In this document: in pieces, positions 1 through 64,000 of the stretch
Numbering within the stretch: the first letter of the stretch is position 1
Layout: each line of letters begins with the position of its first letter
Assembly: GCA_016745035.1 (NCBI GenBank)
Contig: JADGDE010000002.1
Span: 62,433 to 126,432, forward strand
Length of the DNA stretch: 64,000 nt
Source of the DNA: Thiotrichales bacterium
GTDB taxonomy: Bacteria > Pseudomonadota > Gammaproteobacteria > Beggiatoales > Beggiatoaceae
Direction of reading: 5' to 3'
Notes under the pieces: model-generated
Told to the model about the DNA's origin: nothing
Database searches by the model: none
What the model saw: only the letters and a program-made list of their open reading frames with translations
Position numbers and translations under genes: made by a program

Positions 1-141
1 GGGGTCATCGGCTTGTTGTAAGACATCAAAACGGCGATTGCCTGACTCTTGAATTGAGGCTTGGTGATTGGCGCTGGAGGCTTCAATAAAGGCTTCTAAG
101 TGTTCGGGTTTGACTTGAACATAAACGATGGTGGTATACAT
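1..141 (-). CDS. ABM-family (quinol monooxygenase-like) protein, partial
   Basis: Only the first 47 codons lie in the window; the rest runs off the left edge. The protein begins MYTTIVYVQVKPEH and continues into a helix of the type (FIEASSANHQASIQESG) seen in antibiotic-biosynthesis-monooxygenase (ABM/YgiN-like) dimeric ferredoxin-fold proteins. These are small cofactor-free oxygenases or stress proteins. ATG at 139-141 is preceded on its strand by AAAGGAAAG, a good ribosome binding site. It is divergent from the antiporter gene. The family call rests on the N-terminus only. Confidence 0.6.
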   Translation of the reverse strand, partial: MYTTIVYVQVKPEHLEAFIEASSANHQASIQESGNRRFDVLQQADDP

Positions 142-315
142 TTACTTTCCTTTGACGATGGTTATATTCATTTGTGCGTTAAAGCTAAGCTAGCGTTCAA
201 AATCTAATCGCTCTTTATTGGATTTGCAAGCAATATTTTCATTTCTCGCCGATAGGTCTATAAGGTAGACTATAGCCTTTCCACCTCGCTGAACTTACCT
301 CATAGGATTGAGACA

Positions 316-1920
316 ATGCTCGGGATCTTGGTTGCTACCTTGTTGATCGCCATTTTGGTGAATTTATTTTTAAAGCGCTTTAATCTGCCCACCATTATCG
401 GCTATATTCTCACCGGTACGATTATCGCTTACTTGTTTGATTTACATGATGTTGTTCATAACGAGCATTTAAAAGAAATTGCCGAATTTGGCATTGTATT
501 TTTGATGTTTACCATCGGACTGGAGTTCTCTTTTCCCGCCTTGATGAAAATGAAAAAAGAGGTGTTTTTTACTGGTAGTTTGCAAATTGTGGTGACAACT
601 TTGGTTGTGATGCTGGTTTGTTTGTATTTCCTAGATTATGGTTTTAAAGCTGCCATGATTATCGGCGCGGCTTTGGCGCTCTCATCCACCGCTATTGTGT
701 TGAAAACCTTTAATGAAACCCGCGAAATTAACCGTCATCATGGTCGGCGGGTGCTGGGCATTTTGATCATGCAAGACATTGCCGTCATCCCGATTTTATT
801 GATGATTTCAATTTTTGTTTTAGAGAGTAATGCCAGCATCGGTCTAATTATTGGTGAGACTTTACTCGCGGCACTGGCTTTAATCAGTATTTTATTGTTG
901 GTGGGTAAATATTTACTACAACCCTTTTTCGAGCATGTTAGTCGCTCTAAATCCTCAGAATTATTTGTTGGCTCGGTGTTGTCAATCGCTATGGGTGCGT
1001 CTTATCTAGCGCATGAGTTTGGTTTTTCTTATTCTTTAGGTGCATTTATCGCTGGCATGTTGATTGCTGAAACCAATTTTAAACACCAAGCTGAGGCGGA
1101 TTTAACCCCGTTTAGAAATTTATTGCTCGGTGTGTTTTTTATCACGGTGGGGATGCAAATTAAATTTTCTTTAATTTTTGCCCATTTCTCTACCATCATG
1201 ATTTTATTGCCACTGTTATTGGGGCTGAAATATGTGATTATTTATGCAATTGTTCGTTTGGACACCAATAAGCGGGTGGCATTTAAAACTGCTGTGTCCT
1301 TGGTGCAAATTGGCGAATTTTCCCTCGCGATTTTAGAGCTGGCGCGCAATAACAAACTCATTGATCCCAGTTCCTCACAAATCCTGATTGTGACGATTGT
1401 TTTATCTATGATTTTAACCCCGTTGATTTTGAAAAACCTCTCTAGTATCACTGCCCGCTTGGTACGCAAAGGTGATATGGAACTACCTGCGCCTTTATTG
1501 GTCGATGCCGATAAGTCGGGGCATATTTTGGTTTTAGGTTTTGGCTCCTTGGGCAAAGCCATCGTGCAGGAATTAAAGCAACAACAACGGGATTATTTAA
1601 TCCTTGAGCATAATTTCACCCATTTTCAAGAAGGTAAACAGCAAGGCGAACCGATTATTTATGGCAATGCGGCACAAAAAGTGATCTTAGAGGCGGTGAA
1701 AATTAAAACCACCGAGGCAATCATCATTGCGATTGATAACCCGGAAAAACTCGCTTTAATTTATCAAGTGCTTAACGACTTAAATCACGATATGAAAACT
1801 ATCGTTAAACTATCCAGGGTTGAAGAATTAGAAAACTTAGCACCTCAGCATGTGGTGATACAAAACCTTGAGGTAGCAAAAGCCTTGGTAGCTAAAATTG
1901 ATAAGTTAGACCAGGGATAA
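316..1920 (+). CDS. CPA2-family monovalent cation:proton antiporter with TrkA-N domain
   Basis: A 534-residue inner-membrane protein. Residues about 1-375 are a run of hydrophobic segments typical of the Na+/H+ exchanger fold (CPA2; KefB/KefC/RosB relatives), including the LSSTAIVLK stretch and the buried acidic GEFSLAILELAR helix. Residues about 395-534 are a cytoplasmic Rossmann domain (GHILVLGFGSLGKAIV) that in KefC-type proteins binds NAD(H) or glutathione conjugates and gates transport. It probably exchanges K+ or Na+ for protons. The RCK-N domain is present but no TrkA-C extension is seen, consistent with the short CPA2 form. The exact ion cannot be told from sequence. Confidence 0.9.
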   Translation: MLGILVATLLIAILVNLFLKRFNLPTIIGYILTGTIIAYLFDLHDVVHNEHLKEIAEFGIVFLMFTIGLEFSFPALMKMKKEVFFTGSLQIVVTTLVVMLVCLYFLDYGFKAAMIIGAALALSSTAIVLKTFNETREINRHHGRRVLGILIMQDIAVIPILLMISIFVLESNASIGLIIGETLLAALALISILLLVGKYLLQPFFEHVSRSKSSELFVGSVLSIAMGASYLAHEFGFSYSLGAFIAGMLIAETNFKHQAEADLTPFRNLLLGVFFITVGMQIKFSLIFAHFSTIMILLPLLLGLKYVIIYAIVRLDTNKRVAFKTAVSLVQIGEFSLAILELARNNKLIDPSSSQILIVTIVLSMILTPLILKNLSSITARLVRKGDMELPAPLLVDADKSGHILVLGFGSLGKAIVQELKQQQRDYLILEHNFTHFQEGKQQGEPIIYGNAAQKVILEAVKIKTTEAIIIAIDNPEKLALIYQVLNDLNHDMKTIVKLSRVEELENLAPQHVVIQNLEVAKALVAKIDKLDQG

Positions 1921-2409
1921 GTGCTAGCAACACTTAAATTAGAATCAGGCTAAATCTCGCTAGAAACTTGGATTCTATGCCAGAATGTGTCATGCTTAGC
2001 CTGCTTTTTTGAGCAGATAAATTTCAAGTATTATTAATACATCAATGACTTAGCAATAAGAAGCTATTCCTATGCCCGAGGGGATACGTATCTGCTTATA
2101 AATCAATGAATAAAAATATATAATCGGCTTAATTCGATATACTTATACTGCATCAAACCTGTTTGCTGTCGTCATTAAGGCAATGGCAATACATGAATGT
2201 TTATAAAATATTATCAAATTGAGTGGATATACTCAGCGATTAAATTTAAACATGCCATTAATCGCATGAATAATAAAATCGTTATTGCCATTTCATTAGA
2301 GTTATTGTTTTTATCTTACGTAGATTGTTGCACAAGAAAGCAGGTTTTGTGTGGTTGTTAAATACCAACTTGTGTCAATAGATAACAAATTTCGTTTTAG
2401 GTCAGCATA
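1921..2409. other. Intergenic region without recognised gene
   Basis: About 490 AT-rich bases between the antiporter and the histidine kinase. I see no open frame, tRNA or repeat that occurs elsewhere in the window. It may hold the promoter of the kinase gene, but no convincing -35/-10 pair stands out. Confidence 0.5.
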
Positions 2410-3876
2410 GTGATTAGCAAGCAACTGCTAACAGTGTTATTTGATAAAAGCTCTATCCGTTTGTTTGTCGGATTCGGGCTGATCATTTTGCTAATGTTGT
2501 TATTATTGCTGCATATTTCCAATAAAATGGAAATTGCCCATGAGCAGCTGCGCACGGTGGTGCATAACCATTTATCCAAAACCGTTTTAGTCGCACAAAT
2601 GCAATCTAGCGCCCGCGATAGGCGTTTGAGTTTACAAGAAATGTTGCTGCAAGACGATCCCTTAGAAAGAGAAGAAACCTGGGAACGTTTCATCGGCAGT
2701 GCTGATAGTTTCATGCAAGCCTTAGAAGAATTAGAAAAACTGCCCTTTACCAGCGCTGAACGCTTGTTATTAGAAGAACAACGCGAATTTACCCGTGATT
2801 CTTCCCCCATACTTAACCAAGTCTTAGAGCTTGCCCGCAATGAAGAACTAGAAAAAGCCCGCGAATTATTTTTATATAGTGCGATTCCTTTACAAAAAGG
2901 GGCTTTTCTCGCTTTTCATAAAATGGAACAACTCCAAAAACAAAGTGCTGATATGCTCATTAAACATGCGCATAACAGTTACGAACAAACCCGTGCGACG
3001 TTATGGGTGCTTGGGTTTACTGCTGTGATTTTAAGTGTGTTAATTGCCACTTATGTGGTTCAGCGCACTGTGCGTATGACTAAAGCACTTAATCATGCTA
3101 AAGCCGTTGCTGAGAGTTCTAACGAAGCCAAAAGCCGTTTTATTGCCAATATGAGCCATGAATTGCGCACGCCCCTAAATGCCATTTTAGGCTATAGCGA
3201 CATGTTATTAGAAACCACCGAAGACATTGATGATGCTGATTTGCGTGATGAAATCGACATGGATTTAAAACATATCAATGCCGCTGGTAATCGTTTATTG
3301 GTCTTGGTTAGTGATGTGCTGGATTTGTCACGCCTTGAGGCTGGCAATATGGATTTGAATTTTAGTGAATTTAATATTAAAAAACTCTGTATTCACGCAC
3401 AGCAACGCTTTTTAAGCCAAGCAGAGAAAAACCACAATCATTTGTATTTTGATTGTGTCGAGCCGTTAGCGCCTGTGTATGCTGATGAAGCCAAGGTACA
3501 ACAGATTTTAATTAATTTAGTCAGTAATGCGACTAAATTCACCCATAATGGCTCTATTAACCTGTATTTGCGCAGTGATGCAGATGTCTTATTATTGACG
3601 GTACAAGATACCGGAATTGGTATTACTACCGAGCAGCAAAACAAAATTTTTGAGGCTTTTTCTCAGGTGGATTTATCCAGCACCCGTCGTTATGAAGGTA
3701 GTGGTTTAGGTCTGGCGATTAGTCAGCGCTTTGCTAAGATGATGGGTGGAGACATCAGTTTATCTAGCCAAGAAAATCAAGGGGCTACCTTTACTTTCAC
3801 CTTGCCACAAGCAGCTCAACAAGAAAATCGCAAAAAACAACAAGTCCACGAAGAAGAACAGGGAAACGAGTTTTAA
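2410..3876 (+). CDS. Membrane-bound sensor histidine kinase
   Basis: 488 residues with a GTG start. Order: TM helix (about 20-38), a periplasmic four-helix-bundle-like sensor (about 40-195), a second TM (about 198-218), HisKA with the H-box SHELRTPLNAILGY (phospho-acceptor H250), and HATPase_c with the N-box (NLVSNATKFT), DTGIGI and GSGLGLAIS motifs. No receiver domain follows, so the phosphate must pass to a separate response regulator, none of which is adjacent. The sensor shares the pattern R-D-R-x3-LQ-x-LLxDDP with the kinase at 35677, so the two are paralogues. The signal sensed is unknown. Confidence 0.92.
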   Translation: MISKQLLTVLFDKSSIRLFVGFGLIILLMLLLLLHISNKMEIAHEQLRTVVHNHLSKTVLVAQMQSSARDRRLSLQEMLLQDDPLEREETWERFIGSADSFMQALEELEKLPFTSAERLLLEEQREFTRDSSPILNQVLELARNEELEKARELFLYSAIPLQKGAFLAFHKMEQLQKQSADMLIKHAHNSYEQTRATLWVLGFTAVILSVLIATYVVQRTVRMTKALNHAKAVAESSNEAKSRFIANMSHELRTPLNAILGYSDMLLETTEDIDDADLRDEIDMDLKHINAAGNRLLVLVSDVLDLSRLEAGNMDLNFSEFNIKKLCIHAQQRFLSQAEKNHNHLYFDCVEPLAPVYADEAKVQQILINLVSNATKFTHNGSINLYLRSDADVLLLTVQDTGIGITTEQQNKIFEAFSQVDLSSTRRYEGSGLGLAISQRFAKMMGGDISLSSQENQGATFTFTLPQAAQQENRKKQQVHEEEQGNEF

Positions 3877-3926
3877 CTTCTGATGCTAAGCACCCAACCC
3901 GTTTTCGTGAGCTTCGCTCTAATTAA

Positions 3927-4058
3927 CTGATGTTACGCACTAAGTTGGTTTTTATCACAATAGTGTAATTTTCCACCTGCCTAGTGAAGTTTAGCCGTGC
4001 AGCAATGGCGGTTTTTTCTGCCCTTAAGGTAGAAAAAGAAGCCTTTGCGTAACATCAG
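3927..4058 (-). repeat. MITE-1, full-length copy
   Basis: 132-bp element with perfect 12-bp terminal inverted repeats CTGATGTTACGC / GCGTAACATCAG, flanked by the 7-bp direct repeat TAATTAA (3920-3926 and 4059-4065), read as a target-site duplication. It has no coding capacity. The interior holds a short hairpin around CCCTTAAGG. It lies in the opposite orientation to the copies at 40469 and 45227. The stop codon of the radical SAM gene (4062-4064) lies inside the right target duplication, so the element landed exactly at the gene's 3' end. Confidence 0.85.
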
Positions 4059-4061
4059 TAA

Positions 4062-5294
4062 TTAAACACTACCGGGCCATTTTTTCCGTTGTTCTTCGGC
4101 ATCATAAAAAGTTTTGCCAGATGCCATAAATACCGGAGAAATGGGTGATAATACGGGTTTGGTTTGCCGTTGGTGACAACGACTCTCAACTGCCCCGCAG
4201 TATTTGCATAAAATCTCTGGCACATCTTCCATTGCAGGCGGCTCATCTGCTTCAAAATAGCGGCGCATATTGAGCATATCCGTGCTATTCCAAAGCTTAG
4301 GCAAATCTGCTAAGTCAGCAACTTTGCCAATATCCCAACGTGGGTCAGTATTGACACAGCAAGGCGAGACCGCGCCATCGGGTTCGACAATTAACTCAGA
4401 ATATAAAAATTCGCAGGTTTTATCGAATGCGGCTTGAATCGGTTGAAAATCAGGATGGGTAGGGACAAAACTTTTATCATAAATATAGCCCAAGCGTGGA
4501 TAGGCATTATCCAACCCCAGTTGTATCGCGGTTTGCTCCAGTTCGGCTAACTCATGTTCATTATGTTTAAAGACAATAAAAGCGGCTTCTAAAACGGGCA
4601 AGGTTGCGTGTTGTTTATCGCGCTCGGCTCGAATCGCGCGAATATGTTTTTTAATCAGCTCAATTTTTGCCCCGCGCCGATATTTAACCAAGGTTTCTTG
4701 AGTTAAACCATCCAAGCTGACACTGAGTAAATCGAGTTTGGATTCGACGACTTTTTGTGCTAAATCCCATTTAATATCCAAGCTCATATTGCTATTAATA
4801 CTGGTATAAAGCCCAGCATCATGGGCATAACGGATAATTTGGAAAATATCTTTATTCAGTAAAGGCTCGCCCCAGTTATAAAAACGCACTTCCAGGGTAT
4901 GGTCTTTGACCGCATCAATGACTTGCTTGGCTTGCTCAAAAGTAATGCGGCTGCCTTTACGGTCGTTTTTATGAATCCCTGTGGGACAAAAAGGACAAGT
5001 GAGATTACATTTGTTGAGCGTATCGAGACTCAGCACATAAGGCAGAGACTGAATTTCGACCTTACGCTCGGCACATTCTTTCAGGGCAAGTAAATAATTA
5101 TCGACTTTGTGCCGTGTCACTACCCGCTTGCCATATTTGCGCTCTAAATAATACGTCGTTAAAGGAACGCCTATCACAGGGGCATGAAAAAAGCCTTTAA
5201 CCCAAGCCTTAATCGCATCAACGGTGTGATCCACGCTTTGCCAAAATACCACAATCCCGAGTATTTTTTTGATAAGCCATTTAATCCAAGACAT
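4062..5294 (-). CDS. Radical SAM/SPASM domain protein
   Basis: 410 residues. A hydrophobic or amphipathic N-terminus (about 1-40) precedes a radical SAM core with the CxxxCxxC cluster motif CNLTCPFC (about residues 92-99), which binds the [4Fe-4S] cluster that cleaves S-adenosylmethionine. The C-terminal part carries extra cysteines (SPCCVNTDP, CKYCGAVESRC) typical of a SPASM auxiliary-cluster domain. SPASM enzymes modify peptides, sugars or lipids; the substrate cannot be deduced and no precursor peptide is visible nearby. The ATG at 5292-5294 follows an A/G-rich stretch. A MITE-1 copy abuts the stop codon. Confidence 0.85.
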   Translation of the reverse strand: MSWIKWLIKKILGIVVFWQSVDHTVDAIKAWVKGFFHAPVIGVPLTTYYLERKYGKRVVTRHKVDNYLLALKECAERKVEIQSLPYVLSLDTLNKCNLTCPFCPTGIHKNDRKGSRITFEQAKQVIDAVKDHTLEVRFYNWGEPLLNKDIFQIIRYAHDAGLYTSINSNMSLDIKWDLAQKVVESKLDLLSVSLDGLTQETLVKYRRGAKIELIKKHIRAIRAERDKQHATLPVLEAAFIVFKHNEHELAELEQTAIQLGLDNAYPRLGYIYDKSFVPTHPDFQPIQAAFDKTCEFLYSELIVEPDGAVSPCCVNTDPRWDIGKVADLADLPKLWNSTDMLNMRRYFEADEPPAMEDVPEILCKYCGAVESRCHQRQTKPVLSPISPVFMASGKTFYDAEEQRKKWPGSV

Positions 5295-5343
5295 TTTTTT
5301 CTCCAGCCATGATAGGCGCTAACCCGTCCTGTTGTTATGGGGC

Positions 5344-5952
5344 TTAAATGGCAAAACCTAAAGCGGTTTCAAGACTAGGTAATTTATTTTCCCGAGTTTT
5401 AACATAGCGCCCTAAAGCCAAAATTTGGCGTTTGTTTTTTTCTCTGGAGGTTGAGGCATGTACCCAAGCTGGATTGCCAAAGCCTTGACCATATTCGTGA
5501 ATGATTTGCCCAATGTCGAATTTATCCATATGCAAGCAAATAAAGGCAAACAAATAAAAATTAGCATTAATGCCTTTGCGCACCGGTTGCCCAGTGATAG
5601 TCAAAATCTCATTTTCAATGGTTTCACGAATCACTTCGGTACGGGGGTCGGTTAAAAAACCCTCGGAGACAACAATATCAGCCGCTTGCCCGACACTGTG
5701 CTGAGATGTTAAAGAACCACCGACAGCACGGTTTAAAGCATCACTGCGATAGCCACTGGTAATCCGCAGCGGATAATTAAACCGATCCCGAATCGGTTGC
5801 AACACCGTTTCCGCTAAGTAAGCTAAATTTTCCACCACTTCCTCAGGCGGGTTCATTTGCGCATTTTGTAGCGCTTCTTGGCGCTCGGCTGTGCTTGAGC
5901 GTAAAAACTCAATCAAAGAAAAATTGGGGGATAATTTTTGCTGCAAATCCAT
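5344..5952 (-). CDS. M15-family peptidase (D-Ala-D-Ala carboxypeptidase/endolysin-like)
   Basis: 202 residues when started at the ATG at 5950-5952, which has GAGGAG about 8 bases upstream; a GTG five codons earlier overlaps that site and is less likely. The central ITSGYRS and SQHSVGQAADI motifs carry the Zn-ligand pattern H85-x6-D92, and WVHAS near residue 170 supplies the later histidine. This is the Peptidase_M15_3 fold, common in phage endolysins and cell-wall amidases. There is no signal peptide, so it is either released by lysis or acts inside the cell. No other phage gene is adjacent. Confidence 0.8.
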   Translation of the reverse strand: MDLQQKLSPNFSLIEFLRSSTAERQEALQNAQMNPPEEVVENLAYLAETVLQPIRDRFNYPLRITSGYRSDALNRAVGGSLTSQHSVGQAADIVVSEGFLTDPRTEVIRETIENEILTITGQPVRKGINANFYLFAFICLHMDKFDIGQIIHEYGQGFGNPAWVHASTSREKNKRQILALGRYVKTRENKLPSLETALGFAI

Positions 5953-6037
5953 TGGGGTTCTCCTCACCTAATCAACAAAGGCTTAAGTATGACACAAGCC
6001 GTTTAAGAGATGCCAAACTAAATCCAAGCGGACAAAT

Positions 6038-6475
6038 TCAGGGTATCATATGCGGCTTATTAGGATTCAAGTTGAGTTGGCTATATTGACGATAACGCGC
6101 CCGCCCTTGGGCTAATTGTCCACCATCCCATTGCGCAACCACCTCGGCTACGCGCTCAAACTGCCTAAAAAAATCCGGGGTCGTCTCGTTAAGGTTAACC
6201 AATAAGCGTTTGTCACTATCTTGCCACTGTGGTACAGGGCAAGCGGGGTGGGCGATCTGAATCGGTGTTAGCGTATCTTCGGGTGTATAAGGTGCATGAG
6301 GTAAAAAACTAATATCTTTATAGACCCAGAGCAAATTATCTAATTGCTGTGCTTGGACTTCATTTTGGCAAAACACATAACAGCGATAATATTGCGCATA
6401 GGCCTTTTCCAGCAGCCGACAAACAAAACGCTCGCGGCTGTTATATTGCTGTAATAAATAAAAGTCGATTTGCAT
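6038..6475 (-). CDS. holC: DNA polymerase III subunit chi
   Basis: 145 residues, close to the 147 of E. coli chi. It starts MQIDFYLLQQYNSRERFVCRLLEKAY, the conserved HolC opening, and includes DNLLWVYKDISFLPHAPY. Chi bridges the clamp loader (through psi) to single-strand binding protein in the replisome. Its ATG is one base after the TAA of dnaN, so the two are almost certainly translationally coupled. In most gammaproteobacteria holC sits beside pepA, so the dnaN partnership is unusual. Confidence 0.9.
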   Translation of the reverse strand: MQIDFYLLQQYNSRERFVCRLLEKAYAQYYRCYVFCQNEVQAQQLDNLLWVYKDISFLPHAPYTPEDTLTPIQIAHPACPVPQWQDSDKRLLVNLNETTPDFFRQFERVAEVVAQWDGGQLAQGRARYRQYSQLNLNPNKPHMIP

Positions 6476-6476
6476 C

Positions 6477-7598
6477 TTACAGGCGCATTGGCATGATCAC
6501 ATAACGGGCAAAATCACTATTATTTTCCGCTTGAATCAAACTGCTGCTATCAATGCCGGAGAATTGGAAAATAATATGTTCATCGTCAATCACACCTAGG
6601 ACTTCTTGTAAATACTGAATATTAAAGCCGATTTCAAAATAGTCACCCTGATATTCAATATCCAAGTTCTCTTCTGCGGTTTCTTGGCGTTGCTCGGAGC
6701 TGTGGCTATTGAGTTCGAGGCGGTTTTCTTGCAACTTCAGGCGCACATTCTTTTGCTTATCATCTGATAAAATCGCCATCCTATTTAAAGCTTGCTTAAA
6801 TTGCACCACAGGCAGCTTGATTTCGGCATTAATACTATTCGGTAATACGCCATCATAAGCGGGGAAACGCCCTTCAATGAGTTGACTGCGCAAGGTGATA
6901 TTGCCCAAATCAAACTGGATTTGCTGCGGATTGAGGCTGATTTTCACTGGCTCATCATTATCCGCGAGCACCCGTGATAACTCTAAAATCGCCTTACGGG
7001 GGATAATCACTTGCCGTGGCTCGTCACATAAATCACTGATACCGTATTCGATAAGCGCTAGCCGATGCCCATCGGTTGCTACTACTTTGAGCTGCTCAGG
7101 GCGTAAATCAAACAATAAACCATTTAAGTAATAACGCACATCATATTGCGCCATCGCAAACTGGGTTTTATGTAATAGATTCTTTAATACCTGTTGCGGA
7201 ATTTCAAAACTTAAATCCGCCTCCATATCGCCACCGATAGGAAAATCCGCCGCTGGCAAACTGGCTAAAGTAAAACGGCTACGCCCCATTTTGACTTGGG
7301 CATAATTATTATCCGCCTCCTGATGGATTTGAATTTGGGTCTGATCATCGCTGGCTCTACAAATATCAAATAACTTAAATGCCGGCAGCGTGGTTTCGCC
7401 ATTGCCATCAAGGCTACTATCAATAGGGATACGATACGTCAGTTCCAATTCAGAATCCGTCGCGCACAATTGTAACTCCTGATTATCCACACGGATAAGG
7501 GCATTACCTAAAATAGCCGATGTTTGTTTGCGCTCAACTATCCCAGTGATCATTTTCAGTGGGGTTAATAAGACCTGGCGGCTGGTTTCTAAATACAT
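6477..7598 (-). CDS. dnaN: DNA polymerase III beta subunit (sliding clamp)
   Basis: 373 residues, the normal length for the three-domain clamp. It starts MYLETSRQVLLTPLKMITGIVERKQ and contains ATDGHRLAL and the C-terminal MPMRL typical of DnaN. It forms the ring that tethers polymerases to DNA. The ATG at 7596-7598 with AAGGA 6 bases upstream is preferred to the TTG one codon earlier. Neither dnaA, recF nor gyrB is in the window, so this is not the usual origin cluster; it is either a relocated or a second clamp gene. Confidence 0.95.
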   Translation of the reverse strand: MYLETSRQVLLTPLKMITGIVERKQTSAILGNALIRVDNQELQLCATDSELELTYRIPIDSSLDGNGETTLPAFKLFDICRASDDQTQIQIHQEADNNYAQVKMGRSRFTLASLPAADFPIGGDMEADLSFEIPQQVLKNLLHKTQFAMAQYDVRYYLNGLLFDLRPEQLKVVATDGHRLALIEYGISDLCDEPRQVIIPRKAILELSRVLADNDEPVKISLNPQQIQFDLGNITLRSQLIEGRFPAYDGVLPNSINAEIKLPVVQFKQALNRMAILSDDKQKNVRLKLQENRLELNSHSSEQRQETAEENLDIEYQGDYFEIGFNIQYLQEVLGVIDDEHIIFQFSGIDSSSLIQAENNSDFARYVIMPMRL

Positions 7599-7730
7599 CA
7601 AGCATCCTTATTCTTGAACCGATAGCAATGAGGGGCATTTTACCCTTAAGTGTCGAACTTAGGCAAAGGCTTTATAACACTAGGCTTAAAGCCGCTTTGA
7701 GCAGACGCTCAAATTAAGAAACTGATGTTA

Positions 7731-7850
7731 TGCACTAGAGCAACTTTTATCACAATAAGGCACTTTTCTACCTACCTAGTGGTATTTAGCCGTGGTGTAA
7801 TGGCGGTTTTCTGCATCCTTAAGGTGCAGAAAAAAGCCTTTGTGTCACAG
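7731..7850 (-). repeat. MITE-1, degenerate copy
   Basis: The left end ACTGATGTTATGCAC and the interior (CACAATA, the CCTACCTAGT block, the hairpin around CCTTAAGG, AAGCCTTTGTG) align with the full copies. The right end has decayed to TGTGTCACAG and no clear target duplication remains. It occupies the divergent region between dnaN and the tRNA promoter. Confidence 0.8.
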
Positions 7851-7887
7851 AAAAAATAAATTACTTAGAAAAAAATTAAAAAAATTG

Positions 7888-7916
7888 TTGACAACTCCTA
7901 AAGCCCCCTATACAAT
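7888..7916 (+). promoter_or_regulatory. Sigma-70-type promoter of the tRNA-Ala/tRNA-Glu unit
   Basis: A perfect -35 TTGACA (7888-7893), a 17-base spacer and a -10 TACAAT (7911-7916) stand 14 bases upstream of the mature 5' end of tRNA-Ala. An A/T-rich run precedes the -35. Strong stable-RNA promoters look like this. Confidence 0.8.
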
Positions 7917-7930
7917 GTGCAACTTCTTTC

Positions 7931-8006
<76 letters not shown>

Positions 8007-8025
8007 AAGAAAGAAAATATGTTTT

Positions 8026-8101
8026 GTCCCCATCGTCTAGAGGCCTAGGACACTGCCCTTTCACGGCGGCAACAGGGGTTCGAATCCCCTTGGGGACGCC
8101 A
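8026..8101 (+). tRNA. tRNA-Glu (anticodon TTC)
   Basis: A 76-base cloverleaf with encoded CCA. The acceptor is GTCCCCA/TGGGGAC, the anticodon arm CCCTTTCACGG has anticodon TTC, and the T arm is AGGGG TTCGAAT CCCCT. It lies 19 bases after tRNA-Ala and is probably cotranscribed with it. Confidence 0.95.
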
Positions 8102-8129
8102 TTATCTCATCCCATCCCAAAGAGATAAT
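8101..8129 (+). terminator. Hairpin after tRNA-Glu
   Basis: ATTATCTC and GAGATAAT form an 8-bp stem with a 13-base loop directly after the tRNA CCA. No U tract follows, so it may be a processing or weak termination structure rather than a full intrinsic terminator. Confidence 0.35.
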
Positions 8130-8286
8130 GGAAAGTCACCATAGGCAAAACATATTACCTTCCCGTTACACCACGACCGAAGCTGTTATATATTGCATAT
8201 TCATGTTGAGCTCAAACTCAAGTGGATTTTTATGCGTTCAGCTTTTTATTAGTAAAAAATTAGAAAACACTTGGAGTACCAGTGTA

Positions 8287-8715
8287 GTGAAGACATTTAG
8301 TGCTAACAATCAAACGGTTAAGCGTGATTGGTACATTATAGATGCCCAAGACATGATATTGGGTCGTTTAGCCACCGAAATCGCCAGACGCTTACGTGGT
8401 AAACATAAACCAGAATATACCCCACACGTTGACACCGGTGATTACATCATCATCATCAATGCCGAAAAAGTACAAGTCAGCGGTAACAAACGCGAAGGCA
8501 AAATGTACTATAGCCATAGTGGCTATCCAGGTGGTCTTAAAAGCATTAGCTTTGACAAATTACAAGATAAAGCCCCAGAGCGCATTATCGAAAAAGCAGT
8601 TAAAGGTATGTTACCTAAAGGGCCTTTAGGTCGTGATATGTACCGTAAATTAAAAATTTACACAGGTACAGAACACAACCACAGCGCACAACAACCTATC
8701 GAATTGACTCTGTAA
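8287..8715 (+). CDS. rplM: 50S ribosomal protein L13
   Basis: 142 residues, the E. coli L13 length. The GTG start at 8287 begins [21 protein letters not shown] lies about 10 bases upstream. The frame stays open for 53 codons upstream, but those codons do not resemble L13 and were excluded. The body contains [16 protein letters not shown] and [11 protein letters not shown]13 is an early 23S rRNA-binding assembly protein. It is followed 9 bases later by rpsI, the conserved bacterial rplM-rpsI operon. Confidence 0.97.
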
Positions 8716-8724
8716 GGAACTATC

Positions 8725-9117
8725 ATGGCAGAACAACATTACAGCACTGGTCGTCGTAAAAGCTCAACTGCTCGTGTTTTCTTAAAAGAAGGTGGCAGCG
8801 GTAACATCACTGTCAACAAAAAACCTTTAGATATCTATTTTGGTCGTGAAACCGCTTGCATGGTGGTACGTCAGCCTTTAGATGTTACCGAATTACATGA
8901 TAAATTCGACATCAACGTCACCGTTAAAGGCGGCGGCAACATCGGTCAAGCAGGCGCAATTCGCCACGCACTGACCCGTGCCTTAATGGTTTATGACGAA
9001 ACCTTACGCCCAACCTTACGCCAAGCAGGTTTCGTTACCCGTGACGCACGTAAAGTTGAACGTAAAAAAGTGGGCTTGCACAAAGCGCGGAAAGGTACTC
9101 AGTACTCCAAACGTTAA
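8725..9117 (+). CDS. rpsI: 30S ribosomal protein S9
   Basis: 130 residues, starting [20 protein letters not shown] and ending in the basic tail GTQYSKR, which reaches the P-site tRNA in the 30S subunit. Its length and ends match gammaproteobacterial S9. It is the second gene of the rplM-rpsI operon and is followed by a strong hairpin. Confidence 0.98.
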
Positions 9118-9133
9118 GCAAATCCTGCTTATT

Positions 9134-9160
9134 ATGGAGCAACAACCTCTGTTGCTCCAT
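9134..9160 (+). terminator. Hairpin after rpsI
   Basis: An 11-bp perfect stem (ATGGAGCAACA / TGTTGCTCCAT) with loop ACCTC. Only TT follows before the next tRNA, so termination may be partial and the tRNA could be cotranscribed with the ribosomal operon. Confidence 0.6.
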
Positions 9161-9163
9161 TAA

Positions 9164-9240
<77 letters not shown>

Positions 9241-9852
9241 CAATCACCGTTAGCGTGATTTATCTTAGCTCATTCGAGCACATAAGTACTCCTATATTAA
9301 CTTCTTAGTACAGCTTCTTTTTTCCTTTCCTTTGTTTCAGATCAGTTAATGATATTTTCGCTAGCTTAATCCTTGTGATGTGAGCTATATCATGTCATGA
9401 ATTGAAAAAATGTTAGAATTTGAGCAGGTCATATTGAACTGAGATGAACAAGGTCATTTTCAGAGTCTATGTCAGATATGAATAAGCGGCTATAAACCTG
9501 CTGTGTTGAGGCTATCCGCGCTTTTAGTTGTTGTTACTTGCTTCACAAAACCACGGACAGTCTCAAAATATCTGATTTTCTTGATGACCTTTGTATCTAG
9601 TAGAAATTCTAAAAAAAACCAGCTAAACCTAAGGTTTAACTAAACAAAATTACTAAGAATGAGCAGCTTGCCCTAAAATAAGTTCAGTTTAGTTTGCTAT
9701 TAATCAAGGCATTTTATGAAATATGCCGATTTAGGCATTGCTATCTCGGTTAAAATTGCCTAGAATGCCCGCTCAAGTTGACCGAGGCGAGTCGCTGACG
9801 GATTGTTAGGCGGGCGCACTGTTGGGGTCTCTTGATGAAATACTATGATGAT
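9241..9852. other. Intergenic region holding a MITE-2 copy
   Basis: About 610 bases between two tRNA genes with no credible open frame. It contains the MITE-2 copy at 9463-9609. The last 80 bases before the tRNA-Thr-like gene are more G/C-rich (around CCGAGGCGAG and GGCGGGCGCAC) and may be its promoter region. Confidence 0.5.
9463..9609 (+). repeat. MITE-2, copy A
   Basis: About 147 bases starting GAGTCTATG. It aligns with the element inside ycjX (30188-30346, opposite strand) over several blocks: TATGAATAA, CCGCGCTTTTA, CACAAAACCACG, and a shared 17-base block beginning CTCAAAATATC. The right end (TAGAAATTC) has drifted from the left-end repeat, so this is an older copy. Confidence 0.7.
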
Positions 9853-9923
9853 GCCCTGATAGTTAAATGGTATAACCGTTGATTTGTAATCATCAATTGT
9901 GGGTTCGATTCCCTCTCGGGGCT
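9853..9923 (+). tRNA. tRNA-Thr-like gene (anticodon TGT), no CCA, imperfect stems
   Basis: A 71-base cloverleaf. The acceptor GCCCTGA/TCGGGGC has one G-U pair. The D arm is GTTA/TAAC with loop AATGGTA. The anticodon loop TTTGTAA gives TGT (Thr), and the T loop is TTCGATT. The anticodon stem (GTTGA/TCATC) and the T stem (GTGGG/CCCTC) each carry a T-T mismatch. The 3' end is CT followed by TACT, with no encoded CCA, unlike the other three tRNAs here. It may be a divergent, acquired or decaying tRNA. Confidence 0.6.
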
Positions 9924-10082
9924 TACTTTCCAAAATCCAAATCGTGGTAAATAGTTTTTTAATACAGCATATCGCCCGAATTGGGAGTATTGGCAGCTCG
10001 TTATGAAATTATCTAAACAATTTAGTTTTCAAATTTTCATTTGTGATGCCGCTAATCCATGTGCATCAACTTGGTTTAGTTC

Positions 10083-10478
10083 ATGACTGATAATAAGCCA
10101 ACCATCGTGGTGGTGGATGACAGTTCAACGTCAGTATCGCTGTATCAATTTAGCCTACAGTCTTTAGAAATTGATTTTGTCAGTTTCAATTCTCCCAGTG
10201 CGGCTTGGCCGTATTTGCAAGAAAATGCCCCTGATTTATTGTTTTTAGACATTATCATGCCAGGCATGGACGGTTTGACCTTTCTTGAACAAATTCGGGG
10301 ACTTTCACATCAGAAATCAACCCCTGTGATTATGGTCACCTCCAAAGATTATGCCCAAGACCGCTATATTGCGAAAAAGTTTGGGGCCTTGGATTTTTTA
10401 ATTAAACCGCTTAATGGTGAGAAAATCCGTACCCTAATTTATAAATACGCACGGGTTAAGCCCCCCATGTCCTCTTAA
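10083..10478 (+). CDS. Single-domain response regulator (CheY-like)
   Basis: 131 residues consisting of one receiver domain. The acidic pair DD lies near residue 12 (VVVDDSS), the phospho-acceptor is in LLFLDIIMPGMDG, the conserved T/S is in MVTSKDY, and K is in FLIKPLN. It has no DNA-binding or enzymatic output domain. Nine bases later comes a metallo-beta-lactamase-fold gene, so the pair is probably cotranscribed and may work together. The cognate kinase is not adjacent. Confidence 0.93.
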   Translation: MTDNKPTIVVVDDSSTSVSLYQFSLQSLEIDFVSFNSPSAAWPYLQENAPDLLFLDIIMPGMDGLTFLEQIRGLSHQKSTPVIMVTSKDYAQDRYIAKKFGALDFLIKPLNGEKIRTLIYKYARVKPPMSS

Positions 10479-10487
10479 GGTTTCAGC

Positions 10488-11417
10488 ATGTCTACAGCGC
10501 CAAATGCGACAACAGATTATTTACGCTTTTGGGGCGTTCGTGGCTCTTATCCCGCACCATTTGGTACGCATTTGAAAGTCGGCGGTAATACCTCTTGCGT
10601 TGAAATGCGCGTTGGTGATCATTTATTGATTTGCGATGGTGGCAGCGGTATTATCCCACTTGGCAATCAATTGATGGGACAACAAGGCATTCGCGAAGTT
10701 ACCATCATTTTGACCCATTATCATTGGGATCATATCTCCGGCTTACCTTTTTTTGTCCCTGCTTTTGTTCCCGGTTGGAAAGTTAATTTTTTTGGCCCTG
10801 GCAATTGCCCCGACGAAATCGAGCGGCGTATTTCAGGACAAATGCAAAACCCCTATTTCCCTGTCGAGGTCGAAACGTGGCTGGCTGATATTAATTATTT
10901 GACCGCTGATAATGGCATTATCGAGTATGGCCCGTTTCGGATTGAGTATTTTAATGTTCATCATCCCGGTACAACCTTTGGTTATCGCATCGAAACCGGT
11001 AAAAAAAGCATTGTCTATGTCTCTGATAATGAATTGGCCTTTATAGAGCAAACCTTGAGCGAGCGTGAAGCTGAATTTGCCCCAGAAGAATTATTGATGA
11101 TTGAGGCAATGATGGAAGAAGAGCGCAATAAATCACTGGCTTATGTCAATGATGTCGATATTTTTATCCATGATGCGCAATATACCGTTGATGATTACAA
11201 CAAAAAACGCGGCTGGGGACATTCTTGCTATTTGGATTCGCTCGATTTTGCTATGGATGCACGGGTTAAAGACTATTATTTATTCCACGTCGATCCGAAC
11301 TATAACGATGAAAAAATCGAAGCCTTGCACCGTGATTCGGTCAATATCTTGGGTGATAAGCAAAGTGCCACCCGCTGTCACATTGCCCGCGAAGGCATGA
11401 TGCTGGACTTAAGCTAG
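10488..11417 (+). CDS. MBL-fold metallohydrolase
   Basis: 309 residues. The N-terminal WGVRGSYPAP with GGNTSC and the metal motif THYHWDH (HxHxDH) place it in the metallo-beta-lactamase fold, in the PhnP/RNase Z-like branch that hydrolyses phosphodiesters. Further ligands are probably HHPG near residue 160 and the aspartate of VSDNE. Homologues in signalling bacteria often accompany receiver domains, as here. Cyclic nucleotide or related phosphodiester substrates are plausible but unproven. Its TAG overlaps the GTG of the next gene by one base. Confidence 0.85.
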   Translation: MSTAPNATTDYLRFWGVRGSYPAPFGTHLKVGGNTSCVEMRVGDHLLICDGGSGIIPLGNQLMGQQGIREVTIILTHYHWDHISGLPFFVPAFVPGWKVNFFGPGNCPDEIERRISGQMQNPYFPVEVETWLADINYLTADNGIIEYGPFRIEYFNVHHPGTTFGYRIETGKKSIVYVSDNELAFIEQTLSEREAEFAPEELLMIEAMMEEERNKSLAYVNDVDIFIHDAQYTVDDYNKKRGWGHSCYLDSLDFAMDARVKDYYLFHVDPNYNDEKIEALHRDSVNILGDKQSATRCHIAREGMMLDLS

Positions 11418-11947
11418 TGCCAAAAATCTATACTCGGACTGGCGACAAAGGTCAGACCGGATTGGCAACAGGCGCGAGATTAGCTAAACACAGCCTTGAG
11501 ATTCACAACCTCGGCGATGTCGATGAACTCAATTGTCAGCTTGGCGTATTGGCAGCCTACCTTGATACTCCCTCAATTCAAGCCGAATTATCACAGATTC
11601 AGGCTTTATTATTTGAAATTGGCGCTGAACTGGCAACAGAAAAGCCAACGATTAAAGCCGATGATAGCCTCGTGCTTGAGCAACAAATTGATAGCTATCA
11701 GCAACAACTCCCCGCTTTAACCCATTTTATTCTCCCAGCAGGCTCGGTTGCTATCAGTCATTGTCATTTAGCCCGCGCTGTTTGCCGCCGTGCTGAGCGT
11801 AGTCTGAGCCAGTTAGCCAGCAAAAAAAGCATTAATCCGTTCACGCAGCAATATTTGAATCGTTTATCTGATTATTTGTTTGTGCTCGCTCGCTATATTG
11901 GCAAAGAAAATCATATTGAGGAGCAAGCATGGAAAATGCGTCCCTAA
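11417..11947 (+). CDS. Cob(I)alamin adenosyltransferase, PduO type
   Basis: 176 residues. It begins PKIYTRTGDKGQTGL, the ATP-binding signature of PduO/MMAB adenosyltransferases, followed by HNLGDVDELNCQLG and RAVCRRAERS. It transfers the adenosyl group of ATP to cob(I)alamin to make coenzyme B12. The GTG start overlaps the preceding stop by one base (TAGTG). The overlap of 19 bases with the next gene suggests translational coupling rather than shared function. Confidence 0.93.
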   Translation: MPKIYTRTGDKGQTGLATGARLAKHSLEIHNLGDVDELNCQLGVLAAYLDTPSIQAELSQIQALLFEIGAELATEKPTIKADDSLVLEQQIDSYQQQLPALTHFILPAGSVAISHCHLARAVCRRAERSLSQLASKKSINPFTQQYLNRLSDYLFVLARYIGKENHIEEQAWKMRP

Positions 11948-13857
11948 CCTCCTCTTCTCGCTATTATGGACTCGGATTTGTTCTGCTGATTTTATTTAGT
12001 GCTTGGTGGTATTATCCGGGCACGAATGGCGATTTTATCCTTGATGATGTGCCTAATCTTGAAGGCTTGGCTGAGATTCAGCCTGAGCATTTTTGGCATG
12101 ATGCACGGCAATTTATCGTCGATGGCAATGCCGGCATGGCAGGGCGTTCGGTTTCCTTATTGAGCTTTGCCCTGCAAGCCGACGCATGGCCAAACCCCAG
12201 CGCTTTTAAGCGCGTTAATCTTATCCTCCACCTAGTCAATGCCTTGCTTATCGCCTATTTGCTACTGCTGTGGGGGCGCATCCAAGGCTTGCCGCAGGCA
12301 AAAGTACAAGTCCCGATTCTCATTATTACCGCCATTTGGTTGCTAAGCCCGATTCAAGCCTCGACGGTGTTATACGTGATTCAACGCATGACCCAGCTTA
12401 CCGTCTTATTTACCTTGCTTGGACTGATTTTTTATAGCCACGGGCGCTATTTATGTATGCAAGGGCGGCTGCGTTGGGGCTATGTGAGCGCGACTATCGG
12501 CATTGCTGTGATGGGGATTCTCGCCATTTTAAGCAAAGAGAACGGCGCTTTATTGGTGGTTTATGCGGCGGTGTTAGAATTAACGCTGTGGCAATCTTTA
12601 GCTGTGCCGCCTTATTGGCGCTGGTGGCGGCGTATATTTATTTATAGCCCGGTTGTGATTTTGCTTGCCTATTTTGCCTTTGTTTATTCATACCAAGGCT
12701 ATGCTGACCAAGCTTTTACTATGCAAGAGCGCCTCTATACTCAAGGGCGGATTTTATGGGATTACCTCTATAAATTATGGCTACCTTTAACTCAGAATTT
12801 TGGTTTATTTCATGATGGCTTTTCGCTCTCACAGAGTCTTTTTAACCCTGTAAGCACCGCGGTTGCCCTGCTTGCATGGTTGGTCTTAATCGCCTTGGCA
12901 TGGTGGCAGCGACGCGCTTATCCTTTGCTCGCTTTTGCTTTGCTGTGGTACTTGGGTGGACACAGTTTAGAGTCCAGTGTTGTGCCTTTGCAGCTCTATT
13001 TTGAACACCGCAATTATTTACCGCTGTTAGGCCCTGTAGCGGCGGTGGTGTATTTTCTTTATCTACTCTGGCAAAAACACGCCAGACAACGGCGCATTAT
13101 TGCCATGATTGCCGTGTCGTGGTTTTTACTGATGCTCTTTAGCAGCGCTCAAGAAATTAAGCTATGGCAAAACCCCGTCGCCCAAGCATTATACTGGGCA
13201 GAAAATCACCCCAATTCCCGCTATGCTCAGTCCCATGCTGCCTCAACCATGGTCAAACTCAATCAGGTTGAACGGGCAGATAGCTATTATCGCCATATGC
13301 AAAACACTTTTGCCGAGGACAGCTCGCCGCGCTTATTTCGCTTAAGCCTGCATTGCTTGGCTGCCCATATTCCCGCGCCATCCCATGCGGACATATTGCA
13401 ACAACTCGCCAGCAGCCGTCATGATGGTGGCACAGACTCGGTATTACAGCACTTATACCAACAACAAAAACAACAGCAATGCCCCAGTGTGCTCTCAGAT
13501 ACTTTACTGCTAGAGATATTTCAACAAATTCTCGACAAGGCTCCTTGGTCAGAGCAGAGAAAAGCCCATACCTATTTCTTAAAAGCCCATGTTCATGCCG
13601 ATAACAAAGCCTATTCGCAAGCTATCAGCGCCATAGAACACGCCTTTGCCGCGGGCTTAGCTCTGGCGAATGACAGTAAAATCAAACACATCACATGGCT
13701 GTTAGAATCAAAACGCTATCAAGCAGCTCGCCAAGCCATTCAACAAATGCGACAAGGTTTGCGCGTGGTTGATAAACCCAGCTATGAGCCACGTTTACAA
13801 GAACTGACTCAAATTGCCGACTTTTTAGAGCAACAAGCTGCGCCTGCATCTTGGTAG
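11929..13857 (+). CDS. Polytopic membrane protein with C-terminal TPR region (TMTC-like)
   Basis: 642 residues. Residues 1-420 hold about ten TM helices; the first extracytoplasmic loop has FILDDVPNL, and the Asp-Asp is characteristic of GT-C-fold lipid-linked sugar transferases such as TMTC and related bacterial proteins. Residues about 425-640 are soluble and helical with TPR-like periodicity (AQSHAASTMVKLNQ, YSQAISAIEHAFAAG). It may glycosylate exported proteins. The start has GAGGAG 5 bases upstream. No glycan gene cluster is adjacent, so the substrate is unknown. Confidence 0.7.
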   Translation: MENASLTSSSRYYGLGFVLLILFSAWWYYPGTNGDFILDDVPNLEGLAEIQPEHFWHDARQFIVDGNAGMAGRSVSLLSFALQADAWPNPSAFKRVNLILHLVNALLIAYLLLLWGRIQGLPQAKVQVPILIITAIWLLSPIQASTVLYVIQRMTQLTVLFTLLGLIFYSHGRYLCMQGRLRWGYVSATIGIAVMGILAILSKENGALLVVYAAVLELTLWQSLAVPPYWRWWRRIFIYSPVVILLAYFAFVYSYQGYADQAFTMQERLYTQGRILWDYLYKLWLPLTQNFGLFHDGFSLSQSLFNPVSTAVALLAWLVLIALAWWQRRAYPLLAFALLWYLGGHSLESSVVPLQLYFEHRNYLPLLGPVAAVVYFLYLLWQKHARQRRIIAMIAVSWFLLMLFSSAQEIKLWQNPVAQALYWAENHPNSRYAQSHAASTMVKLNQVERADSYYRHMQNTFAEDSSPRLFRLSLHCLAAHIPAPSHADILQQLASSRHDGGTDSVLQHLYQQQKQQQCPSVLSDTLLLEIFQQILDKAPWSEQRKAHTYFLKAHVHADNKAYSQAISAIEHAFAAGLALANDSKIKHITWLLESKRYQAARQAIQQMRQGLRVVDKPSYEPRLQELTQIADFLEQQAAPASW

Positions 13858-13920
13858 CTGAACCTAGTTTGCGTTATGATGCAAGGCAAATAAATTCAAA
13901 TGGAGCTTAGGAATATTGCC

Positions 13921-14724
13921 ATGAAAAAATCATTGTTTGCCTGTTGCGTTTTATTGGCTTTGCAATCAGTACAAGCTGAGACCCTTATTTTAGCCAATGG
14001 CGAGCCGATGAGCGCCGATTATTCCGGCATGGGAACGGCCACTTGGGATAATGGCGATGCCTACGAAGGACAATTTGAACTCGGTAAACGCCACGGCACA
14101 GGCACGTATACATGGAAAAATGGCGACCAATATCAAGGTGACTACAACAATTCTATCCGCGAAGGTAAAGGCAGCTATAGTTGGACTGATGGCAAACGCT
14201 ATGAAGGCGATTGGCAACAAGGCGAGCGCACTGGCAAAGGCATCTACACTTGGCCAAACGGCAACCGTTATGAGGGCGATTTTAAGGCAGACAACCGCAC
14301 AGGGCAAGGTACGCTCAAATGGCATAATGGCGATGAGTACACAGGCGACTTTGTCAATGACGAACGCACTGGCACAGGTGTATATCAATGGCAAAATGGT
14401 GACCGTTACGAAGGCGGTTATGTGCAAGGCAAGCGCCACGGTCAAGGGGTATACAGCTGGAAAAGTGGTAATCGCTATGAAGGGGCATGGGAAAACAACC
14501 AACGCCAAGGGCAGGGCACATATACCTGGACCACAGGCGAAACCTACCAAGGTGAATTTCTCAACAACCAGCGTCACGGTCAAGGCGTGATGACCTCAGC
14601 TTATGGCGACCGTTACGAAGGCGGTTTTGCCCATGACAAACGCGAGGGAGAAGGCGTATTGATTTGGAGCAATGGCACCCGCCATCCAGTATTTTTCCGC
14701 CAAGGTGTGCGCCAACCTAAATAA
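13921..14724 (+). CDS. Secreted MORN-repeat protein
   Basis: 267 residues from the ATG at 13921, which has AGGA 8 bases upstream; an in-frame ATG at 13900 lacks a site. A signal peptide (MKKSLFACCVLLALQSVQA) is followed by nine full and one partial 23-residue MORN repeats with the pattern GxGxYxWxNGxxYEGxxxxxxR. MORN repeats form long beta-hairpin rods that bind partners or membranes; here the protein would sit in the periplasm or on the surface. It is essentially all repeat, with no attached kinase or enzyme. A MITE-1 copy begins immediately after the stop codon. Confidence 0.9.
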   Translation: MKKSLFACCVLLALQSVQAETLILANGEPMSADYSGMGTATWDNGDAYEGQFELGKRHGTGTYTWKNGDQYQGDYNNSIREGKGSYSWTDGKRYEGDWQQGERTGKGIYTWPNGNRYEGDFKADNRTGQGTLKWHNGDEYTGDFVNDERTGTGVYQWQNGDRYEGGYVQGKRHGQGVYSWKSGNRYEGAWENNQRQGQGTYTWTTGETYQGEFLNNQRHGQGVMTSAYGDRYEGGFAHDKREGEGVLIWSNGTRHPVFFRQGVRQPK

Positions 14725-14797
14725 CGGATGTTACGCAAAGGCTTCACTAGGTAGGTGGGAAATCAGCATTTTGTGATAAAAACTGACTTAGTGCATG
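14725..14797 (+). repeat. MITE-1, partial copy
   Basis: Starts CGGATGTTACGCAAAGGCTTC and then jumps to the other half (CTAGGTAGGTGGGAAATC, TTTTGTGATAAAAACTGAC, TTAGTGCAT), so the middle third is deleted. It abuts the stop codon of the MORN gene. Confidence 0.75.
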
Positions 14798-14828
14798 AAT
14801 TAATTTATGCAACTGCCTTTGCCACACC

Positions 14829-15022
14829 GATAGCCCTGAAAGGGCGTAATTAATAAAGCCTAGGGCAACGCCCTAGGATAGGGAAAATAATGATGGTTAA
14901 GCCCTGAAGGGGCGACATAAAAATACGAAAGTTATATCGCCCCTTCAGGGCTGAAATATATTGACATCAATCACCTAGGGCGTTGCCCTAGGCTATATAA
15001 ATGTCGCCCCGTTGGGGCTTTT
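14829..15022. repeat. Cluster of nested palindromes
   Basis: About 190 bases made of repeated G/C-rich palindromic units: GCCCTGAAAGGGCG, CCTAGGGCAACGCCCTAGG, an inverted pair GCCCTGAAGGGGCGA / TCGCCCCTTCAGGGC, CCTAGGGCGTTGCCCTAGG and GCCCCGTTGGGGC. They would fold into several strong hairpins on either strand. They lie between two MITE-1 fragments. It is probably a REP/BIME-like intergenic repeat; no transposase is associated. Confidence 0.75.
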
Positions 15023-15023
15023 A

Positions 15024-15046
15024 ACTGATGTTACGCAAAGGCTTCT
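15024..15046 (+). repeat. MITE-1, left-end fragment
   Basis: A 23-base remnant with the intact left terminal repeat (ACTGATGTTACGC followed by AAAGGCTTCT), directly after the palindrome cluster. Confidence 0.7.
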
Positions 15047-15174
15047 GACATCACTCAAGCGTGGTTAAAGCCACGCCTCCCCCAGATTATTTTCTCCCCG
15101 CTCAACCTTGAAATATTCTATCTCAGACCGATACAAGCAGATAGAAACGTTTTTACACTTATCGAGACACATTG

Positions 15175-15489
15175 ATGAAAAATAATATTGATTGGAAACA
15201 ACTGCAAGAACACGTATTTTTTGGCCCGACATGGCTGCGCGGCTTTTTTACCCTTATGTTTGCGGCGATTTATTTTATTGTACGTATCTTGGTGTGCGCA
15301 GTGGCGATTTTTCAATTCTTAACCCTAGTCTTCACCGGCAAACTCAATGCGCAATTATTAAGTTTTGGTGAGAGCTTAAGCCAATACAATTATGAAATTG
15401 CCCGCTATTTAACCTTTAACGTCGAAAAACGCCCTTTCCCCTTAGATAATCCTTGGCCCAGCGCCAAACAAAAGGTAGATGTCGAATGA
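15175..15489 (+). CDS. DUF4389 domain membrane protein
   Basis: 104 residues. One long hydrophobic stretch (FFTLMFAAIYFIVRILVCAV) is followed by FLTLVFTGK and the SQYNYEIARYLTFN motif typical of DUF4389. Function unknown. The ATG at 15175 is used rather than the TTG one codon before. The last codons overlap the ygfZ start as ATGA, marking it as the first gene of a four-gene overlapping operon. Confidence 0.85.
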   Translation: MKNNIDWKQLQEHVFFGPTWLRGFFTLMFAAIYFIVRILVCAVAIFQFLTLVFTGKLNAQLLSFGESLSQYNYEIARYLTFNVEKRPFPLDNPWPSAKQKVDVE

Positions 15490-16460
15490 GCTGGCAAGAC
15501 TTAAGCGGCACTCACTGTGATGCGCAAGGCTGTGTGTTGGATTTTGGCGATAGCCATGCAGAAAAACAAACGGCTTTGGCTGGCGAATTGGTTTGCGCAC
15601 CGTTGGACTTGGCGATTATCGACGTTAGCGGTGCTGATGCGATGCAACTTTTACAAGGGCAGCTAACTTGCGATGTTAAAGAAGTCAGCGACACCCAAAG
15701 CCGCTTAGGCGCTTGGTGTACCCCGAAAGGGCGCATCACCGTGCTGTTTCGCCTCTATAAACAAGGCGATAGCTACCGACTTATCGTGCCCCAATTTCAA
15801 CTCGAATATTGCCTTAAGCGCCTACAAATGTTCGTGTTTCGCTCTGATGTCACGCTCAAAGGCTTAGACGCGAAAGTTGTGGGCTACAGTGGGTTAGACT
15901 TGGACTTAAGCACCGATGAAGTTAAAAGTCAAGATAACGGGCTTTATATTCGCCTCGCAGGCAGCAGGCTGTTTTATTGCGTTAGCCCAGCCGAGAGTGC
16001 TTGGCAACAGAACGATGCGAAAGCCATTGGCACACAAGCGTGGCAGTTATTAACAATTGAAGCCGGTTTAAGCCAAATCAGCGAACCAACCGTCGATGCC
16101 TTTATCCCGCAAATGCTGCACCTGCCCGCGCTTAATGCCGTCAGCTTCACCAAAGGCTGCTACACCGGACAAGAAGTGGTTGCCCGCACCCATTACCTCG
16201 GTAAAGTTAAACGCCAACTTTATCGAGCGCATAGCCAAGGCGCGTGCCCTGCGGCAGGTGCAGAATTATTCAGCACCGAGGACACCCGTGGACAAAGCGC
16301 AGGCCTTGTTGTTCAAGCCCAAGCGCATCCCGATGGCGGTTGCCGCCTCTTATTGGTTGCCCAAGATAAACTCATCACCGCAGACGCTGTGCGTTTACAT
16401 AGCAGCGAGGGTGATAGCTTAAACATCTTAGATTTGCCGTATAACACGGAGGCGAGTTGA
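15486..16460 (+). CDS. ygfZ: tRNA-modifying protein YgfZ (folate-binding, GcvT-like)
   Basis: 324 residues from the ATG at 15486, which overlaps the previous stop (ATGA); eleven upstream codons of the open frame were discarded. It contains LDLAIIDVSGADAMQLLQGQ and the family signature KGCYTGQEVVAR, whose cysteine is essential in E. coli YgfZ. YgfZ is a tetrahydrofolate-dependent protein that helps maintain certain Fe-S enzymes, including MiaB. Its TGA overlaps the start of the haemoglobin gene. Confidence 0.93.
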   Translation: MSWQDLSGTHCDAQGCVLDFGDSHAEKQTALAGELVCAPLDLAIIDVSGADAMQLLQGQLTCDVKEVSDTQSRLGAWCTPKGRITVLFRLYKQGDSYRLIVPQFQLEYCLKRLQMFVFRSDVTLKGLDAKVVGYSGLDLDLSTDEVKSQDNGLYIRLAGSRLFYCVSPAESAWQQNDAKAIGTQAWQLLTIEAGLSQISEPTVDAFIPQMLHLPALNAVSFTKGCYTGQEVVARTHYLGKVKRQLYRAHSQGACPAAGAELFSTEDTRGQSAGLVVQAQAHPDGGCRLLLVAQDKLITADAVRLHSSEGDSLNILDLPYNTEAS

Positions 16461-16876
16461 TGCAATCGCATTATGAACAAATAGGTGGTGAGGCAACGGT
16501 GCGAGCCTTAAGCAAAGCCTTTTATCAACACATGAATGATGAGGCTGACTTTGCGGGCATACGGCGTATGCATGGCGATGATTTAGCCCATATCGAACAA
16601 GTTTTGTTTGAATTTCTCTCCGGTTGGCTGGGCGGTCCGCAGTTATATGTGGAAAAATATGGCCATCCGCGTTTGCGTCAACGGCATTTACCTTTTAGTA
16701 TTGGTGTTGCTGAACGCGATCAATGGTTGCAATGCATGGATAAGGCTTTAGTTGAGGTAGGGATTGCCGAACTGCTACGAGCAGACTTGCAACAGGCTTT
16801 TTTTAAGACAGCTGATTTTATGCGTAACCGCCAAGAAGGTGCGCCAGTGTCGAAACCATTTGCGGATTTAACATGA
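16460..16876 (+). CDS. Group II truncated haemoglobin
   Basis: 138 residues. It begins with an EQIGGEATVRALSKAFYQHM helix and continues through FLSGWLGGPQLYVEKYGHPRLRQRHLPF, the E-F region of TrHbII (GlbO) with the F-helix proximal histidine and the conserved Trp. It binds O2 or NO on haem. The ATG at 16460 shares a base with the ygfZ stop (TGATG). Co-location with an Fe-S-protecting YgfZ suggests an oxygen or NO defence role, but that is inference. Confidence 0.93.
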   Translation: MQSHYEQIGGEATVRALSKAFYQHMNDEADFAGIRRMHGDDLAHIEQVLFEFLSGWLGGPQLYVEKYGHPRLRQRHLPFSIGVAERDQWLQCMDKALVEVGIAELLRADLQQAFFKTADFMRNRQEGAPVSKPFADLT

Positions 16877-17436
16877 CTTTTCCCACGCTAGAACATATCC
16901 AACAAGTTGAAGCTGAAGCTGAGCTGCTTTTCTCACAAACCGAAGTCGAAGCGGCACTTGCGCAAATGGCAGCGGCTATCAATGCCGAACTCAAAGACCA
17001 AAACCCTTTGTGCATGAGCATCTTAAATGGCGGGCTAATCACTGGCGGTTTATTAATCCCTCAGCTCAACTTCCCTTTGCAAATGGACACCTTACAAGCT
17101 AGCCGCTATCGAGATACCACCGAGGGCGGCACACATATGAACTGGAAAAAATATCCCGACCAATCGCTAGCAGGTCGCTGCGTGTTATTAATCGATGATA
17201 TTTTAGACCAAGGGCTGACCTTACAAGCGGTCTACGAATATTGCCAAGAACAAGGGGCAAGCAAAATTTATAGCGCCGTGTTGTTAGATAAAGCTGAGGC
17301 GCGCTTGCCCGGCGGGGTAGAACAAGCTGATTTTGTTGGGCTAACGGTGGCAAATCGCTACGTGTTTGGCTATGGGCTGGATTATTACAGCTACTTGCGC
17401 AATGTAGCCGGGATTTATGCAGTTAAAGGATCTTAA
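16873..17436 (+). CDS. Hypoxanthine-guanine phosphoribosyltransferase
   Basis: 187 residues. It has the PRPP-binding signature VLLIDDILDQGLTL (acidic pair plus flexible loop) and the early SILNGGLITGG PPi loop. It salvages hypoxanthine and guanine to IMP and GMP using PRPP. This divergent HPRT branch is common in beta- and gammaproteobacteria. It overlaps the haemoglobin stop by four bases (ATGA) and ends the operon. Confidence 0.92.
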   Translation: MTFPTLEHIQQVEAEAELLFSQTEVEAALAQMAAAINAELKDQNPLCMSILNGGLITGGLLIPQLNFPLQMDTLQASRYRDTTEGGTHMNWKKYPDQSLAGRCVLLIDDILDQGLTLQAVYEYCQEQGASKIYSAVLLDKAEARLPGGVEQADFVGLTVANRYVFGYGLDYYSYLRNVAGIYAVKGS

Positions 17437-17770
17437 AGCCTATTTTTGTCATAATATAGTGACTTCCACCTGTCTAGTCGTATTTAGTCGTGGAGCAATG
17501 GTGTTTTTTTTGCCTTTTGGGGCAAAAAAGAAGCCTTTGCGTCACATTAGATACTAAGCTGTTACCCATCGCACAGATGGCGTAAAAAACGATCAATCCT
17601 TGTGCTTTTCACAAAACACTTTATCCTAGTGTTTAAGTGCTTGTTTCAGATCATGCCACAATGACCCTTCTCTCAAGGTCACTATTAGTGGGTTTAATGC
17701 TCACCTTATACCCCTCCGTTTTGTCACTTATCCCTGTATAGTTGGCTCAGCGCACAACACACAGGTTTAT
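17437..17770. other. Intergenic region with MITE-1 remnant
   Basis: About 330 bases. The first third is the MITE-1 copy at 17442. The rest is AT-rich leader in front of the methyltransferase with no open frame. Confidence 0.5.
17442..17550 (-). repeat. MITE-1, 5'-truncated copy
   Basis: Lacks the left terminal repeat but keeps the interior (TTGTCATAATATAGTG, CCACCTGTCTAGT, GTGGAGCAATGG, the hairpin GCCTTTTGGGGC, AAGAAGCCTTTGCG) and a right end GCGTCACATTAG. Same orientation as the copy at 3927. Confidence 0.75.
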
Positions 17771-18412
17771 ATGCCTCCGCTTCGCTTGAAATACCAAACT
17801 ATTGAGTTTGGCAAAACTGATATTCATCTTTGCTCATTACGTGACCGACAACAGTTTGACGACCCAGAGGGTATTGCCGAAAAACTTGGCATTAACTCAA
17901 CATTGTGGCCCATTTTTGGGCAGATTTGGCCCTCTAGTTTGGTGCTTGCCCATTTTATGAATGATTACCAACTCGGCAATAAACGCGTATTAGAAATTGG
18001 CTGCGGTATGGCGTTGCCAAGTTTATTGCTTAGACAAAAAGAGGTGAATATCACTGCCACAGATTACCACCCTGAGGTGGGGCGGTTTTTAGATCGCAAT
18101 ATTGCCTTAAATGCAGACAAAGCCATTGATTTTATGCGCGTGGATTGGGCAAAAGATAATACCCTTTTGGGTTTATTTGATGTCATTATTGGCAGTGACT
18201 TGCTCTATGAGGATGAGCATATTGATTTGTTAGCCAACTTTATCGCCGCTCATGCAAGTCCCGTTAGTGAAGTGATTTTAGTTGACCCCGGACGGGGTAG
18301 AAAAACCAAATTAAGCACCCGTATGACTCAGTTTGGTTATGATTTAAGCTATCAAGCATTGCCTGAATATGAGCAACATTTCAAAGGGCATATTCTTAAA
18401 TTTAAGCGATAG
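17771..18412 (+). CDS. Class I SAM-dependent methyltransferase
   Basis: 213 residues. Motif I is VLEIGCGMALPSLLL (about 74-88), followed by TATDYHPEV (acidic motif II) and DVIIGSDLLYED. The pattern is that of Methyltransf_16, whose members methylate protein lysines or small amines. The substrate is not deducible. It is convergent with the KamA gene, with a hairpin between. Confidence 0.85.
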   Translation: MPPLRLKYQTIEFGKTDIHLCSLRDRQQFDDPEGIAEKLGINSTLWPIFGQIWPSSLVLAHFMNDYQLGNKRVLEIGCGMALPSLLLRQKEVNITATDYHPEVGRFLDRNIALNADKAIDFMRVDWAKDNTLLGLFDVIIGSDLLYEDEHIDLLANFIAAHASPVSEVILVDPGRGRKTKLSTRMTQFGYDLSYQALPEYEQHFKGHILKFKR

Positions 18413-18452
18413 ATAAAAAAGCAGGTCAAAAGCCGCTAACAGCACAGAATAT

Positions 18453-18489
18453 TGCAGAAAAACAGATAAAATTCCTGTCTTTTTCTGCA
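18453..18489. terminator. Bidirectional terminator-like hairpin
   Basis: TGCAGAAAAACAG and CTGTCTTTTTCTGCA pair with a single bulge around a 9-base loop, giving A- and T-rich flanks on both strands. It lies between two convergent genes, where one structure could stop transcription from both sides. Confidence 0.6.
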
Positions 18490-18554
18490 CTTTTTGCGGC
18501 AAAAAATAACGAGCTAAAACCCGTTTTCAATCGGTAAGCACTGTGGCTTTGATC

Positions 18555-19919
18555 CTAGCCTTGAGCTTGCATTGCCCGGTATTCAGCCTCAAAGAAAAAT
18601 TCTTTCTCACCAAAGGCGGGTTTTAAGTGATCCAACCAGGTGGCTTTTTCGTCATATTGAGCAAAAAACGGCCGTTGTACCCAATCAGGGTTACGCCCTT
18701 GGATAAAGCGTAATACCATGACTTTTTCACCCTGAATTTCGGTAATACCTTGAATTTCAACCTTGCCAGGCCCGGCACTCATCGACGGTCCACGGGCTGT
18801 GCGCCCTAAACCCGAGACTTTTTTCATCGCATCGCGATAAATTTCCCATGCCTTCACTAAAGGCACTTCAAAATAATGTTTTGCCCCGGTGTCACGCTCA
18901 ACAAAAAAGTAATAAGGAATAATGCCCAGTTTGATTTGTGTGCGCCACAAACGCGCCCATACTTCGGGGTTATCATTGATATGCCCGACTAAAGGCGCTT
19001 GGCTACGAATTTCTGTGCCGGTGTTGCGTATGCGCTGAATCGCTGTGCGCGCAATCGGGGTTTCTAGCTCTTTCCAATGGTTATAATGCGCCATCAGGGC
19101 AACGTGTTTGCCATTGTCAACCAACTCAGCCAATACGGTTAATAATTCATCGGCATCATCATCACTGACAAAACGCTGCGGCCAAAAACTTAAGGCTTTC
19201 GTACCAATCCGTACCGTTTGCACATGCGCCAATTCAGGGCGCAATAACACACGCAGATATTCGGCTAAATGACGGGTTTTCATGACCATCGGATCGCCGC
19301 CTGTTAATAACAAATCAGACACTTCGGTATGTTCGGCTAAATAGCGCGCCAGATTTTCAGTTTCATTGGTGGCAAAGCGCAATTCTTTATCCCCAACAAA
19401 TTGCGCCCAACGGAAACAAAACGTGCAATAGGCGTGGCAAACTTGTCCTTGACTGGGGAAAAATAAAACTGTTTCCCGGTATTTGTGCTGCATCCCAGGG
19501 AGTTTTTCATTATCCAAACGCGGCACATTCAATTCCATTTGTCCGGCAGGATGTGGGTTCAAATCTTGGCGCAACTCATTGGCTAAGGCTTTAACTTCCT
19601 TAGGCGTGGGGTTGCTTTTAAGTAAATCTGCCATACGCTGATAACTCTCAGGTGGGAGCATATCGCGTTGGGGGAAAGTCAAACGAAAAATGGGATCGTC
19701 AGGTACATTGTCCCAATCGATTAATTCATTGATCACATATTCATTGACTCGAAAGGGTAAGACATTAGCCACCACTTGCATTTCAAAACGCAGTGATTCG
19801 GGTAAACGCTGCAAGACGGGAATTTTATCAAGCTGTTTTTGTGTATAAACCTTAAAACGTTGTGGTTGATACGTCACAGGTACATCATCATCCGCATTCA
19901 CCATAAAGGCTTGCTTCAT
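18555..19919 (-). CDS. KamA-family radical SAM protein (lysine 2,3-aminomutase-like)
   Basis: 454 residues from the ATG at 19917-19919; AGGAG lies 10 bases upstream, and the TTG three codons earlier is too close to that site. The cluster motif CHAYCTFCFRW (CxxxCxxC) is followed by DLLLTGGDPM, the PLP/SAM-domain hallmark of lysine 2,3-aminomutases, and VPLVKAWEIY. It is longer than the roughly 340-residue EpmB enzymes and no efp or epmA gene is near, so beta-lysine synthesis or another aminomutation is more likely than EF-P modification. The actual amino-acid substrate is not certain. Confidence 0.87.
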   Translation of the reverse strand: MKQAFMVNADDDVPVTYQPQRFKVYTQKQLDKIPVLQRLPESLRFEMQVVANVLPFRVNEYVINELIDWDNVPDDPIFRLTFPQRDMLPPESYQRMADLLKSNPTPKEVKALANELRQDLNPHPAGQMELNVPRLDNEKLPGMQHKYRETVLFFPSQGQVCHAYCTFCFRWAQFVGDKELRFATNETENLARYLAEHTEVSDLLLTGGDPMVMKTRHLAEYLRVLLRPELAHVQTVRIGTKALSFWPQRFVSDDDADELLTVLAELVDNGKHVALMAHYNHWKELETPIARTAIQRIRNTGTEIRSQAPLVGHINDNPEVWARLWRTQIKLGIIPYYFFVERDTGAKHYFEVPLVKAWEIYRDAMKKVSGLGRTARGPSMSAGPGKVEIQGITEIQGEKVMVLRFIQGRNPDWVQRPFFAQYDEKATWLDHLKPAFGEKEFFFEAEYRAMQAQG

Positions 19920-20365
19920 AATATACAATCTCCTAATTTTTTTATAACGGGGTTAAACAAAGTTTATCTTTAGCCTAATTAATTATAAGGGCATGTTTAA
20001 GATAAGGTAGCTAAGGGACAATAATGCCGAAATGTAAGAGGTAAAAAACTTAGCCTTGAAATAGAGGTGATTTTCAGAATCTTGGTGCTGAAAGACGTTG
20101 TATCAAATTCAGCATACGAAGCACGGCAGCGCACAGTTTATGTTGAAACGACAGCGAAAAACCCGCTTATCAACACGTACAAATGTATATCCCTTAGCCA
20201 CTGAGGAATCAGATTATATCAATCATCCGCATAAAAGTATTGGATTGAGAACCTTATCAAATTTTCCATCAACGCTTTGCATAAGCATTCCTGCATAAAA
20301 AACTTGGCAAACTCGCCCTAGCACTTTAGGATTGCGCCATTGGTTTATTTTTCAGGAATTTTGCA
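19920..20365. other. Divergent intergenic region, KamA to nifJ
   Basis: About 445 bases serving as the divergent promoter region. It has an open frame of 66 codons (20098-20298) without a ribosome binding site or recognisable similarity, which I do not call. No repeat is seen. Confidence 0.5.
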
Positions 20366-23300
20366 ATGGAACAGACCCAAATGGCGATGATGGACGGCAA
20401 CGAAGCCGCCGCCTATGTAGCCTATCGTGTCAATGAAGTCTGCGCGATTTATCCCATCACGCCCTCCTCAACGATGGCAGAACTCGCCGACCAATGGTCA
20501 GCGCAGGGGATTAAAAATATTTGGGGCAATATCCCCGTCATTACCGAAATGCAAAGTGAGGCAGGCGTAGCCGGCGCGGTACACGGGGCATTGCAAACAG
20601 GGGCGCTAACCACCACCTTCACCGCCTCACAGGGACTCATGCTGATGATTCCCAATATGTACAAAATTGCAGGCGAACTCACTCCCGCTGTGTTCCATGT
20701 CGCCGCCCGCTCACTGGCGGCTCAAGGCTTGTCGATTTTTGGCGACCATGCCGATGTTATGGCGGTGCGGATGACCGGTTTTGCCATGCTGGTATCCAAT
20801 TCAGTGCAAGAAGCCCACGACATGGCGCTGATTGCCCACGCTGCCAGCCTTGAGAGTCGGATTCCTTTTATCCACTTTTTTGACGGCTTTCGCACCTCGC
20901 ACGAAATCAACAAACTCGAATTACTCAGCGATGCCCAAATCCGCGCCCTGATTGATGATGATCTGGTGCGTGCGCACCGCGCCCGTGGACTCAACCCTGA
21001 CAACCCCGTCATGCGTGGCACAGCGCAAAACCCTGATATGTATTTCCAAGGGCGCGAAACGGTTAACCCGTTTTATGCCAAAACCCCCGAAATCGTAAAA
21101 AAAGCCCTTGCCAAATTTGCCAAACTCACCGGGCGCGAATACAAACTCTACGAATACCACGGCGACCCCGAAGCCGAGCGCGTGATTGTGGCGATGGGTT
21201 CTGCCACCGAAACCCTTGCCGCCACCGCTGACTATTTACAAGCCCAAGGCGAAAAAGTCGGCATCTTACAAATCCGCTTATACCTGCCTTTATCTGCGCC
21301 AGACTTTATCAACGCACTGCCCGAAACAGTGAAAAGCATCGCCGTCTTAGACCGCTGCAAATCCCCAGGCGCTGTCGGTGAACCCTTATATTTAGATATA
21401 ATCAGTACCCTAAACGAAGCCCAACGCTCGGTTAAGGTCATCGGTGGGCGCTATGGTTTATCCTCAAAAGAATTTACCCCCGCGATGGTCAAAGCCGTGT
21501 TTGATGAACTACAAAAAGACAGGCCGAAAAACCACTTCACCGTCGGCATTAACGACGATGTGAGCCACACCAGCCTAGAATATGACCCTAGCTTTAGCAT
21601 CGAAAAAGACGACAGCATCCGCGCTGTGTTTATCGGACTCGGGGCTGATGGCACAGTGGGCGCAAATAAAAACAGCGTTAAAATCATCGGCTCCGACCCT
21701 GAATTTTTCGCCCAAGCCTATTTTGTCTACGACTCGAAAAAATCCGGCTCACGCACCGTCTCGCATTTACGCTTTGGCAAACAACCCGTTAAAGCACCGT
21801 ATTTAATCGAACAAGCCCATTTTGTCGCCTGTAGCCAATTCAACTTTTTAGACAAGACCGACGTACTCAAATACGCCGCGCCCAAAGCCCGCTTACTGCT
21901 CAACAGCCCTTACCCAGCCGAGCAAGCGTGGGCAGAACTGCCGAAAGTGGTACAACAAGGCATCATCGACAAACAACTGCAACTCTATGTCATTGATGCC
22001 ACCGCTGTTGCCAAAGCCACAAGCATGGGACGGCGCACCAACACTATTATGCAAACCTGCTTTTTTGCCCTCTCAGGGGTGATGCCCGAAGCCGAAGCCA
22101 TCAGCCGCATTAAAACCGCGATTGAAAAAACCTACGGGCGCAAAGGCAAAGATGTGGTCGAGAAAAACTTTAACGCCGTTGACAGCGCCCTTGCAGCCCT
22201 CGCACAAGTCAAAGTCCCCGCCAAAGTCAGCAGCCGCCGCGAACTGCCGCCAATAGTCGCCGCCAAAGCCCCGCGCTTTGTCCAAAACGTCACCGCCGAA
22301 ATGATGGCCGACCGCGGCGATGCCCTACCCGTCAGCGCTGTGCCCATCGACGGCACGTATCCCACAGGCACAACCCAATGGGAAAAACGCAATATCGCCA
22401 CCGATGTGCCGGTGTGGTCAGAAGATTTGTGCATCCAATGCGGACAATGCAGCATGATTTGCCCCCATGCGGTGATTCGGGCACGCTTTTTCCACCGCAG
22501 CCACTTGGTCAAAGCGCCCAAAAGCTTCAAATCCGCGCCCTTAAGCGCCAAAGGTTTCCCAGACATTCGCTACAGTCTCAACATCTCCGCCCGCGATTGC
22601 ACTGGCTGCTTATTGTGTGTCGAAGCCTGTCCCGTAGACCCCGCTGCCAATGACGGACGCAAAGCCATCAACATGCAGCCTAATCCGACTTTAGAACCCC
22701 AAGGCGCAGAAGAAAACGACGACAATCTGGCATTTTTCCAAAGCCTTGCCGTCAACGACCGCGCCCATGTTGATTTCTCCTCAGTGCGCGGCGCGCAATT
22801 CCTCACCCCGTTATTTGAATACTCCGGCGCGTGCGCTGGCTGTGGCGAAACGCCGTATTTGCGTCTGTTAAGCCAATTATTCGGCGACCGCTTATTAGTC
22901 GCTAACGCCACCGGCTGCTCGTCAATTTATGGCGGCAACCTACCAACGACACCGTGGAGCAAAAACGAAGAAGGCAAAGGCCCTGCGTGGGCGAACTCCT
23001 TATTTGAAGACAATGCCGAATTTGGTTATGGCTTCCGCCTCAGTGCTGACCAACACCTACACATGGCGCGTGACCTTGCCCTAGAACTCAAAGAAGACTT
23101 AGGCACAGACAGAGTAGAAACCATCGTCAACGCCAGCCAACAAACCGAATCAGAAATTCGCGCCCAACGCAGCCACGTCGCCAAACTCAAAGCCCAACTG
23201 CAAGGCATGGACAGCGACAAAGCCAAACACCTATTATCCGTCGTTGACCACCTAATTCGCCGCAGTGTCTGGGCAGTCGGTGGCGATGGCTGGGCTTACG

Positions 23301-23908
23301 ATATAGGCTCGGCAGGGCTAGACCATGTACTCGCCAGCGGGCGCGATATTAATGTGTTAGTCATGGACACCGAAGTGTACTCCAACACTGGCGGACAAAC
23401 CTCGAAATCCACCCCGATGGCCGCCGTCGCCAAATTCTCCGCCGCCGGAAAAACCGTGGCGAAAAAAGACATCATCTTACAAGCAATTGCTTACGGCAAT
23501 GTCTACGTTGCCCACATCGCCATGGGCGCAAACCCCCAGCAAGCCCTACTCGCCCTGCGCGAAGCCGAAGCTTATCCCGGCCCGTCGCTGATTCTCGCTT
23601 ACAGCCATTGCATCGCCCACGGCATCCAAATGCAAGATGGCATTCGCCAGCAAAAACTCGCGGTCAATAGCGGCTATTGGCCTTTAATTCGCTACAACCC
23701 CGTGTTGCGTGACCAAGGCAAAAACCCCTTTATCCTCGACTCGCCCAGACCCAGCGTCAGCCTCGAAGACTATGCTTATAATGAGCTGCGCTATACCATG
23801 CTTAAACGCAGCAATCCAGAACAAGCTGAGGCACTGATGCAACAGGCGCAAGCGTTTGTTACGCGTAAGTGGGAGGTATATGAGGAGATGGCGCGGCCGC
23901 ATTCGTAG
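20366..23908 (+). CDS. nifJ: Pyruvate:ferredoxin (flavodoxin) oxidoreductase
   Basis: 1180 residues, the normal size of the single-chain enzyme. Order: the N-terminal pyrimidine-binding domain (GNEAAAYVAYRVNEVCAIYPITPSS begins it), the transketolase-C-like and gamma domains, two [4Fe-4S] motifs near residues 690 (CIQCGQCSMICP) and 745 (CTGCLLCVEACP), and a C-terminal TPP domain with the GDGWAYDIG motif; CAGCGE supplies the cysteines for the third cluster. It interconverts pyruvate + CoA and acetyl-CoA + CO2 with reduced ferredoxin or flavodoxin. AGGA precedes the ATG. Codons are strikingly C-ending and G/C-rich relative to neighbours. No nif genes are near, so a fermentative or carbon-metabolic role is likely. 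Confidence 0.97.
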   Translation: MEQTQMAMMDGNEAAAYVAYRVNEVCAIYPITPSSTMAELADQWSAQGIKNIWGNIPVITEMQSEAGVAGAVHGALQTGALTTTFTASQGLMLMIPNMYKIAGELTPAVFHVAARSLAAQGLSIFGDHADVMAVRMTGFAMLVSNSVQEAHDMALIAHAASLESRIPFIHFFDGFRTSHEINKLELLSDAQIRALIDDDLVRAHRARGLNPDNPVMRGTAQNPDMYFQGRETVNPFYAKTPEIVKKALAKFAKLTGREYKLYEYHGDPEAERVIVAMGSATETLAATADYLQAQGEKVGILQIRLYLPLSAPDFINALPETVKSIAVLDRCKSPGAVGEPLYLDIISTLNEAQRSVKVIGGRYGLSSKEFTPAMVKAVFDELQKDRPKNHFTVGINDDVSHTSLEYDPSFSIEKDDSIRAVFIGLGADGTVGANKNSVKIIGSDPEFFAQAYFVYDSKKSGSRTVSHLRFGKQPVKAPYLIEQAHFVACSQFNFLDKTDVLKYAAPKARLLLNSPYPAEQAWAELPKVVQQGIIDKQLQLYVIDATAVAKATSMGRRTNTIMQTCFFALSGVMPEAEAISRIKTAIEKTYGRKGKDVVEKNFNAVDSALAALAQVKVPAKVSSRRELPPIVAAKAPRFVQNVTAEMMADRGDALPVSAVPIDGTYPTGTTQWEKRNIATDVPVWSEDLCIQCGQCSMICPHAVIRARFFHRSHLVKAPKSFKSAPLSAKGFPDIRYSLNISARDCTGCLLCVEACPVDPAANDGRKAINMQPNPTLEPQGAEENDDNLAFFQSLAVNDRAHVDFSSVRGAQFLTPLFEYSGACAGCGETPYLRLLSQLFGDRLLVANATGCSSIYGGNLPTTPWSKNEEGKGPAWANSLFEDNAEFGYGFRLSADQHLHMARDLALELKEDLGTDRVETIVNASQQTESEIRAQRSHVAKLKAQLQGMDSDKAKHLLSVVDHLIRRSVWAVGGDGWAYDIGSAGLDHVLASGRDINVLVMDTEVYSNTGGQTSKSTPMAAVAKFSAAGKTVAKKDIILQAIAYGNVYVAHIAMGANPQQALLALREAEAYPGPSLILAYSHCIAHGIQMQDGIRQQKLAVNSGYWPLIRYNPVLRDQGKNPFILDSPRPSVSLEDYAYNELRYTMLKRSNPEQAEALMQQAQAFVTRKWEVYEEMARPHS

Positions 23909-23999
23909 AGGGAGCTACTTTGATTGAGGAAACTTTAAATTTGTAGGTTTCGATATGGCGGGTGGCGCGATGCTTACCCGCCTTACTAGTTAGGAACTG

Positions 24000-24671
24000 A
24001 TGAAATATAATGGTATGTTGATGAAAATAGATGGGCGAATTCTAACGATAAATAAGGTTATCTGTCGTCATATAGATACACTTAATAATTCTTCAAGGGG
24101 CATAGTTTCGCAGGACATTTTGCAACAATTACGTCACTTTGTAGAACATATCATGCTGAAATTCTATGCTCAGGAACAAGAGAAAGATATTGATGATAAT
24201 TATAAAAATATTGAGTTGGCTATAAAATACGCAAAATCTCGCGCTGATCTAAAAGTTTTGATACGGTTTCATAATTATTTACAGATTTCAGTTTCGCACT
24301 ATACGCTGGATGAAGAAAACTCTGAGCGTCTAATGCTAAAATATTACGAATACCTCCTAAAAATAAAAAATCTTCTACAGGAAAAATTTTCCCTTCATGT
24401 TCTTAATAACCTCGAAAATTTTCCACTTAACATGGACTCAAACTTACGGGAGTATTACGAAAAAATTGCAGATAAAATCAACAAATTTAATAAACATCCT
24501 GTTAGAAAAATGGATAAGTTTTATATTAAAAAGATAAAGCCTTTCTTTTCTAATCAACGGATTTACTATGAGGTAACTTTTACGAAAGCAAGTGATTATA
24601 CAAGTAAGTTTAACAGATTTATAGCATTTACAAGTTTAGAAATAACAAAAAACTATGCAGTAAAATTTTAA
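24000..24671 (+). pseudogene. N-terminal part of an SF1 helicase-like gene, ended by in-frame TAA
   Basis: 223 codons, strongly AT-rich compared with nifJ. ATG at 24000 has AGGA 5 bases upstream. It is helical and charged with no domain I recognise. It ends ...ITKNYAVKF-TAA, and the same frame continues without any shift through 12 more sense codons into the helicase frame at 24708. The flanking peptides (NYAVKF before, LFEDSIEII after) read as one continuous sequence. I therefore treat it as the first quarter of a 914-residue protein interrupted by one nonsense codon. A real two-gene arrangement, or a sequencing error, is the alternative. Confidence 0.65.
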
Positions 24672-24707
24672 TTATTTGAAGATAGCATTGAAATTATAAA
24701 TAATAAT

Positions 24708-26744
24708 ATGCCTATAACTATTATTGTCGGTTGGGAAGTTGCAATTCGAGATTGTGAATTTAAAAATTTCACAAAATTGGTTAGGGGGTTTTCCATTAAA
24801 ACCACATATTCTGAACAGCAGCGTATTTCAAAATTTTTAACCTTAACAGGATTTAACTTAACTGAACTTGTTGATTTATCAGATAGTAATTTTCAAGAAA
24901 TTAAGCGGGATGTAATACAAAAAACTAAAGAAGTTATATTTTTCGATGTTTTAGAATATTGCCGTAAAATAATTCAAGTTAATGCTAGAGGAAGTAACCT
25001 TTTGCGATATTTACTATACCATATGAATAATAAAATAATTAAAAATCAGTTGGGATATTCTAAAAATAACAGAATGTCAGGGCTTTATGTTCAATATGGT
25101 TGCATCCCATTTGATGAAATGCCATTTAATACTTCGCCAATAGGACATAACCCAAGGTTGACTGATTTGTTTGCTTGCATAAATTTCACTGAGCGGCAAC
25201 ACGAGTTATTTGCGCGTCTGATTAAAAATAACACTGAGATTAAAGGACAGCTTTTTACATCGATAAATAATATTTCTAATTTTGATAATATAGAAGAACT
25301 CATACTAAGATATAATGAAAAAATATATTCTAAACATATTAAAAGCAGGAGGTTAGTGAATGAATATAATCATGTTTTTATTAATGGTTATAAAGAGAAT
25401 ACTAATTTTGTTATACTTAAACTTAAAGAACTGGCAAAATATGGGGTTCCAAATTATTTAGATTCAACAATGGAGTGGCTAAACACATCTACTCATACGA
25501 TTGATTGTGACGAAAAAAAAGAAGCTTTAATCAGAATGTTTGAAAATTCACGAGTTGCTTTAATTTACGGTGCTGCAGGAACAGGGAAATCAACACTTAT
25601 AAATCATATATCTCATGTTTTTGCAGATAAGAAAAAATTATTTCTAGCACAAACCAACCCTGCTGTCGATAATTTAAGACATCGCGTAACATCACAAAAA
25701 ACAACTCTCCCTATATTTTCAACAATTACAAAATTCCTAAAAAATAATAGTATCACTACTGATTATGAGCTATTGATAATAGATGAATGTAGTACAGTAA
25801 GTAATAGTAATATGAAAGATATTCTTTCCAAGTCTAAATTTAATTTATTAGTTTTAGTGGGAGATTCATATCAAATAGAATCTATTAGGTTTGGGAATTG
25901 GTTTAGTATTGCTCGAAAGTTTATCCCGCAAACTTCTGTTTTTGAATTAACAAAACCATACCGAACTAACGAAGATGCATTGCTTACTCTCTGGAGTAGA
26001 GTGCGCAAAATGGAAGATACTGTTCTTGAAATTATTGCAAAGCAAGATTATTCTAGCATATTGGATGCTTCTATTTTTACCTCAACAGAAAAAGAAGAAA
26101 TCATTCTCTGTCTTAATTATGATGGTCTATATGGGATAAATAATATTAATCGATTTTTGCAAAAGAATAATACAAATGTCGCTGTACAATGGGAAATTCA
26201 ACAATATAAAGTTAACGATCCTATTTTATTTAATGAGTCTAATCGCTTTTCTCCAATTATTTTTAATAATATGAAAGGCTGGATTATGGGAATAAAAATC
26301 CTTGATAGAGAAAAACCTACTGAAAGGATACAGTTTGATATAGAACTTGATAAAGTAATCAGTAGTGTAAATATTACGCCTCTGGATTTAGAGTTTTTAG
26401 AAAGCGCTGAGAATGGCAATTCCGTTATACGTTTTTGTGTCAATAAGCTAAAAAGTGTTGATGAAGATGACGATGATTCGTCAAAGGTAGAGATTCCATT
26501 TCAAGTTGCCTATGCTGTTTCAATTCATAAAGCGCAAGGTCTGGAATACGATTCAGTTAAAATAATAATCACAGATGAGGTCGAGGAATTGATAACACAC
26601 AATATTTTTTATACAGCTATAACCCGTGCAAGGAAAAAACTAAAAATTTACTGGACACCAGAGGTTGAACAGAAAGTGCTAAAAAATATAAAACCTCAAA
26701 ATATTGGCAAAGATGTAGGCTTATTAAAAAATTACATTGAATAA
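24708..26744 (+). CDS. SF1 (UvrD/RecD-like) helicase, C-terminal part of interrupted gene
   Basis: 678 residues from an internal ATG. Residues about 1-270 are unassigned. Then come Walker A ALIYGAAGTGKSTL (about 285-298), Walker B LLIIDECSTV, the motif III-like LVLVGDSYQIE, and near the C-terminus VAYAVSIHKAQGLEYDSVKI and FYTAITRARKKL, the UvrD_C_2 motifs V-VI of RecD2-type helicases. It should translocate on DNA or RNA using ATP. Low G+C, no host-like neighbours and a mobile-element-rich flank suggest recent acquisition. It may be a defence protein. Translation would need reinitiation after the upstream TAA; no good ribosome site precedes 24708. Confidence 0.75.
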   Translation: MPITIIVGWEVAIRDCEFKNFTKLVRGFSIKTTYSEQQRISKFLTLTGFNLTELVDLSDSNFQEIKRDVIQKTKEVIFFDVLEYCRKIIQVNARGSNLLRYLLYHMNNKIIKNQLGYSKNNRMSGLYVQYGCIPFDEMPFNTSPIGHNPRLTDLFACINFTERQHELFARLIKNNTEIKGQLFTSINNISNFDNIEELILRYNEKIYSKHIKSRRLVNEYNHVFINGYKENTNFVILKLKELAKYGVPNYLDSTMEWLNTSTHTIDCDEKKEALIRMFENSRVALIYGAAGTGKSTLINHISHVFADKKKLFLAQTNPAVDNLRHRVTSQKTTLPIFSTITKFLKNNSITTDYELLIIDECSTVSNSNMKDILSKSKFNLLVLVGDSYQIESIRFGNWFSIARKFIPQTSVFELTKPYRTNEDALLTLWSRVRKMEDTVLEIIAKQDYSSILDASIFTSTEKEEIILCLNYDGLYGINNINRFLQKNNTNVAVQWEIQQYKVNDPILFNESNRFSPIIFNNMKGWIMGIKILDREKPTERIQFDIELDKVISSVNITPLDLEFLESAENGNSVIRFCVNKLKSVDEDDDDSSKVEIPFQVAYAVSIHKAQGLEYDSVKIIITDEVEELITHNIFYTAITRARKKLKIYWTPEVEQKVLKNIKPQNIGKDVGLLKNYIE

Positions 26745-26814
26745 CCGGATAAGACTAATTTTATTGGTTATTTACATGGGTGTTCGCTAGAACTCTGTTC
26801 GGTTTTGGTTTCTG

Positions 26815-26902
26815 GGCGTGTTAATCTCCTGATTAACAAATGCCTCGTAGAAGCATCAGCTGTGCTGTGCACAGCCCGTTAGTCAGGAGACTAAAGCTCC
26901 CA
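26815..26902. repeat. Stem-loop repeat
   Basis: Arms TAATCTCCTGATTAAC (26822-26837) and GTTAGTCAGGAGACTA (26878-26893) pair at 14 of 16 positions. The loop contains a second small palindrome GCTGTGCTGTGCACAGC. It lies just after the helicase gene and could terminate its transcript, though no U tract follows. Confidence 0.6.
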
Positions 26903-27064
26903 GACTAAAAACCCACCGCTACCCTTTCGACACCAACAAAAGCACCGATGACAAATAACAACTTCTCCAGCACCGCCGCGTTTTTATAGTCTATCGCCGA
27001 TTTGCTACGGGGTGATTTTAAACAATCACAATACGGGCACATCATTTTGCCCTTGGAAAGAAAC

Positions 27065-27109
27065 CGGACACCCATTTCTTAAATTTTGATGGGTGTCCGA
27101 TTTTTTTTT
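27065..27109 (+). terminator. Strong hairpin with T tract, possibly an IS end
   Basis: CGGACACCCAT and ATGGGTGTCCG form a perfect 11-bp stem with a 13-base loop, followed by nine T. It would work as a rho-independent terminator. Similar GACACCC inverted ends recur at 29787-29857, so it may equally be the remains of two abutting insertion-sequence ends. Confidence 0.6.
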
Positions 27110-27294
27110 CCGATTTTTTTTTCATCCAATAACTTAAGCCCCATATTTAGCAAGCTTTGAAAAATATGTTTTTCTGTTTCATGGATGGCAACGCCCTGCT
27201 CTTTTGTCTCTTATAAGAACCGAGTTAACTGTTCTAACTCTTCAAATAGGCTATCAACTTTGATTTTTGTGGGTATTTCTGGCATCTTGGTCAT
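27100..27294 (-). pseudogene. Transposase N-terminal remnant (ISKra4-like?)
   Basis: From the ATG at 27292-27294 the frame reads MTKMPEIPTKIKVDSLFEEL, meets TAA after 27 codons, and then continues in the same frame as ETKEQGVAIHETEKHIFQSLL before running into the hairpin. The segment resembles the helical N-termini (..GVAIHE.E..) of ISKra4-type transposases. It is truncated and carries a nonsense codon. Family assignment is tentative. Confidence 0.45.
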
Positions 27295-27745
27295 GGACTA
27301 ATCTTTTGTTGGGTATGTTTCGATTCACCACTTTAACAATTGATTAGCCCATTTTTCAATTCTTTCATAAGTTTGCTATAGAGGCGTGCGCGGTGGGTTG
27401 CACCCCCGGTGATGTGTGCGTTCGGCAGGTTGCTTCGCTACCTGCGAACCAGTCGTTCGACACGCCACTTTGCCCGGATAACCAAATGCCGCCTTCGTTG
27501 CATCCGTTATCCAGGCAAACTGCCTGTCAACATCGGGCATTATGCGCTGGAGATAAAGGTTTTCCTCCTCAAAAAAACACCAAACCGGAGAGATTGTGCC
27601 GCTGAACTTATGGTAGAGGATGTAAAACCGTCAAGTAGTAATTATCAATATTAATCGAGTGTATTTTTAATGCCTAATGTAACCTTTGCTGATATTTTTT
27701 TTCATGGTCATAATGAATGGCCTTTTGCTGTTGGTGGGCCAGCCC

Positions 27746-27823
27746 GTAGGTTGGGCTGAATTTTATGAAGCCCAACACAAACAAAGCCACTCCTGTTGGG
27801 CTTCCTTCGTCAGCCCAACCTAC
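27746..27823. repeat. Palindromic GTAGGTTGGGCTGA repeat
   Basis: 78 bases with outer arms GTAGGTTGGGCTGA and TCAGCCCAACCTAC, and inner arms GAAGCCCAACA and TGTTGGGCTTC. The whole unit folds into one long hairpin. Similar GTAGGTTGGGCTGA palindromes are widespread intergenic repeats in many bacteria. It ends about 40 bases before the phosphoesterase start. Confidence 0.8.
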
Positions 27824-27861
27824 CCGCTACTCGCTATCTTTAATAAGTAAGGATATTAAAT

Positions 27862-29499
27862 ATGACTCAACTTAATACTTTTGAACACGTTGTTGTTTTA
27901 ATGTTGGAAAATCGTTCATTCGATAATCTTTTAGGTTATCTTTACAAAGATGGTGTACCAACAGGTAAGTCTTATGAAGGATTGCAAAATGGGGATTACC
28001 CAAATCCTGTGCCTAAACGCGCGAAAGATTATGAAACCGTAAAGGAAATTAGACCCCAAAGAGCAAAAGATCTTTCTCAACCTTTTCCAGATCCCGGTGA
28101 GTTTTATCAACACGCTAATACACAACTCTATAATACCATTGATCCTGTTAGCAACGTGGGGATTGATGGGATGGATATGACATCACCATACAATTTACCA
28201 AACCCAGTTCCTTCCACAGCATCTATGAATGGTTTTGTAAATGATTACCTGAATACACTTCAAGCCTATGGTAGTGAAAAAAAATATCCTCAATACAAAA
28301 AACCAACTAAGGAACAGTATGGGGCGATTATGCAATGTTATTACCCAGATCAAGTTCCTCATTTGTCGACTTTAGCCAAGGAATTTGCTGTTTTTGATCA
28401 TTGGCATTGTTCCGTACCCAGTCAAACTTGGTGTAATCGTGCATTTTGGCATATGGGAACCTCAGGCGGATTTGTTATCAATCCTGTTGGTGAAAAAGGG
28501 GAATCCAAAGACCCTTTGAAGAATGAGAAACTAAAAAAATGGTATGATCGGGTTGGATATGGTCGGAATGCCACAAAGCATGACCCTAATAATCCTAATT
28601 TATTTACGCGATTAAATGATAAAAATATCACTGCCAATGTTTACGCTGACTCTAAGTTTTGTTTTAAGATCTTTGGCTATGACTATTGCCTTAGTCTTAC
28701 TAAATTGATGATAGGAGGGTTATATTCGACTGGATTTACTAACTATAAGATGGGAAAATTTTATAGCCACATTAAGGACAAGAAACTACCTAAGTACTCA
28801 TTTATTGAACCTAATTTTTTTAATAAACACAATGACATGCATCCTTCAGCCGTCAATAAGGAACCCGTCGAAAGTGTGAAATTGGGAGATGAACTCATCC
28901 GAAAAGTCTACAATGCGTTATTTATTGATTCTGATCACTACAAAGATAATACCCTATTGATTATTACAACTGACGAACATGGGGGTTGTTTTGATCATGT
29001 CTCTCCGCCCAGTGCTACACCACCAGATGATTACTCATGTAAAGAAGGGTTCAAATTTGATCGATTGGGGATTCGAGTCCCAATGGTGATGGTTTCAGCT
29101 TATATACAAAAAAACACTATCATTAATGATGTGCATGACCACACTTCATTTATCAAAACGATGTCAAAAAAATGGGGACTTGAAGGGTTACATAACAGGG
29201 ATAAAAATGCCAAGTCCTTTGAGTCCGTGTTTTCCAATAAAAAACGTTCTGATTTCCCTAAATTGGGGGACTCCATAGTTGATTTGGATGAAGTTCCGGA
29301 TCATAGTGATCATGAGCTTAACGGCTTGCAAGCCTCGATTCTTGGCGCGGCAGAATATTTAGCTCAACAACATCCAAAGGCTGATAAGATTCCTCCTCGT
29401 GATGAAGACATTAACACGATTGGTGAAGCTGAACGTCGCTTAGAGGTTCTTGCAGAATTTCTCAATCTCACTGATGTGACGCATTCCGAAACGAATTAA
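27862..29499 (+). CDS. Phosphoesterase-family (phospholipase C/acid phosphatase-like) protein
   Basis: 545 residues. It starts MTQLNTFEHVVVLMLENRSFDNLLGYL, the metal-binding NRSFD signature of the PF04185 phosphoesterase family (phospholipase C, AcpA). Later motifs TTDEHGGCFDHVSPP and VHDHTSFIKT supply the remaining metal ligands. Family members cleave phospholipid head groups or phosphomonoesters outside the cell. This one has no signal peptide, unlike classical PlcH/PlcN. ATG at 27862 follows AAGGA. The gene is flanked on both sides by transposon debris. Confidence 0.87.
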   Translation: MTQLNTFEHVVVLMLENRSFDNLLGYLYKDGVPTGKSYEGLQNGDYPNPVPKRAKDYETVKEIRPQRAKDLSQPFPDPGEFYQHANTQLYNTIDPVSNVGIDGMDMTSPYNLPNPVPSTASMNGFVNDYLNTLQAYGSEKKYPQYKKPTKEQYGAIMQCYYPDQVPHLSTLAKEFAVFDHWHCSVPSQTWCNRAFWHMGTSGGFVINPVGEKGESKDPLKNEKLKKWYDRVGYGRNATKHDPNNPNLFTRLNDKNITANVYADSKFCFKIFGYDYCLSLTKLMIGGLYSTGFTNYKMGKFYSHIKDKKLPKYSFIEPNFFNKHNDMHPSAVNKEPVESVKLGDELIRKVYNALFIDSDHYKDNTLLIITTDEHGGCFDHVSPPSATPPDDYSCKEGFKFDRLGIRVPMVMVSAYIQKNTIINDVHDHTSFIKTMSKKWGLEGLHNRDKNAKSFESVFSNKKRSDFPKLGDSIVDLDEVPDHSDHELNGLQASILGAAEYLAQQHPKADKIPPRDEDINTIGEAERRLEVLAEFLNLTDVTHSETN

Positions 29500-29500
29500 G

Positions 29501-29783
29501 CTTATCCATAGCGCCTCGCAATGCCCTCATATACAACTGTGCTCGCAAAGTAAAATGGTTGAGTTTATAAGTCAAATGTAAACATGCCAATTGAAATGCG
29601 GCATAAATTGACATGAAGATATGGTTGCTTTGAGCAAGCACGGGTTTGGTAGGAGATTTAACCAAACAGGTATTCGACTTGAGTGTTTTATGAAAGACTT
29701 CGACTTTCCATCGTTTTTGATAGATTGTTTCAATTGAGGTCGAATCACAGCTTAAATCGCTACAGGCAAGAAAAACAAAAAAC
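29501..29783 (-). pseudogene. IS4-superfamily transposase, C-terminal remnant
   Basis: Reading leftward from 29783 the frame gives ...SCDSTSIETIYQKRWKVEVF and then HKTLKSN, the Y-x2-R-x3-E-x6-K motif of IS4/IS701-type DDE transposases including the catalytic glutamate. The N-terminal two thirds, with both catalytic aspartates, are missing. Its tail overlaps the end of the phosphoesterase gene on the other strand. Non-functional. Confidence 0.75.
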
Positions 29784-29786
29784 TAT

Positions 29787-29857
29787 AGACACCCACTAAA
29801 GTTTTAAGGAAAATTTAGTAAAAACAATTTAATGGGGGGCTAATTTTATGGGTGTCT
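29787..29857. repeat. Short inverted-repeat unit (AGACACCCA ends)
   Basis: 71 bases bounded by AGACACCCA and TGGGTGTCT. It separates the transposase remnant from the ycjX remnant, so it is likely the end of the insertion sequence or a small derivative that truncated ycjX. Compare the GGACACCCAT hairpin at 27065. Confidence 0.5.
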
Positions 29858-29869
29858 CGTTTTCTCATT

Positions 29870-30427
29870 TATCTTTTTGAGCAGTGGATTATTGGTTTTA
29901 TAGCGGATGGCTAGGCGGGTTTCGCTGATGCCTGAAGTTGGCTCCGGTCAGCGTGGCGGCTCGGCGCTGAGGGCATCCATCGCCAAGTCATAACGAAAGC
30001 TGGGGATGTGCAAATCTGGCTGCGGCTGCGCTTTTGTACCACGCAAACGCCCACTGCCGACGATTTCAAAAAATGGCAAACGGGTATTATCCAGCCCGTG
30101 CATCATTTGATGAATCAAAGAGCTGATAAAAACGGTTTTGCCGCTCCGACTCAAACCCGTGACCGCAAGACGCACCGACCTATCTAAGAGTCTATGCGGA
30201 GTATGGGGATCGTCGCGAAAATCAGATATTTTGAGGCTAATTTCGTGGTTTTGTGAGGCGAATAACGCGTTATTTAACGAATAAAAGCGCGGAATTAGAC
30301 CAAAATAGCGGATTTACAGCAGATTATTCATATTTCGCATAGATTCTAAGGTACGGTTTAATAATTCCTCAGCTTGTTGTTTTGCCTGTCCCAACTGTGG
30401 CGACAGACCAGAAAACCAATTACTCAT
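29870..30427 (-). pseudogene. ycjX: ycjX-like ATPase gene, multiply broken
   Basis: Reading from the ATG at 30425-30427: MSNWFSGLSPQLGQAKQQAE then ELLNRTL, then a 159-bp MITE-2 (30188-30346), then DRSVRLAVTGLSRSGKTVF with the P-loop, and on to ...LSAEPPR, where TGA stands in place of the usual Trp codon. The same frame continues PEPTSGISETRLAIRYKTNN before insertion-sequence DNA cuts it off. Intact YcjX is about 465 residues; about 115 codons remain. Removing the MITE and one TTA copy restores NRTLDRSVRLAV exactly as in the family. Confidence 0.85.
30188..30346 (-). repeat. MITE-2, copy B, inserted in ycjX
   Basis: 159 bases with 11-bp terminal inverted repeats (GAGTCTATGCG at 30188-30198, CGCATAGATTC at 30336-30346; 10/11 identical when paired). 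It is flanked by the 3-bp direct repeat TAA (TTA on the ycjX strand) at 30185-30187 and 30347-30349. Homologous to 9463-9609. Its insertion of 159 + 3 bases keeps the ycjX frame but brings in stop codons. Confidence 0.85.
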
Positions 30428-30529
30428 ATCAAGGCATTACCTAGCTTGGCGAACAAAGGGCGTTATTATGCCATAAAGTTGGAGGGGCGGCTTTAGCTGT
30501 GTTTGTGCGGGACTAAAGTCCCACCGCCG

Positions 30530-32689
30530 TTATTTCTTATCTTTAGCCGCTGGCACAGCCAGAAAACGGGCTTTGATGGCTTCGCGGTCAGAGACGGCTG
30601 CGGGGAGTTTTAGGGCTTCGGTAAGGAGGATATTGGCTTTGAGATAGGTTTCTAGTTTTTCTATGCTTTCTCTTTCCAAGTGTGGCGGAATTAGTTTTTT
30701 AGCTTTGGCAAAGACTTGGAGTTTTTCGACAAAATCAGCCCATTGTTTTATATCGGTTTGAGCTAAAAAGGGATGTGATAATAGATGCTGGAGAGCTTGT
30801 TGGTTTTTGCTACTGCGATGTTGTTGAATTTTTGTGAGTAATTGTTGCAAGGCATTAGCAAATTTGCTATCGGGTTTTAGATTTTTAGCATACGCGGAGA
30901 TAATGCCAGTTGGCATTATCTCCGCGTATGCTAAATTGAAAGGTTTGTCGAAGTCAAGTTTAGAAATCTTGTTAAGGGCGCGGTCGAGGTCGCGGGCGAG
31001 GTCGAGGGCGAGGTCGAGGTCGAGGTCGAGGTCGTGGGCGTGGGCGAGGTCGTGGTCGAGGTCGAGGGCGCGGTCGAGGTCGAGGTCGAGGTCGAGGGCG
31101 CGGTCGAGGTCGAGGGCGAGAAAACTATAAAGCACCCGTTTAGCACCGATATTGTGTTTTATATCCAACTGCTGCGCCCAATCATCACACCATTGTAAGT
31201 GTGCAATAAGAGCCTCATCGGTTTGTACCGTAGCTTCCAACGCCGCAAAACTATACTGATAAAATTTATCAGCCTTATCCAATAAACTCACGGTGAGTAA
31301 AATCACCTCTCGCCAGCGGTCATCGGCTAAATATTCTGTTAGGTTTTGGAGACTGCCCTCATCAGCATGTTCAACGATATAACGGGCAGTAAAATATTCT
31401 TGAAAGCTCAGATGCGAGAAGGAATAAATCCCTTGAGCGCGTTCAAGTAACAAACCGTGTTGCTCAATCAGTGACTTTAACACCGCTTCACCATCGACTT
31501 CTGTGCCCTCAGCAACCACGCGGCTAACATAGCTTTGTAAACGACGCGCTACGTCGGTTTTAGCAAAAAAATACTCGCCTTGTTGAAAATACACCGCTGC
31601 AATGTGCGCGAGCATTTGTTGTTTGCGAATCAAGGATAAATCTCGATAAAGCTGGTCTCGTTGAATCTCACGACTGCTGTCCCAGCGTCGAAATAAAGTT
31701 TCTAGGGCTTCATGGTATAAATCCGCACGGCGCGGTGGGAATTGCTGACTATTTTCAAAACTTAAACACAATAAACTCAATAATAAGGGCGTATTGGCAA
31801 GTTCTTTAATGCCTTTGTTGTGTTCCTCGTCAAAGGCTCGCAAAAATCGGGCTTTGGTTTGGGCTTTATCAGCAAACCAATTACTGACAAAATTATGAAT
31901 TTGCTCATCGGTAAAATCCGCCATTTCGATATAGCGAAATTTATCGGTAAAGCTGTAATCATTCGCCGCCACGCGGCAAGTAATCAAGCATTGACAATGC
32001 GGATATTCATTGCTAAAAGCCGTGAGTTTGGCGATTAATTGGCTGCGTTGTTTACCTTCTTGCTGTACTTCGTCCAAGCCATCAAACAAAACCAAGACTT
32101 GTAAGGGCGTTTGTGTCCGTAAACAGCCTTGTAAAAATTCACCTGAAAGCCCATGCCCTTGTAATTGTTGCTGTATGTACTCAAGCAGCTCGCTAGCGCC
32201 CGCATCTTGCCAAGCTTTAAGACCGACAAAAATCGGCAAATGAGGCAATTTATTTTGCGCCGCTTGCAAGGTCAAATAACGTAAAAAAGTGGTTTTCCCC
32301 GCGCCCGGTTTGCCGAGAATAAATAAGCGTTGAGCATTGGCTTGTTTGACTAAATCAATGCCTTTGAGGCGCTGACAGTCGCTGCTGTCGTGCAATTGAT
32401 TCCCAGCGGTTTTAATCGCCTCCAGTTCATAATGGCGAAAAGCGCGGATTTTATCTAAGACATAGACATCGGTGAATAAATCATTGAGCGGGAACAGCTT
32501 ACCCCGCCCTAGCACTGGAATGGTGTTATTGACTTTCTGTAGGTGTTGGTAATAAGCTTCAATTTGTTCGGTACGGGCGCGAATATTTTTTAATTTTTCA
32601 GCCCAGCTTGCCGGTAAGATTCTAAGTAAATGTTGGAATAACCAATTGCTTAAGATATTGGTTAAAATGGTCAGCAACCATTCAATCAT
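30530..32689 (-). CDS. NACHT-domain NTPase (NLR-like)
   Basis: 719 residues. A short hydrophobic or amphipathic N-terminus (about 1-30) is followed by NACHT: Walker A LFILGKPGAGKTTFL (about 125-139), Walker B VLVLFDGLDEV, sensor CLITCRVAA, and the winged-helix region ending in SHLSFQEYFTARYIVE. Then comes a tract rich in repeated Asp-Leu (LDLDRALDLDLDLD...) encoded by a hexanucleotide repeat, an in-frame palindrome, and a helical C-terminus. Bacterial NACHT proteins include antiphage NLR-like sensors. There is no attached effector and no partner gene, so it would be a single-gene system if active. A ribosome site AAGGAAAA precedes the ATG. Confidence 0.85.
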   Translation of the reverse strand: MIEWLLTILTNILSNWLFQHLLRILPASWAEKLKNIRARTEQIEAYYQHLQKVNNTIPVLGRGKLFPLNDLFTDVYVLDKIRAFRHYELEAIKTAGNQLHDSSDCQRLKGIDLVKQANAQRLFILGKPGAGKTTFLRYLTLQAAQNKLPHLPIFVGLKAWQDAGASELLEYIQQQLQGHGLSGEFLQGCLRTQTPLQVLVLFDGLDEVQQEGKQRSQLIAKLTAFSNEYPHCQCLITCRVAANDYSFTDKFRYIEMADFTDEQIHNFVSNWFADKAQTKARFLRAFDEEHNKGIKELANTPLLLSLLCLSFENSQQFPPRRADLYHEALETLFRRWDSSREIQRDQLYRDLSLIRKQQMLAHIAAVYFQQGEYFFAKTDVARRLQSYVSRVVAEGTEVDGEAVLKSLIEQHGLLLERAQGIYSFSHLSFQEYFTARYIVEHADEGSLQNLTEYLADDRWREVILLTVSLLDKADKFYQYSFAALEATVQTDEALIAHLQWCDDWAQQLDIKHNIGAKRVLYSFLALDLDRALDLDLDLDRALDLDHDLAHAHDLDLDLDLALDLARDLDRALNKISKLDFDKPFNLAYAEIMPTGIISAYAKNLKPDSKFANALQQLLTKIQQHRSSKNQQALQHLLSHPFLAQTDIKQWADFVEKLQVFAKAKKLIPPHLERESIEKLETYLKANILLTEALKLPAAVSDREAIKARFLAVPAAKDKK
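30884..30935. repeat. Perfect 25-bp-arm palindrome inside the NACHT gene
   Basis: Arms 30884-30908 and 30911-30935 are exact reverse complements, separated by two bases. On the coding strand it reads, in frame, LAYAEIMPTGIISAYAK, between the Asp-Leu tract and the C-terminal domain. Such a perfect palindrome is not needed for coding and looks like an inserted palindromic element. Confidence 0.85.
30977..31121. repeat. Hexanucleotide tract (GAGGTC/GAGGGC units)
   Basis: About 145 bases of near-perfect 6-bp units, mainly GGTCGA with GGGCGC/GGGCGA variants. On the NACHT coding strand each unit encodes Asp-Leu or Ala-Leu/Arg-Ala. Because the unit is a multiple of three, slippage changes protein length by two residues without shifting frame. 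Confidence 0.85.
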
Positions 32690-32770
32690 GCGTTTTCCTT
32701 CGCGTCGCTTTGGCTAAGACAATGCTTCTGAGTCGTTATGATAACAAATAAAGCATGGCGCTAATCGCTG

Positions 32771-32785
32771 ATGCGTCACATCAGT
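32771..32785. repeat. MITE-1 right-end fragment
   Basis: ATGCGTCACATCAGT, an isolated terminal repeat of MITE-1 between the NACHT gene and the next copy at 32857. Confidence 0.5.
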
Positions 32786-32856
32786 TAGTGACAATTTAGC
32801 TTAGGAACATGCACAAAATAATTTCAACAACTTTTTCTGATATGATTCCCCTTTTA

Positions 32857-32923
32857 ACTGATGTTACGCACTTATTATTTTTTTGCTTTTTTGGCATTGA
32901 GAATGCCTTTGTGCAACATCAAT
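32857..32923. repeat. MITE-1, internally deleted copy
   Basis: Left end ACTGATGTTACGCAC and right end GTGCAACATCA are kept. The interior is reduced to a T-rich stem (GGCATTGAGAATGCC). The unit folds as one hairpin of about 67 bases and sits just upstream of the MEDS kinase gene. Confidence 0.7.
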
Positions 32924-32982
32924 TAGGTATGTCACATACGTTTTGACAATAAAAAAATATCATTAAGGAGATATGGGAGATA

Positions 32983-35454
32983 ATGTCTATTTTTTTAGGA
33001 AATCATGTGCGATCTTCATCAGAGCGCGAATTTGATTATGGTGATCACGCTTGTATTTTATTCAACAGCGATCAAGAACGTTTACAACGCCTAAAAACTT
33101 TCATTGAACAGGCTCTTCATGCAGGTGATCAATTTGTTTACCTTGCCGATGTGAAAAGCGATGACGATATTCCCACTTGGTTAAATGACTTTGTTGCCGA
33201 AAAAAACCTTCCACTGGATCGTTTTCGACGACATGCCGCTGCTCCCATTTATATTGAGAACGATAGTTTTAATGCCGAGCGTATGTTAAAGATTGTCAGT
33301 ACCTTATGGCAAGATGCGGTAGACACAGGTTATTCAGGTATGTCTGGCACAGGTGAAATGAGTTGGGCAAATGCCAATATTGAAGATTTTCTTGATGAGC
33401 TGGTGATTTATGAGCGCGGCTTAAATGATTTAGTCTCAAATCGAACCATAGCGCTGTGTTGTCAATATGATACCTCTAAATTTCGCGGCGACATTATTTT
33501 CGATATTCTATTATGTCATCCCATTGCTGTTATCAGTGGCTTAAGTATTCGTAACCCCTTATATTTTAAAAATACCAATACCGATAAAAGCACGATTTTA
33601 TCGCACATTATCATGTTACAAGCCGTGATTAATGTGATCAGTGATCCGGTCAAAATTTTACAGTTTTCTGCTAAAGCATTGACTGAAATTCTGGGTTGTG
33701 GCGAGTGTCGTTTTAAACTCGGCGACAATGTACAAGATTTACCTAGCGCCAACGAGACAACAAAAATTATTACACTCGAAAATCATAATCAAAACTATGG
33801 TTATTTAATTTTTCAGCTCACCGATGCGGCACGTTACACTGAATATGAATACCTGTTAGTGAACTTCTCCAACACCATTACCATGGCCTTAGAAAATCGC
33901 TGGCAAAATGAAAAACTTAAAAATGCCGCGCAAGCCCAAGCCAGTTTTTTAGCCAGTATGAGTCATGAGATTCGCACACCTATCAATGCCATCGTCGGTA
34001 TGAGCGAAATCCTGTTAGACACTCCCTTGAATTCAGAACAACGGGATTATCTCGATACCGTCAACGGCAGCAGTAACACCTTATTGGCTTTGGTAAATGA
34101 TATTCTCGATTTTTCCAAAGTCGAAGCGGGAAAAATGACACTGGAACAGCGCGAATTTGATTTACGCGAGTGTATTGAAACAGCCTTACGCTTTATTGCC
34201 CGTAAAGCGGCCGAAAAAAAGTTGGATTTATATTACCAAATGCAGCCAGATGTGCCTGCCAAAATTATCGGTGACAGTACCCGTTTGCAGCAAATCATTG
34301 CCAATTTACTCAGCAATGCAGTGAAATTCACAGAACATGGAGACATCAGTGTCAAGGTCAGCCTAACAAACGAAGAGAAAGGGCAATATTGTTTGCATTT
34401 TCGTGTGCAAGACACGGGAGTGGGCATTCCTGAGGAAAAAATGGATCGCTTATTTAAATCTTTTTCCCAAGTGGATGCATCGACAACGCGTAAGTATGGC
34501 GGTACGGGATTGGGATTGAATATCAGCAAGCAATTAAGCGAACTGATGGGGGGTGAAATCGGTGTTGAAAGTAAAGCAGGGCAAGGCTCTAGCTTTTACT
34601 TTTCCATCATCGTAGCGGCAACGACCGAGGCATTCGATTCTCAATTGTCACAAACGCAAGCGGCACTGCAAGATAAAAGCATATTATTACTCAACCTCCC
34701 CGCAGGCTATCGGCAGGTTGTACACCAACAAGCAGAAATTTGGGGCATGAAAGTCAGTCATGCTGATTGGGATGCTCAACAACTGACCGCAGAACTACCA
34801 AATAGCAAAGCTGATATAGTGCTTTGGCAACTGCACAAAGAAACATTACAAACGCTGCAATCATTAAATGCTACACCGCCAATTATTGCGATATTACAAA
34901 CAGATAAAAGATTACCCAAAGCCACCTCACCTATTTGTACATTTCTCAATGTCCCCGTGTTACCACGGCGCTTATTAGAAGCTCTCAACGCGGTATTTTC
35001 TCCCCGAACAGATGCAACAACAAGCAAGGCTATCGAAAACAAACAAGTCAAAGTCGCGCAAACGTTGGAAATACTCTTGGTTGATGATAACAGTGTAAAT
35101 ATTAAGGTCGCTTCTTTGCAATTGAAAAAACTAGGCTATCAAGCCGATACTGCCATGGATGGTTTAGAGGCTGTCGCCGCTGTGGAGAAAAAGCGTTACG
35201 ATGTGGTGCTGATGGATATGCAAATGCCAAAAATGGATGGCATTAGTGCAACTCAAGAAATTTTACAACAACAAGGTAGCCAAGCACCGTGGATTATTGC
35301 CATGACCGCTAACGCGATGTTAGAAGATCGTGAACGTTGTGCTGCCGCAGGTATGAGGGGCTATATTGATAAACCAGTAAAGATCCAGAAATTGCAAATG
35401 GCATTAGATGAATTTTTAACCCGGCGCACAAGGGCGACAAGCACCCCCTTTTAG
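32983..35454 (+). CDS. Hybrid histidine kinase with N-terminal MEDS domain
   Basis: 823 residues, with no TM helix. Residues about 10-175 form a MEDS domain (GDHACILFNSDQERL... YSGMSGTGEMSW), a RecA-like sensory fold first seen in DcmR of methylotrophs and in archaeal sensors. A possible GAF-like linker (about 215-310) follows, then HisKA with MSHEIRTPINAIVGM (H328), HATPase_c (NLLSNAVKFT, GTGLGLNIS), a degenerate receiver-like stretch (about 555-690), and a receiver domain (VLMDMQMPKMDG, D745). It is cytoplasmic, so it senses an internal signal. No output regulator is adjacent. Confidence 0.9.
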   Translation: MSIFLGNHVRSSSEREFDYGDHACILFNSDQERLQRLKTFIEQALHAGDQFVYLADVKSDDDIPTWLNDFVAEKNLPLDRFRRHAAAPIYIENDSFNAERMLKIVSTLWQDAVDTGYSGMSGTGEMSWANANIEDFLDELVIYERGLNDLVSNRTIALCCQYDTSKFRGDIIFDILLCHPIAVISGLSIRNPLYFKNTNTDKSTILSHIIMLQAVINVISDPVKILQFSAKALTEILGCGECRFKLGDNVQDLPSANETTKIITLENHNQNYGYLIFQLTDAARYTEYEYLLVNFSNTITMALENRWQNEKLKNAAQAQASFLASMSHEIRTPINAIVGMSEILLDTPLNSEQRDYLDTVNGSSNTLLALVNDILDFSKVEAGKMTLEQREFDLRECIETALRFIARKAAEKKLDLYYQMQPDVPAKIIGDSTRLQQIIANLLSNAVKFTEHGDISVKVSLTNEEKGQYCLHFRVQDTGVGIPEEKMDRLFKSFSQVDASTTRKYGGTGLGLNISKQLSELMGGEIGVESKAGQGSSFYFSIIVAATTEAFDSQLSQTQAALQDKSILLLNLPAGYRQVVHQQAEIWGMKVSHADWDAQQLTAELPNSKADIVLWQLHKETLQTLQSLNATPPIIAILQTDKRLPKATSPICTFLNVPVLPRRLLEALNAVFSPRTDATTSKAIENKQVKVAQTLEILLVDDNSVNIKVASLQLKKLGYQADTAMDGLEAVAAVEKKRYDVVLMDMQMPKMDGISATQEILQQQGSQAPWIIAMTANAMLEDRERCAAAGMRGYIDKPVKIQKLQMALDEFLTRRTRATSTPF

Positions 35455-35676
35455 GGGCTTATATGGGGCTATATTATGATGATGTGTGCTTCATTACCGT
35501 TTTCTTGAACTTAAATTTAGGTATTTCTGCTAAAAAATTATGGCAATACGACTAACATAATTGACCTCATTTTTATTGGGTTAAAGCTGAGTTAATTACA
35601 CAGGCATTCTTATGCTTGAACATGCTATGATGTGTGACTGGTATATCACTAGGTTCTCTAGCAGGATAACTCATCA

Positions 35677-37545
35677 ATGTATGAAGTACATATAAAACGT
35701 CCAATCATAGCTCTTGCTTTAGGCTTTGTGGCGATTTTAAGCTTGATGAGTTCATTGATTTATTTCACTTCCCAACAAACACGCTATGCTTATCAGCAAG
35801 TTGAGGAGGTGATTCAAAATAATAATCAGAAAATCAGTCTCAATTATAAAATGCGCCTTCTCGGTAGAGAGCGCAGCATTGCTTTGCAAAATTTATTTTT
35901 ATTAGACGATCCGTTTGACCGTGATGATGCTTGGATGCATTATAATAAATTGGCTAGCGAATTCATTGGCTTACGCCAACAATTTCTCTCCTTACCCTTG
36001 GCTTCGTGGGAAAAATCCTTATTGGCTGATCAGGACAAACTTATCCGCAAAACGGCTGCTGTTCAAGATGAGGTTGGACGTTTATTGTTAGAAGAAGATT
36101 TAAGCGAACAAGCCCTCAAAGTATTAATGGAGCAAGCCATCCCCAGTCAAGATCGGGTCATTGCTAAAGGCTACCATATGATCGATTTACAAGAAGAGGG
36201 TAATGCCAGCGTCATAGATAATATGCAGCGCGCCTATCAAAAAGAGTTGTTTATTTTGATGATTGTCGGCGGGATTATTTTCGCTATTTCCATCGCGATT
36301 GCCATCTATTTTGTTTTCAGTCTAGGCAAACTCAACAAGCATCTATTAAACATGATTGCGGAGCGCACACATGATTTACAGCAAGCCAAAGAACAAGCCG
36401 AACACGCTACTTTGAGTAAAAGCCATTATCTGGCTTATGTCACCCATGAAATTCGCAACCCCTTACACGGCATGTTGGGGCTGGTAGAAGCCAGCCAAGA
36501 AGACGCTCTTCCTAAGCGTTCGGCGCAATATTTAGAAACCGTGCAGCAATCGGGCGAGATGTTATTGCTGTTATTAAATGATGTCTTGGATTTATCGAAA
36601 ATTGAGGCAGGCAAACTGAATTTGGAGTATTTGGATTTCCATTTAGAAACTACCATTGATTCTGTTATTGCTTTATTGCGCGGGCGTATGAGCCAACAGC
36701 AACTGAGCTTTCAATTGGATTTGGACTCCAATTTGCCCACCTATATTTACAGCGAACCGACCCGTTTAAAACAAATTTTAATTAACCTGTTAAGCAATGC
36801 GATCAAATTTACTGCCGCTGGTGGACACATTCGCCTGCGCGTTTATGGTAAAGAAGATCCATTCAATAAAAATAAGTTACAGCTATTTTGTCGCGTTAAA
36901 GACACCGGGCAAGGCATTTCTAAGGATAATATGGCAAATTTGTTTAAGGCCTATGGACAAGCCGATGAAACCATTTCCAGGCAATTTGGCGGCACGGGTT
37001 TAGGCTTATTATTAAGCCGACAATTGGTGGAAATGATGAAAGGTAAGATTTGGGTTGAATCCGATCTGGGGCAGGGCAGTGAGTTTAGTTTTTATATCGA
37101 ATGCCAAGTAGCGGAAAAACAATTTGGTGCTACGCAAGAAAATATGATTGAAGACACACCGCTCAAATTTAAACATGCCCTCCTCGTCGAGGATAACAGC
37201 GTCAATCGCCAAGTCGCGGCTCTCACGCTGAAAAAATTTGTAACCCATCTCGATATTAGCCACAATGGGCAAGAGGCAGTGGATGCCTGTACGGCAAAAA
37301 AATACGATATTATTTTTATGGATTGCTATATGCCCGTGCTCAATGGCTTTGATGCCACAGAACAAATCCGTCAAATTGCCCATTGCCAACATATTCCGAT
37401 TATTGCCATGACAGGTTCTGCTATGAGCGAAGAGCGCCAGCGCTGTTTTGATGTCGGTATGAATGATGTGTTGATCAAACCTTATAAACGCCACGAATTA
37501 AAACAAACCTTACAAAAATACCACCAACCTGAACTCATGCATTAA
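35677..37545 (+). CDS. Membrane hybrid histidine kinase
   Basis: 622 residues: TM (about 9-30), a periplasmic four-helix sensor paralogous to that of the kinase at 2410 (shared R-x-R-x3-LQ-x-LFLLDDP pattern), TM (about 188-212), HisKA with THEIRNPLHGML (H257; Asn replaces the usual Thr after Arg), HATPase_c (NLLSNAIKFT, GTGLGLLLS) and a receiver with IIFMDCYMPVLNG (D549). The phosphorelay would need a separate Hpt protein. It lies 11 bases before the pilin gene on the same strand, so the two may be cotranscribed. Confidence 0.9.
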   Translation: MYEVHIKRPIIALALGFVAILSLMSSLIYFTSQQTRYAYQQVEEVIQNNNQKISLNYKMRLLGRERSIALQNLFLLDDPFDRDDAWMHYNKLASEFIGLRQQFLSLPLASWEKSLLADQDKLIRKTAAVQDEVGRLLLEEDLSEQALKVLMEQAIPSQDRVIAKGYHMIDLQEEGNASVIDNMQRAYQKELFILMIVGGIIFAISIAIAIYFVFSLGKLNKHLLNMIAERTHDLQQAKEQAEHATLSKSHYLAYVTHEIRNPLHGMLGLVEASQEDALPKRSAQYLETVQQSGEMLLLLLNDVLDLSKIEAGKLNLEYLDFHLETTIDSVIALLRGRMSQQQLSFQLDLDSNLPTYIYSEPTRLKQILINLLSNAIKFTAAGGHIRLRVYGKEDPFNKNKLQLFCRVKDTGQGISKDNMANLFKAYGQADETISRQFGGTGLGLLLSRQLVEMMKGKIWVESDLGQGSEFSFYIECQVAEKQFGATQENMIEDTPLKFKHALLVEDNSVNRQVAALTLKKFVTHLDISHNGQEAVDACTAKKYDIIFMDCYMPVLNGFDATEQIRQIAHCQHIPIIAMTGSAMSEERQRCFDVGMNDVLIKPYKRHELKQTLQKYHQPELMH

Positions 37546-37556
37546 GGGAGGTTCAT

Positions 37557-37973
37557 ATGCGACAAAAAGGTTTATTCGGACTGGAATTGTTGCTGGTTAT
37601 CGCAGGCATTGCCGTCCTTGCTGCTTTGATGGCATCACAATATAACTTTTATATTAAGCAAGCGAAAATGAGTGAAGGTTTAAGCTTGTTTATCGGTGCG
37701 CGTACGCATTTGAGCCAACATTATGCCCTGTATGGTGAGTATCTCCAAACGGATAAAAATATTAATAAACAAGTGAAAACAGAGGGTAAGTATGTCTCGG
37801 ATTTGCGCTTATTGCCTCAAGGCAAAGTCCAGCTACATTTTAAAGACCCTGATTTACCTGTCTTAGAATTTCAGCCCCATAAATCCAGTACTACTCCGCA
37901 AATGATGCTGGCCTGGCAATGCCGTGGGCTTGATAGTCAACAGCCAGAACTTATCCCCCGTTTTTGTCGTTAG
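37557..37973 (+). CDS. Type IV pilin/pseudopilin-like protein
   Basis: 138 residues. The leader MRQKG is followed by LFGLELLLVIAGIAVLAAL. Cleavage after Gly5 leaves Glu at +5, exactly as in class III prepilins (G|FxxxE). Residues about 55-138 form a small globular head with two C-terminal cysteines (CRGL...RFCR) that could form the D-loop disulfide. It needs a prepilin peptidase encoded elsewhere. A GspF-like gene overlaps 3' to it. Confidence 0.85.
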   Translation: MRQKGLFGLELLLVIAGIAVLAALMASQYNFYIKQAKMSEGLSLFIGARTHLSQHYALYGEYLQTDKNINKQVKTEGKYVSDLRLLPQGKVQLHFKDPDLPVLEFQPHKSSTTPQMMLAWQCRGLDSQQPELIPRFCR

Positions 37974-37981
37974 GAGGCATA

Positions 37982-39037
37982 ATGCGCATAAAAAACCGTG
38001 ATATAGATGATTTTTTACGTGATTTAGCTTTGCTATTAGAGGCAGGGCAATCTTTGAGCAATGCATTGAGTCTATTGGAACGCGGACAAGAACGCCCAGC
38101 GATGACGCATTTTATCAAAGCCCTAGCAGAAAAAAGTCGCCAAGGGCACGATGTTGTTGCTTGCCTACAAAGCCAGCCGCGTTATTTTCCGCCGGTGTTA
38201 TTGGATTTATTGGCAGAAGCCAGCGATAAAGAAGCCCAAATCGAGACCTTAAAACAAATTGCCTTATTTCGTGAGCGTTATCATTTCAGTGATTTTCCGG
38301 GACAAGGGCAGGCGAAAAGCAGTCTCGCTTATCCTTTGTTTGTCGCTGTGGTTGCCATTGCCGTATTCAGTATATTGATGATGTTTGTCATTCCCGTGTT
38401 TGCCGAGTTATTTGCAGATTTTGGTGCTGACCTCCCGGCTTTAACTAATTTCGTCATTGGTATTTCACAGTTTTTTGCTGCCTATGGGCTATTTGTTATT
38501 ATCGGTTTATTTATTTTAGTGCTGTATTACCGTTGGGGCAAATATGAGCAAGGGCGAGATTTTTGGCTAGCGTATCCCTTAAGTCGCCTCGCTTTATGGA
38601 TACCGCGCTTAGGTCGTTTGATTGGCTATCAAGAAGTTGCGCGTATGCTCTACACTTGGCACTTTTTTCAAGCCCAAGGCAAAGATCTCAAACAAGCCAT
38701 CGCCGCCTCGGCAGCGCTGAGTGAACACCCGGTATTTGCCCGTGTCTTAACCCAAGTGAGTAAAAATGTGCAAGCAGGGACACAAGTTTCTGATGCGCTG
38801 GAAAAACAGCCTTTATTACCGAAAAAAGTTGCGCACATTAGCCGCGTGCTGGAGCAAAGCGGTCAATGGTCATTATTAGCCGACTTGGCTCTGGGCTATC
38901 AACATCAATACCAAACTCAATCTGGCGGTAGCACCCGAGTCTTCGAGGGAATTTTATTGGTCTTAATTTGGATAGTGGTGATGGTACTGGTGCTCGCGAT
39001 GTATTTGCCGATTTTTAAAATTGGCAGCGTGATATAA
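37982..39037 (+). CDS. GspF/PilC-like inner-membrane platform protein
   Basis: 351 residues from the ATG at 37982, which has AGGAGG 5 bases upstream. Two T2SSF domains are visible: LRDLALLLEAGQSLSNALSLL (domain 1) and RMLYTWHFFQAQGKDLKQAIAASA (domain 2), with three TM helices near 120-145, 160-185 and 325-345. It is shorter than PilC (about 400) because the N-terminal extension is absent. It would anchor a pilus or secretion assembly ATPase, but no ATPase, secretin or further pilins are adjacent. It starts 9 bases after the pilin stop. Confidence 0.87.
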   Translation: MRIKNRDIDDFLRDLALLLEAGQSLSNALSLLERGQERPAMTHFIKALAEKSRQGHDVVACLQSQPRYFPPVLLDLLAEASDKEAQIETLKQIALFRERYHFSDFPGQGQAKSSLAYPLFVAVVAIAVFSILMMFVIPVFAELFADFGADLPALTNFVIGISQFFAAYGLFVIIGLFILVLYYRWGKYEQGRDFWLAYPLSRLALWIPRLGRLIGYQEVARMLYTWHFFQAQGKDLKQAIAASAALSEHPVFARVLTQVSKNVQAGTQVSDALEKQPLLPKKVAHISRVLEQSGQWSLLADLALGYQHQYQTQSGGSTRVFEGILLVLIWIVVMVLVLAMYLPIFKIGSVI

Positions 39038-39121
39038 CTCATGCGTCACATTATGTCATGACAGGCATATGACTTACCGCTTAAAAAATTTGATTAAATC
39101 AACCGCAGAGGAATGCAGCTT

Positions 39122-39772
39122 ATGTCTACACCAAAACATACCTTACCTTATATGATGGCCTTATCATTATTAGGTTTATCAGCCTGCTCAACACCAGAGT
39201 CCAATCAGCAGCATGTGCATATGTGCCAAGCATTAGCCGAGGATTTGCTCGGTACACCACAAGGCATTGTGTGGGGGACACCTGAAAAAAATGCGCAAGG
39301 CTATGATGGTTTAGTGGTTAATCTAAATTTCACCACGGCTAATGGTCAAGCCCAGCAAGCCAGTTGTCATTACGAATATATTGCCGATGATGATGGTATC
39401 AGCTCCATTAGCGACCCGATGGCAGCTTATGAAAGAGCGCCTGATACCATGAGCCTTAATAAGCAAAGCATCCCTGGCTTGGAACTGATTAAAGCCAGTA
39501 AAAATGTCATGGTACGCCAAGGCAAAGAAATGGTTGAAACCGCGAAACAAACGGTTCAAGACGGTGCTGAAATAATACAAGAAAAAGGCACGGAAACATT
39601 GCAATCCATTCAACAACAAAGCACCGAAACGCTGCAATCCATTCAGGAAAATGCCAGCGAACTGAAAAAAAGGGTTGAAGTGGGTATTGATGCGGGCGTT
39701 AATTATCAAGCAGAACCGGCTACAACTGAACCACAAGCCACCCCAGCAGCACCAGCCAATACGCAAGAATAA
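39122..39772 (+). CDS. Predicted lipoprotein with helical C-terminus
   Basis: 216 residues from the ATG at 39122. The signal peptide ends in the lipobox LSAC, so it is probably lipid-anchored. Residues about 25-110 are a small domain with two further cysteines. Residues about 125-190 are a coiled-coil-like segment with a duplicated TETLQSIQQQS/TETLQSIQENA motif, and the tail is Pro/Ala/Thr-rich. No family recognised. Confidence 0.7.
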   Translation: MSTPKHTLPYMMALSLLGLSACSTPESNQQHVHMCQALAEDLLGTPQGIVWGTPEKNAQGYDGLVVNLNFTTANGQAQQASCHYEYIADDDGISSISDPMAAYERAPDTMSLNKQSIPGLELIKASKNVMVRQGKEMVETAKQTVQDGAEIIQEKGTETLQSIQQQSTETLQSIQENASELKKRVEVGIDAGVNYQAEPATTEPQATPAAPANTQE

Positions 39773-39780
39773 CGGTTAGT

Positions 39781-39843
39781 CCAGTACGCAAAGGCTTTTT
39801 TCTGTGCCTTAAGGGCATAGAAAGAAGCCTTTGCTGCACAACT
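39781..39843. repeat. MITE-1 derivative folding as a hairpin
   Basis: GTACGCAAAGGCTTTTTTCT...AGAAAGAAGCCTTTGCTGCAC: an internally deleted MITE-1 in which AAAGGCTT and AAGCCTTT pair around a second stem at GCCTTAAGGGC. Immediately after the lipoprotein stop, it may act as a terminator. Confidence 0.65.
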
Positions 39844-39919
39844 AAATATCAATTACTTAGATGGTTTGGGCGCGACTTTGTTCGCACCTTTAATATTTTT
39901 GACGATAGCATTTAATCCA

Positions 39920-40432
39920 ATGAGCATATATTTTAATTTACCAAATTGCATCATAGGGTTATGCTGCTTTTATACTTTGACACAGACGGCTTTGGCTAAC
40001 GAGGAACCCGCATGGCTTAAAGGCATGAAACCTTGTTCAGTGGTAAAAATTTATGATGGGGACACCATGACCTTGCGTTGTCCCGAAAAAATCAAAGTAA
40101 GAATGCATTGTATTGATACCCCAGAAATGCAGCAGACACCGTGGGGTAAACAAGCCCGCGATCATCTCCGAGCTAAATCACCTACAAATGTTTATCTCGA
40201 TGCCAAAACCCAAGATAAATACGGCAGAACCGTAGGCGAGGTGTACACCCGTCAAGGGATAAGCTTAAATCTATATCAAGTACAAACTGGCGTGGCGAAT
40301 GTCTATGCCCGTTATTGTCAGGATCAACGTTTTTTTGTAGCCGCAGAGACGGCAAAAACTCAAGGTATGGGTATTTGGGCTGTCAGTGGCTTGCATCAAA
40401 CGCCTTGGGTATATCGTTATAAAAATCGCTAA
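39920..40432 (+). CDS. Secreted thermonuclease-family protein (SNase)
   Basis: 170 residues from the ATG at 39920. A signal peptide (about 1-30, ending ...ALA-NEEPAW) precedes a staphylococcal-nuclease fold: VVKIYDGDTMTLRC, KVRMHCIDTPE (catalytic Arg and Asp region), DKYGRTVGEV and GMGIWA. It cleaves DNA or RNA in the periplasm or medium, usually with Ca2+. Four cysteines may form disulfides. An in-frame TTG upstream was rejected because the signal peptide then fails. Confidence 0.87.
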   Translation: MSIYFNLPNCIIGLCCFYTLTQTALANEEPAWLKGMKPCSVVKIYDGDTMTLRCPEKIKVRMHCIDTPEMQQTPWGKQARDHLRAKSPTNVYLDAKTQDKYGRTVGEVYTRQGISLNLYQVQTGVANVYARYCQDQRFFVAAETAKTQGMGIWAVSGLHQTPWVYRYKNR

Positions 40433-40468
40433 ATATTCCCGATTCATTTTAAGCCATTTTGGTATTAA

Positions 40469-40600
40469 CTGATGTTACGCAAAGGCTTCTTTTTCTACCT
40501 TAAGGGCAGAAAAAACCGCCATTGCTGCACGGCTAAGCTTCATTAGGCAGGTGGAAAATCACACTATTGTGATAAAAACCAGCTTAGTGCGTCACATCAG
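40469..40600 (+). repeat. MITE-1, full-length copy fused to the ruvC 3' end
   Basis: 132 bases, ends CTGATGTTACGC and GCGTCACATCAG, flanked by the 7-bp duplication GTATTAA (40462-40468 and 40601-40607). The right end supplies the TGA stop codon of ruvC on the minus strand (40597-40599). The internal hairpin ACCTTAAGGGC is intact. Confidence 0.9.
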
Positions 40601-41088
40601 GTATTAAATTCAGATTGATGTCTGTAAGCATGGCACAAAGCCACCGCGAGCGCATCAGCGGCATCGGCTTGGGGTGTGCCGGGTAAATTCAATAATACCT
40701 TAACCATGTGTTGTACTTGTTGTTTATCGGCATGTCCGCGCCCAACAACGGCTTGCTTGATTTCATTGGGGCTGTATTCGGCAAATTTTAGCCCTTGTTT
40801 TGCCGCACAGGCAATGGCTACGCCTCTGGCTTGACCGAGCTTAATCGCGGCATCGGCATTTTTGTGCATAAAGACTTTTTCAATCGCTAAGTGGCTGGGT
40901 TGATAGGTTGTAATTAATTGTTCTACCGCGTTAAAAATCTCTAATAAGCGCTGATCTAAACTGGCTTTATAGTTAATCCGTACACAGCCACTGCTGATAT
41001 ATGCGGCTTTGCGTGCTTGCCAGTCAATAATACCAAAACCGGTTAAACGAGAACCGGGATCAATCCCAAGCAAGCGGTTATGGGTCAT
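40597..41088 (-). CDS. ruvC: Holliday junction resolvase RuvC
   Basis: 163 residues. LLGIDPGSRLTGFGI carries the first catalytic Asp (D10), HLAIEKVF the Glu, and ADAADALAVALCHAY the C-terminal acidic pair. RuvC is a dimeric nuclease that resolves junctions made by RuvAB branch migration. The C-terminus EFNT plus TGA has been rewritten by a MITE-1 insertion; without it the frame would read EFNTKMA then TAA. The lost residues are beyond the catalytic core, so activity is probably kept. ruvA and ruvB are not adjacent in the window. Confidence 0.95.
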   Translation of the reverse strand: MTHNRLLGIDPGSRLTGFGIIDWQARKAAYISSGCVRINYKASLDQRLLEIFNAVEQLITTYQPSHLAIEKVFMHKNADAAIKLGQARGVAIACAAKQGLKFAEYSPNEIKQAVVGRGHADKQQVQHMVKVLLNLPGTPQADAADALAVALCHAYRHQSEFNT

Positions 41089-41203
41089 AATTGTGTCCTT
41101 ATGTCAGCAAAAGATGATTGTGATTTGAAAATAATGCCTTAATCACGGATAATGCAGCGTCTGAGAATGGCTAAGTTTTGCAAGACTATCTGGAACCAAA
41201 TAT

Positions 41204-44200
41204 ATGCCTTTGCCCCTACTAGAATTACCACCTCAAACGCCGACGGACGAAGTCGATGAAGAAATTTTAGAAATCTTTGTCGAGGAAATTGAAGAAGACG
41301 TGCTGCCCAGTATCGTTGAAAACTTTAATCTCCTCAAGAGTAATTCTACCGATAAAGATGCACTACAAACAGTCCGGCGAGCTTTTCATACCATGAAAGG
41401 TAGCGGACGTTTGGTGGGTGCGAGCGTGATTGGTGAATTGGGCTGGTATTTTGAAGAACTGCTGAATAAAATCCTCGAAGGCGGGGCAAGTTTCAATCAA
41501 AATGTGATTGATTTAATTGAAAAAATAGAACCTTTAGTTCCAAACTTAATTAAAGAATTCCAAGCAGGTGCAGCACCTGACTATGCGACACAGCTATTAA
41601 TTTCTCAAGCAGCACATTTAACCGAGACCAAAGGGGCGGAAATCGGGGAGTTTGCTGGTGATACGGATGCGAAAGACACCGAGAAAGATAGCATTGATGA
41701 AATCGTCGAAGAAATAAACGCAGCGGATATTGCAGCACCAGAGCCTGTTGCTGAAAGCGTTATAAAAATGGGTGATTTTCCTGATGCCATTGTTGATGAT
41801 GAAACCTTGCTTAATATTTTCCGCAACGAATCAAAAGGGCACTTGGACGTACTCAAACGCTTCTTAATCGGTTGTCACCAAGACCCACCTGGGGTGATGC
41901 AGGATGAGGTCGTACGCGCCTTACATACCTTGCATGGCAGCTCCATGAGCATCGGGTTTGGCATGATGTCAGAACTGGCCACCGTGATGGAACACTTTTC
42001 CAAAGCAGCCTTAGAAAAAGGCTTGTTGCTGGATAAAAAAATTATTAATTTGTTTATCGAAAGTGGCAAATTACTCGATCATATGGTCGCCCACATCAGT
42101 AATTTTTCTGCACATCAATCGCTTGAGCAACAAATGGTTTTATGGCACGAAGCCCTTACCGAGTTACCCAGTGATGAAACCGCACCTGTTGTGGAGCCAG
42201 AACCAGAACAGGATGCGAACACCGAAGCCATTGATGAATTTATGGAAATTTTCCTCGAGGAAGCTGAGGAAATTTTAGAAACTTGTCAAACCTTATTGGT
42301 CAGTTGGCAAAGCGCCCCTACCAGTATGCCGCTGTTGAAAGAGTTACAACGTGAACTCCATACGCTTAAAGGTGGCGCGCGTATGGTTGGGATCACCGCG
42401 ATGGGGGATTTAAGTCATCACTTAGAATCGGTGCTGACCCGTATTGTTGAAGGGCAAGAAAAAACCAATCCTACGTTACAAGGCATCGTCCAAGAAAGTG
42501 TTGATGTCTTAGCCTCTATGCTAGAGGCTGTGCGCAATAATGAGGTTTTAAGTGAGCCTACGGACTTAATTCAACAAATCGATCATGCTTTAGGTGGGAA
42601 CAGCGCTCCTGCGGCAACCGCTGCAAAAAAACCCGTGTCTAAACCAGTAGCAGAGCCGATCGATTCTGTTAGCCAAACAGATAGCGTAACAACTAATAAT
42701 AGCAGTCCAACAACGCCTAATTTACCCGATAATAAAGCCTCTGACCCCGAAGAACGAGTACGGGTACGTTCCACTCTCATTGATAAGCTGACTAATTTAG
42801 CTGGGGAATTGGCTATTTCTCGCGCGCACATGGAGCAGCAGCAAGAAGAGTCAAAAACCAATTTGCAAGAAATGGAACAAACCATCATGCGCTTGCGGGA
42901 TCAATTACGCCGTTTAGAAATTGAAACCGAAGCGCAAATTATGTCGCATTTTGGCGATGTTTCTTTGCATCAAGATGCTAGCGATAAACACGAAGACTTT
43001 GACCCATTAGAAATGGATAGGTTTTCGGGAATGCAACAACTGGCGCGCAGCTTGATGGAAAGTGTCACCGATTTACAAAACATTGAAGAAAACTTACAAA
43101 ACATCAATCGCTACAGCGATGCCTTATTGTTACAACAAGGACGGGTTGGTACCGAATTGCAAGACAGTATCATGCACACCCGCATGGTTCCTTTTACCCA
43201 AATCAGCCCGCGCCTACAGCGGATTGCGCGTTTAACTGCCAAAGAACTTAACAAAAAAATTGATTTTCACATCAATGACAATAACATGGAGTTCGAGCGC
43301 ACCGTCCTTAACCGGGTGGTTGCACCGCTAGAACACATGCTGCGTAATGCGATTGGTCATGGGATTGAGGATACCGAAACCCGAGAAAAGTCCAATAAAC
43401 CCGCTATCGCACAAGTAACCATTGACTTGATGCAAGAAGGTGCAGAGATCATTATCCGTGTCAGTGATGATGGGGCAGGCTTAAAAATTAATGCGATTCG
43501 CAAAAAAGCCCAAGAACGTGGGATGCTTAAACCCGGTGATAAAATCAGTCAACGCGATTTAATGCAGTTTATTTTAGAACCCGCTTTTAGTACCGCCACC
43601 ACTGTCACCCAAGTTTCAGGACGTGGGGTAGGGATGGATATTGTTAATAATGAGATCAAACAGCTTAGCGGTTCTTTACAAATCGACTCGGCTCAAGGCA
43701 AAGGATCTAGTTTTGAAATTCGCTTACCTCTGTCCTTGACCATTAGTCAATCCTTGTTGATTCATGTTGGCGAGGAAACCTTAGCTGTCCCATTGCACAA
43801 TGTCGATGCGGTTATGCGTGTGCCGCGTGATCAAGTGTTACCGACCATCGAACAGCCTGAACACCATTATATGTATATGGATAAGGACTATCGAGTCATT
43901 CACTTAGGGGACTTGCTTGGTTTTGGGCGCTTATCTTCTAATGATAGTCAATTATTACCCATGCTGTTGGTCAGTGCGGGAGAGCAACGCCTTGCCTTGA
44001 TTGTGGACTTAATCGAGGGCAGTCGTGAAGTGGTGGTCAAAGCGGTTGGCCCACAACTGGCTTCGATTCGCTGGCTTGCTGGAGCGACGATTCTTGGCGA
44101 TGGGCGCGTGGTCATTATTCTCGATATTCTCAATCTATTACGCAGTAATGCCGCTGAAGAAGTGGTCATTATTGAAGAAGAAGTAGCCGAGGAGAATTCC

Positions 44201-44614
44201 GGGCAAAAAACCATTATGGTGGTTGATGACTCGATTACGGTGCGTAAAGTCACCGCCCGTTTCCTAAAACGCCAAGGACTAGAGGTGATCACTGCCAAAG
44301 ATGGGCTAGATGCGATTGGTCTATTACAAGAGCATATCCCTGATTTGATGTTACTTGATGTCGAGATGCCGCGCATGGATGGGTTTGAGTTAGGTGGGAA
44401 AATTCGTAATACCCCAGAATGGGCACATATTCCCATCATTATGATTACCTCGCGTACAGGGGCAAAACATCGTGAACGGGCAAGCAAAATTGGTATTAAC
44501 CAACATCTGGGCAAGCCTTTTAATGAGCTGGAATTGTTGGAAAACATTAATCGCTTGTTAGACGAAACCGCCGCAGGTACAGACTCAGATGTAGAACACA
44601 ATGCGACACTTTAA
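41204..44614 (+). CDS. CheA-type hybrid kinase with three Hpt domains (ChpA-like)
   Basis: 1136 residues. Three Hpt domains with phospho-acceptor histidines H62 (FHTMKGSG), H241 (LHTLHGSS) and H386 (LHTLKGGA) are followed by a linker rich in Ser/Thr/Asn, the CheA dimerisation helices (about 517-650), an HATPase core (LEHMLRNAIGHGIED, GRGVGMDIV), a CheW-like domain (about 850-985) and a receiver (LLDVEMPRMDG, D1052). The layout is that of ChpA/PilL-type kinases that control type IV pilus motility, with fewer Hpt modules than ChpA of Pseudomonas. A CheW-like gene follows; receptor, CheY and methylation genes are not in the window. Confidence 0.93.
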   Translation: MPLPLLELPPQTPTDEVDEEILEIFVEEIEEDVLPSIVENFNLLKSNSTDKDALQTVRRAFHTMKGSGRLVGASVIGELGWYFEELLNKILEGGASFNQNVIDLIEKIEPLVPNLIKEFQAGAAPDYATQLLISQAAHLTETKGAEIGEFAGDTDAKDTEKDSIDEIVEEINAADIAAPEPVAESVIKMGDFPDAIVDDETLLNIFRNESKGHLDVLKRFLIGCHQDPPGVMQDEVVRALHTLHGSSMSIGFGMMSELATVMEHFSKAALEKGLLLDKKIINLFIESGKLLDHMVAHISNFSAHQSLEQQMVLWHEALTELPSDETAPVVEPEPEQDANTEAIDEFMEIFLEEAEEILETCQTLLVSWQSAPTSMPLLKELQRELHTLKGGARMVGITAMGDLSHHLESVLTRIVEGQEKTNPTLQGIVQESVDVLASMLEAVRNNEVLSEPTDLIQQIDHALGGNSAPAATAAKKPVSKPVAEPIDSVSQTDSVTTNNSSPTTPNLPDNKASDPEERVRVRSTLIDKLTNLAGELAISRAHMEQQQEESKTNLQEMEQTIMRLRDQLRRLEIETEAQIMSHFGDVSLHQDASDKHEDFDPLEMDRFSGMQQLARSLMESVTDLQNIEENLQNINRYSDALLLQQGRVGTELQDSIMHTRMVPFTQISPRLQRIARLTAKELNKKIDFHINDNNMEFERTVLNRVVAPLEHMLRNAIGHGIEDTETREKSNKPAIAQVTIDLMQEGAEIIIRVSDDGAGLKINAIRKKAQERGMLKPGDKISQRDLMQFILEPAFSTATTVTQVSGRGVGMDIVNNEIKQLSGSLQIDSAQGKGSSFEIRLPLSLTISQSLLIHVGEETLAVPLHNVDAVMRVPRDQVLPTIEQPEHHYMYMDKDYRVIHLGDLLGFGRLSSNDSQLLPMLLVSAGEQRLALIVDLIEGSREVVVKAVGPQLASIRWLAGATILGDGRVVIILDILNLLRSNAAEEVVIIEEEVAEENSGQKTIMVVDDSITVRKVTARFLKRQGLEVITAKDGLDAIGLLQEHIPDLMLLDVEMPRMDGFELGGKIRNTPEWAHIPIIMITSRTGAKHRERASKIGINQHLGKPFNELELLENINRLLDETAAGTDSDVEHNATL

Positions 44615-44637
44615 GTCCTTTAACCGGATAGACTTTT

Positions 44638-45087
44638 ATGCAGTTTAGCAATTATGTCACCAGTTTGCTGATTCCTATCAGCAATTCTCAGCTCTTATTA
44701 CCCAGTATCGCTGTTGCAGAAATTTTACACGATCTGCCTTTAGAAACCTCTTTGGGAAACCCTGATTGGTTGACAGGTCTGTATACTTGGCGTAACCAAC
44801 AAATCCCGTTGATTTCCTTGGAAGAAATGACCGGTTTGCCGTTTGCAGAAGAACCAGAATCAGAGCCAAGGGTTGTGGTGATATATGGCTCTCCGCAGCG
44901 CTTACCTTATTATGCTTTTAGAACCCAAGGAATGCCACATAGTTTACAAGTGGTTAAAGATTTGCTTTTGGCTCCCACCGAGCTGACTGATAATCCCGGT
45001 CTACTAGCCTCCGTTGAAATTGAAACACGGCTGACGTGGCTACCGGATTTAGATTATGTCGAGCAAAGCATTGCTGAGATGATTTAA
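44638..45087 (+). CDS. CheW-like adaptor (ChpC-type)
   Basis: 149 residues with one CheW fold: LLIPISNSQLLLPSIAVAEIL, then GLYTWRNQQIPLISLEEM (the conserved W-R-xxxIPLIS core). It couples receptors to the CheA kinase. It starts 23 bases after the ChpA-like gene, so they form one operon. It resembles the ChpC/PilI branch rather than enteric CheW. Confidence 0.88.
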   Translation: MQFSNYVTSLLIPISNSQLLLPSIAVAEILHDLPLETSLGNPDWLTGLYTWRNQQIPLISLEEMTGLPFAEEPESEPRVVVIYGSPQRLPYYAFRTQGMPHSLQVVKDLLLAPTELTDNPGLLASVEIETRLTWLPDLDYVEQSIAEMI

Positions 45088-45775
45088 GCCATAGCCAAGG
45101 GTTTAGTTTTGAGGCTTTAATGGTTGTTGATGAGCAATACTGATCCCCATCATTGTCGCCCTTAACTCTGCTCAAGTTATCCCACATCCTCCCACCTTTG
45201 TTCAGCCTCAAAGCATTGGTTAATAACTGATGTTACGCAAAGGCTTCTTTTTTGCCCCAAAAGGCAAAAAAACCGCCATTTCTCCACGGCTAAACACCAC
45301 TATGCAGGTGGAAAACCACAATATTGAGACAAAAACAGGTTTAGTGCGTAACATCACAGTTAATAAAAAACTGACTTCTCGAAAACGACTTTTCAATGCT
45401 GTCGCTACCTTGACAACTTATGGCTATTTTGATGATCGGAAGACATCGCTTCAATTCATGACTGAAGGACTTGAGAAACGACATCAACTGATAGCGTATT
45501 TAAAATAAGCATGGCTGACTTTTGGGCTTTTGCAGGTGTTTGTTTTATTTTCAGCAAAATGCGATAATTCCCCAATAAACAGGGGATAATTAAACGCCCT
45601 ATATATAATAAAAATATCTCACATAACTGGGTTTTGAGAGGGGCACAGTGAGTGAATTTCAGCTAAAAACAGATGGCATAGGTGCTTACCTATGAACATC
45701 GTTAACGGCTTTGATAACCAAAGGAATACAAATTAAAACAATATGTCGGCATATTGTTTGGTTTGTGCTTAATAT
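45088..45775. other. Intergenic region with MITE-1
   Basis: About 690 bases. A full MITE-1 copy lies at 45227-45359. A 92-codon frame (45230-45508) starts inside the repeat and is not a credible gene. The final 200 bases before 45776 are AT-rich and probably hold the promoter of the kinase operon. Confidence 0.5.
45227..45359 (+). repeat. MITE-1, full-length copy
   Basis: 133 bases, left end CTGATGTTACGC, right end GCGTAACATCACAG (two extra bases), flanked by the 7-bp duplication TTAATAA (45220-45226 and 45360-45366). Internal hairpin at GCCCCAAAAGGC. Confidence 0.88.
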
Positions 45776-46591
45776 ATGTGGCATTACCTGACACACAAAA
45801 GCGGTTTGCAATGGAAAACAATACAAACAATGTTGTTGTTATTGCTATGTTTATTGCTATTGTCAGGTGTATTCAATTTTCCCCAGTCACTATCGCATCA
45901 GTGGCAGACACAAGGTCAAGCTTATCTAACTGAAGCGTTAGAAAACAGTGCTAAGACCTTCTTGATTGCTCGCGGGATTAATGCCGGTATTTCAGTGCTA
46001 CAAAGCGTCACCATCAGCCCGGTGGTCGCTGCGGTCAGTGTCGGTGAAGTGCTAGATCCCATTAATGATTTAATCGAGCGCTTTTCTTGGATTATGTTGG
46101 TGGTTACCATTGCTCTGGGTATTCAACAATTGTTGTTACAAATTACCGGAGAATGGCAAGTTCAACACCTATTTTATATGGTCTCTGCCTTGCTCATGAT
46201 TGCCATCTGGTGGCGTGCGAGCCGCCCTTTTATTCTCAAATTGGTCTTTGCTTTGTTATTATTACGCTTTAGTATCCCCTTAATGTTGGTGGGTGTGGAG
46301 CAAATTGATCAGTATTTTTTACAACAGCAAACCAAAGAGACCATCGCATCTTTGGCTATTGAACAACAGCGTTTGGAAAATAATTTCGATGAAAGTTGGC
46401 TCAGTGCTGCAAGAGAAAAATTACAAAATTTAAAGCAAAAAACAGAAAAAGTATTAAGTAAATTAATTCATCTAGCGACTTTATTTGTATTTAAAACGTT
46501 GGTATTACCAATCTTGGTATGGATGCTGATATGGTTTTTTTTCAAGAATTTGTTAAATCTAAATCCCCTCGCCAAAGGTGAGGCAAGCTAA
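45776..46591 (+). CDS. Polytopic membrane protein of unknown function
   Basis: 271 residues. Five to six hydrophobic segments are visible: about 18-35, 100-120, 128-146, 152-175 and 240-262. A periplasmic or cytoplasmic helical stretch lies between (about 185-235, charged, coiled-coil-like). No family recognised. It overlaps the open frame of the giant kinase and ends 34 bases before that gene's preferred start, so it is likely the first gene of the signalling operon and may be an accessory sensor. Confidence 0.65.
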   Translation: MWHYLTHKSGLQWKTIQTMLLLLLCLLLLSGVFNFPQSLSHQWQTQGQAYLTEALENSAKTFLIARGINAGISVLQSVTISPVVAAVSVGEVLDPINDLIERFSWIMLVVTIALGIQQLLLQITGEWQVQHLFYMVSALLMIAIWWRASRPFILKLVFALLLLRFSIPLMLVGVEQIDQYFLQQQTKETIASLAIEQQRLENNFDESWLSAAREKLQNLKQKTEKVLSKLIHLATLFVFKTLVLPILVWMLIWFFFKNLLNLNPLAKGEAS

Positions 46592-46625
46592 TGCCCTTAT
46601 CCAAGCATATGAACAAGGACAGCGC

Positions 46626-49600
46626 ATGTTAATTCGGACAAAACTTCTATTAAATGGTTTTATTACTGTTGCCTGTCTCGCTGGTATTGGTGGTATGGGG
46701 TTGTTTTATATTGAAAAAGTGGTTAAAGAAGCGCAAATATTAGTGGATCAGCAAGCCATTCCTATTGTGAAGATTGACCGTATGAACACTTTGGCATGGG
46801 AAAGTTGGTCAACTTTGATCATGCACATCAGCAGCACTGATGAAGTCAATATGGATACCGCTCAAACCGCTTTAGAAAAATTTGATGAAGAATTGAATAG
46901 CACACATGGCGAATTGTTGAAAATTTATCAGTCCTTAAACCAAGTCGCGATAGAAAATAATAAAACCGATCAAGGGCATGTAGATCAAATTCAATTTTTA
47001 TTGGCACAATGGCAAGCTTTTCAAAAAGATGCGGCTGAAATCATCAGCTTGAGCCAAGACTTTGCTAAAGAAGAAGCCATGATCGTTCTCACCGAACGTT
47101 CACATAAGGCGTTTACACAAATTCACGACACTATGGTGCAATTAATCGATCACCACCGTGCCAATATGTATAAACTCAACGAAACTGCTGGCACTATTCA
47201 ACGTCAGGCGATGCTATTTTTATTGGTACTGACCTTGGTGGTTATCGGCATTGCAGGTGCATTGTGGTACATCATCACTAAAAGTATTACCGCTCCTTTA
47301 GAAACCGCCTTGCACACAGCCAAACAAATTACCGATGGTAATCTGACCGTACGCGCTGAACATTATAATCAAAGCGATGAAATTGGGCGCTTATTAAGTG
47401 GCATGAATGCGATGGCGGCAAGCTTACAAGGCACGATCAACGAAAGTAGCAAAGTGTTATCTAAACTGGCAGCGGGAAAATTAAATACCACCGTTAGCGA
47501 TGGCTTTAAGGGTGATTTTCTTGCCATTAAAACTGCGCTTGAAAATACCATGCAAACTTTGGCATTAACCACGGAACAAAACCAACAACAAACTTGGCTT
47601 AAAAGCGGGCAAGCCCAACTTAACGATAAACTCAGTGGCAATCAAGCCTTGGTACAGCTGAGCAAAAATAGTATTGATTTCATTGTTAATTATTTAGAAA
47701 TGGATGTTGGGGTGCTATATCTGGTTAATTGCCACGATCCCGACAATATTTATTTAGAAATGCAAGCGAGCTACGGCTATCATCACCGCGCAGATGCACA
47801 GTACAAGTTTGATATAGGTGAAGGCTTGGTTGGACAAGCCTATTTAGATAAAAAAACTATCCAGCGTGATCATGAACCCGGTGAATATCAATTTATTGTC
47901 CAATCAGGTTTGAGCCAAGTCGTACCTAAACATATTATTTTCTTGCCCTTTATTTATGAAAATGAAGTCAAAGGGGTGGTGGAACTCGGACACCATAAAC
48001 CCTTTAGTCATATAGAACTGGAATTTTTACAACAAGTGATGCCCAGTTTAGCGATTGCCGTTCATACCTCTGAGTCCCGTAGTCAGACACAAGATTTGTT
48101 ATTAGAAAGTCGTGCGCAAGCTGACGTGTTACAGCGACAAAAAGAATTCATGGAAGAAAGCAATGAAAAACTCAAAAACCAAACGGAAGAGTTGCAGGCT
48201 CAACAAGAAGAATTACAAGCCCAACAAGAAGAACTCAGGCAAAGTAATGAAGAATTAGAACAGCGTGGACAGCTTTTAACTCGTCAACGTCAATCGGTCG
48301 AGCAAAAAAATACTGAGCTGGAACAAGCGAAAACCGCGATTCAAATCAAAGCCGAAGAGCTGGAACTTGCGAGTAAGTATAAGTCTGAGTTCCTTGCCAA
48401 TATGTCACATGAATTGCGTACACCTTTAAACAGCTTGCTGATTTTAGCCCAGTTATTGACCAGTAATCGCGAAGGGAATCTCAATCAAAAACAAATCGAA
48501 TGTGCACAAACCATTCACAGTGCCGGTAAGGATTTATTGAATTTAATCAATGAGATTTTAGATTTATCCAAGGTCGAAGCGGGTAAAATTGAAGTCCAAT
48601 TATCCGATATGGATATGCAAGACTTTAGCGATAGTTTGGAACAAAAATTCCGTCATGTGGCGGAGGATAAAGGTATTTATTTCAAAATCAAGCGCGATGA
48701 GAATTTGCCCGAACGCATGCATACGGATGAACAGCGCCTACAACAAGTTATTAACAATTTATTGTCCAATGCCTTTAAATTTACTGAGAAAGGTGGCATT
48801 GACTTAACAATCCGTCGTCCAAATACAGAAGACAATCTCTCTGCCAGTGGCTTAACCCCTGAACAAGGACTGGTATTCAGCGTTCAAGATAGCGGCATTG
48901 GTATTCCTGAAGATAAACAAAGAATTATTTTTGAAGCCTTCCAACAAGCCGATGGCACCACCAGTCGTCGTTATGGTGGCACAGGCTTAGGTCTATCCAT
49001 TTCCAAACAACTCTCGCACTTACTCGGCGGTGAATTGCAACTACATAGTGAAGAGGGTAAGGGCAGTTGCTTTAGTCTATTTTTACCGGAAATAATGGTA
49101 GCGAATGTATCAACATCAGAGTCAGCAGCACCAGTAGCACATAAGCCCAGCCAAGCGGATCTCCCAGCGCCCTCCGTAAGCGATAGCACAGATAATGAAA
49201 ACAATGATGATGTGATCACATTGCCTGAACCTATTTTAGATGAGGGTAATGCAATTCTTGATGATAGAAATAATTTAGAAGCGGGTGATCAGAGTTTGTT
49301 GATTATCGAAGACGATAAGGTCTTTGCTGGGATTTTATTGGAGTTAGCGCGTGAAAAACATTTTAAATGTTTGTTGGCTAATAATGGCGTAACAGGGTTG
49401 GATTTTGCAGAACAATACCAGCCCAGTGCGATTATTCTTGATGTTGGGTTGCCACAAATTGATGGTTGGACGGTGATGGAGCGCTTAAAGGCCAATAGTA
49501 AAACCCGCCATATTCCCGTACATTTTATGTCAGGAACCAATCAAGTCCAAGATGCCCAAAAAATGGGGGCCATTGGCTATGCCCTGAAACCTGTGAGCAT

Positions 49601-50459
49601 GGCTGATCTTGGTGTGGCTTTTCATAAAATCAGCCGTTTTATTGAAAAAAGTATTAAACATTTATTGATTCTTGCTGATGATGAAAACCATCACCAAGCT
49701 ATCTTAAAAGCGATTGATAATGAACAAATTCATTGTGAATTGGTGGAAACACCCGATGCAGCACTTGCTATTTTGAAGGCACAAGAATACGAAACCATCG
49801 TCATTGATATGGATGTGGCTGAGCAAACGGGGATACATTTCTTAGAACGCTTAAGTCGCGATGAGGCGCTATTGGAGATTCCGATTATCCTTTATAGCGA
49901 ACGTGAACTGACTATCGAAGAAAACCAAGTGCTGCAAGCTTGTGGTAATAATATGACCATCAAATCCGTATACTCACCAGAGCGTTTACTGGATGAGGTG
50001 AGCTTATTTTTGCATGAAGTTGAGGCTAAGCTACCTGAGGAGCAGCAACAATTATTGCGCATGGTACATGATAAAACCACCATTTTACGTGATAAAAAAG
50101 TGCTGGTGGTTGATGATGACTCCCGTAATATTTTTGCCCTGACTGCCATTTTAGAGAGCAAAGAAATGGAAGTATTAATGGCAAGCAATGGCAAAGAAGG
50201 TTTAGAGACTTTAGCCAATATACCGGATATTGATATTGTTTTAATGGATATTATGATGCCAGAAATGGATGGCTATGAAGCGATTAAAGCCATTCGTGAT
50301 ATTCCAGATAATCGACGGCTACCTGTGATTGCACTAACAGCCAAGGCGATGCAAGGAGACAGAACTAAATGTATTGAAGCAGGAGCTAATGATTATTTAG
50401 CTAAACCTGTGGATACAGATAAGTTGCTATCCTTACTGCGTGTTTGGTTGTACAAATGA
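46626..50459 (+). CDS. Giant hybrid histidine kinase (4HB-HAMP-GAF-HK-REC-REC'-REC)
   Basis: 1277 residues from the ATG at 46626 (AAGGA 6 bases upstream); 16 upstream codons overlapping the previous gene were discarded. Order: TM (about 8-28), four-helix periplasmic sensor, TM (about 198-222), HAMP (about 222-320), GAF (about 355-490), a Gln/Glu-rich coiled coil with tandem EELQAQQ repeats (about 510-580), HisKA MSHELRTPLNSLL (H595), HATPase_c, then three receiver modules: D939 (IILDVGLPQIDG), a degenerate one (VIDMDVAEQTG), and D1208 (VLMDIMMPEMDG). It can probably integrate several phosphorelays. GAF and HAMP regions are paralogous to the next gene. Confidence 0.92.
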   Translation: MLIRTKLLLNGFITVACLAGIGGMGLFYIEKVVKEAQILVDQQAIPIVKIDRMNTLAWESWSTLIMHISSTDEVNMDTAQTALEKFDEELNSTHGELLKIYQSLNQVAIENNKTDQGHVDQIQFLLAQWQAFQKDAAEIISLSQDFAKEEAMIVLTERSHKAFTQIHDTMVQLIDHHRANMYKLNETAGTIQRQAMLFLLVLTLVVIGIAGALWYIITKSITAPLETALHTAKQITDGNLTVRAEHYNQSDEIGRLLSGMNAMAASLQGTINESSKVLSKLAAGKLNTTVSDGFKGDFLAIKTALENTMQTLALTTEQNQQQTWLKSGQAQLNDKLSGNQALVQLSKNSIDFIVNYLEMDVGVLYLVNCHDPDNIYLEMQASYGYHHRADAQYKFDIGEGLVGQAYLDKKTIQRDHEPGEYQFIVQSGLSQVVPKHIIFLPFIYENEVKGVVELGHHKPFSHIELEFLQQVMPSLAIAVHTSESRSQTQDLLLESRAQADVLQRQKEFMEESNEKLKNQTEELQAQQEELQAQQEELRQSNEELEQRGQLLTRQRQSVEQKNTELEQAKTAIQIKAEELELASKYKSEFLANMSHELRTPLNSLLILAQLLTSNREGNLNQKQIECAQTIHSAGKDLLNLINEILDLSKVEAGKIEVQLSDMDMQDFSDSLEQKFRHVAEDKGIYFKIKRDENLPERMHTDEQRLQQVINNLLSNAFKFTEKGGIDLTIRRPNTEDNLSASGLTPEQGLVFSVQDSGIGIPEDKQRIIFEAFQQADGTTSRRYGGTGLGLSISKQLSHLLGGELQLHSEEGKGSCFSLFLPEIMVANVSTSESAAPVAHKPSQADLPAPSVSDSTDNENNDDVITLPEPILDEGNAILDDRNNLEAGDQSLLIIEDDKVFAGILLELAREKHFKCLLANNGVTGLDFAEQYQPSAIILDVGLPQIDGWTVMERLKANSKTRHIPVHFMSGTNQVQDAQKMGAIGYALKPVSMADLGVAFHKISRFIEKSIKHLLILADDENHHQAILKAIDNEQIHCELVETPDAALAILKAQEYETIVIDMDVAEQTGIHFLERLSRDEALLEIPIILYSERELTIEENQVLQACGNNMTIKSVYSPERLLDEVSLFLHEVEAKLPEEQQQLLRMVHDKTTILRDKKVLVVDDDSRNIFALTAILESKEMEVLMASNGKEGLETLANIPDIDIVLMDIMMPEMDGYEAIKAIRDIPDNRRLPVIALTAKAMQGDRTKCIEAGANDYLAKPVDTDKLLSLLRVWLYK

Positions 50460-50492
50460 TAAAACGGTGGTTTTTTCAATGAGGAAAATAGC

Positions 50493-52415
50493 ATGTCATG
50501 GTTAAAGCTCAAAATTAGTGGCCGTTTAGTCGCTGGTTTTTCCGGTTTATTATTACTATTTAGCATTACCAGCTATTTAGCCATTATCAACATGGAAAAA
50601 TTGGCAAATAGAACTGAAATGTTATACAAACACCCCTTTACGGTCAGCACCGCTGTTTTGCGTATCCGAGCCAATGTCATTAAGCTGTATGATTTAGTCG
50701 AATATTACCGTCTCGATGTTAAACATTATGATCTATTAACTTTCAACAAATCCCTAGCCAATCTAAACCAGACGGTTGAGGCGGATTTTAATATCATACT
50801 GGAGCGTTTTTTAGGAGAAAAAGGAGATATAGAATACAGCTTTCAACTCTATAAAGATTGGTATATCTTATTGCAAGAAGAAGGACATTTATTAACCGAA
50901 CAATATACAGGACAAGCGGCACAATTACAGGTAAAACAGCAAACACAAAATGCTGTTATAGAACAGAAATTAAGCCATTTTTTACAACAAACTCAAGAGG
51001 GCTATCATGAGTTGACGCAAACGCCAACCCTATCACCGATGGTACATGAACAATATCAGACGCTGTTTAAACTGAATCAAGCTGCGCTAAGTATTCATCT
51101 GTATATCAAAAAATTACAACAAATTTTTTTACAATTACAAAATATTAACAACGATGCCGAACAAGCTGAATTACTGTTACAAATAAAAACTATTAAACAG
51201 ACTATTCGTCAACAACTCGATGTCTTAAACCAAACAGCAGCCCTGCAAACATTTAATATGACCGAACTGATACCTTCTTATAAAAAATGGCAAAAAGTTT
51301 TTGATACCAATCTCATGCAACTATTTAATTCAGAAAGACAATTGCGTCTGCAAAAAATTGAAAAAAATAATCATTTATTATTTGCCCAACTCAATGAGCG
51401 CATCGACCATATTAATAACTTTGCTAAAAATAAAGCTGATTTATTCCTTAATAATGCTATCGAACTGAAACAAGACACCTTGGACTCGATGTATTATTTA
51501 ATCGCTTTTATTGTTGTTTTAATGACTTTATTTGCTATTCTAACTATTCGTAGCATTGTAATTCCCCTTAGACAAACCGTCGCCTTTGCAGAACACTTGC
51601 GTCAAGGACAGCTTAGTACGCGCTTGGAAAATAAAGACAATCACGACGAAACCGCTGATTTATTACGTGCAATGAATCATATGGCAGGTAGTTTCCAACA
51701 CGTCATCGACGATACCCGTGAGACCCTAGATCAACTGGCACAAGGTAAAACGGATATTCACTTACAAGCAGATTTTATCGGCGATTTTAATGCGATTAAA
51801 ACCGCTTTGCATACCACAGCGGACAAACTGGCGGCTAACCATATAGAAAATGAACAACAAGCATGGCTAAAAACTGGGCAAACCTTACTGAACAAGCACA
51901 TTCAAGGCAAACAAAACCTAAGCGATTTAAGCAAAAATACCTTAGACTTTTTGGTCGACTACCTCAATTGTAATGTCGGCTTATTTTATTATTGCCATCA
52001 AGATGAAAATCCACCTTACTTAAGTATTCATGCGAGCTTTGGTTATCCCCGCTCACAAAATGAATTACAACAAGATAAATTTTACAAAGGCGATGGTTTA
52101 GTTGGACAATCATTGATTAACAAACGCATTTTGGTACGAGAGCACAAAACCGAAGAATTGCATTGCGTGCCCCAATCTGGCTTAGTATGGGCTGTGCCCA
52201 AGCATGTCTGTATCATTCCTTGTTGCTATGAAGGCGAAGTCAATGCGGTGATAGAATTAGGTAATTTCAATGGTTTCGATGCAACCCAACAGGCCTTTTT
52301 GGAACAAGTGATGCCCAATATTGCGGTGGCAGTACACACCTTAGAATCCCATGAACAACTCACGCCTTTATTGCAAGAAGACCTAAATAATAACGATGAG
52401 AGTTCGCATGGCTGA
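50493..52415 (+). CDS. Membrane sensor with HAMP and GAF domains but no kinase
   Basis: 640 residues. TM (about 10-32), long helical periplasmic sensor, TM (about 330-350), HAMP (about 352-405), a second HAMP-like/linker segment (about 405-450), GAF (about 465-615), then a short acidic tail. The GAF and linker match those of the preceding kinase (LSKN..DF.V.YL, KGDGLVGQ / GEGLVGQ, VPKH, QVMPN/S). It ends where a coiled coil and kinase would begin. Its stop overlaps the start of a receiver-PAS-kinase gene, suggesting a split sensor-kinase. Starts 33 bases after the giant kinase. Confidence 0.87.
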   Translation: MSWLKLKISGRLVAGFSGLLLLFSITSYLAIINMEKLANRTEMLYKHPFTVSTAVLRIRANVIKLYDLVEYYRLDVKHYDLLTFNKSLANLNQTVEADFNIILERFLGEKGDIEYSFQLYKDWYILLQEEGHLLTEQYTGQAAQLQVKQQTQNAVIEQKLSHFLQQTQEGYHELTQTPTLSPMVHEQYQTLFKLNQAALSIHLYIKKLQQIFLQLQNINNDAEQAELLLQIKTIKQTIRQQLDVLNQTAALQTFNMTELIPSYKKWQKVFDTNLMQLFNSERQLRLQKIEKNNHLLFAQLNERIDHINNFAKNKADLFLNNAIELKQDTLDSMYYLIAFIVVLMTLFAILTIRSIVIPLRQTVAFAEHLRQGQLSTRLENKDNHDETADLLRAMNHMAGSFQHVIDDTRETLDQLAQGKTDIHLQADFIGDFNAIKTALHTTADKLAANHIENEQQAWLKTGQTLLNKHIQGKQNLSDLSKNTLDFLVDYLNCNVGLFYYCHQDENPPYLSIHASFGYPRSQNELQQDKFYKGDGLVGQSLINKRILVREHKTEELHCVPQSGLVWAVPKHVCIIPCCYEGEVNAVIELGNFNGFDATQQAFLEQVMPNIAVAVHTLESHEQLTPLLQEDLNNNDESSHG

Positions 52416-54138
52416 TATTAGTTTTTGCATTCTCATTGTAGATGATAATCACAATAACCTGTTTACACTCAGAAGCTTAATTAATGAACACTTAGATGTT
52501 GAAATTGTTGAGGCTGATTCTGGTGCAAAAGCCTTAGAAGTATTGATGAAAAAACAAGTACATCTCATTATTTTAGATGTGCAAATGCCTGAAATGGATG
52601 GTTTTGAAACCGCCAGTATTATTCGTTCGGTTAAACGTACCCAAAACATTCCTATTGTCTTTTTAACCGCTGCCTTTAAATCAATCGAATTCCAAGAAAA
52701 AGGCTTTGCTGTCGGTGCGGCAGATTACCTCACCAAACCCATTGATGCCCCGCAGCTTATTAACCGTATCCGGGTTTATTTACGCTTTATCGAGCAAGAA
52801 TACCAACACAACTTTGATCTAGAAAATAAAGTTGAGGCCCGTACAGCTGAATTACAAGCAGCGCGTAATCAACTGGAAAAGCGAGTCGAGGAGCGCACAG
52901 CAGAACTGGCAGCGGTCAACCAATCGTTATCGCATGTCAATCACGAGTTACAACAACAAAGTGAACAACACCAATCGATTTTAGATGCGGTTGGTGAGGG
53001 TATTATTGGTATCGACCTCAATAGCAAAGTACGTTTTGCCAATCCAACCGCTTATGAATTACTTGGCTACCAGCAAGGAGAAATGCTTAACGCACATTTC
53101 CGCAAACTGATTCACAACCAATATATTGATCAAAACTTTTTCCCCACCGAAACCAGTATTGCGTGGTCATTATTAGAAAAAGAAGGCACACATCGCGCTA
53201 ACGACCAAGTGTTTTACCGCAAAGATAACCGTTATTTCCCGGTTGAATACGTCATGGTCCCTATTTTTGAAAATGATGCTATTTCTGGTGCAGTTATCAC
53301 TTTTACAGATATTAGTGAACGACAAAAAATTGCTGAAAATTTACAAGCGGCAAAAGAAATTGCTGAGCAAGCCAATTTTGCTAAAAGCTGTTTTCTTGCC
53401 AATATGAGTCACGAATTACGCACCCCGCTGAACGCCATTATCGGCTACAGTGAAATCCTCCTTGAAGACATTAACGATGATATTAATGAAGATGATTTTG
53501 AGTTAGATGGGGAAAATATTTTAGGTGATTTGGATAATATCAACAATGCTGCCAAACACCTATTGGGCTTGATTAATGATATTTTAGATCTATCTAAAAT
53601 TGAAGCCAATAAAATGACCGTACATCCCGAAGTATTTGAACTAGAACCCTTGGTCACATGGCTCAAAAGCACGATTAAACCTTTAATTGATCAACAAGGC
53701 AATCATCTATTAATTAATTATCCTGACATTGAATTCGAGATTTATTTAGATTTAACCAAACTTCAACAAGTCTTATTAAACTTATTAAGTAATGCCAGTA
53801 AATTTACCGAAAAAGGCGATGTCTGTTTAGATATATTTATCAGTGAACAAACCAATAATAAAGGCACAGAAACACCCTGGCTGACTTTTATCGTCACTGA
53901 CAGTGGCATCGGTATGACCGAAGAGCAACAACGGCGCTTGTTTGCCCCCTTTACACAAGCCGATGCTTCAACCACCCGCGAATACGGCGGCACAGGTTTA
54001 GGACTAACCATTAGCAAGCATTTTACCGAAATGATGGGCGGCATTATTAATGTCACCAGTGAACTCGGCAAAGGCAGTAGTTTTAGTGTCGAACTCCCCA
54101 GTCGCTTACCCAGTCCCGTGGAAAAAAGTGATTCATAA
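52396..54138 (+). CDS. Cytoplasmic REC-PAS-histidine kinase
   Basis: 580 residues. An N-terminal receiver (LIILDVQMPEMDG, D61) is followed by a long coiled coil (about 135-195), PAS (about 195-305, IIGIDLNSKVRFANP), HisKA MSHELRTPLNAIIGY (H339), and HATPase_c (NLLSNASKFT, GTGLGLTIS). No TM helix. Two candidate ATGs (52396 and 52408) both fit; the first overlaps the upstream gene by 20 bases. With the receiver first, it can take phosphate from another kinase, probably the giant kinase encoded two genes upstream, and then signal on. Confidence 0.9.
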   Translation: MRVRMADISFCILIVDDNHNNLFTLRSLINEHLDVEIVEADSGAKALEVLMKKQVHLIILDVQMPEMDGFETASIIRSVKRTQNIPIVFLTAAFKSIEFQEKGFAVGAADYLTKPIDAPQLINRIRVYLRFIEQEYQHNFDLENKVEARTAELQAARNQLEKRVEERTAELAAVNQSLSHVNHELQQQSEQHQSILDAVGEGIIGIDLNSKVRFANPTAYELLGYQQGEMLNAHFRKLIHNQYIDQNFFPTETSIAWSLLEKEGTHRANDQVFYRKDNRYFPVEYVMVPIFENDAISGAVITFTDISERQKIAENLQAAKEIAEQANFAKSCFLANMSHELRTPLNAIIGYSEILLEDINDDINEDDFELDGENILGDLDNINNAAKHLLGLINDILDLSKIEANKMTVHPEVFELEPLVTWLKSTIKPLIDQQGNHLLINYPDIEFEIYLDLTKLQQVLLNLLSNASKFTEKGDVCLDIFISEQTNNKGTETPWLTFIVTDSGIGMTEEQQRRLFAPFTQADASTTREYGGTGLGLTISKHFTEMMGGIINVTSELGKGSSFSVELPSRLPSPVEKSDS

Positions 54139-54174
54139 AAGCATAAAATAACAACTATAAAACCGCAGATACTA

Positions 54175-54188
54175 ACTGATATTATGCA
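54175..54188 (+). repeat. MITE-1 left-end remnant
   Basis: ACTGATATTATGCA, a decayed MITE-1 terminal repeat 20 bases before the start of the NACHT-ATPase fusion gene. Confidence 0.45.
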
Positions 54189-54208
54189 AACAATATGGGG
54201 AGAATTTA

Positions 54209-57200
54209 ATGCTCGACCTACTAGTGCCATTAGGTATCACTCATGCCACAACCGCACTGTTATATCCCGTCTTAAACAATATTGCCCAAGGCGTGGCAGA
54301 AGATGCCACAAAAAGCTATGTCGCCAGCGCCTTTAGTAACGTATTTTCTGTCATCAATAAAAAAGCCTTGAGCAAAGCAACCCTGCTGGCAATCACCGAA
54401 TTGCTGGATTTAATCGAAAACGAATTGCTGGACAATGATGTCTCTGATGAACGGGTGCGCAGCATGATAAAAGCTGTTGAGGTTTTTTTAGCAAAAGAGG
54501 CGATAAAACAAGCACTCGCCGATGCGTTCCTCGAGCCTGACTACATACTTGACCCGAAAGTATTTGTCGACAGTTGGGCGCAACTCCCTGACCCTTGGCC
54601 GCATATGCTGCCAGAAGACTACTCTTGGCAACGCATCGCTAAACGCTTTGCCCGCAAAGTGCGCGATATTCGCGATGCGGATACTGAACTCAAGCAAACT
54701 TTCGACAATTTGCAACAACGCGGCAATGCTGAGGCGCTAAAAGAACTGCAAGGCTTGCCGCCTGATTTTGATTTAGACCTCTACCGCGAAGCCTTGGTTG
54801 AGAAGTTTGGTAATTTGAACATGGAAAGTGTCGATACGACCGGGGTGTATTATCAAAATACCATTCAATTATGGAGCGTATTCGTACCGCAGTCAGTGCG
54901 TGAATGCCACACTTACCGCCCGCAATTGCTGGAACTCCCCAAAGAACACCTACAACGCCTGCTAGAACAAGGCGAAATCGATGAAGCCGAACTGCGTGAA
55001 TTGCAAAAACAAGAAACCGAACAGCGCAGCAGTTTTTTAGAACAACCTTTACAGCCAGTAATTGAATTGCTCAAGCCTGAGAATTTGGATGGCAACAGGA
55101 TGATTCTCGGCGACCCCGGCTCGGGTAAATCCTCTTTGTTGCGCTTTTTGGCACTGGAATGGGCGCGCAATGAAAATGTTAATCAACGCTATACTCAAAC
55201 CTTGCCGCTGCTGATTGAACTACGCGATTACAATCGCTGGCAATGCTCTCAGGGCAAAAGCTTTCTGCGTTATTTGCACGAAGCCCCAACTTGGCATCGA
55301 CTCAATCAACATACGCTGGATTATTTACTCAAACAAGATAATCGCGTGTTGTTGCTGCTGGACGGTCTGGACGAAGTATTCGACCCCAATGAGCGCGAGC
55401 AGGTGATGAACGACATTCACCGCTTTAGCAATGAATATAAACACACCCGCATTATCGTTACCTCGCGGGTCGTAGGCTATAAAGCCCAACGCCTACGCGA
55501 TGCAGAATTTCAGGATTTTATGTTACAAGACTTGGACGATAAGCAAATCGAAGACTTTCTGCAACGCTGGCATAAAGTGGCATTTACAGACCAAGCCGAT
55601 GGTGAGCGCAAACGCGAGCGGCTGGCAAAAGCGATAAACAATGCTAGCTCCAAAATGCTGGCGGGCAATCCCTTGTTGCTGACCATGATGGCAATTATCA
55701 ACCGCTACCAAGAACTGCCGCGAGACCGCGTGCTATTGTATGAAAAAGCTAGTGAAGTGTTGCTACAACAATGGGATACCGAACGTGGTTTGCAGGATTT
55801 TCCCGGCTTAAGCAATGACATTGATTTACGCGCCAAGAACGCTATTTTGCGCCGTATTGCCTACACCATGCAAACGGGTAGATCTGAAGGACAAGCTGCA
55901 AATATTATTCATGGCGATGCGCTGCTGAAGTTGATTGAGGACTATTTGCGTGAACAATTGCATTTTGAGCAAGCCCGGGCAATGTCGAATGCGTTGATAA
56001 AACAATTGCGTGAGCGGAATTTTATTTTATGTTTTCTCGGTGCAGATAGTTATGCTTTTGTACAGAGAACATTTTTGGAATATTACTGTGCAGCAGAATT
56101 AGTCTACCAATTCAAAGATAAACAATCGTTAAATATAGAAGGATTAATCGAGGTATTTGATAAATATTGTCGGGATGATGATTGGCGCGAAGTGTTGCGC
56201 TTAGTTTGTGGGCAGATTGATGAAGGGTTTGTAGGGTTGATTGTGGAATTTCTGGCTATGCGGACGGATTTAGGCAAGTGGAATGGAGAAACTGAATTAC
56301 CTGAAATGGCTTTGGCTGTTTGGTGTTTAGGAGAAGTTAAAAGTCTTTCCAAGCTAACAGCAGTTGGGGAATTATTGTGGCAACAAATAGTGAAAATGTT
56401 TCAGCAGTTGCACTACATGAACCACTCAAATGAAGTATTGATTGCTGCTGAAGATATTGGAACACAGTGGCCAGGAAAACATTCATTACCAAATACTCTT
56501 GATTGGCGTTATACAAATACTTATGCCCAATACCAATGGGCAAGCTTATTAGCTGCTGTAATCCATGACCGCCAACAAATTGTTTCGCTTATTATGAATT
56601 CTGAAAGTACAATGAGAGAAGGGGCAATTGAAGCATTAGTATTACATTGGCCTGATGAAGATACTCGACAATTGCTCTATGAACGTTCTATTCAAGATGA
56701 ATCAAAATTTTTCCGCAGTACTGCCTTGGAAGAATTGGGCAAAAATTGGCCAGATGCTAACACTCGAAAACTACTCTGCGAGCGTGCCATTGAAGATGAA
56801 GATAAAGATGCTCGTACTGCTGCACTGGAAGCATTGGTCAAAACTTGGCCTGATGATGATACTCGGCGGTTGTTAAGTGAACGTGCCGTTCAAGATGATG
56901 ATGAGGATGCTCGTAGTACTGCGCTAGAAGTGTTGGTTAAGACTTGGCCTGATGACAATACTCGGAAATTTCTAAGCAAACGTACCGCTGAGGATGAACA
57001 TGAAAATCCTCGTAGTACCGCATTGAAAGTATTAACCAATATTTGGTCTGATGATAACATTCGTCAATTATTAGTGGAACGTGCTTTTCAAGATAATTCT
57101 TCAGAAATTCGTTGTGTTGCAATGCATTTGTTGGTTAAAAAATGGCCAGATAATGATACTCAATTACTATTAATGAACTCTTTTGATAGCACGAAATCTG

Positions 57201-58807
57201 ATAAAGTCCGCTTAGCTATGGCAAACCTCCTAATATCTAATTGGTGGCACAGTTTTGACGTACGAAATTTTATTAGGAAACAAGCTAAAAAAAATTCCTC
57301 GAAAGATAATAAACACAAAGATTTTAAAAAATTAATTATTAAAGCTAACAAACATTTATCTAAAAAATGGGAGGAATATTTTTCTGGAACGATTGAAATG
57401 GATAATATACCAGAAAGAGAGCGTGCTTATCCCGCTATAAAAATACATAAATTCAGACTGATAAATATAGGCGCTTTTTCTGATACAAAAGTTATTAATC
57501 TTAATTCAACATCCCTTTTTCTGGGAAATAATGCAGCAGGAAAGTCAACCATTTTAAAGTGTTTAGCTCTTGCCGCTATTGGGTCAGACGCAGCTAATGA
57601 AGTTGAGGAAAATGCATCATCTTACCTCAGAAAAGGAGCTGAGTATGGGACTATAGAAGTTCAATTTGACTTGATTCCAGATCCTGATTGTTACAGTGAA
57701 GAATGGGGGAAAGTTACTGTTGGTTTAAGTATAAAAAATGGTTCTGATAGGTTTACTCCAACATCTCATAATCAAATGACTTTATCCAACTTTAATAATA
57801 TAGAAAAACTAAATGAGTTGAGGAATGAGACTGATTTTTCATTTGGTCTCACATGTGCTTATGGGGCGACTAGAACCTTTAGTGATAATAGATATGGTGT
57901 TGAACCTGAACTTTCAAAAGATGAAAATGAGTGGGTAATTCCATTATTTCGTTGGGATGCTAGAGTTATTAACTCTGAGGTTTTAGGTAGAATGTTTTTT
58001 GGAGACTTAAGAAATATTAAAAATGCTCCAGATAAATTACAGAAAGAATTTGTGAAAAAGATACAAATTGCATTAAAAAAATTTGTACCAGAATTACAGC
58101 TTTTACCAACAAATTCTTCTGCGGATATAAATTTTAATAATGTCGAATTAAATTTTTCTGAATTAAGTGATGGTTATAGAAGCTTACTTACCATATGTGG
58201 ACATTTTATACGTTCTTCATTTAAGTCTGTTCATTGGGAACTGGATGCAACTCAACTTCATGGTTGTATTTTAATTGATGAAGTAGATTTACATTTGCAT
58301 CCTTCATGGCAAAAATATGTTGTAAAAAATTTACAAGATGCTTTTCCAAATATACAGTTTTTATTATCTTCACATTCTCCATTAGTTGCTGGCTACCTTG
58401 ATAACTCTAATATTCATTTAATTCAAACGGATCAAAATGGTTCGAAAACATTATTATTAAGTTCTCTTATTTCTGAAACAAGTACGATGAAAGCTTGGCG
58501 AGCAGATCAAATTCTTACTGGGCCGGGCTTTGGTTTAGAGTCATCAACAAGTGTTGAGGCTGATTCCTGGGAAACAGAATATGATGAGTTATGTAGTATT
58601 GCTCCAGATAAACGTACACACCTTCAGAAAAAACGACTCGATGAATTATCTGCTTTACTGGAACGAGAGATTCCTCGCTGGCAAGAAACACCTCGCAAAA
58701 GAGCCGCAGCCCAAAATTTTGAAAAATGGGCTTTGGAAAAAGTGTTGTCTCCAGAAGCTATTGAAGATACTTTGCAATTATTACAACAATTGGATAGTAA
58801 AGAATGA
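54209..58807 (+). CDS. NACHT-HEAT-PtuA fusion ATPase (Septu-like defence protein)
   Basis: 1532 residues. 1-230: helical N-terminal domain. NACHT: Walker A MILGDPGSGKSSLL (about 301-308), Walker B VLLLLDGLDEV (about 381-388), TSRVVGYKA, winged-helix end with RTFLEYYCA. About 790-1015: six or so 33-residue HEAT-like repeats with the consensus ALExLVKTWPDDxTRxLLxERA. About 1075-1480: an SMC/RecF-like AAA ATPase with FLGNNAAGKSTIL (about 1105-1112), ELSDGYRSLL signature (about 1319), ILIDEVDLHLHP (about 1355) and LLSSHSPLV (about 1386), as in PtuA of Septu. The codons become visibly more AT-rich from the repeats onward, which suggests a joined origin. GGGGAG precedes the ATG; the stop overlaps the HNH gene (ATGA). 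Confidence 0.88.
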   Translation: MLDLLVPLGITHATTALLYPVLNNIAQGVAEDATKSYVASAFSNVFSVINKKALSKATLLAITELLDLIENELLDNDVSDERVRSMIKAVEVFLAKEAIKQALADAFLEPDYILDPKVFVDSWAQLPDPWPHMLPEDYSWQRIAKRFARKVRDIRDADTELKQTFDNLQQRGNAEALKELQGLPPDFDLDLYREALVEKFGNLNMESVDTTGVYYQNTIQLWSVFVPQSVRECHTYRPQLLELPKEHLQRLLEQGEIDEAELRELQKQETEQRSSFLEQPLQPVIELLKPENLDGNRMILGDPGSGKSSLLRFLALEWARNENVNQRYTQTLPLLIELRDYNRWQCSQGKSFLRYLHEAPTWHRLNQHTLDYLLKQDNRVLLLLDGLDEVFDPNEREQVMNDIHRFSNEYKHTRIIVTSRVVGYKAQRLRDAEFQDFMLQDLDDKQIEDFLQRWHKVAFTDQADGERKRERLAKAINNASSKMLAGNPLLLTMMAIINRYQELPRDRVLLYEKASEVLLQQWDTERGLQDFPGLSNDIDLRAKNAILRRIAYTMQTGRSEGQAANIIHGDALLKLIEDYLREQLHFEQARAMSNALIKQLRERNFILCFLGADSYAFVQRTFLEYYCAAELVYQFKDKQSLNIEGLIEVFDKYCRDDDWREVLRLVCGQIDEGFVGLIVEFLAMRTDLGKWNGETELPEMALAVWCLGEVKSLSKLTAVGELLWQQIVKMFQQLHYMNHSNEVLIAAEDIGTQWPGKHSLPNTLDWRYTNTYAQYQWASLLAAVIHDRQQIVSLIMNSESTMREGAIEALVLHWPDEDTRQLLYERSIQDESKFFRSTALEELGKNWPDANTRKLLCERAIEDEDKDARTAALEALVKTWPDDDTRRLLSERAVQDDDEDARSTALEVLVKTWPDDNTRKFLSKRTAEDEHENPRSTALKVLTNIWSDDNIRQLLVERAFQDNSSEIRCVAMHLLVKKWPDNDTQLLLMNSFDSTKSDKVRLAMANLLISNWWHSFDVRNFIRKQAKKNSSKDNKHKDFKKLIIKANKHLSKKWEEYFSGTIEMDNIPERERAYPAIKIHKFRLINIGAFSDTKVINLNSTSLFLGNNAAGKSTILKCLALAAIGSDAANEVEENASSYLRKGAEYGTIEVQFDLIPDPDCYSEEWGKVTVGLSIKNGSDRFTPTSHNQMTLSNFNNIEKLNELRNETDFSFGLTCAYGATRTFSDNRYGVEPELSKDENEWVIPLFRWDARVINSEVLGRMFFGDLRNIKNAPDKLQKEFVKKIQIALKKFVPELQLLPTNSSADINFNNVELNFSELSDGYRSLLTICGHFIRSSFKSVHWELDATQLHGCILIDEVDLHLHPSWQKYVVKNLQDAFPNIQFLLSSHSPLVAGYLDNSNIHLIQTDQNGSKTLLLSSLISETSTMKAWRADQILTGPGFGLESSTSVEADSWETEYDELCSIAPDKRTHLQKKRLDELSALLEREIPRWQETPRKRAAAQNFEKWALEKVLSPEAIEDTLQLLQQLDSKE

Positions 58808-59634
58808 ACTACATATCCTTTAAACCTGAACAACTAAGTGATGAACAGAAAATTTGGTGGAAAAATTGGGTTAAAAAAGCAGATATTGCAACATCAAAAA
58901 TTTTGAAAAAATATAATAATGGAGAGGAAATAAAATTTAATAATCAATTATGGTCAGAATTAAAGAAATGGTTGCTAGAATATATTTTTCATGGTAAATG
59001 CGCCTATTGCGAAAGTGAGTTATTAGATACAGAATGGGGTGATGCTGATCACTATAGACCAAAGGGACGAGTTAGTATTTTAGTTGATACACAAGTTGTC
59101 GTGGTAAAGCAAGACAATAGACCTCACTCTGGTTATTTTTGGTTAGCTTATGATTGGAAAAATTTATTTCCTAGTTGCAGGCGTTGTAATATAGAAAGAA
59201 AAAAAGATATTTTTCCTGTCGTAAAAAAACATGTTTTTGAGCCACAAAAATGTTTAAGTTGTGATGAACTGGATCAAGAGGAAGAACCATTATTATTGCA
59301 TCCTTACCGAGAAGACAGCCTTCACCCACGTCATCACTTAGAATTTGATAAATATGGTCGTATACACCCTAAAAACGGGAGTAAAGCTGGGAATGTATCA
59401 ATTGATATTTATAATTTAAACCGTGAGTATTTGGTAAAAAGTAGGCAAAAAGCTCAACAGACTAATTGGCTTGAATTTTTACATATTCTTTCTGAAGACG
59501 ACAAGAATATCAAACAACAAAAGTTATCTAAATTTAGGAAACATATTGATAATGGAACTAAAGAGTATTCTGCTGCTATAGATGACTATATAAATCTTTG
59601 TCTTAAAGAGGCAAATCTAAAAAGAACTACATGA
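58804..59634 (+). CDS. PtuB-like HNH endonuclease
   Basis: 276 residues. The HNH/zinc site is assembled from CAYCES (C66, C69), DADHYRPK (D80-D82-H83) and FPSCRRCN (C125, C128). The EEPLLLHPY segment and a following H-x-x-F-D-x-x-G-R-I are typical of Septu PtuB nucleases. It should nick or cut DNA when released or positioned by the ATPase. It overlaps the upstream gene by four bases (ATGA), so the two are cotranslated. AT-rich like the C-terminal half of its partner. Confidence 0.88.
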   Translation: MNYISFKPEQLSDEQKIWWKNWVKKADIATSKILKKYNNGEEIKFNNQLWSELKKWLLEYIFHGKCAYCESELLDTEWGDADHYRPKGRVSILVDTQVVVVKQDNRPHSGYFWLAYDWKNLFPSCRRCNIERKKDIFPVVKKHVFEPQKCLSCDELDQEEEPLLLHPYREDSLHPRHHLEFDKYGRIHPKNGSKAGNVSIDIYNLNREYLVKSRQKAQQTNWLEFLHILSEDDKNIKQQKLSKFRKHIDNGTKEYSAAIDDYINLCLKEANLKRTT

Positions 59635-59795
59635 ACTCAACTCATAACTAACTATTAAGGCGGGTATTTGCTACCACCAAACAGCATTAATAATGGTGTT
59701 TACTCATTTATTCAGTACAAGAGTAATGCGCCAACAGAGATTGGTATAAGCTATAAAAATTAGCTTGATTTTTTGCATTCAAACACCACGAAGAC

Positions 59796-59817
59796 AGGGA
59801 AAGCAAAAGCTTTCCCT
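59796..59817. terminator. Bidirectional hairpin between ptuB-like gene and trxB
   Basis: AGGGAAAGC / GCTTTCCCT, a 9-bp stem with an AAAA loop, between convergent genes. No long T tract, so efficiency is uncertain. Confidence 0.5.
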
Positions 59818-59828
59818 ACCAGCAGTAC

Positions 59829-60800
<972 letters not shown>

Positions 60801-60830
60801 TTAAGTTATCGTCAACAGTATGGGGATGGA

Positions 60831-61466
60831 TTAGGCTTTTATCACGGCTAAGGTGTCGCAAAAGGCTTGTAGACTCGGCGAGCGATTGCGCTCTACCACT
60901 AAATGCTTAGCAATCTGTTTTGACCAATTGCGCTTGGCATCTAAAAGTTTTCTATCGCGTTTTTTTAAGCTCAGCAAAGGCTTGTCTACGCATTCGGCGA
61001 GTTTTTCCCAAGTGCCGCAAATGCTGTCTTGTGCATAAGCGGCTAAAGCTTTGGGGTCATAATCGGGATACGCGCTGGCAATCGCTGCCTCATCGCCTAA
61101 AAACCACGCTTCCAACTCTTCAATGGCAAAACAAAAATGCAGCGCCAAATCAGGATACGCCTGCTTAAATTGGGCTAATTGCGCCCCGAAGCTTTCGGGG
61201 TCTTGGTCGTCCAAATCCATTAGCACCATAATCACTTGCCCCGCGCGCTTGAGTTTGGCGTAGGCTTGTATTTTCGCGGGCAGTTGTCCAAGCAAGCTTT
61301 GGTCGTGACGCGAGGGTTTTTGTTCGATACCAGCGAGCTTGCCAATGCCTTTATGCTTGTGAATCAGCCATGTGTGTTTGTCGGCATATGCCCCCAGCAA
61401 TTGCGGCATAATAATCGACAAGGTGGTTTTTTCACATTGCCCTTCGACGAGAAATTCAAAGTGCAT
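60831..61466 (-). CDS. DUF4276 (Toprim-like) protein
   Basis: 211 residues. FLVEGQCEKTTL gives a Toprim-type glutamate (E8), VIMVLMDLDDQDPE gives the DxD acidic cluster, and CFAIEELEAWFLGD is the conserved DUF4276 block. Together these suggest a Toprim metal-dependent nuclease fold, as in OLD-family or RloB-like proteins. Its ATG is 2 bases after the stop of an AAA ATPase gene, the usual partner of DUF4276. Proposed role: nuclease half of a split OLD-like pair. Confidence 0.82.
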   Translation of the reverse strand: MHFEFLVEGQCEKTTLSIIMPQLLGAYADKHTWLIHKHKGIGKLAGIEQKPSRHDQSLLGQLPAKIQAYAKLKRAGQVIMVLMDLDDQDPESFGAQLAQFKQAYPDLALHFCFAIEELEAWFLGDEAAIASAYPDYDPKALAAYAQDSICGTWEKLAECVDKPLLSLKKRDRKLLDAKRNWSKQIAKHLVVERNRSPSLQAFCDTLAVIKA

Positions 61467-61468
61467 GG

Positions 61469-62704
61469 TTAATGCTCGGCATCAATGTGTTCGCTGTACC
61501 ACAAATTGCCTAAGCTCAAACCCGATTCGACCATTTCAATAATGGCGGGAATATCGGCAGCGCGGGTAAGTTTGGAGAAGCCATCGGCTTGTTTTTCCAG
61601 CACCCAAACTTCTTCGGGATTGAGTTCATCGACTAAATAGGGCTGGTGGGTGGTGACGAATAATTGCACCCCGCCTTTTTTCCCCGTCGCTGAGGCGCGG
61701 AACTCATGCACTAAAGTATCGAGCAATTTATGATACAAGCCGTTTTCTGGCTCTTCGATACAAATCAAGGGGGCGGGGCTGGGGTCTTCGAGCAATAATA
61801 AATACGCGAATAATTTTAGCGTGCCATCGGAAACGTGCTGGGCATAAAAGGGTTTTTTAAATCCTTCGGCGTGGAATTGTAATAACAAACGCCCATCGCT
61901 GGAGCTTTCGGTGTTAATCGCCTGTACACCGGGGATTTTATCGGCAATTTCTTCGAGGACACGGGCAAAGCGTTTCGGATGCTCTTGCTCCATAAACTGC
62001 ACCACATTGCCAAGGTTGCTGCCATCGCGGTTGAGGTGTTTTTGCGGACCGACACGGGGCAAATCTCGCGCCGCATCGGGGGTGAAATAAGACAAATACC
62101 AGCCTTCGATAAAACGCCGAAATTTAGCAATGCGCGGGTGTTCTTTCAAATTGCCCAGCGTGGCGATACCCAACTGGCGCGGGTCATCGAGTTCAACCCA
62201 TTCTTTGGCGTTGTCTTCTTGGTCGCCGGAATCAATTTCTAAAGCATTGCCCGCCCAAACGCTGCCTTTGCCTTTTTTTAAGTCCAAAAATGAATAAGGT
62301 TTGCCTTTGCGCTGTCCTTGTCGCCGCTGACGCAGACGTTCGAGTAAAATCACCGGACGCGCATATTTATCCGCGCCAATTTCGAGATTATAAGACATCG
62401 GGCGCTCGTTTAAGCTCTCGCGGTAATAAATCTCAAACTCAATCGCCCCGCGTTTGCCCAAAGACCGTAACTTAGCAAAACCGCCCCGATCTTGGCGATA
62501 ACAGGCATCTTCAACCCCAAAAGTCAGGCAATCGGCTAAAAAACCAAAGGCATCGAATAAACTACTTTTACCCGTGCCATTGCGCCCAATCACCACCGTC
62601 AGCGGCTCTAGTGGGGCTTTGTTGCGCTCACTAATGGTACGCCCCAAAGACACATCTTTCAGCGCTCGATAGTTTTTAATCCGAAAGCCTTCGATTAACG
62701 CCAT
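61469..62704 (-). CDS. AAA ATPase (OLD/RecF-like), partner of DUF4276
   Basis: 411 residues. FRIKNYRALKDVSL opens a RecF/SMC-type ATPase. Walker A is VIGRNGTGKSSLF, the signature region is HVSDGTLKLFAYLL, Walker B is PLICIEEPENGLY, and the switch is FVTTHQPYLVDEL. It lacks a coiled coil and a fused Toprim domain; that domain is the next gene. The ATG is 3 bases after the cysG stop, so translation is coupled to a housekeeping gene. Base composition is like the host, not AT-rich. Confidence 0.88.
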   Translation of the reverse strand: MALIEGFRIKNYRALKDVSLGRTISERNKAPLEPLTVVIGRNGTGKSSLFDAFGFLADCLTFGVEDACYRQDRGGFAKLRSLGKRGAIEFEIYYRESLNERPMSYNLEIGADKYARPVILLERLRQRRQGQRKGKPYSFLDLKKGKGSVWAGNALEIDSGDQEDNAKEWVELDDPRQLGIATLGNLKEHPRIAKFRRFIEGWYLSYFTPDAARDLPRVGPQKHLNRDGSNLGNVVQFMEQEHPKRFARVLEEIADKIPGVQAINTESSSDGRLLLQFHAEGFKKPFYAQHVSDGTLKLFAYLLLLEDPSPAPLICIEEPENGLYHKLLDTLVHEFRASATGKKGGVQLFVTTHQPYLVDELNPEEVWVLEKQADGFSKLTRAADIPAIIEMVESGLSLGNLWYSEHIDAEH

Positions 62705-62707
62705 GCG

Positions 62708-64000
62708 TTATTCGCTCTCGCTCTTAAACCATTTGAGTTTTTCTTGCAGCTTGACCACGTCGCCGACAATAATCAAACTCGGCGGTTTGACATTTTCGTT
62801 TTTAATCAAATCGGGCAAAGTTGAAAGCGTGCCCGTGAACACGCGCTGCTCAGGCGTGGTGGCTTGTTGTACTAGGGCAATTGGTTTATCGGCGGGTACG
62901 CCGTGCTCCATCAGTTTTTGACACAAAACCGGCAAGCCCATATAGCCCATATAGACCACCACGGTTTGCTGTGGCTGTGCCAGCGCTTCCCAGTTGAGGT
63001 TCATGGTATTGTCTTTCAGGTGTCCGGTGACGAATAAACAGGATTGCGCGTAATCGCGGTGAGTGAGCGGAATACCTGCATACGCCGCTGTGCCGAGGGC
63101 GGCGGTAATCGCGGGCACGACTTGGAAGTTCACACCCTCAGCGGCTAAGGTTTCGATTTCCTCTCCGCCACGACCAAAGATAAACGGATCGCCGCCTTTG
63201 AGCCGTACCACGCGTTTGTTTTCTTTCGCCAGTTTTGCCAATAATTTATTGATGTCTTCTTGGCGCAAGGCATGGTCAGCACGGGCTTTGCCGACATAAA
63301 TGCGCTCGGCATCACGGCGGGTCAGCTCTAAAATCGGTTTGGAGACCAAGCGGTCATAAACCACCACATCGGCTTGCTGCATCAAACGCAAGGCGCGGAA
63401 GGTCAATAAGTCGGGGTCGCCTGGGCCTGCGCCGACTAAATAGACTTCGCCCTTGGCTTTTGGTGCGGCTTGCTTGAGGCATTCTTCGAGGCGCTCTTCA
63501 GCTTCTTGCTCGCGTCCACTTAAGACCATTTCCGCAATCGAGCCTTGCAGGAGTTTTTCCCAAAAACGCCGCCGCTCGGCTTGCGATTCATAACGCCCTT
63601 TAACTTGCGAACGGAATTTTTTAATCAAGCCTGCCAAACGCCCATAAGCATTGGGAATCAGGCTCTCAAGTTTGACCCGCAACACCCGCGATAATAAGGG
63701 CGATGCGCCATTGCTAGAAATGGCAATTTGTAAAGGGTCGCGGTCGATGATAGAGGGAAAAATCACATTGCCTTGCGCCGACTGGTCAGCGACATTGACC
63801 AGTTTTTCATGGTCTTGTGCCAGTTGGTTAATTTCTTGATTGACCTCGGCGCTATCGGTGGCGGCGATGATTAAATATTGCCCATCCAAATCCCGATGTT
63901 GAAATGCGCGGGCATGGTGAATAATCGTGCCTGCCTCTGCCAAGGCTAATAAATCATCCCGACTCTCAGGCGAGACCAAGGTCACATGTGCGCCAGCTTT
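62708..64000 (-). CDS. cysG: Siroheme synthase CysG, 5'-truncated by the window edge
   Basis: 430 residues are visible; the frame is open at position 64000 (KAGAHVTLVSPES), so about 35-40 N-terminal residues are outside. The N-terminal half is the precorrin-2 dehydrogenase/ferrochelatase (LIIAATDSAEVNQEI, NVADQSAQGNVIFPS). The C-terminal half is uroporphyrinogen-III methyltransferase (VYLVGAGPGDPDLLT, VVRLKGGDPFIFGRGGEE). It makes siroheme for sulfite and nitrite reductases. The GTG at 63983-63985 is not the real start. Confidence 0.95.
   Translation of the reverse strand, partial: KAGAHVTLVSPESRDDLLALAEAGTIIHHARAFQHRDLDGQYLIIAATDSAEVNQEINQLAQDHEKLVNVADQSAQGNVIFPSIIDRDPLQIAISSNGASPLLSRVLRVKLESLIPNAYGRLAGLIKKFRSQVKGRYESQAERRRFWEKLLQGSIAEMVLSGREQEAEERLEECLKQAAPKAKGEVYLVGAGPGDPDLLTFRALRLMQQADVVVYDRLVSKPILELTRRDAERIYVGKARADHALRQEDINKLLAKLAKENKRVVRLKGGDPFIFGRGGEEIETLAAEGVNFQVVPAITAALGTAAYAGIPLTHRDYAQSCLFVTGHLKDNTMNLNWEALAQPQQTVVVYMGYMGLPVLCQKLMEHGVPADKPIALVQQATTPEQRVFTGTLSTLPDLIKNENVKPPSLIIVGDVVKLQEKLKWFKSESE

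Follow-up and report, generated by a model that had tools for sequence, protein, structure and literature searches.

A Septu-type operon in a Thiotrichales bacterium encodes a PtuA ATPase fused to a putative NLR-like NACHT–HEAT receptor

A two-gene operon within a 64,000-nucleotide stretch of DNA (the window) from a Thiotrichales bacterium probably encodes a Septu-type defence system in which the PtuA ATPase carries an N-terminally fused NLR-like receptor – a NACHT module followed by HEAT repeats – whose assembly would control PtuAB. We put the probability of this reading at roughly two in three; sequence and structural models provide the anatomy, and from these we infer every functional step, phage detection included. 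The hallmark of Septu is a PtuA6-PtuB2 oligomer with antiphage activity. To our knowledge plain Septu has no obvious sensor. Septu with a candidate NLR-type sensor fused in cis appears to be new, and the wider recurrence of sensor–PtuA fusions is the more interesting point.

The upstream gene is a single unbroken frame of 1532 codons, its ATG start preceded by a GGGGAG site, and its product consists, in order, of NNH2, NACHT, six HEAT repeats of 33 residues each and a complete PtuA ATPase (Table 1). The gene for an HNH protein follows, the two frames sharing the four bases ATGA. In addition to the matches in Table 1, Pfam recognizes NACHT with an E-value of 2e-16, HEAT_2 in four stretches over residues ~820-1000, and AAA_21/AAA_15 over residues ~1080-1393, and the motifs of both P-loop NTPases are intact. 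An earlier reading made without database searches (the sequence-only reading) had described the 1532-residue frame with two complete P-loop ATPases, the 33-residue repeats between them and the four-base overlap with an HNH gene, and its coordinates and motif positions proved correct. It had also raised mis-assembly of two genes as a possible source of error, which is unlikely: the gene (C22:116641-121236 in whole-contig numbering) is uninterrupted by any stop and lies in the interior of a long contig with no contig end nearby. A further match is present on the same contig at 360 kb.

Table 1. Coordinates of the fusion gene, its domains and the adjoining nuclease gene, numbered from the first position of the window.
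Feature	Positions	Strand	Basis
Fusion protein NNH2-NACHT-HEAT-PtuA, 1532 aa	54209..58807	+	Pfam, PADLOC
NNH2 (NACHT N-terminal helical domain 2), residues 25-210	54281..54838	+	PF22734, E 5e-38
NACHT STAND NTPase, residues 299-456	55103..55576	+	Pfam and intact motifs
HEAT-type repeats of 33 residues (six, plus a degenerate seventh), residues ~806-1012, proposed sensor	56624..57244	+	HEAT_2, E 9e-18
PtuA ABC-type ATPase, ~M1064 to 1532	57398..58804	+	PADLOC E 1e-52, phmmer, AF2 model
PtuB HNH nuclease, 276 aa	58804..59634	+	PADLOC E 7e-44, AF2, alignments

Several lines of evidence place the C-terminal ATPase with PtuA. It matches the PADLOC PtuA1 profile over residues 1099-1506 at 177 bits, as against 61 bits for generic AAA_21, and a phmmer search of solved structures with this domain returns PtuA of retrons Ec83 and Ec78 and of Septu (E 2e-21 to 1e-14), the next family being AriA at E 0.005. 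AlphaFold (AF2) models of the PtuA domain and of PtuB were built from alignments of related loci, and the best 50 Foldseek matches in the PDB to the PtuA-domain model (pLDDT 81) are all PtuA, including Septu 8eea and 8ee4. The Walker A (residues 1105-1114), signature (LSDGYRS, within 1316-1325), Walker B (1353-1365) and H-loop (1387-1391) motifs are all intact. Profiles, solved-structure searches and model thus agree that the domain belongs with PtuA, other AAA_21 proteins being much more distant, as the sequence-only reading had predicted. Because it misses the cut-off of the retron-specific NCBIfam PtuA equivalog (124 versus 500 bits) and lies on a long branch of the PtuA tree, it is, as judged from sequence and model, a divergent member of the family. 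Just before the domain, a GGAGG at 57370-57374 stands 23 nt upstream of the in-frame ATG 57398 and may be either what remains of a stand-alone ptuA start or an internal start site.

The HNH protein falls in the PtuB family, again as had been proposed, by agreement of the PADLOC PtuB1 profile, solved-structure searches and its AlphaFold model (pLDDT 95.7), for which there are eight matches under E 0.001, all of them PtuB. Alignments show its HNH motif to be conserved (C66/C69, H83, N120 and C125/C128). The operon therefore shares with Septu a PtuA ATPase with complete ABC motifs and an adjoining PtuB HNH protein, the models matching the solved E. coli complexes 8ee4/8eea, but differs in the ~1060 extra residues of NNH2-NACHT-HEAT borne by PtuA and in its divergent PtuA branch. 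The same genome also contains a conventional two-gene Septu (L070, G000:C3:68500-74500) with a 449-aa PtuA and a 212-aa PtuB.

Retrons of type I-A (Ec78/Eco7 and Ec83/Eco4) provide the closest solved structures for both PtuA and PtuB and offer a parallel in that PtuAB is controlled by an upstream module; in retron Ec83 the msDNA keeps PtuAB autoinhibited and infection frees it (review PMC12948488). Here, however, the controller would be the fused NACHT-HEAT protein. The operon's contig has no RVT_1 reverse transcriptase, the genome's RVT_1 matches all being on other contigs, and an Rfam scan of positions 50000-64000 found no retron RNA; membership of retron type I-A was rejected on these grounds.

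In the N-terminal half, the NACHT Walker A (GDPGSGKS, within residues 299-308), Walker B (LLLLDGLDE, 381-389) and VTSR motifs are intact, and the six in-register repeats match one another on average at 14.7 of 33 positions. The Pfam match and these motifs bear out an earlier assignment of the NACHT-repeat module to the bacterial NLR-related type. A sister genus of the same family encodes a stand-alone NNH2–NACHT–HEAT protein of 1101 aa without PtuA (L008), which over its whole length shares 65% identity with the NACHT–HEAT half of the fusion protein. Identity is 72% over NNH2 (residues 1-215), 83% over NACHT (290-460) and 86% over residues 461-700, and falls to 25% over residues 701-800 and 41% over the repeats. 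The NACHT core thus appears conserved and the repeat half replaced or fast-evolving – the pattern expected of a sensor, and one that fits the role suggested for the repeats in the sequence-only reading. A related NACHT–HEAT protein on an Azotobacter plasmid (L027) carries, on our reading of the alignment, a SIR2-like N-terminal segment, and because L008 stands alone and L027 has this other N-terminus, the NACHT–HEAT half is, on these sequence comparisons, a portable module. Where PtuA begins, the fusion protein is missing a C-terminal tail common to the unfused NACHT–HEAT relatives.

Published bNACHT proteins have an N-terminal effector, a central NACHT domain and a C-terminal sensor (PMC12169576). 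The fusion protein resembles them in its NACHT NTPase with divergent repeats C-terminal to it, and in having NNH2 in the usual N-terminal effector or adaptor slot, but PtuA comes after the repeats, so that the recognizable nuclease machinery is C-terminal to the proposed sensor and would act via another ATPase and an HNH protein encoded by its own gene. The sequence-only reading had seen in this a reversal of the sensor-effector order; the nuclease part does follow the sensor, but because NNH2 occupies the N-terminus the order is better given as adaptor or unknown–NACHT–sensor–PtuA, and is no clean reversal. That reading had also taken a shift to AT-rich codons as a sign of recent fusion. Third-position GC does drop from about residue 600, the PtuA and PtuB parts being the most AT-rich, but the unfused L008 gene shows the same drop; the shift alone therefore gives no date for the fusion, and dating by codon composition was rejected.

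Just downstream of the operon, on the opposite strand (60831-62704), genes for a 411-aa AAA_21 ATPase and a 211-aa DUF4276 protein match the PADLOC candidate defence pair HEC-01 (E 1e-183 and 1e-71), and the fusion gene is therefore near another putative defence system. Elsewhere in the window, two AT-rich ORFs of 223 and 678 aa (24000-26744, forward strand) match consecutive parts of the 900-residue PADLOC candidate PDC-S53, a helicase-type protein whose gene here seems to be broken into two. Another NACHT protein, shorter at 719 aa and with no PADLOC match, is encoded at 30530-32689 on the reverse strand, and there is a further NACHT-like match on the same contig at C22:48813-49955.

In searches that sampled species and had limited sensitivity, no second NACHT–HEAT–PtuA protein was found in ~1,980 genomes, in 72,556 plasmids, or in PtuA-profile scans of genomes from six phyla. 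A scan of genome contigs with the 1532-aa protein alone and a scan of viral contigs yielded no relative, a phage collection gave PtuA-like matches only, at the C-terminus of the fusion protein, and alignments of PtuB and of NACHT drew a few distant matches from viral sequences, NACHT and PtuA being reported together in none of them. A literature search, whose reach stopped short of the main Septu structure and ABC-ATPase classification papers, did not find NACHT or STAND combined with Septu or PtuA. The fusion could be of recent origin or simply uncommon.

PtuA is found joined to many other modules. Among the 80 PtuB genes nearest to that of the operon, taken from GTDB genomes, nearly all of the closest have an upstream PtuA of 630-1330 aa, mostly with a long N-terminal fusion that is chiefly SIR2. 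Pfam identifies SIR2–PtuA in L078, L079, L084 (weakly) and L087, a phosphorylase-type domain plus SIR2 in L081, TIR–PtuA in L134 and LRR–PtuA in L123. Three Acidobacteriota loci (L080, 3402-7004; L082, 3672-6995; L083, 3006-7004) encode SIR2-PtuA with PtuB downstream, and have a long WD40 propeller inserted between the N- and C-terminal halves of the PtuA ATPase. In a Verrucomicrobial protein of 1327 aa (L085, 456-4439), TIR-STAND-TPR, a plant-NLR-like order, is joined to PtuA, and PtuB comes next. The SIR2 loci (L078-L084) and L085 share with the operon described here its two-gene layout and large N-terminal PtuA module, and differ in that the module is SIR2 or TIR-STAND-TPR rather than NACHT-HEAT.

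Pseudomonadota and Myxococcota genomes were sampled for further PtuA fusions. PtuB is present with nSTAND5–TPR–PtuA (L061, 1210 aa), with TPR–PtuA (L062) and with an NPHP3-type STAND–PtuA of 1798 aa (L173). SAVED is the cyclic-nucleotide sensor domain of CBASS systems, and in one of the Myxococcota-set genomes (L176, 1412-4315) it is fused to a PtuA-like ATPase; no PtuB was found by profile within the stretch examined, and a second-messenger-controlled Septu is possible. A 1624-aa candidate (L175) was dropped, its N-terminal 1200 residues having no domain and resembling an overlapping-frame run-in in GC-rich DNA.

In the PtuB tree the operon's PtuB groups with the SIR2–PtuA set (SH-aLRT 89), and constraining its PtuA to that set slightly improves the likelihood of the PtuA tree (p-AU 0.85), which is compatible with the PtuB result. 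A single clade of the four STAND–PtuA proteins (the fusion protein, L061, L085 and L173), and with it a single origin of such fusions, is rejected at p-AU 5e-9, a result to be taken with some caution because the fusion protein and L173 are long branches. NLR/STAND modules have therefore apparently been joined to PtuA more than once; apart from the fusion protein, such joins occur at a minimum of three further loci (TIR–STAND–TPR, nSTAND5–TPR and NPHP3-type).

We propose that the HEAT repeats recognize either a component of the phage or a host protein that the phage disturbs, whereupon the ADP-bound NACHT module would exchange nucleotide and oligomerize. Oligomerization could cluster or release the attached PtuA domains and so render the PtuB HNH nuclease active, which would cleave tRNA, ssDNA or nicked DNA of either the phage or the host. 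NACHT-HEAT would thus take in cis the regulatory role that RT-msDNA plays from outside in retron-Septu. The DNA-cutting output envisaged in the sequence-only reading survives as one option only, because PtuAB of retron-Eco7 depletes tRNA-Tyr (PMC11555353) and PtuAB of other systems cleaves or depletes it (PMC11555353, PMC13096335).

Control of PtuAB by a fused receptor draws support from the identity of PtuA and PtuB by three independent routes, from the intact motifs and from the four-base overlap of the genes, as judged from sequence and models; the occurrence of the exact architecture in one genome only and the position of NNH2 in the usual effector slot weigh against it. The main competing explanation, which we think rather unlikely, is that PtuA is itself the sensor or assembly platform, PtuAB sensing infection directly, and that NNH2-NACHT-HEAT is an additional effector or adaptor arm. 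It arises because domains that are usually effectors take this position in relatives: the PtuB clade nearest to the operon's PtuB is mostly paired with SIR2-PtuA, where SIR2 is probably an effector and not a sensor, and TIR-PtuA exists, so that the N-terminal partner of PtuA need not be a sensor. Moreover, plain PtuAB with no fused sensor already gives defence (PMC13096335). However, NACHT with repeats is an architecture of signalling and sensing that is not known to kill catalytically, PtuA also occurs with repeat-only, STAND, LRR and SAVED fusions, and the repeat half diverges fast, all of which argue against this explanation.

More doubtful still is an accidental or recent fusion, in which a resident NACHT-HEAT gene met an incoming ptuAB and the halves work separately, ptuA perhaps also being translated from ATG 57398. 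The sister gene without PtuA, the loss of the tail conserved in the unfused family, the more AT-rich PtuA/PtuB part and the GGAGG upstream of the internal ATG would all suit such an origin, but the 23-nt spacing exceeds the normal distance of a ribosome-binding site and the unfused gene is likewise low in third-position GC. Both halves have kept all of their catalytic motifs, and analogous sensor-PtuA fusions arose repeatedly. That assembly artificially joined two genes is scarcely credible: the finding of the exact fusion in a single genome would fit, but the frame is open throughout and well inside its contig, and parallel fusions occur in unrelated genomes.

A broader proposal, for and against which we see the odds as evenly poised, is that Septu serves bacteria as an all-purpose plug-in effector and has repeatedly become linked in cis with NLR-like receptors, the fusion protein being a 'Septu inflammasome' in which NACHT oligomerization directly drives PtuA-PtuB assembly, with independent counterparts bearing TIR-STAND-TPR, nSTAND5-TPR, NPHP3-type STAND, LRR, SIR2 and SAVED modules. 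NACHT plus repeats is the kind of receptor used by animals and plants, here joined to the ATPase of an antiphage nuclease, and such sensor–PtuA fusions are natural chimeras for studying how NLR assembly switches on a nuclease. The covalent link between an NLR-type receptor and PtuA offers a directly testable answer as to how infection may be sensed in at least one branch of Septu, and the repeated independent fusions suggest that many immune receptors of bacteria share PtuAB as their output module.
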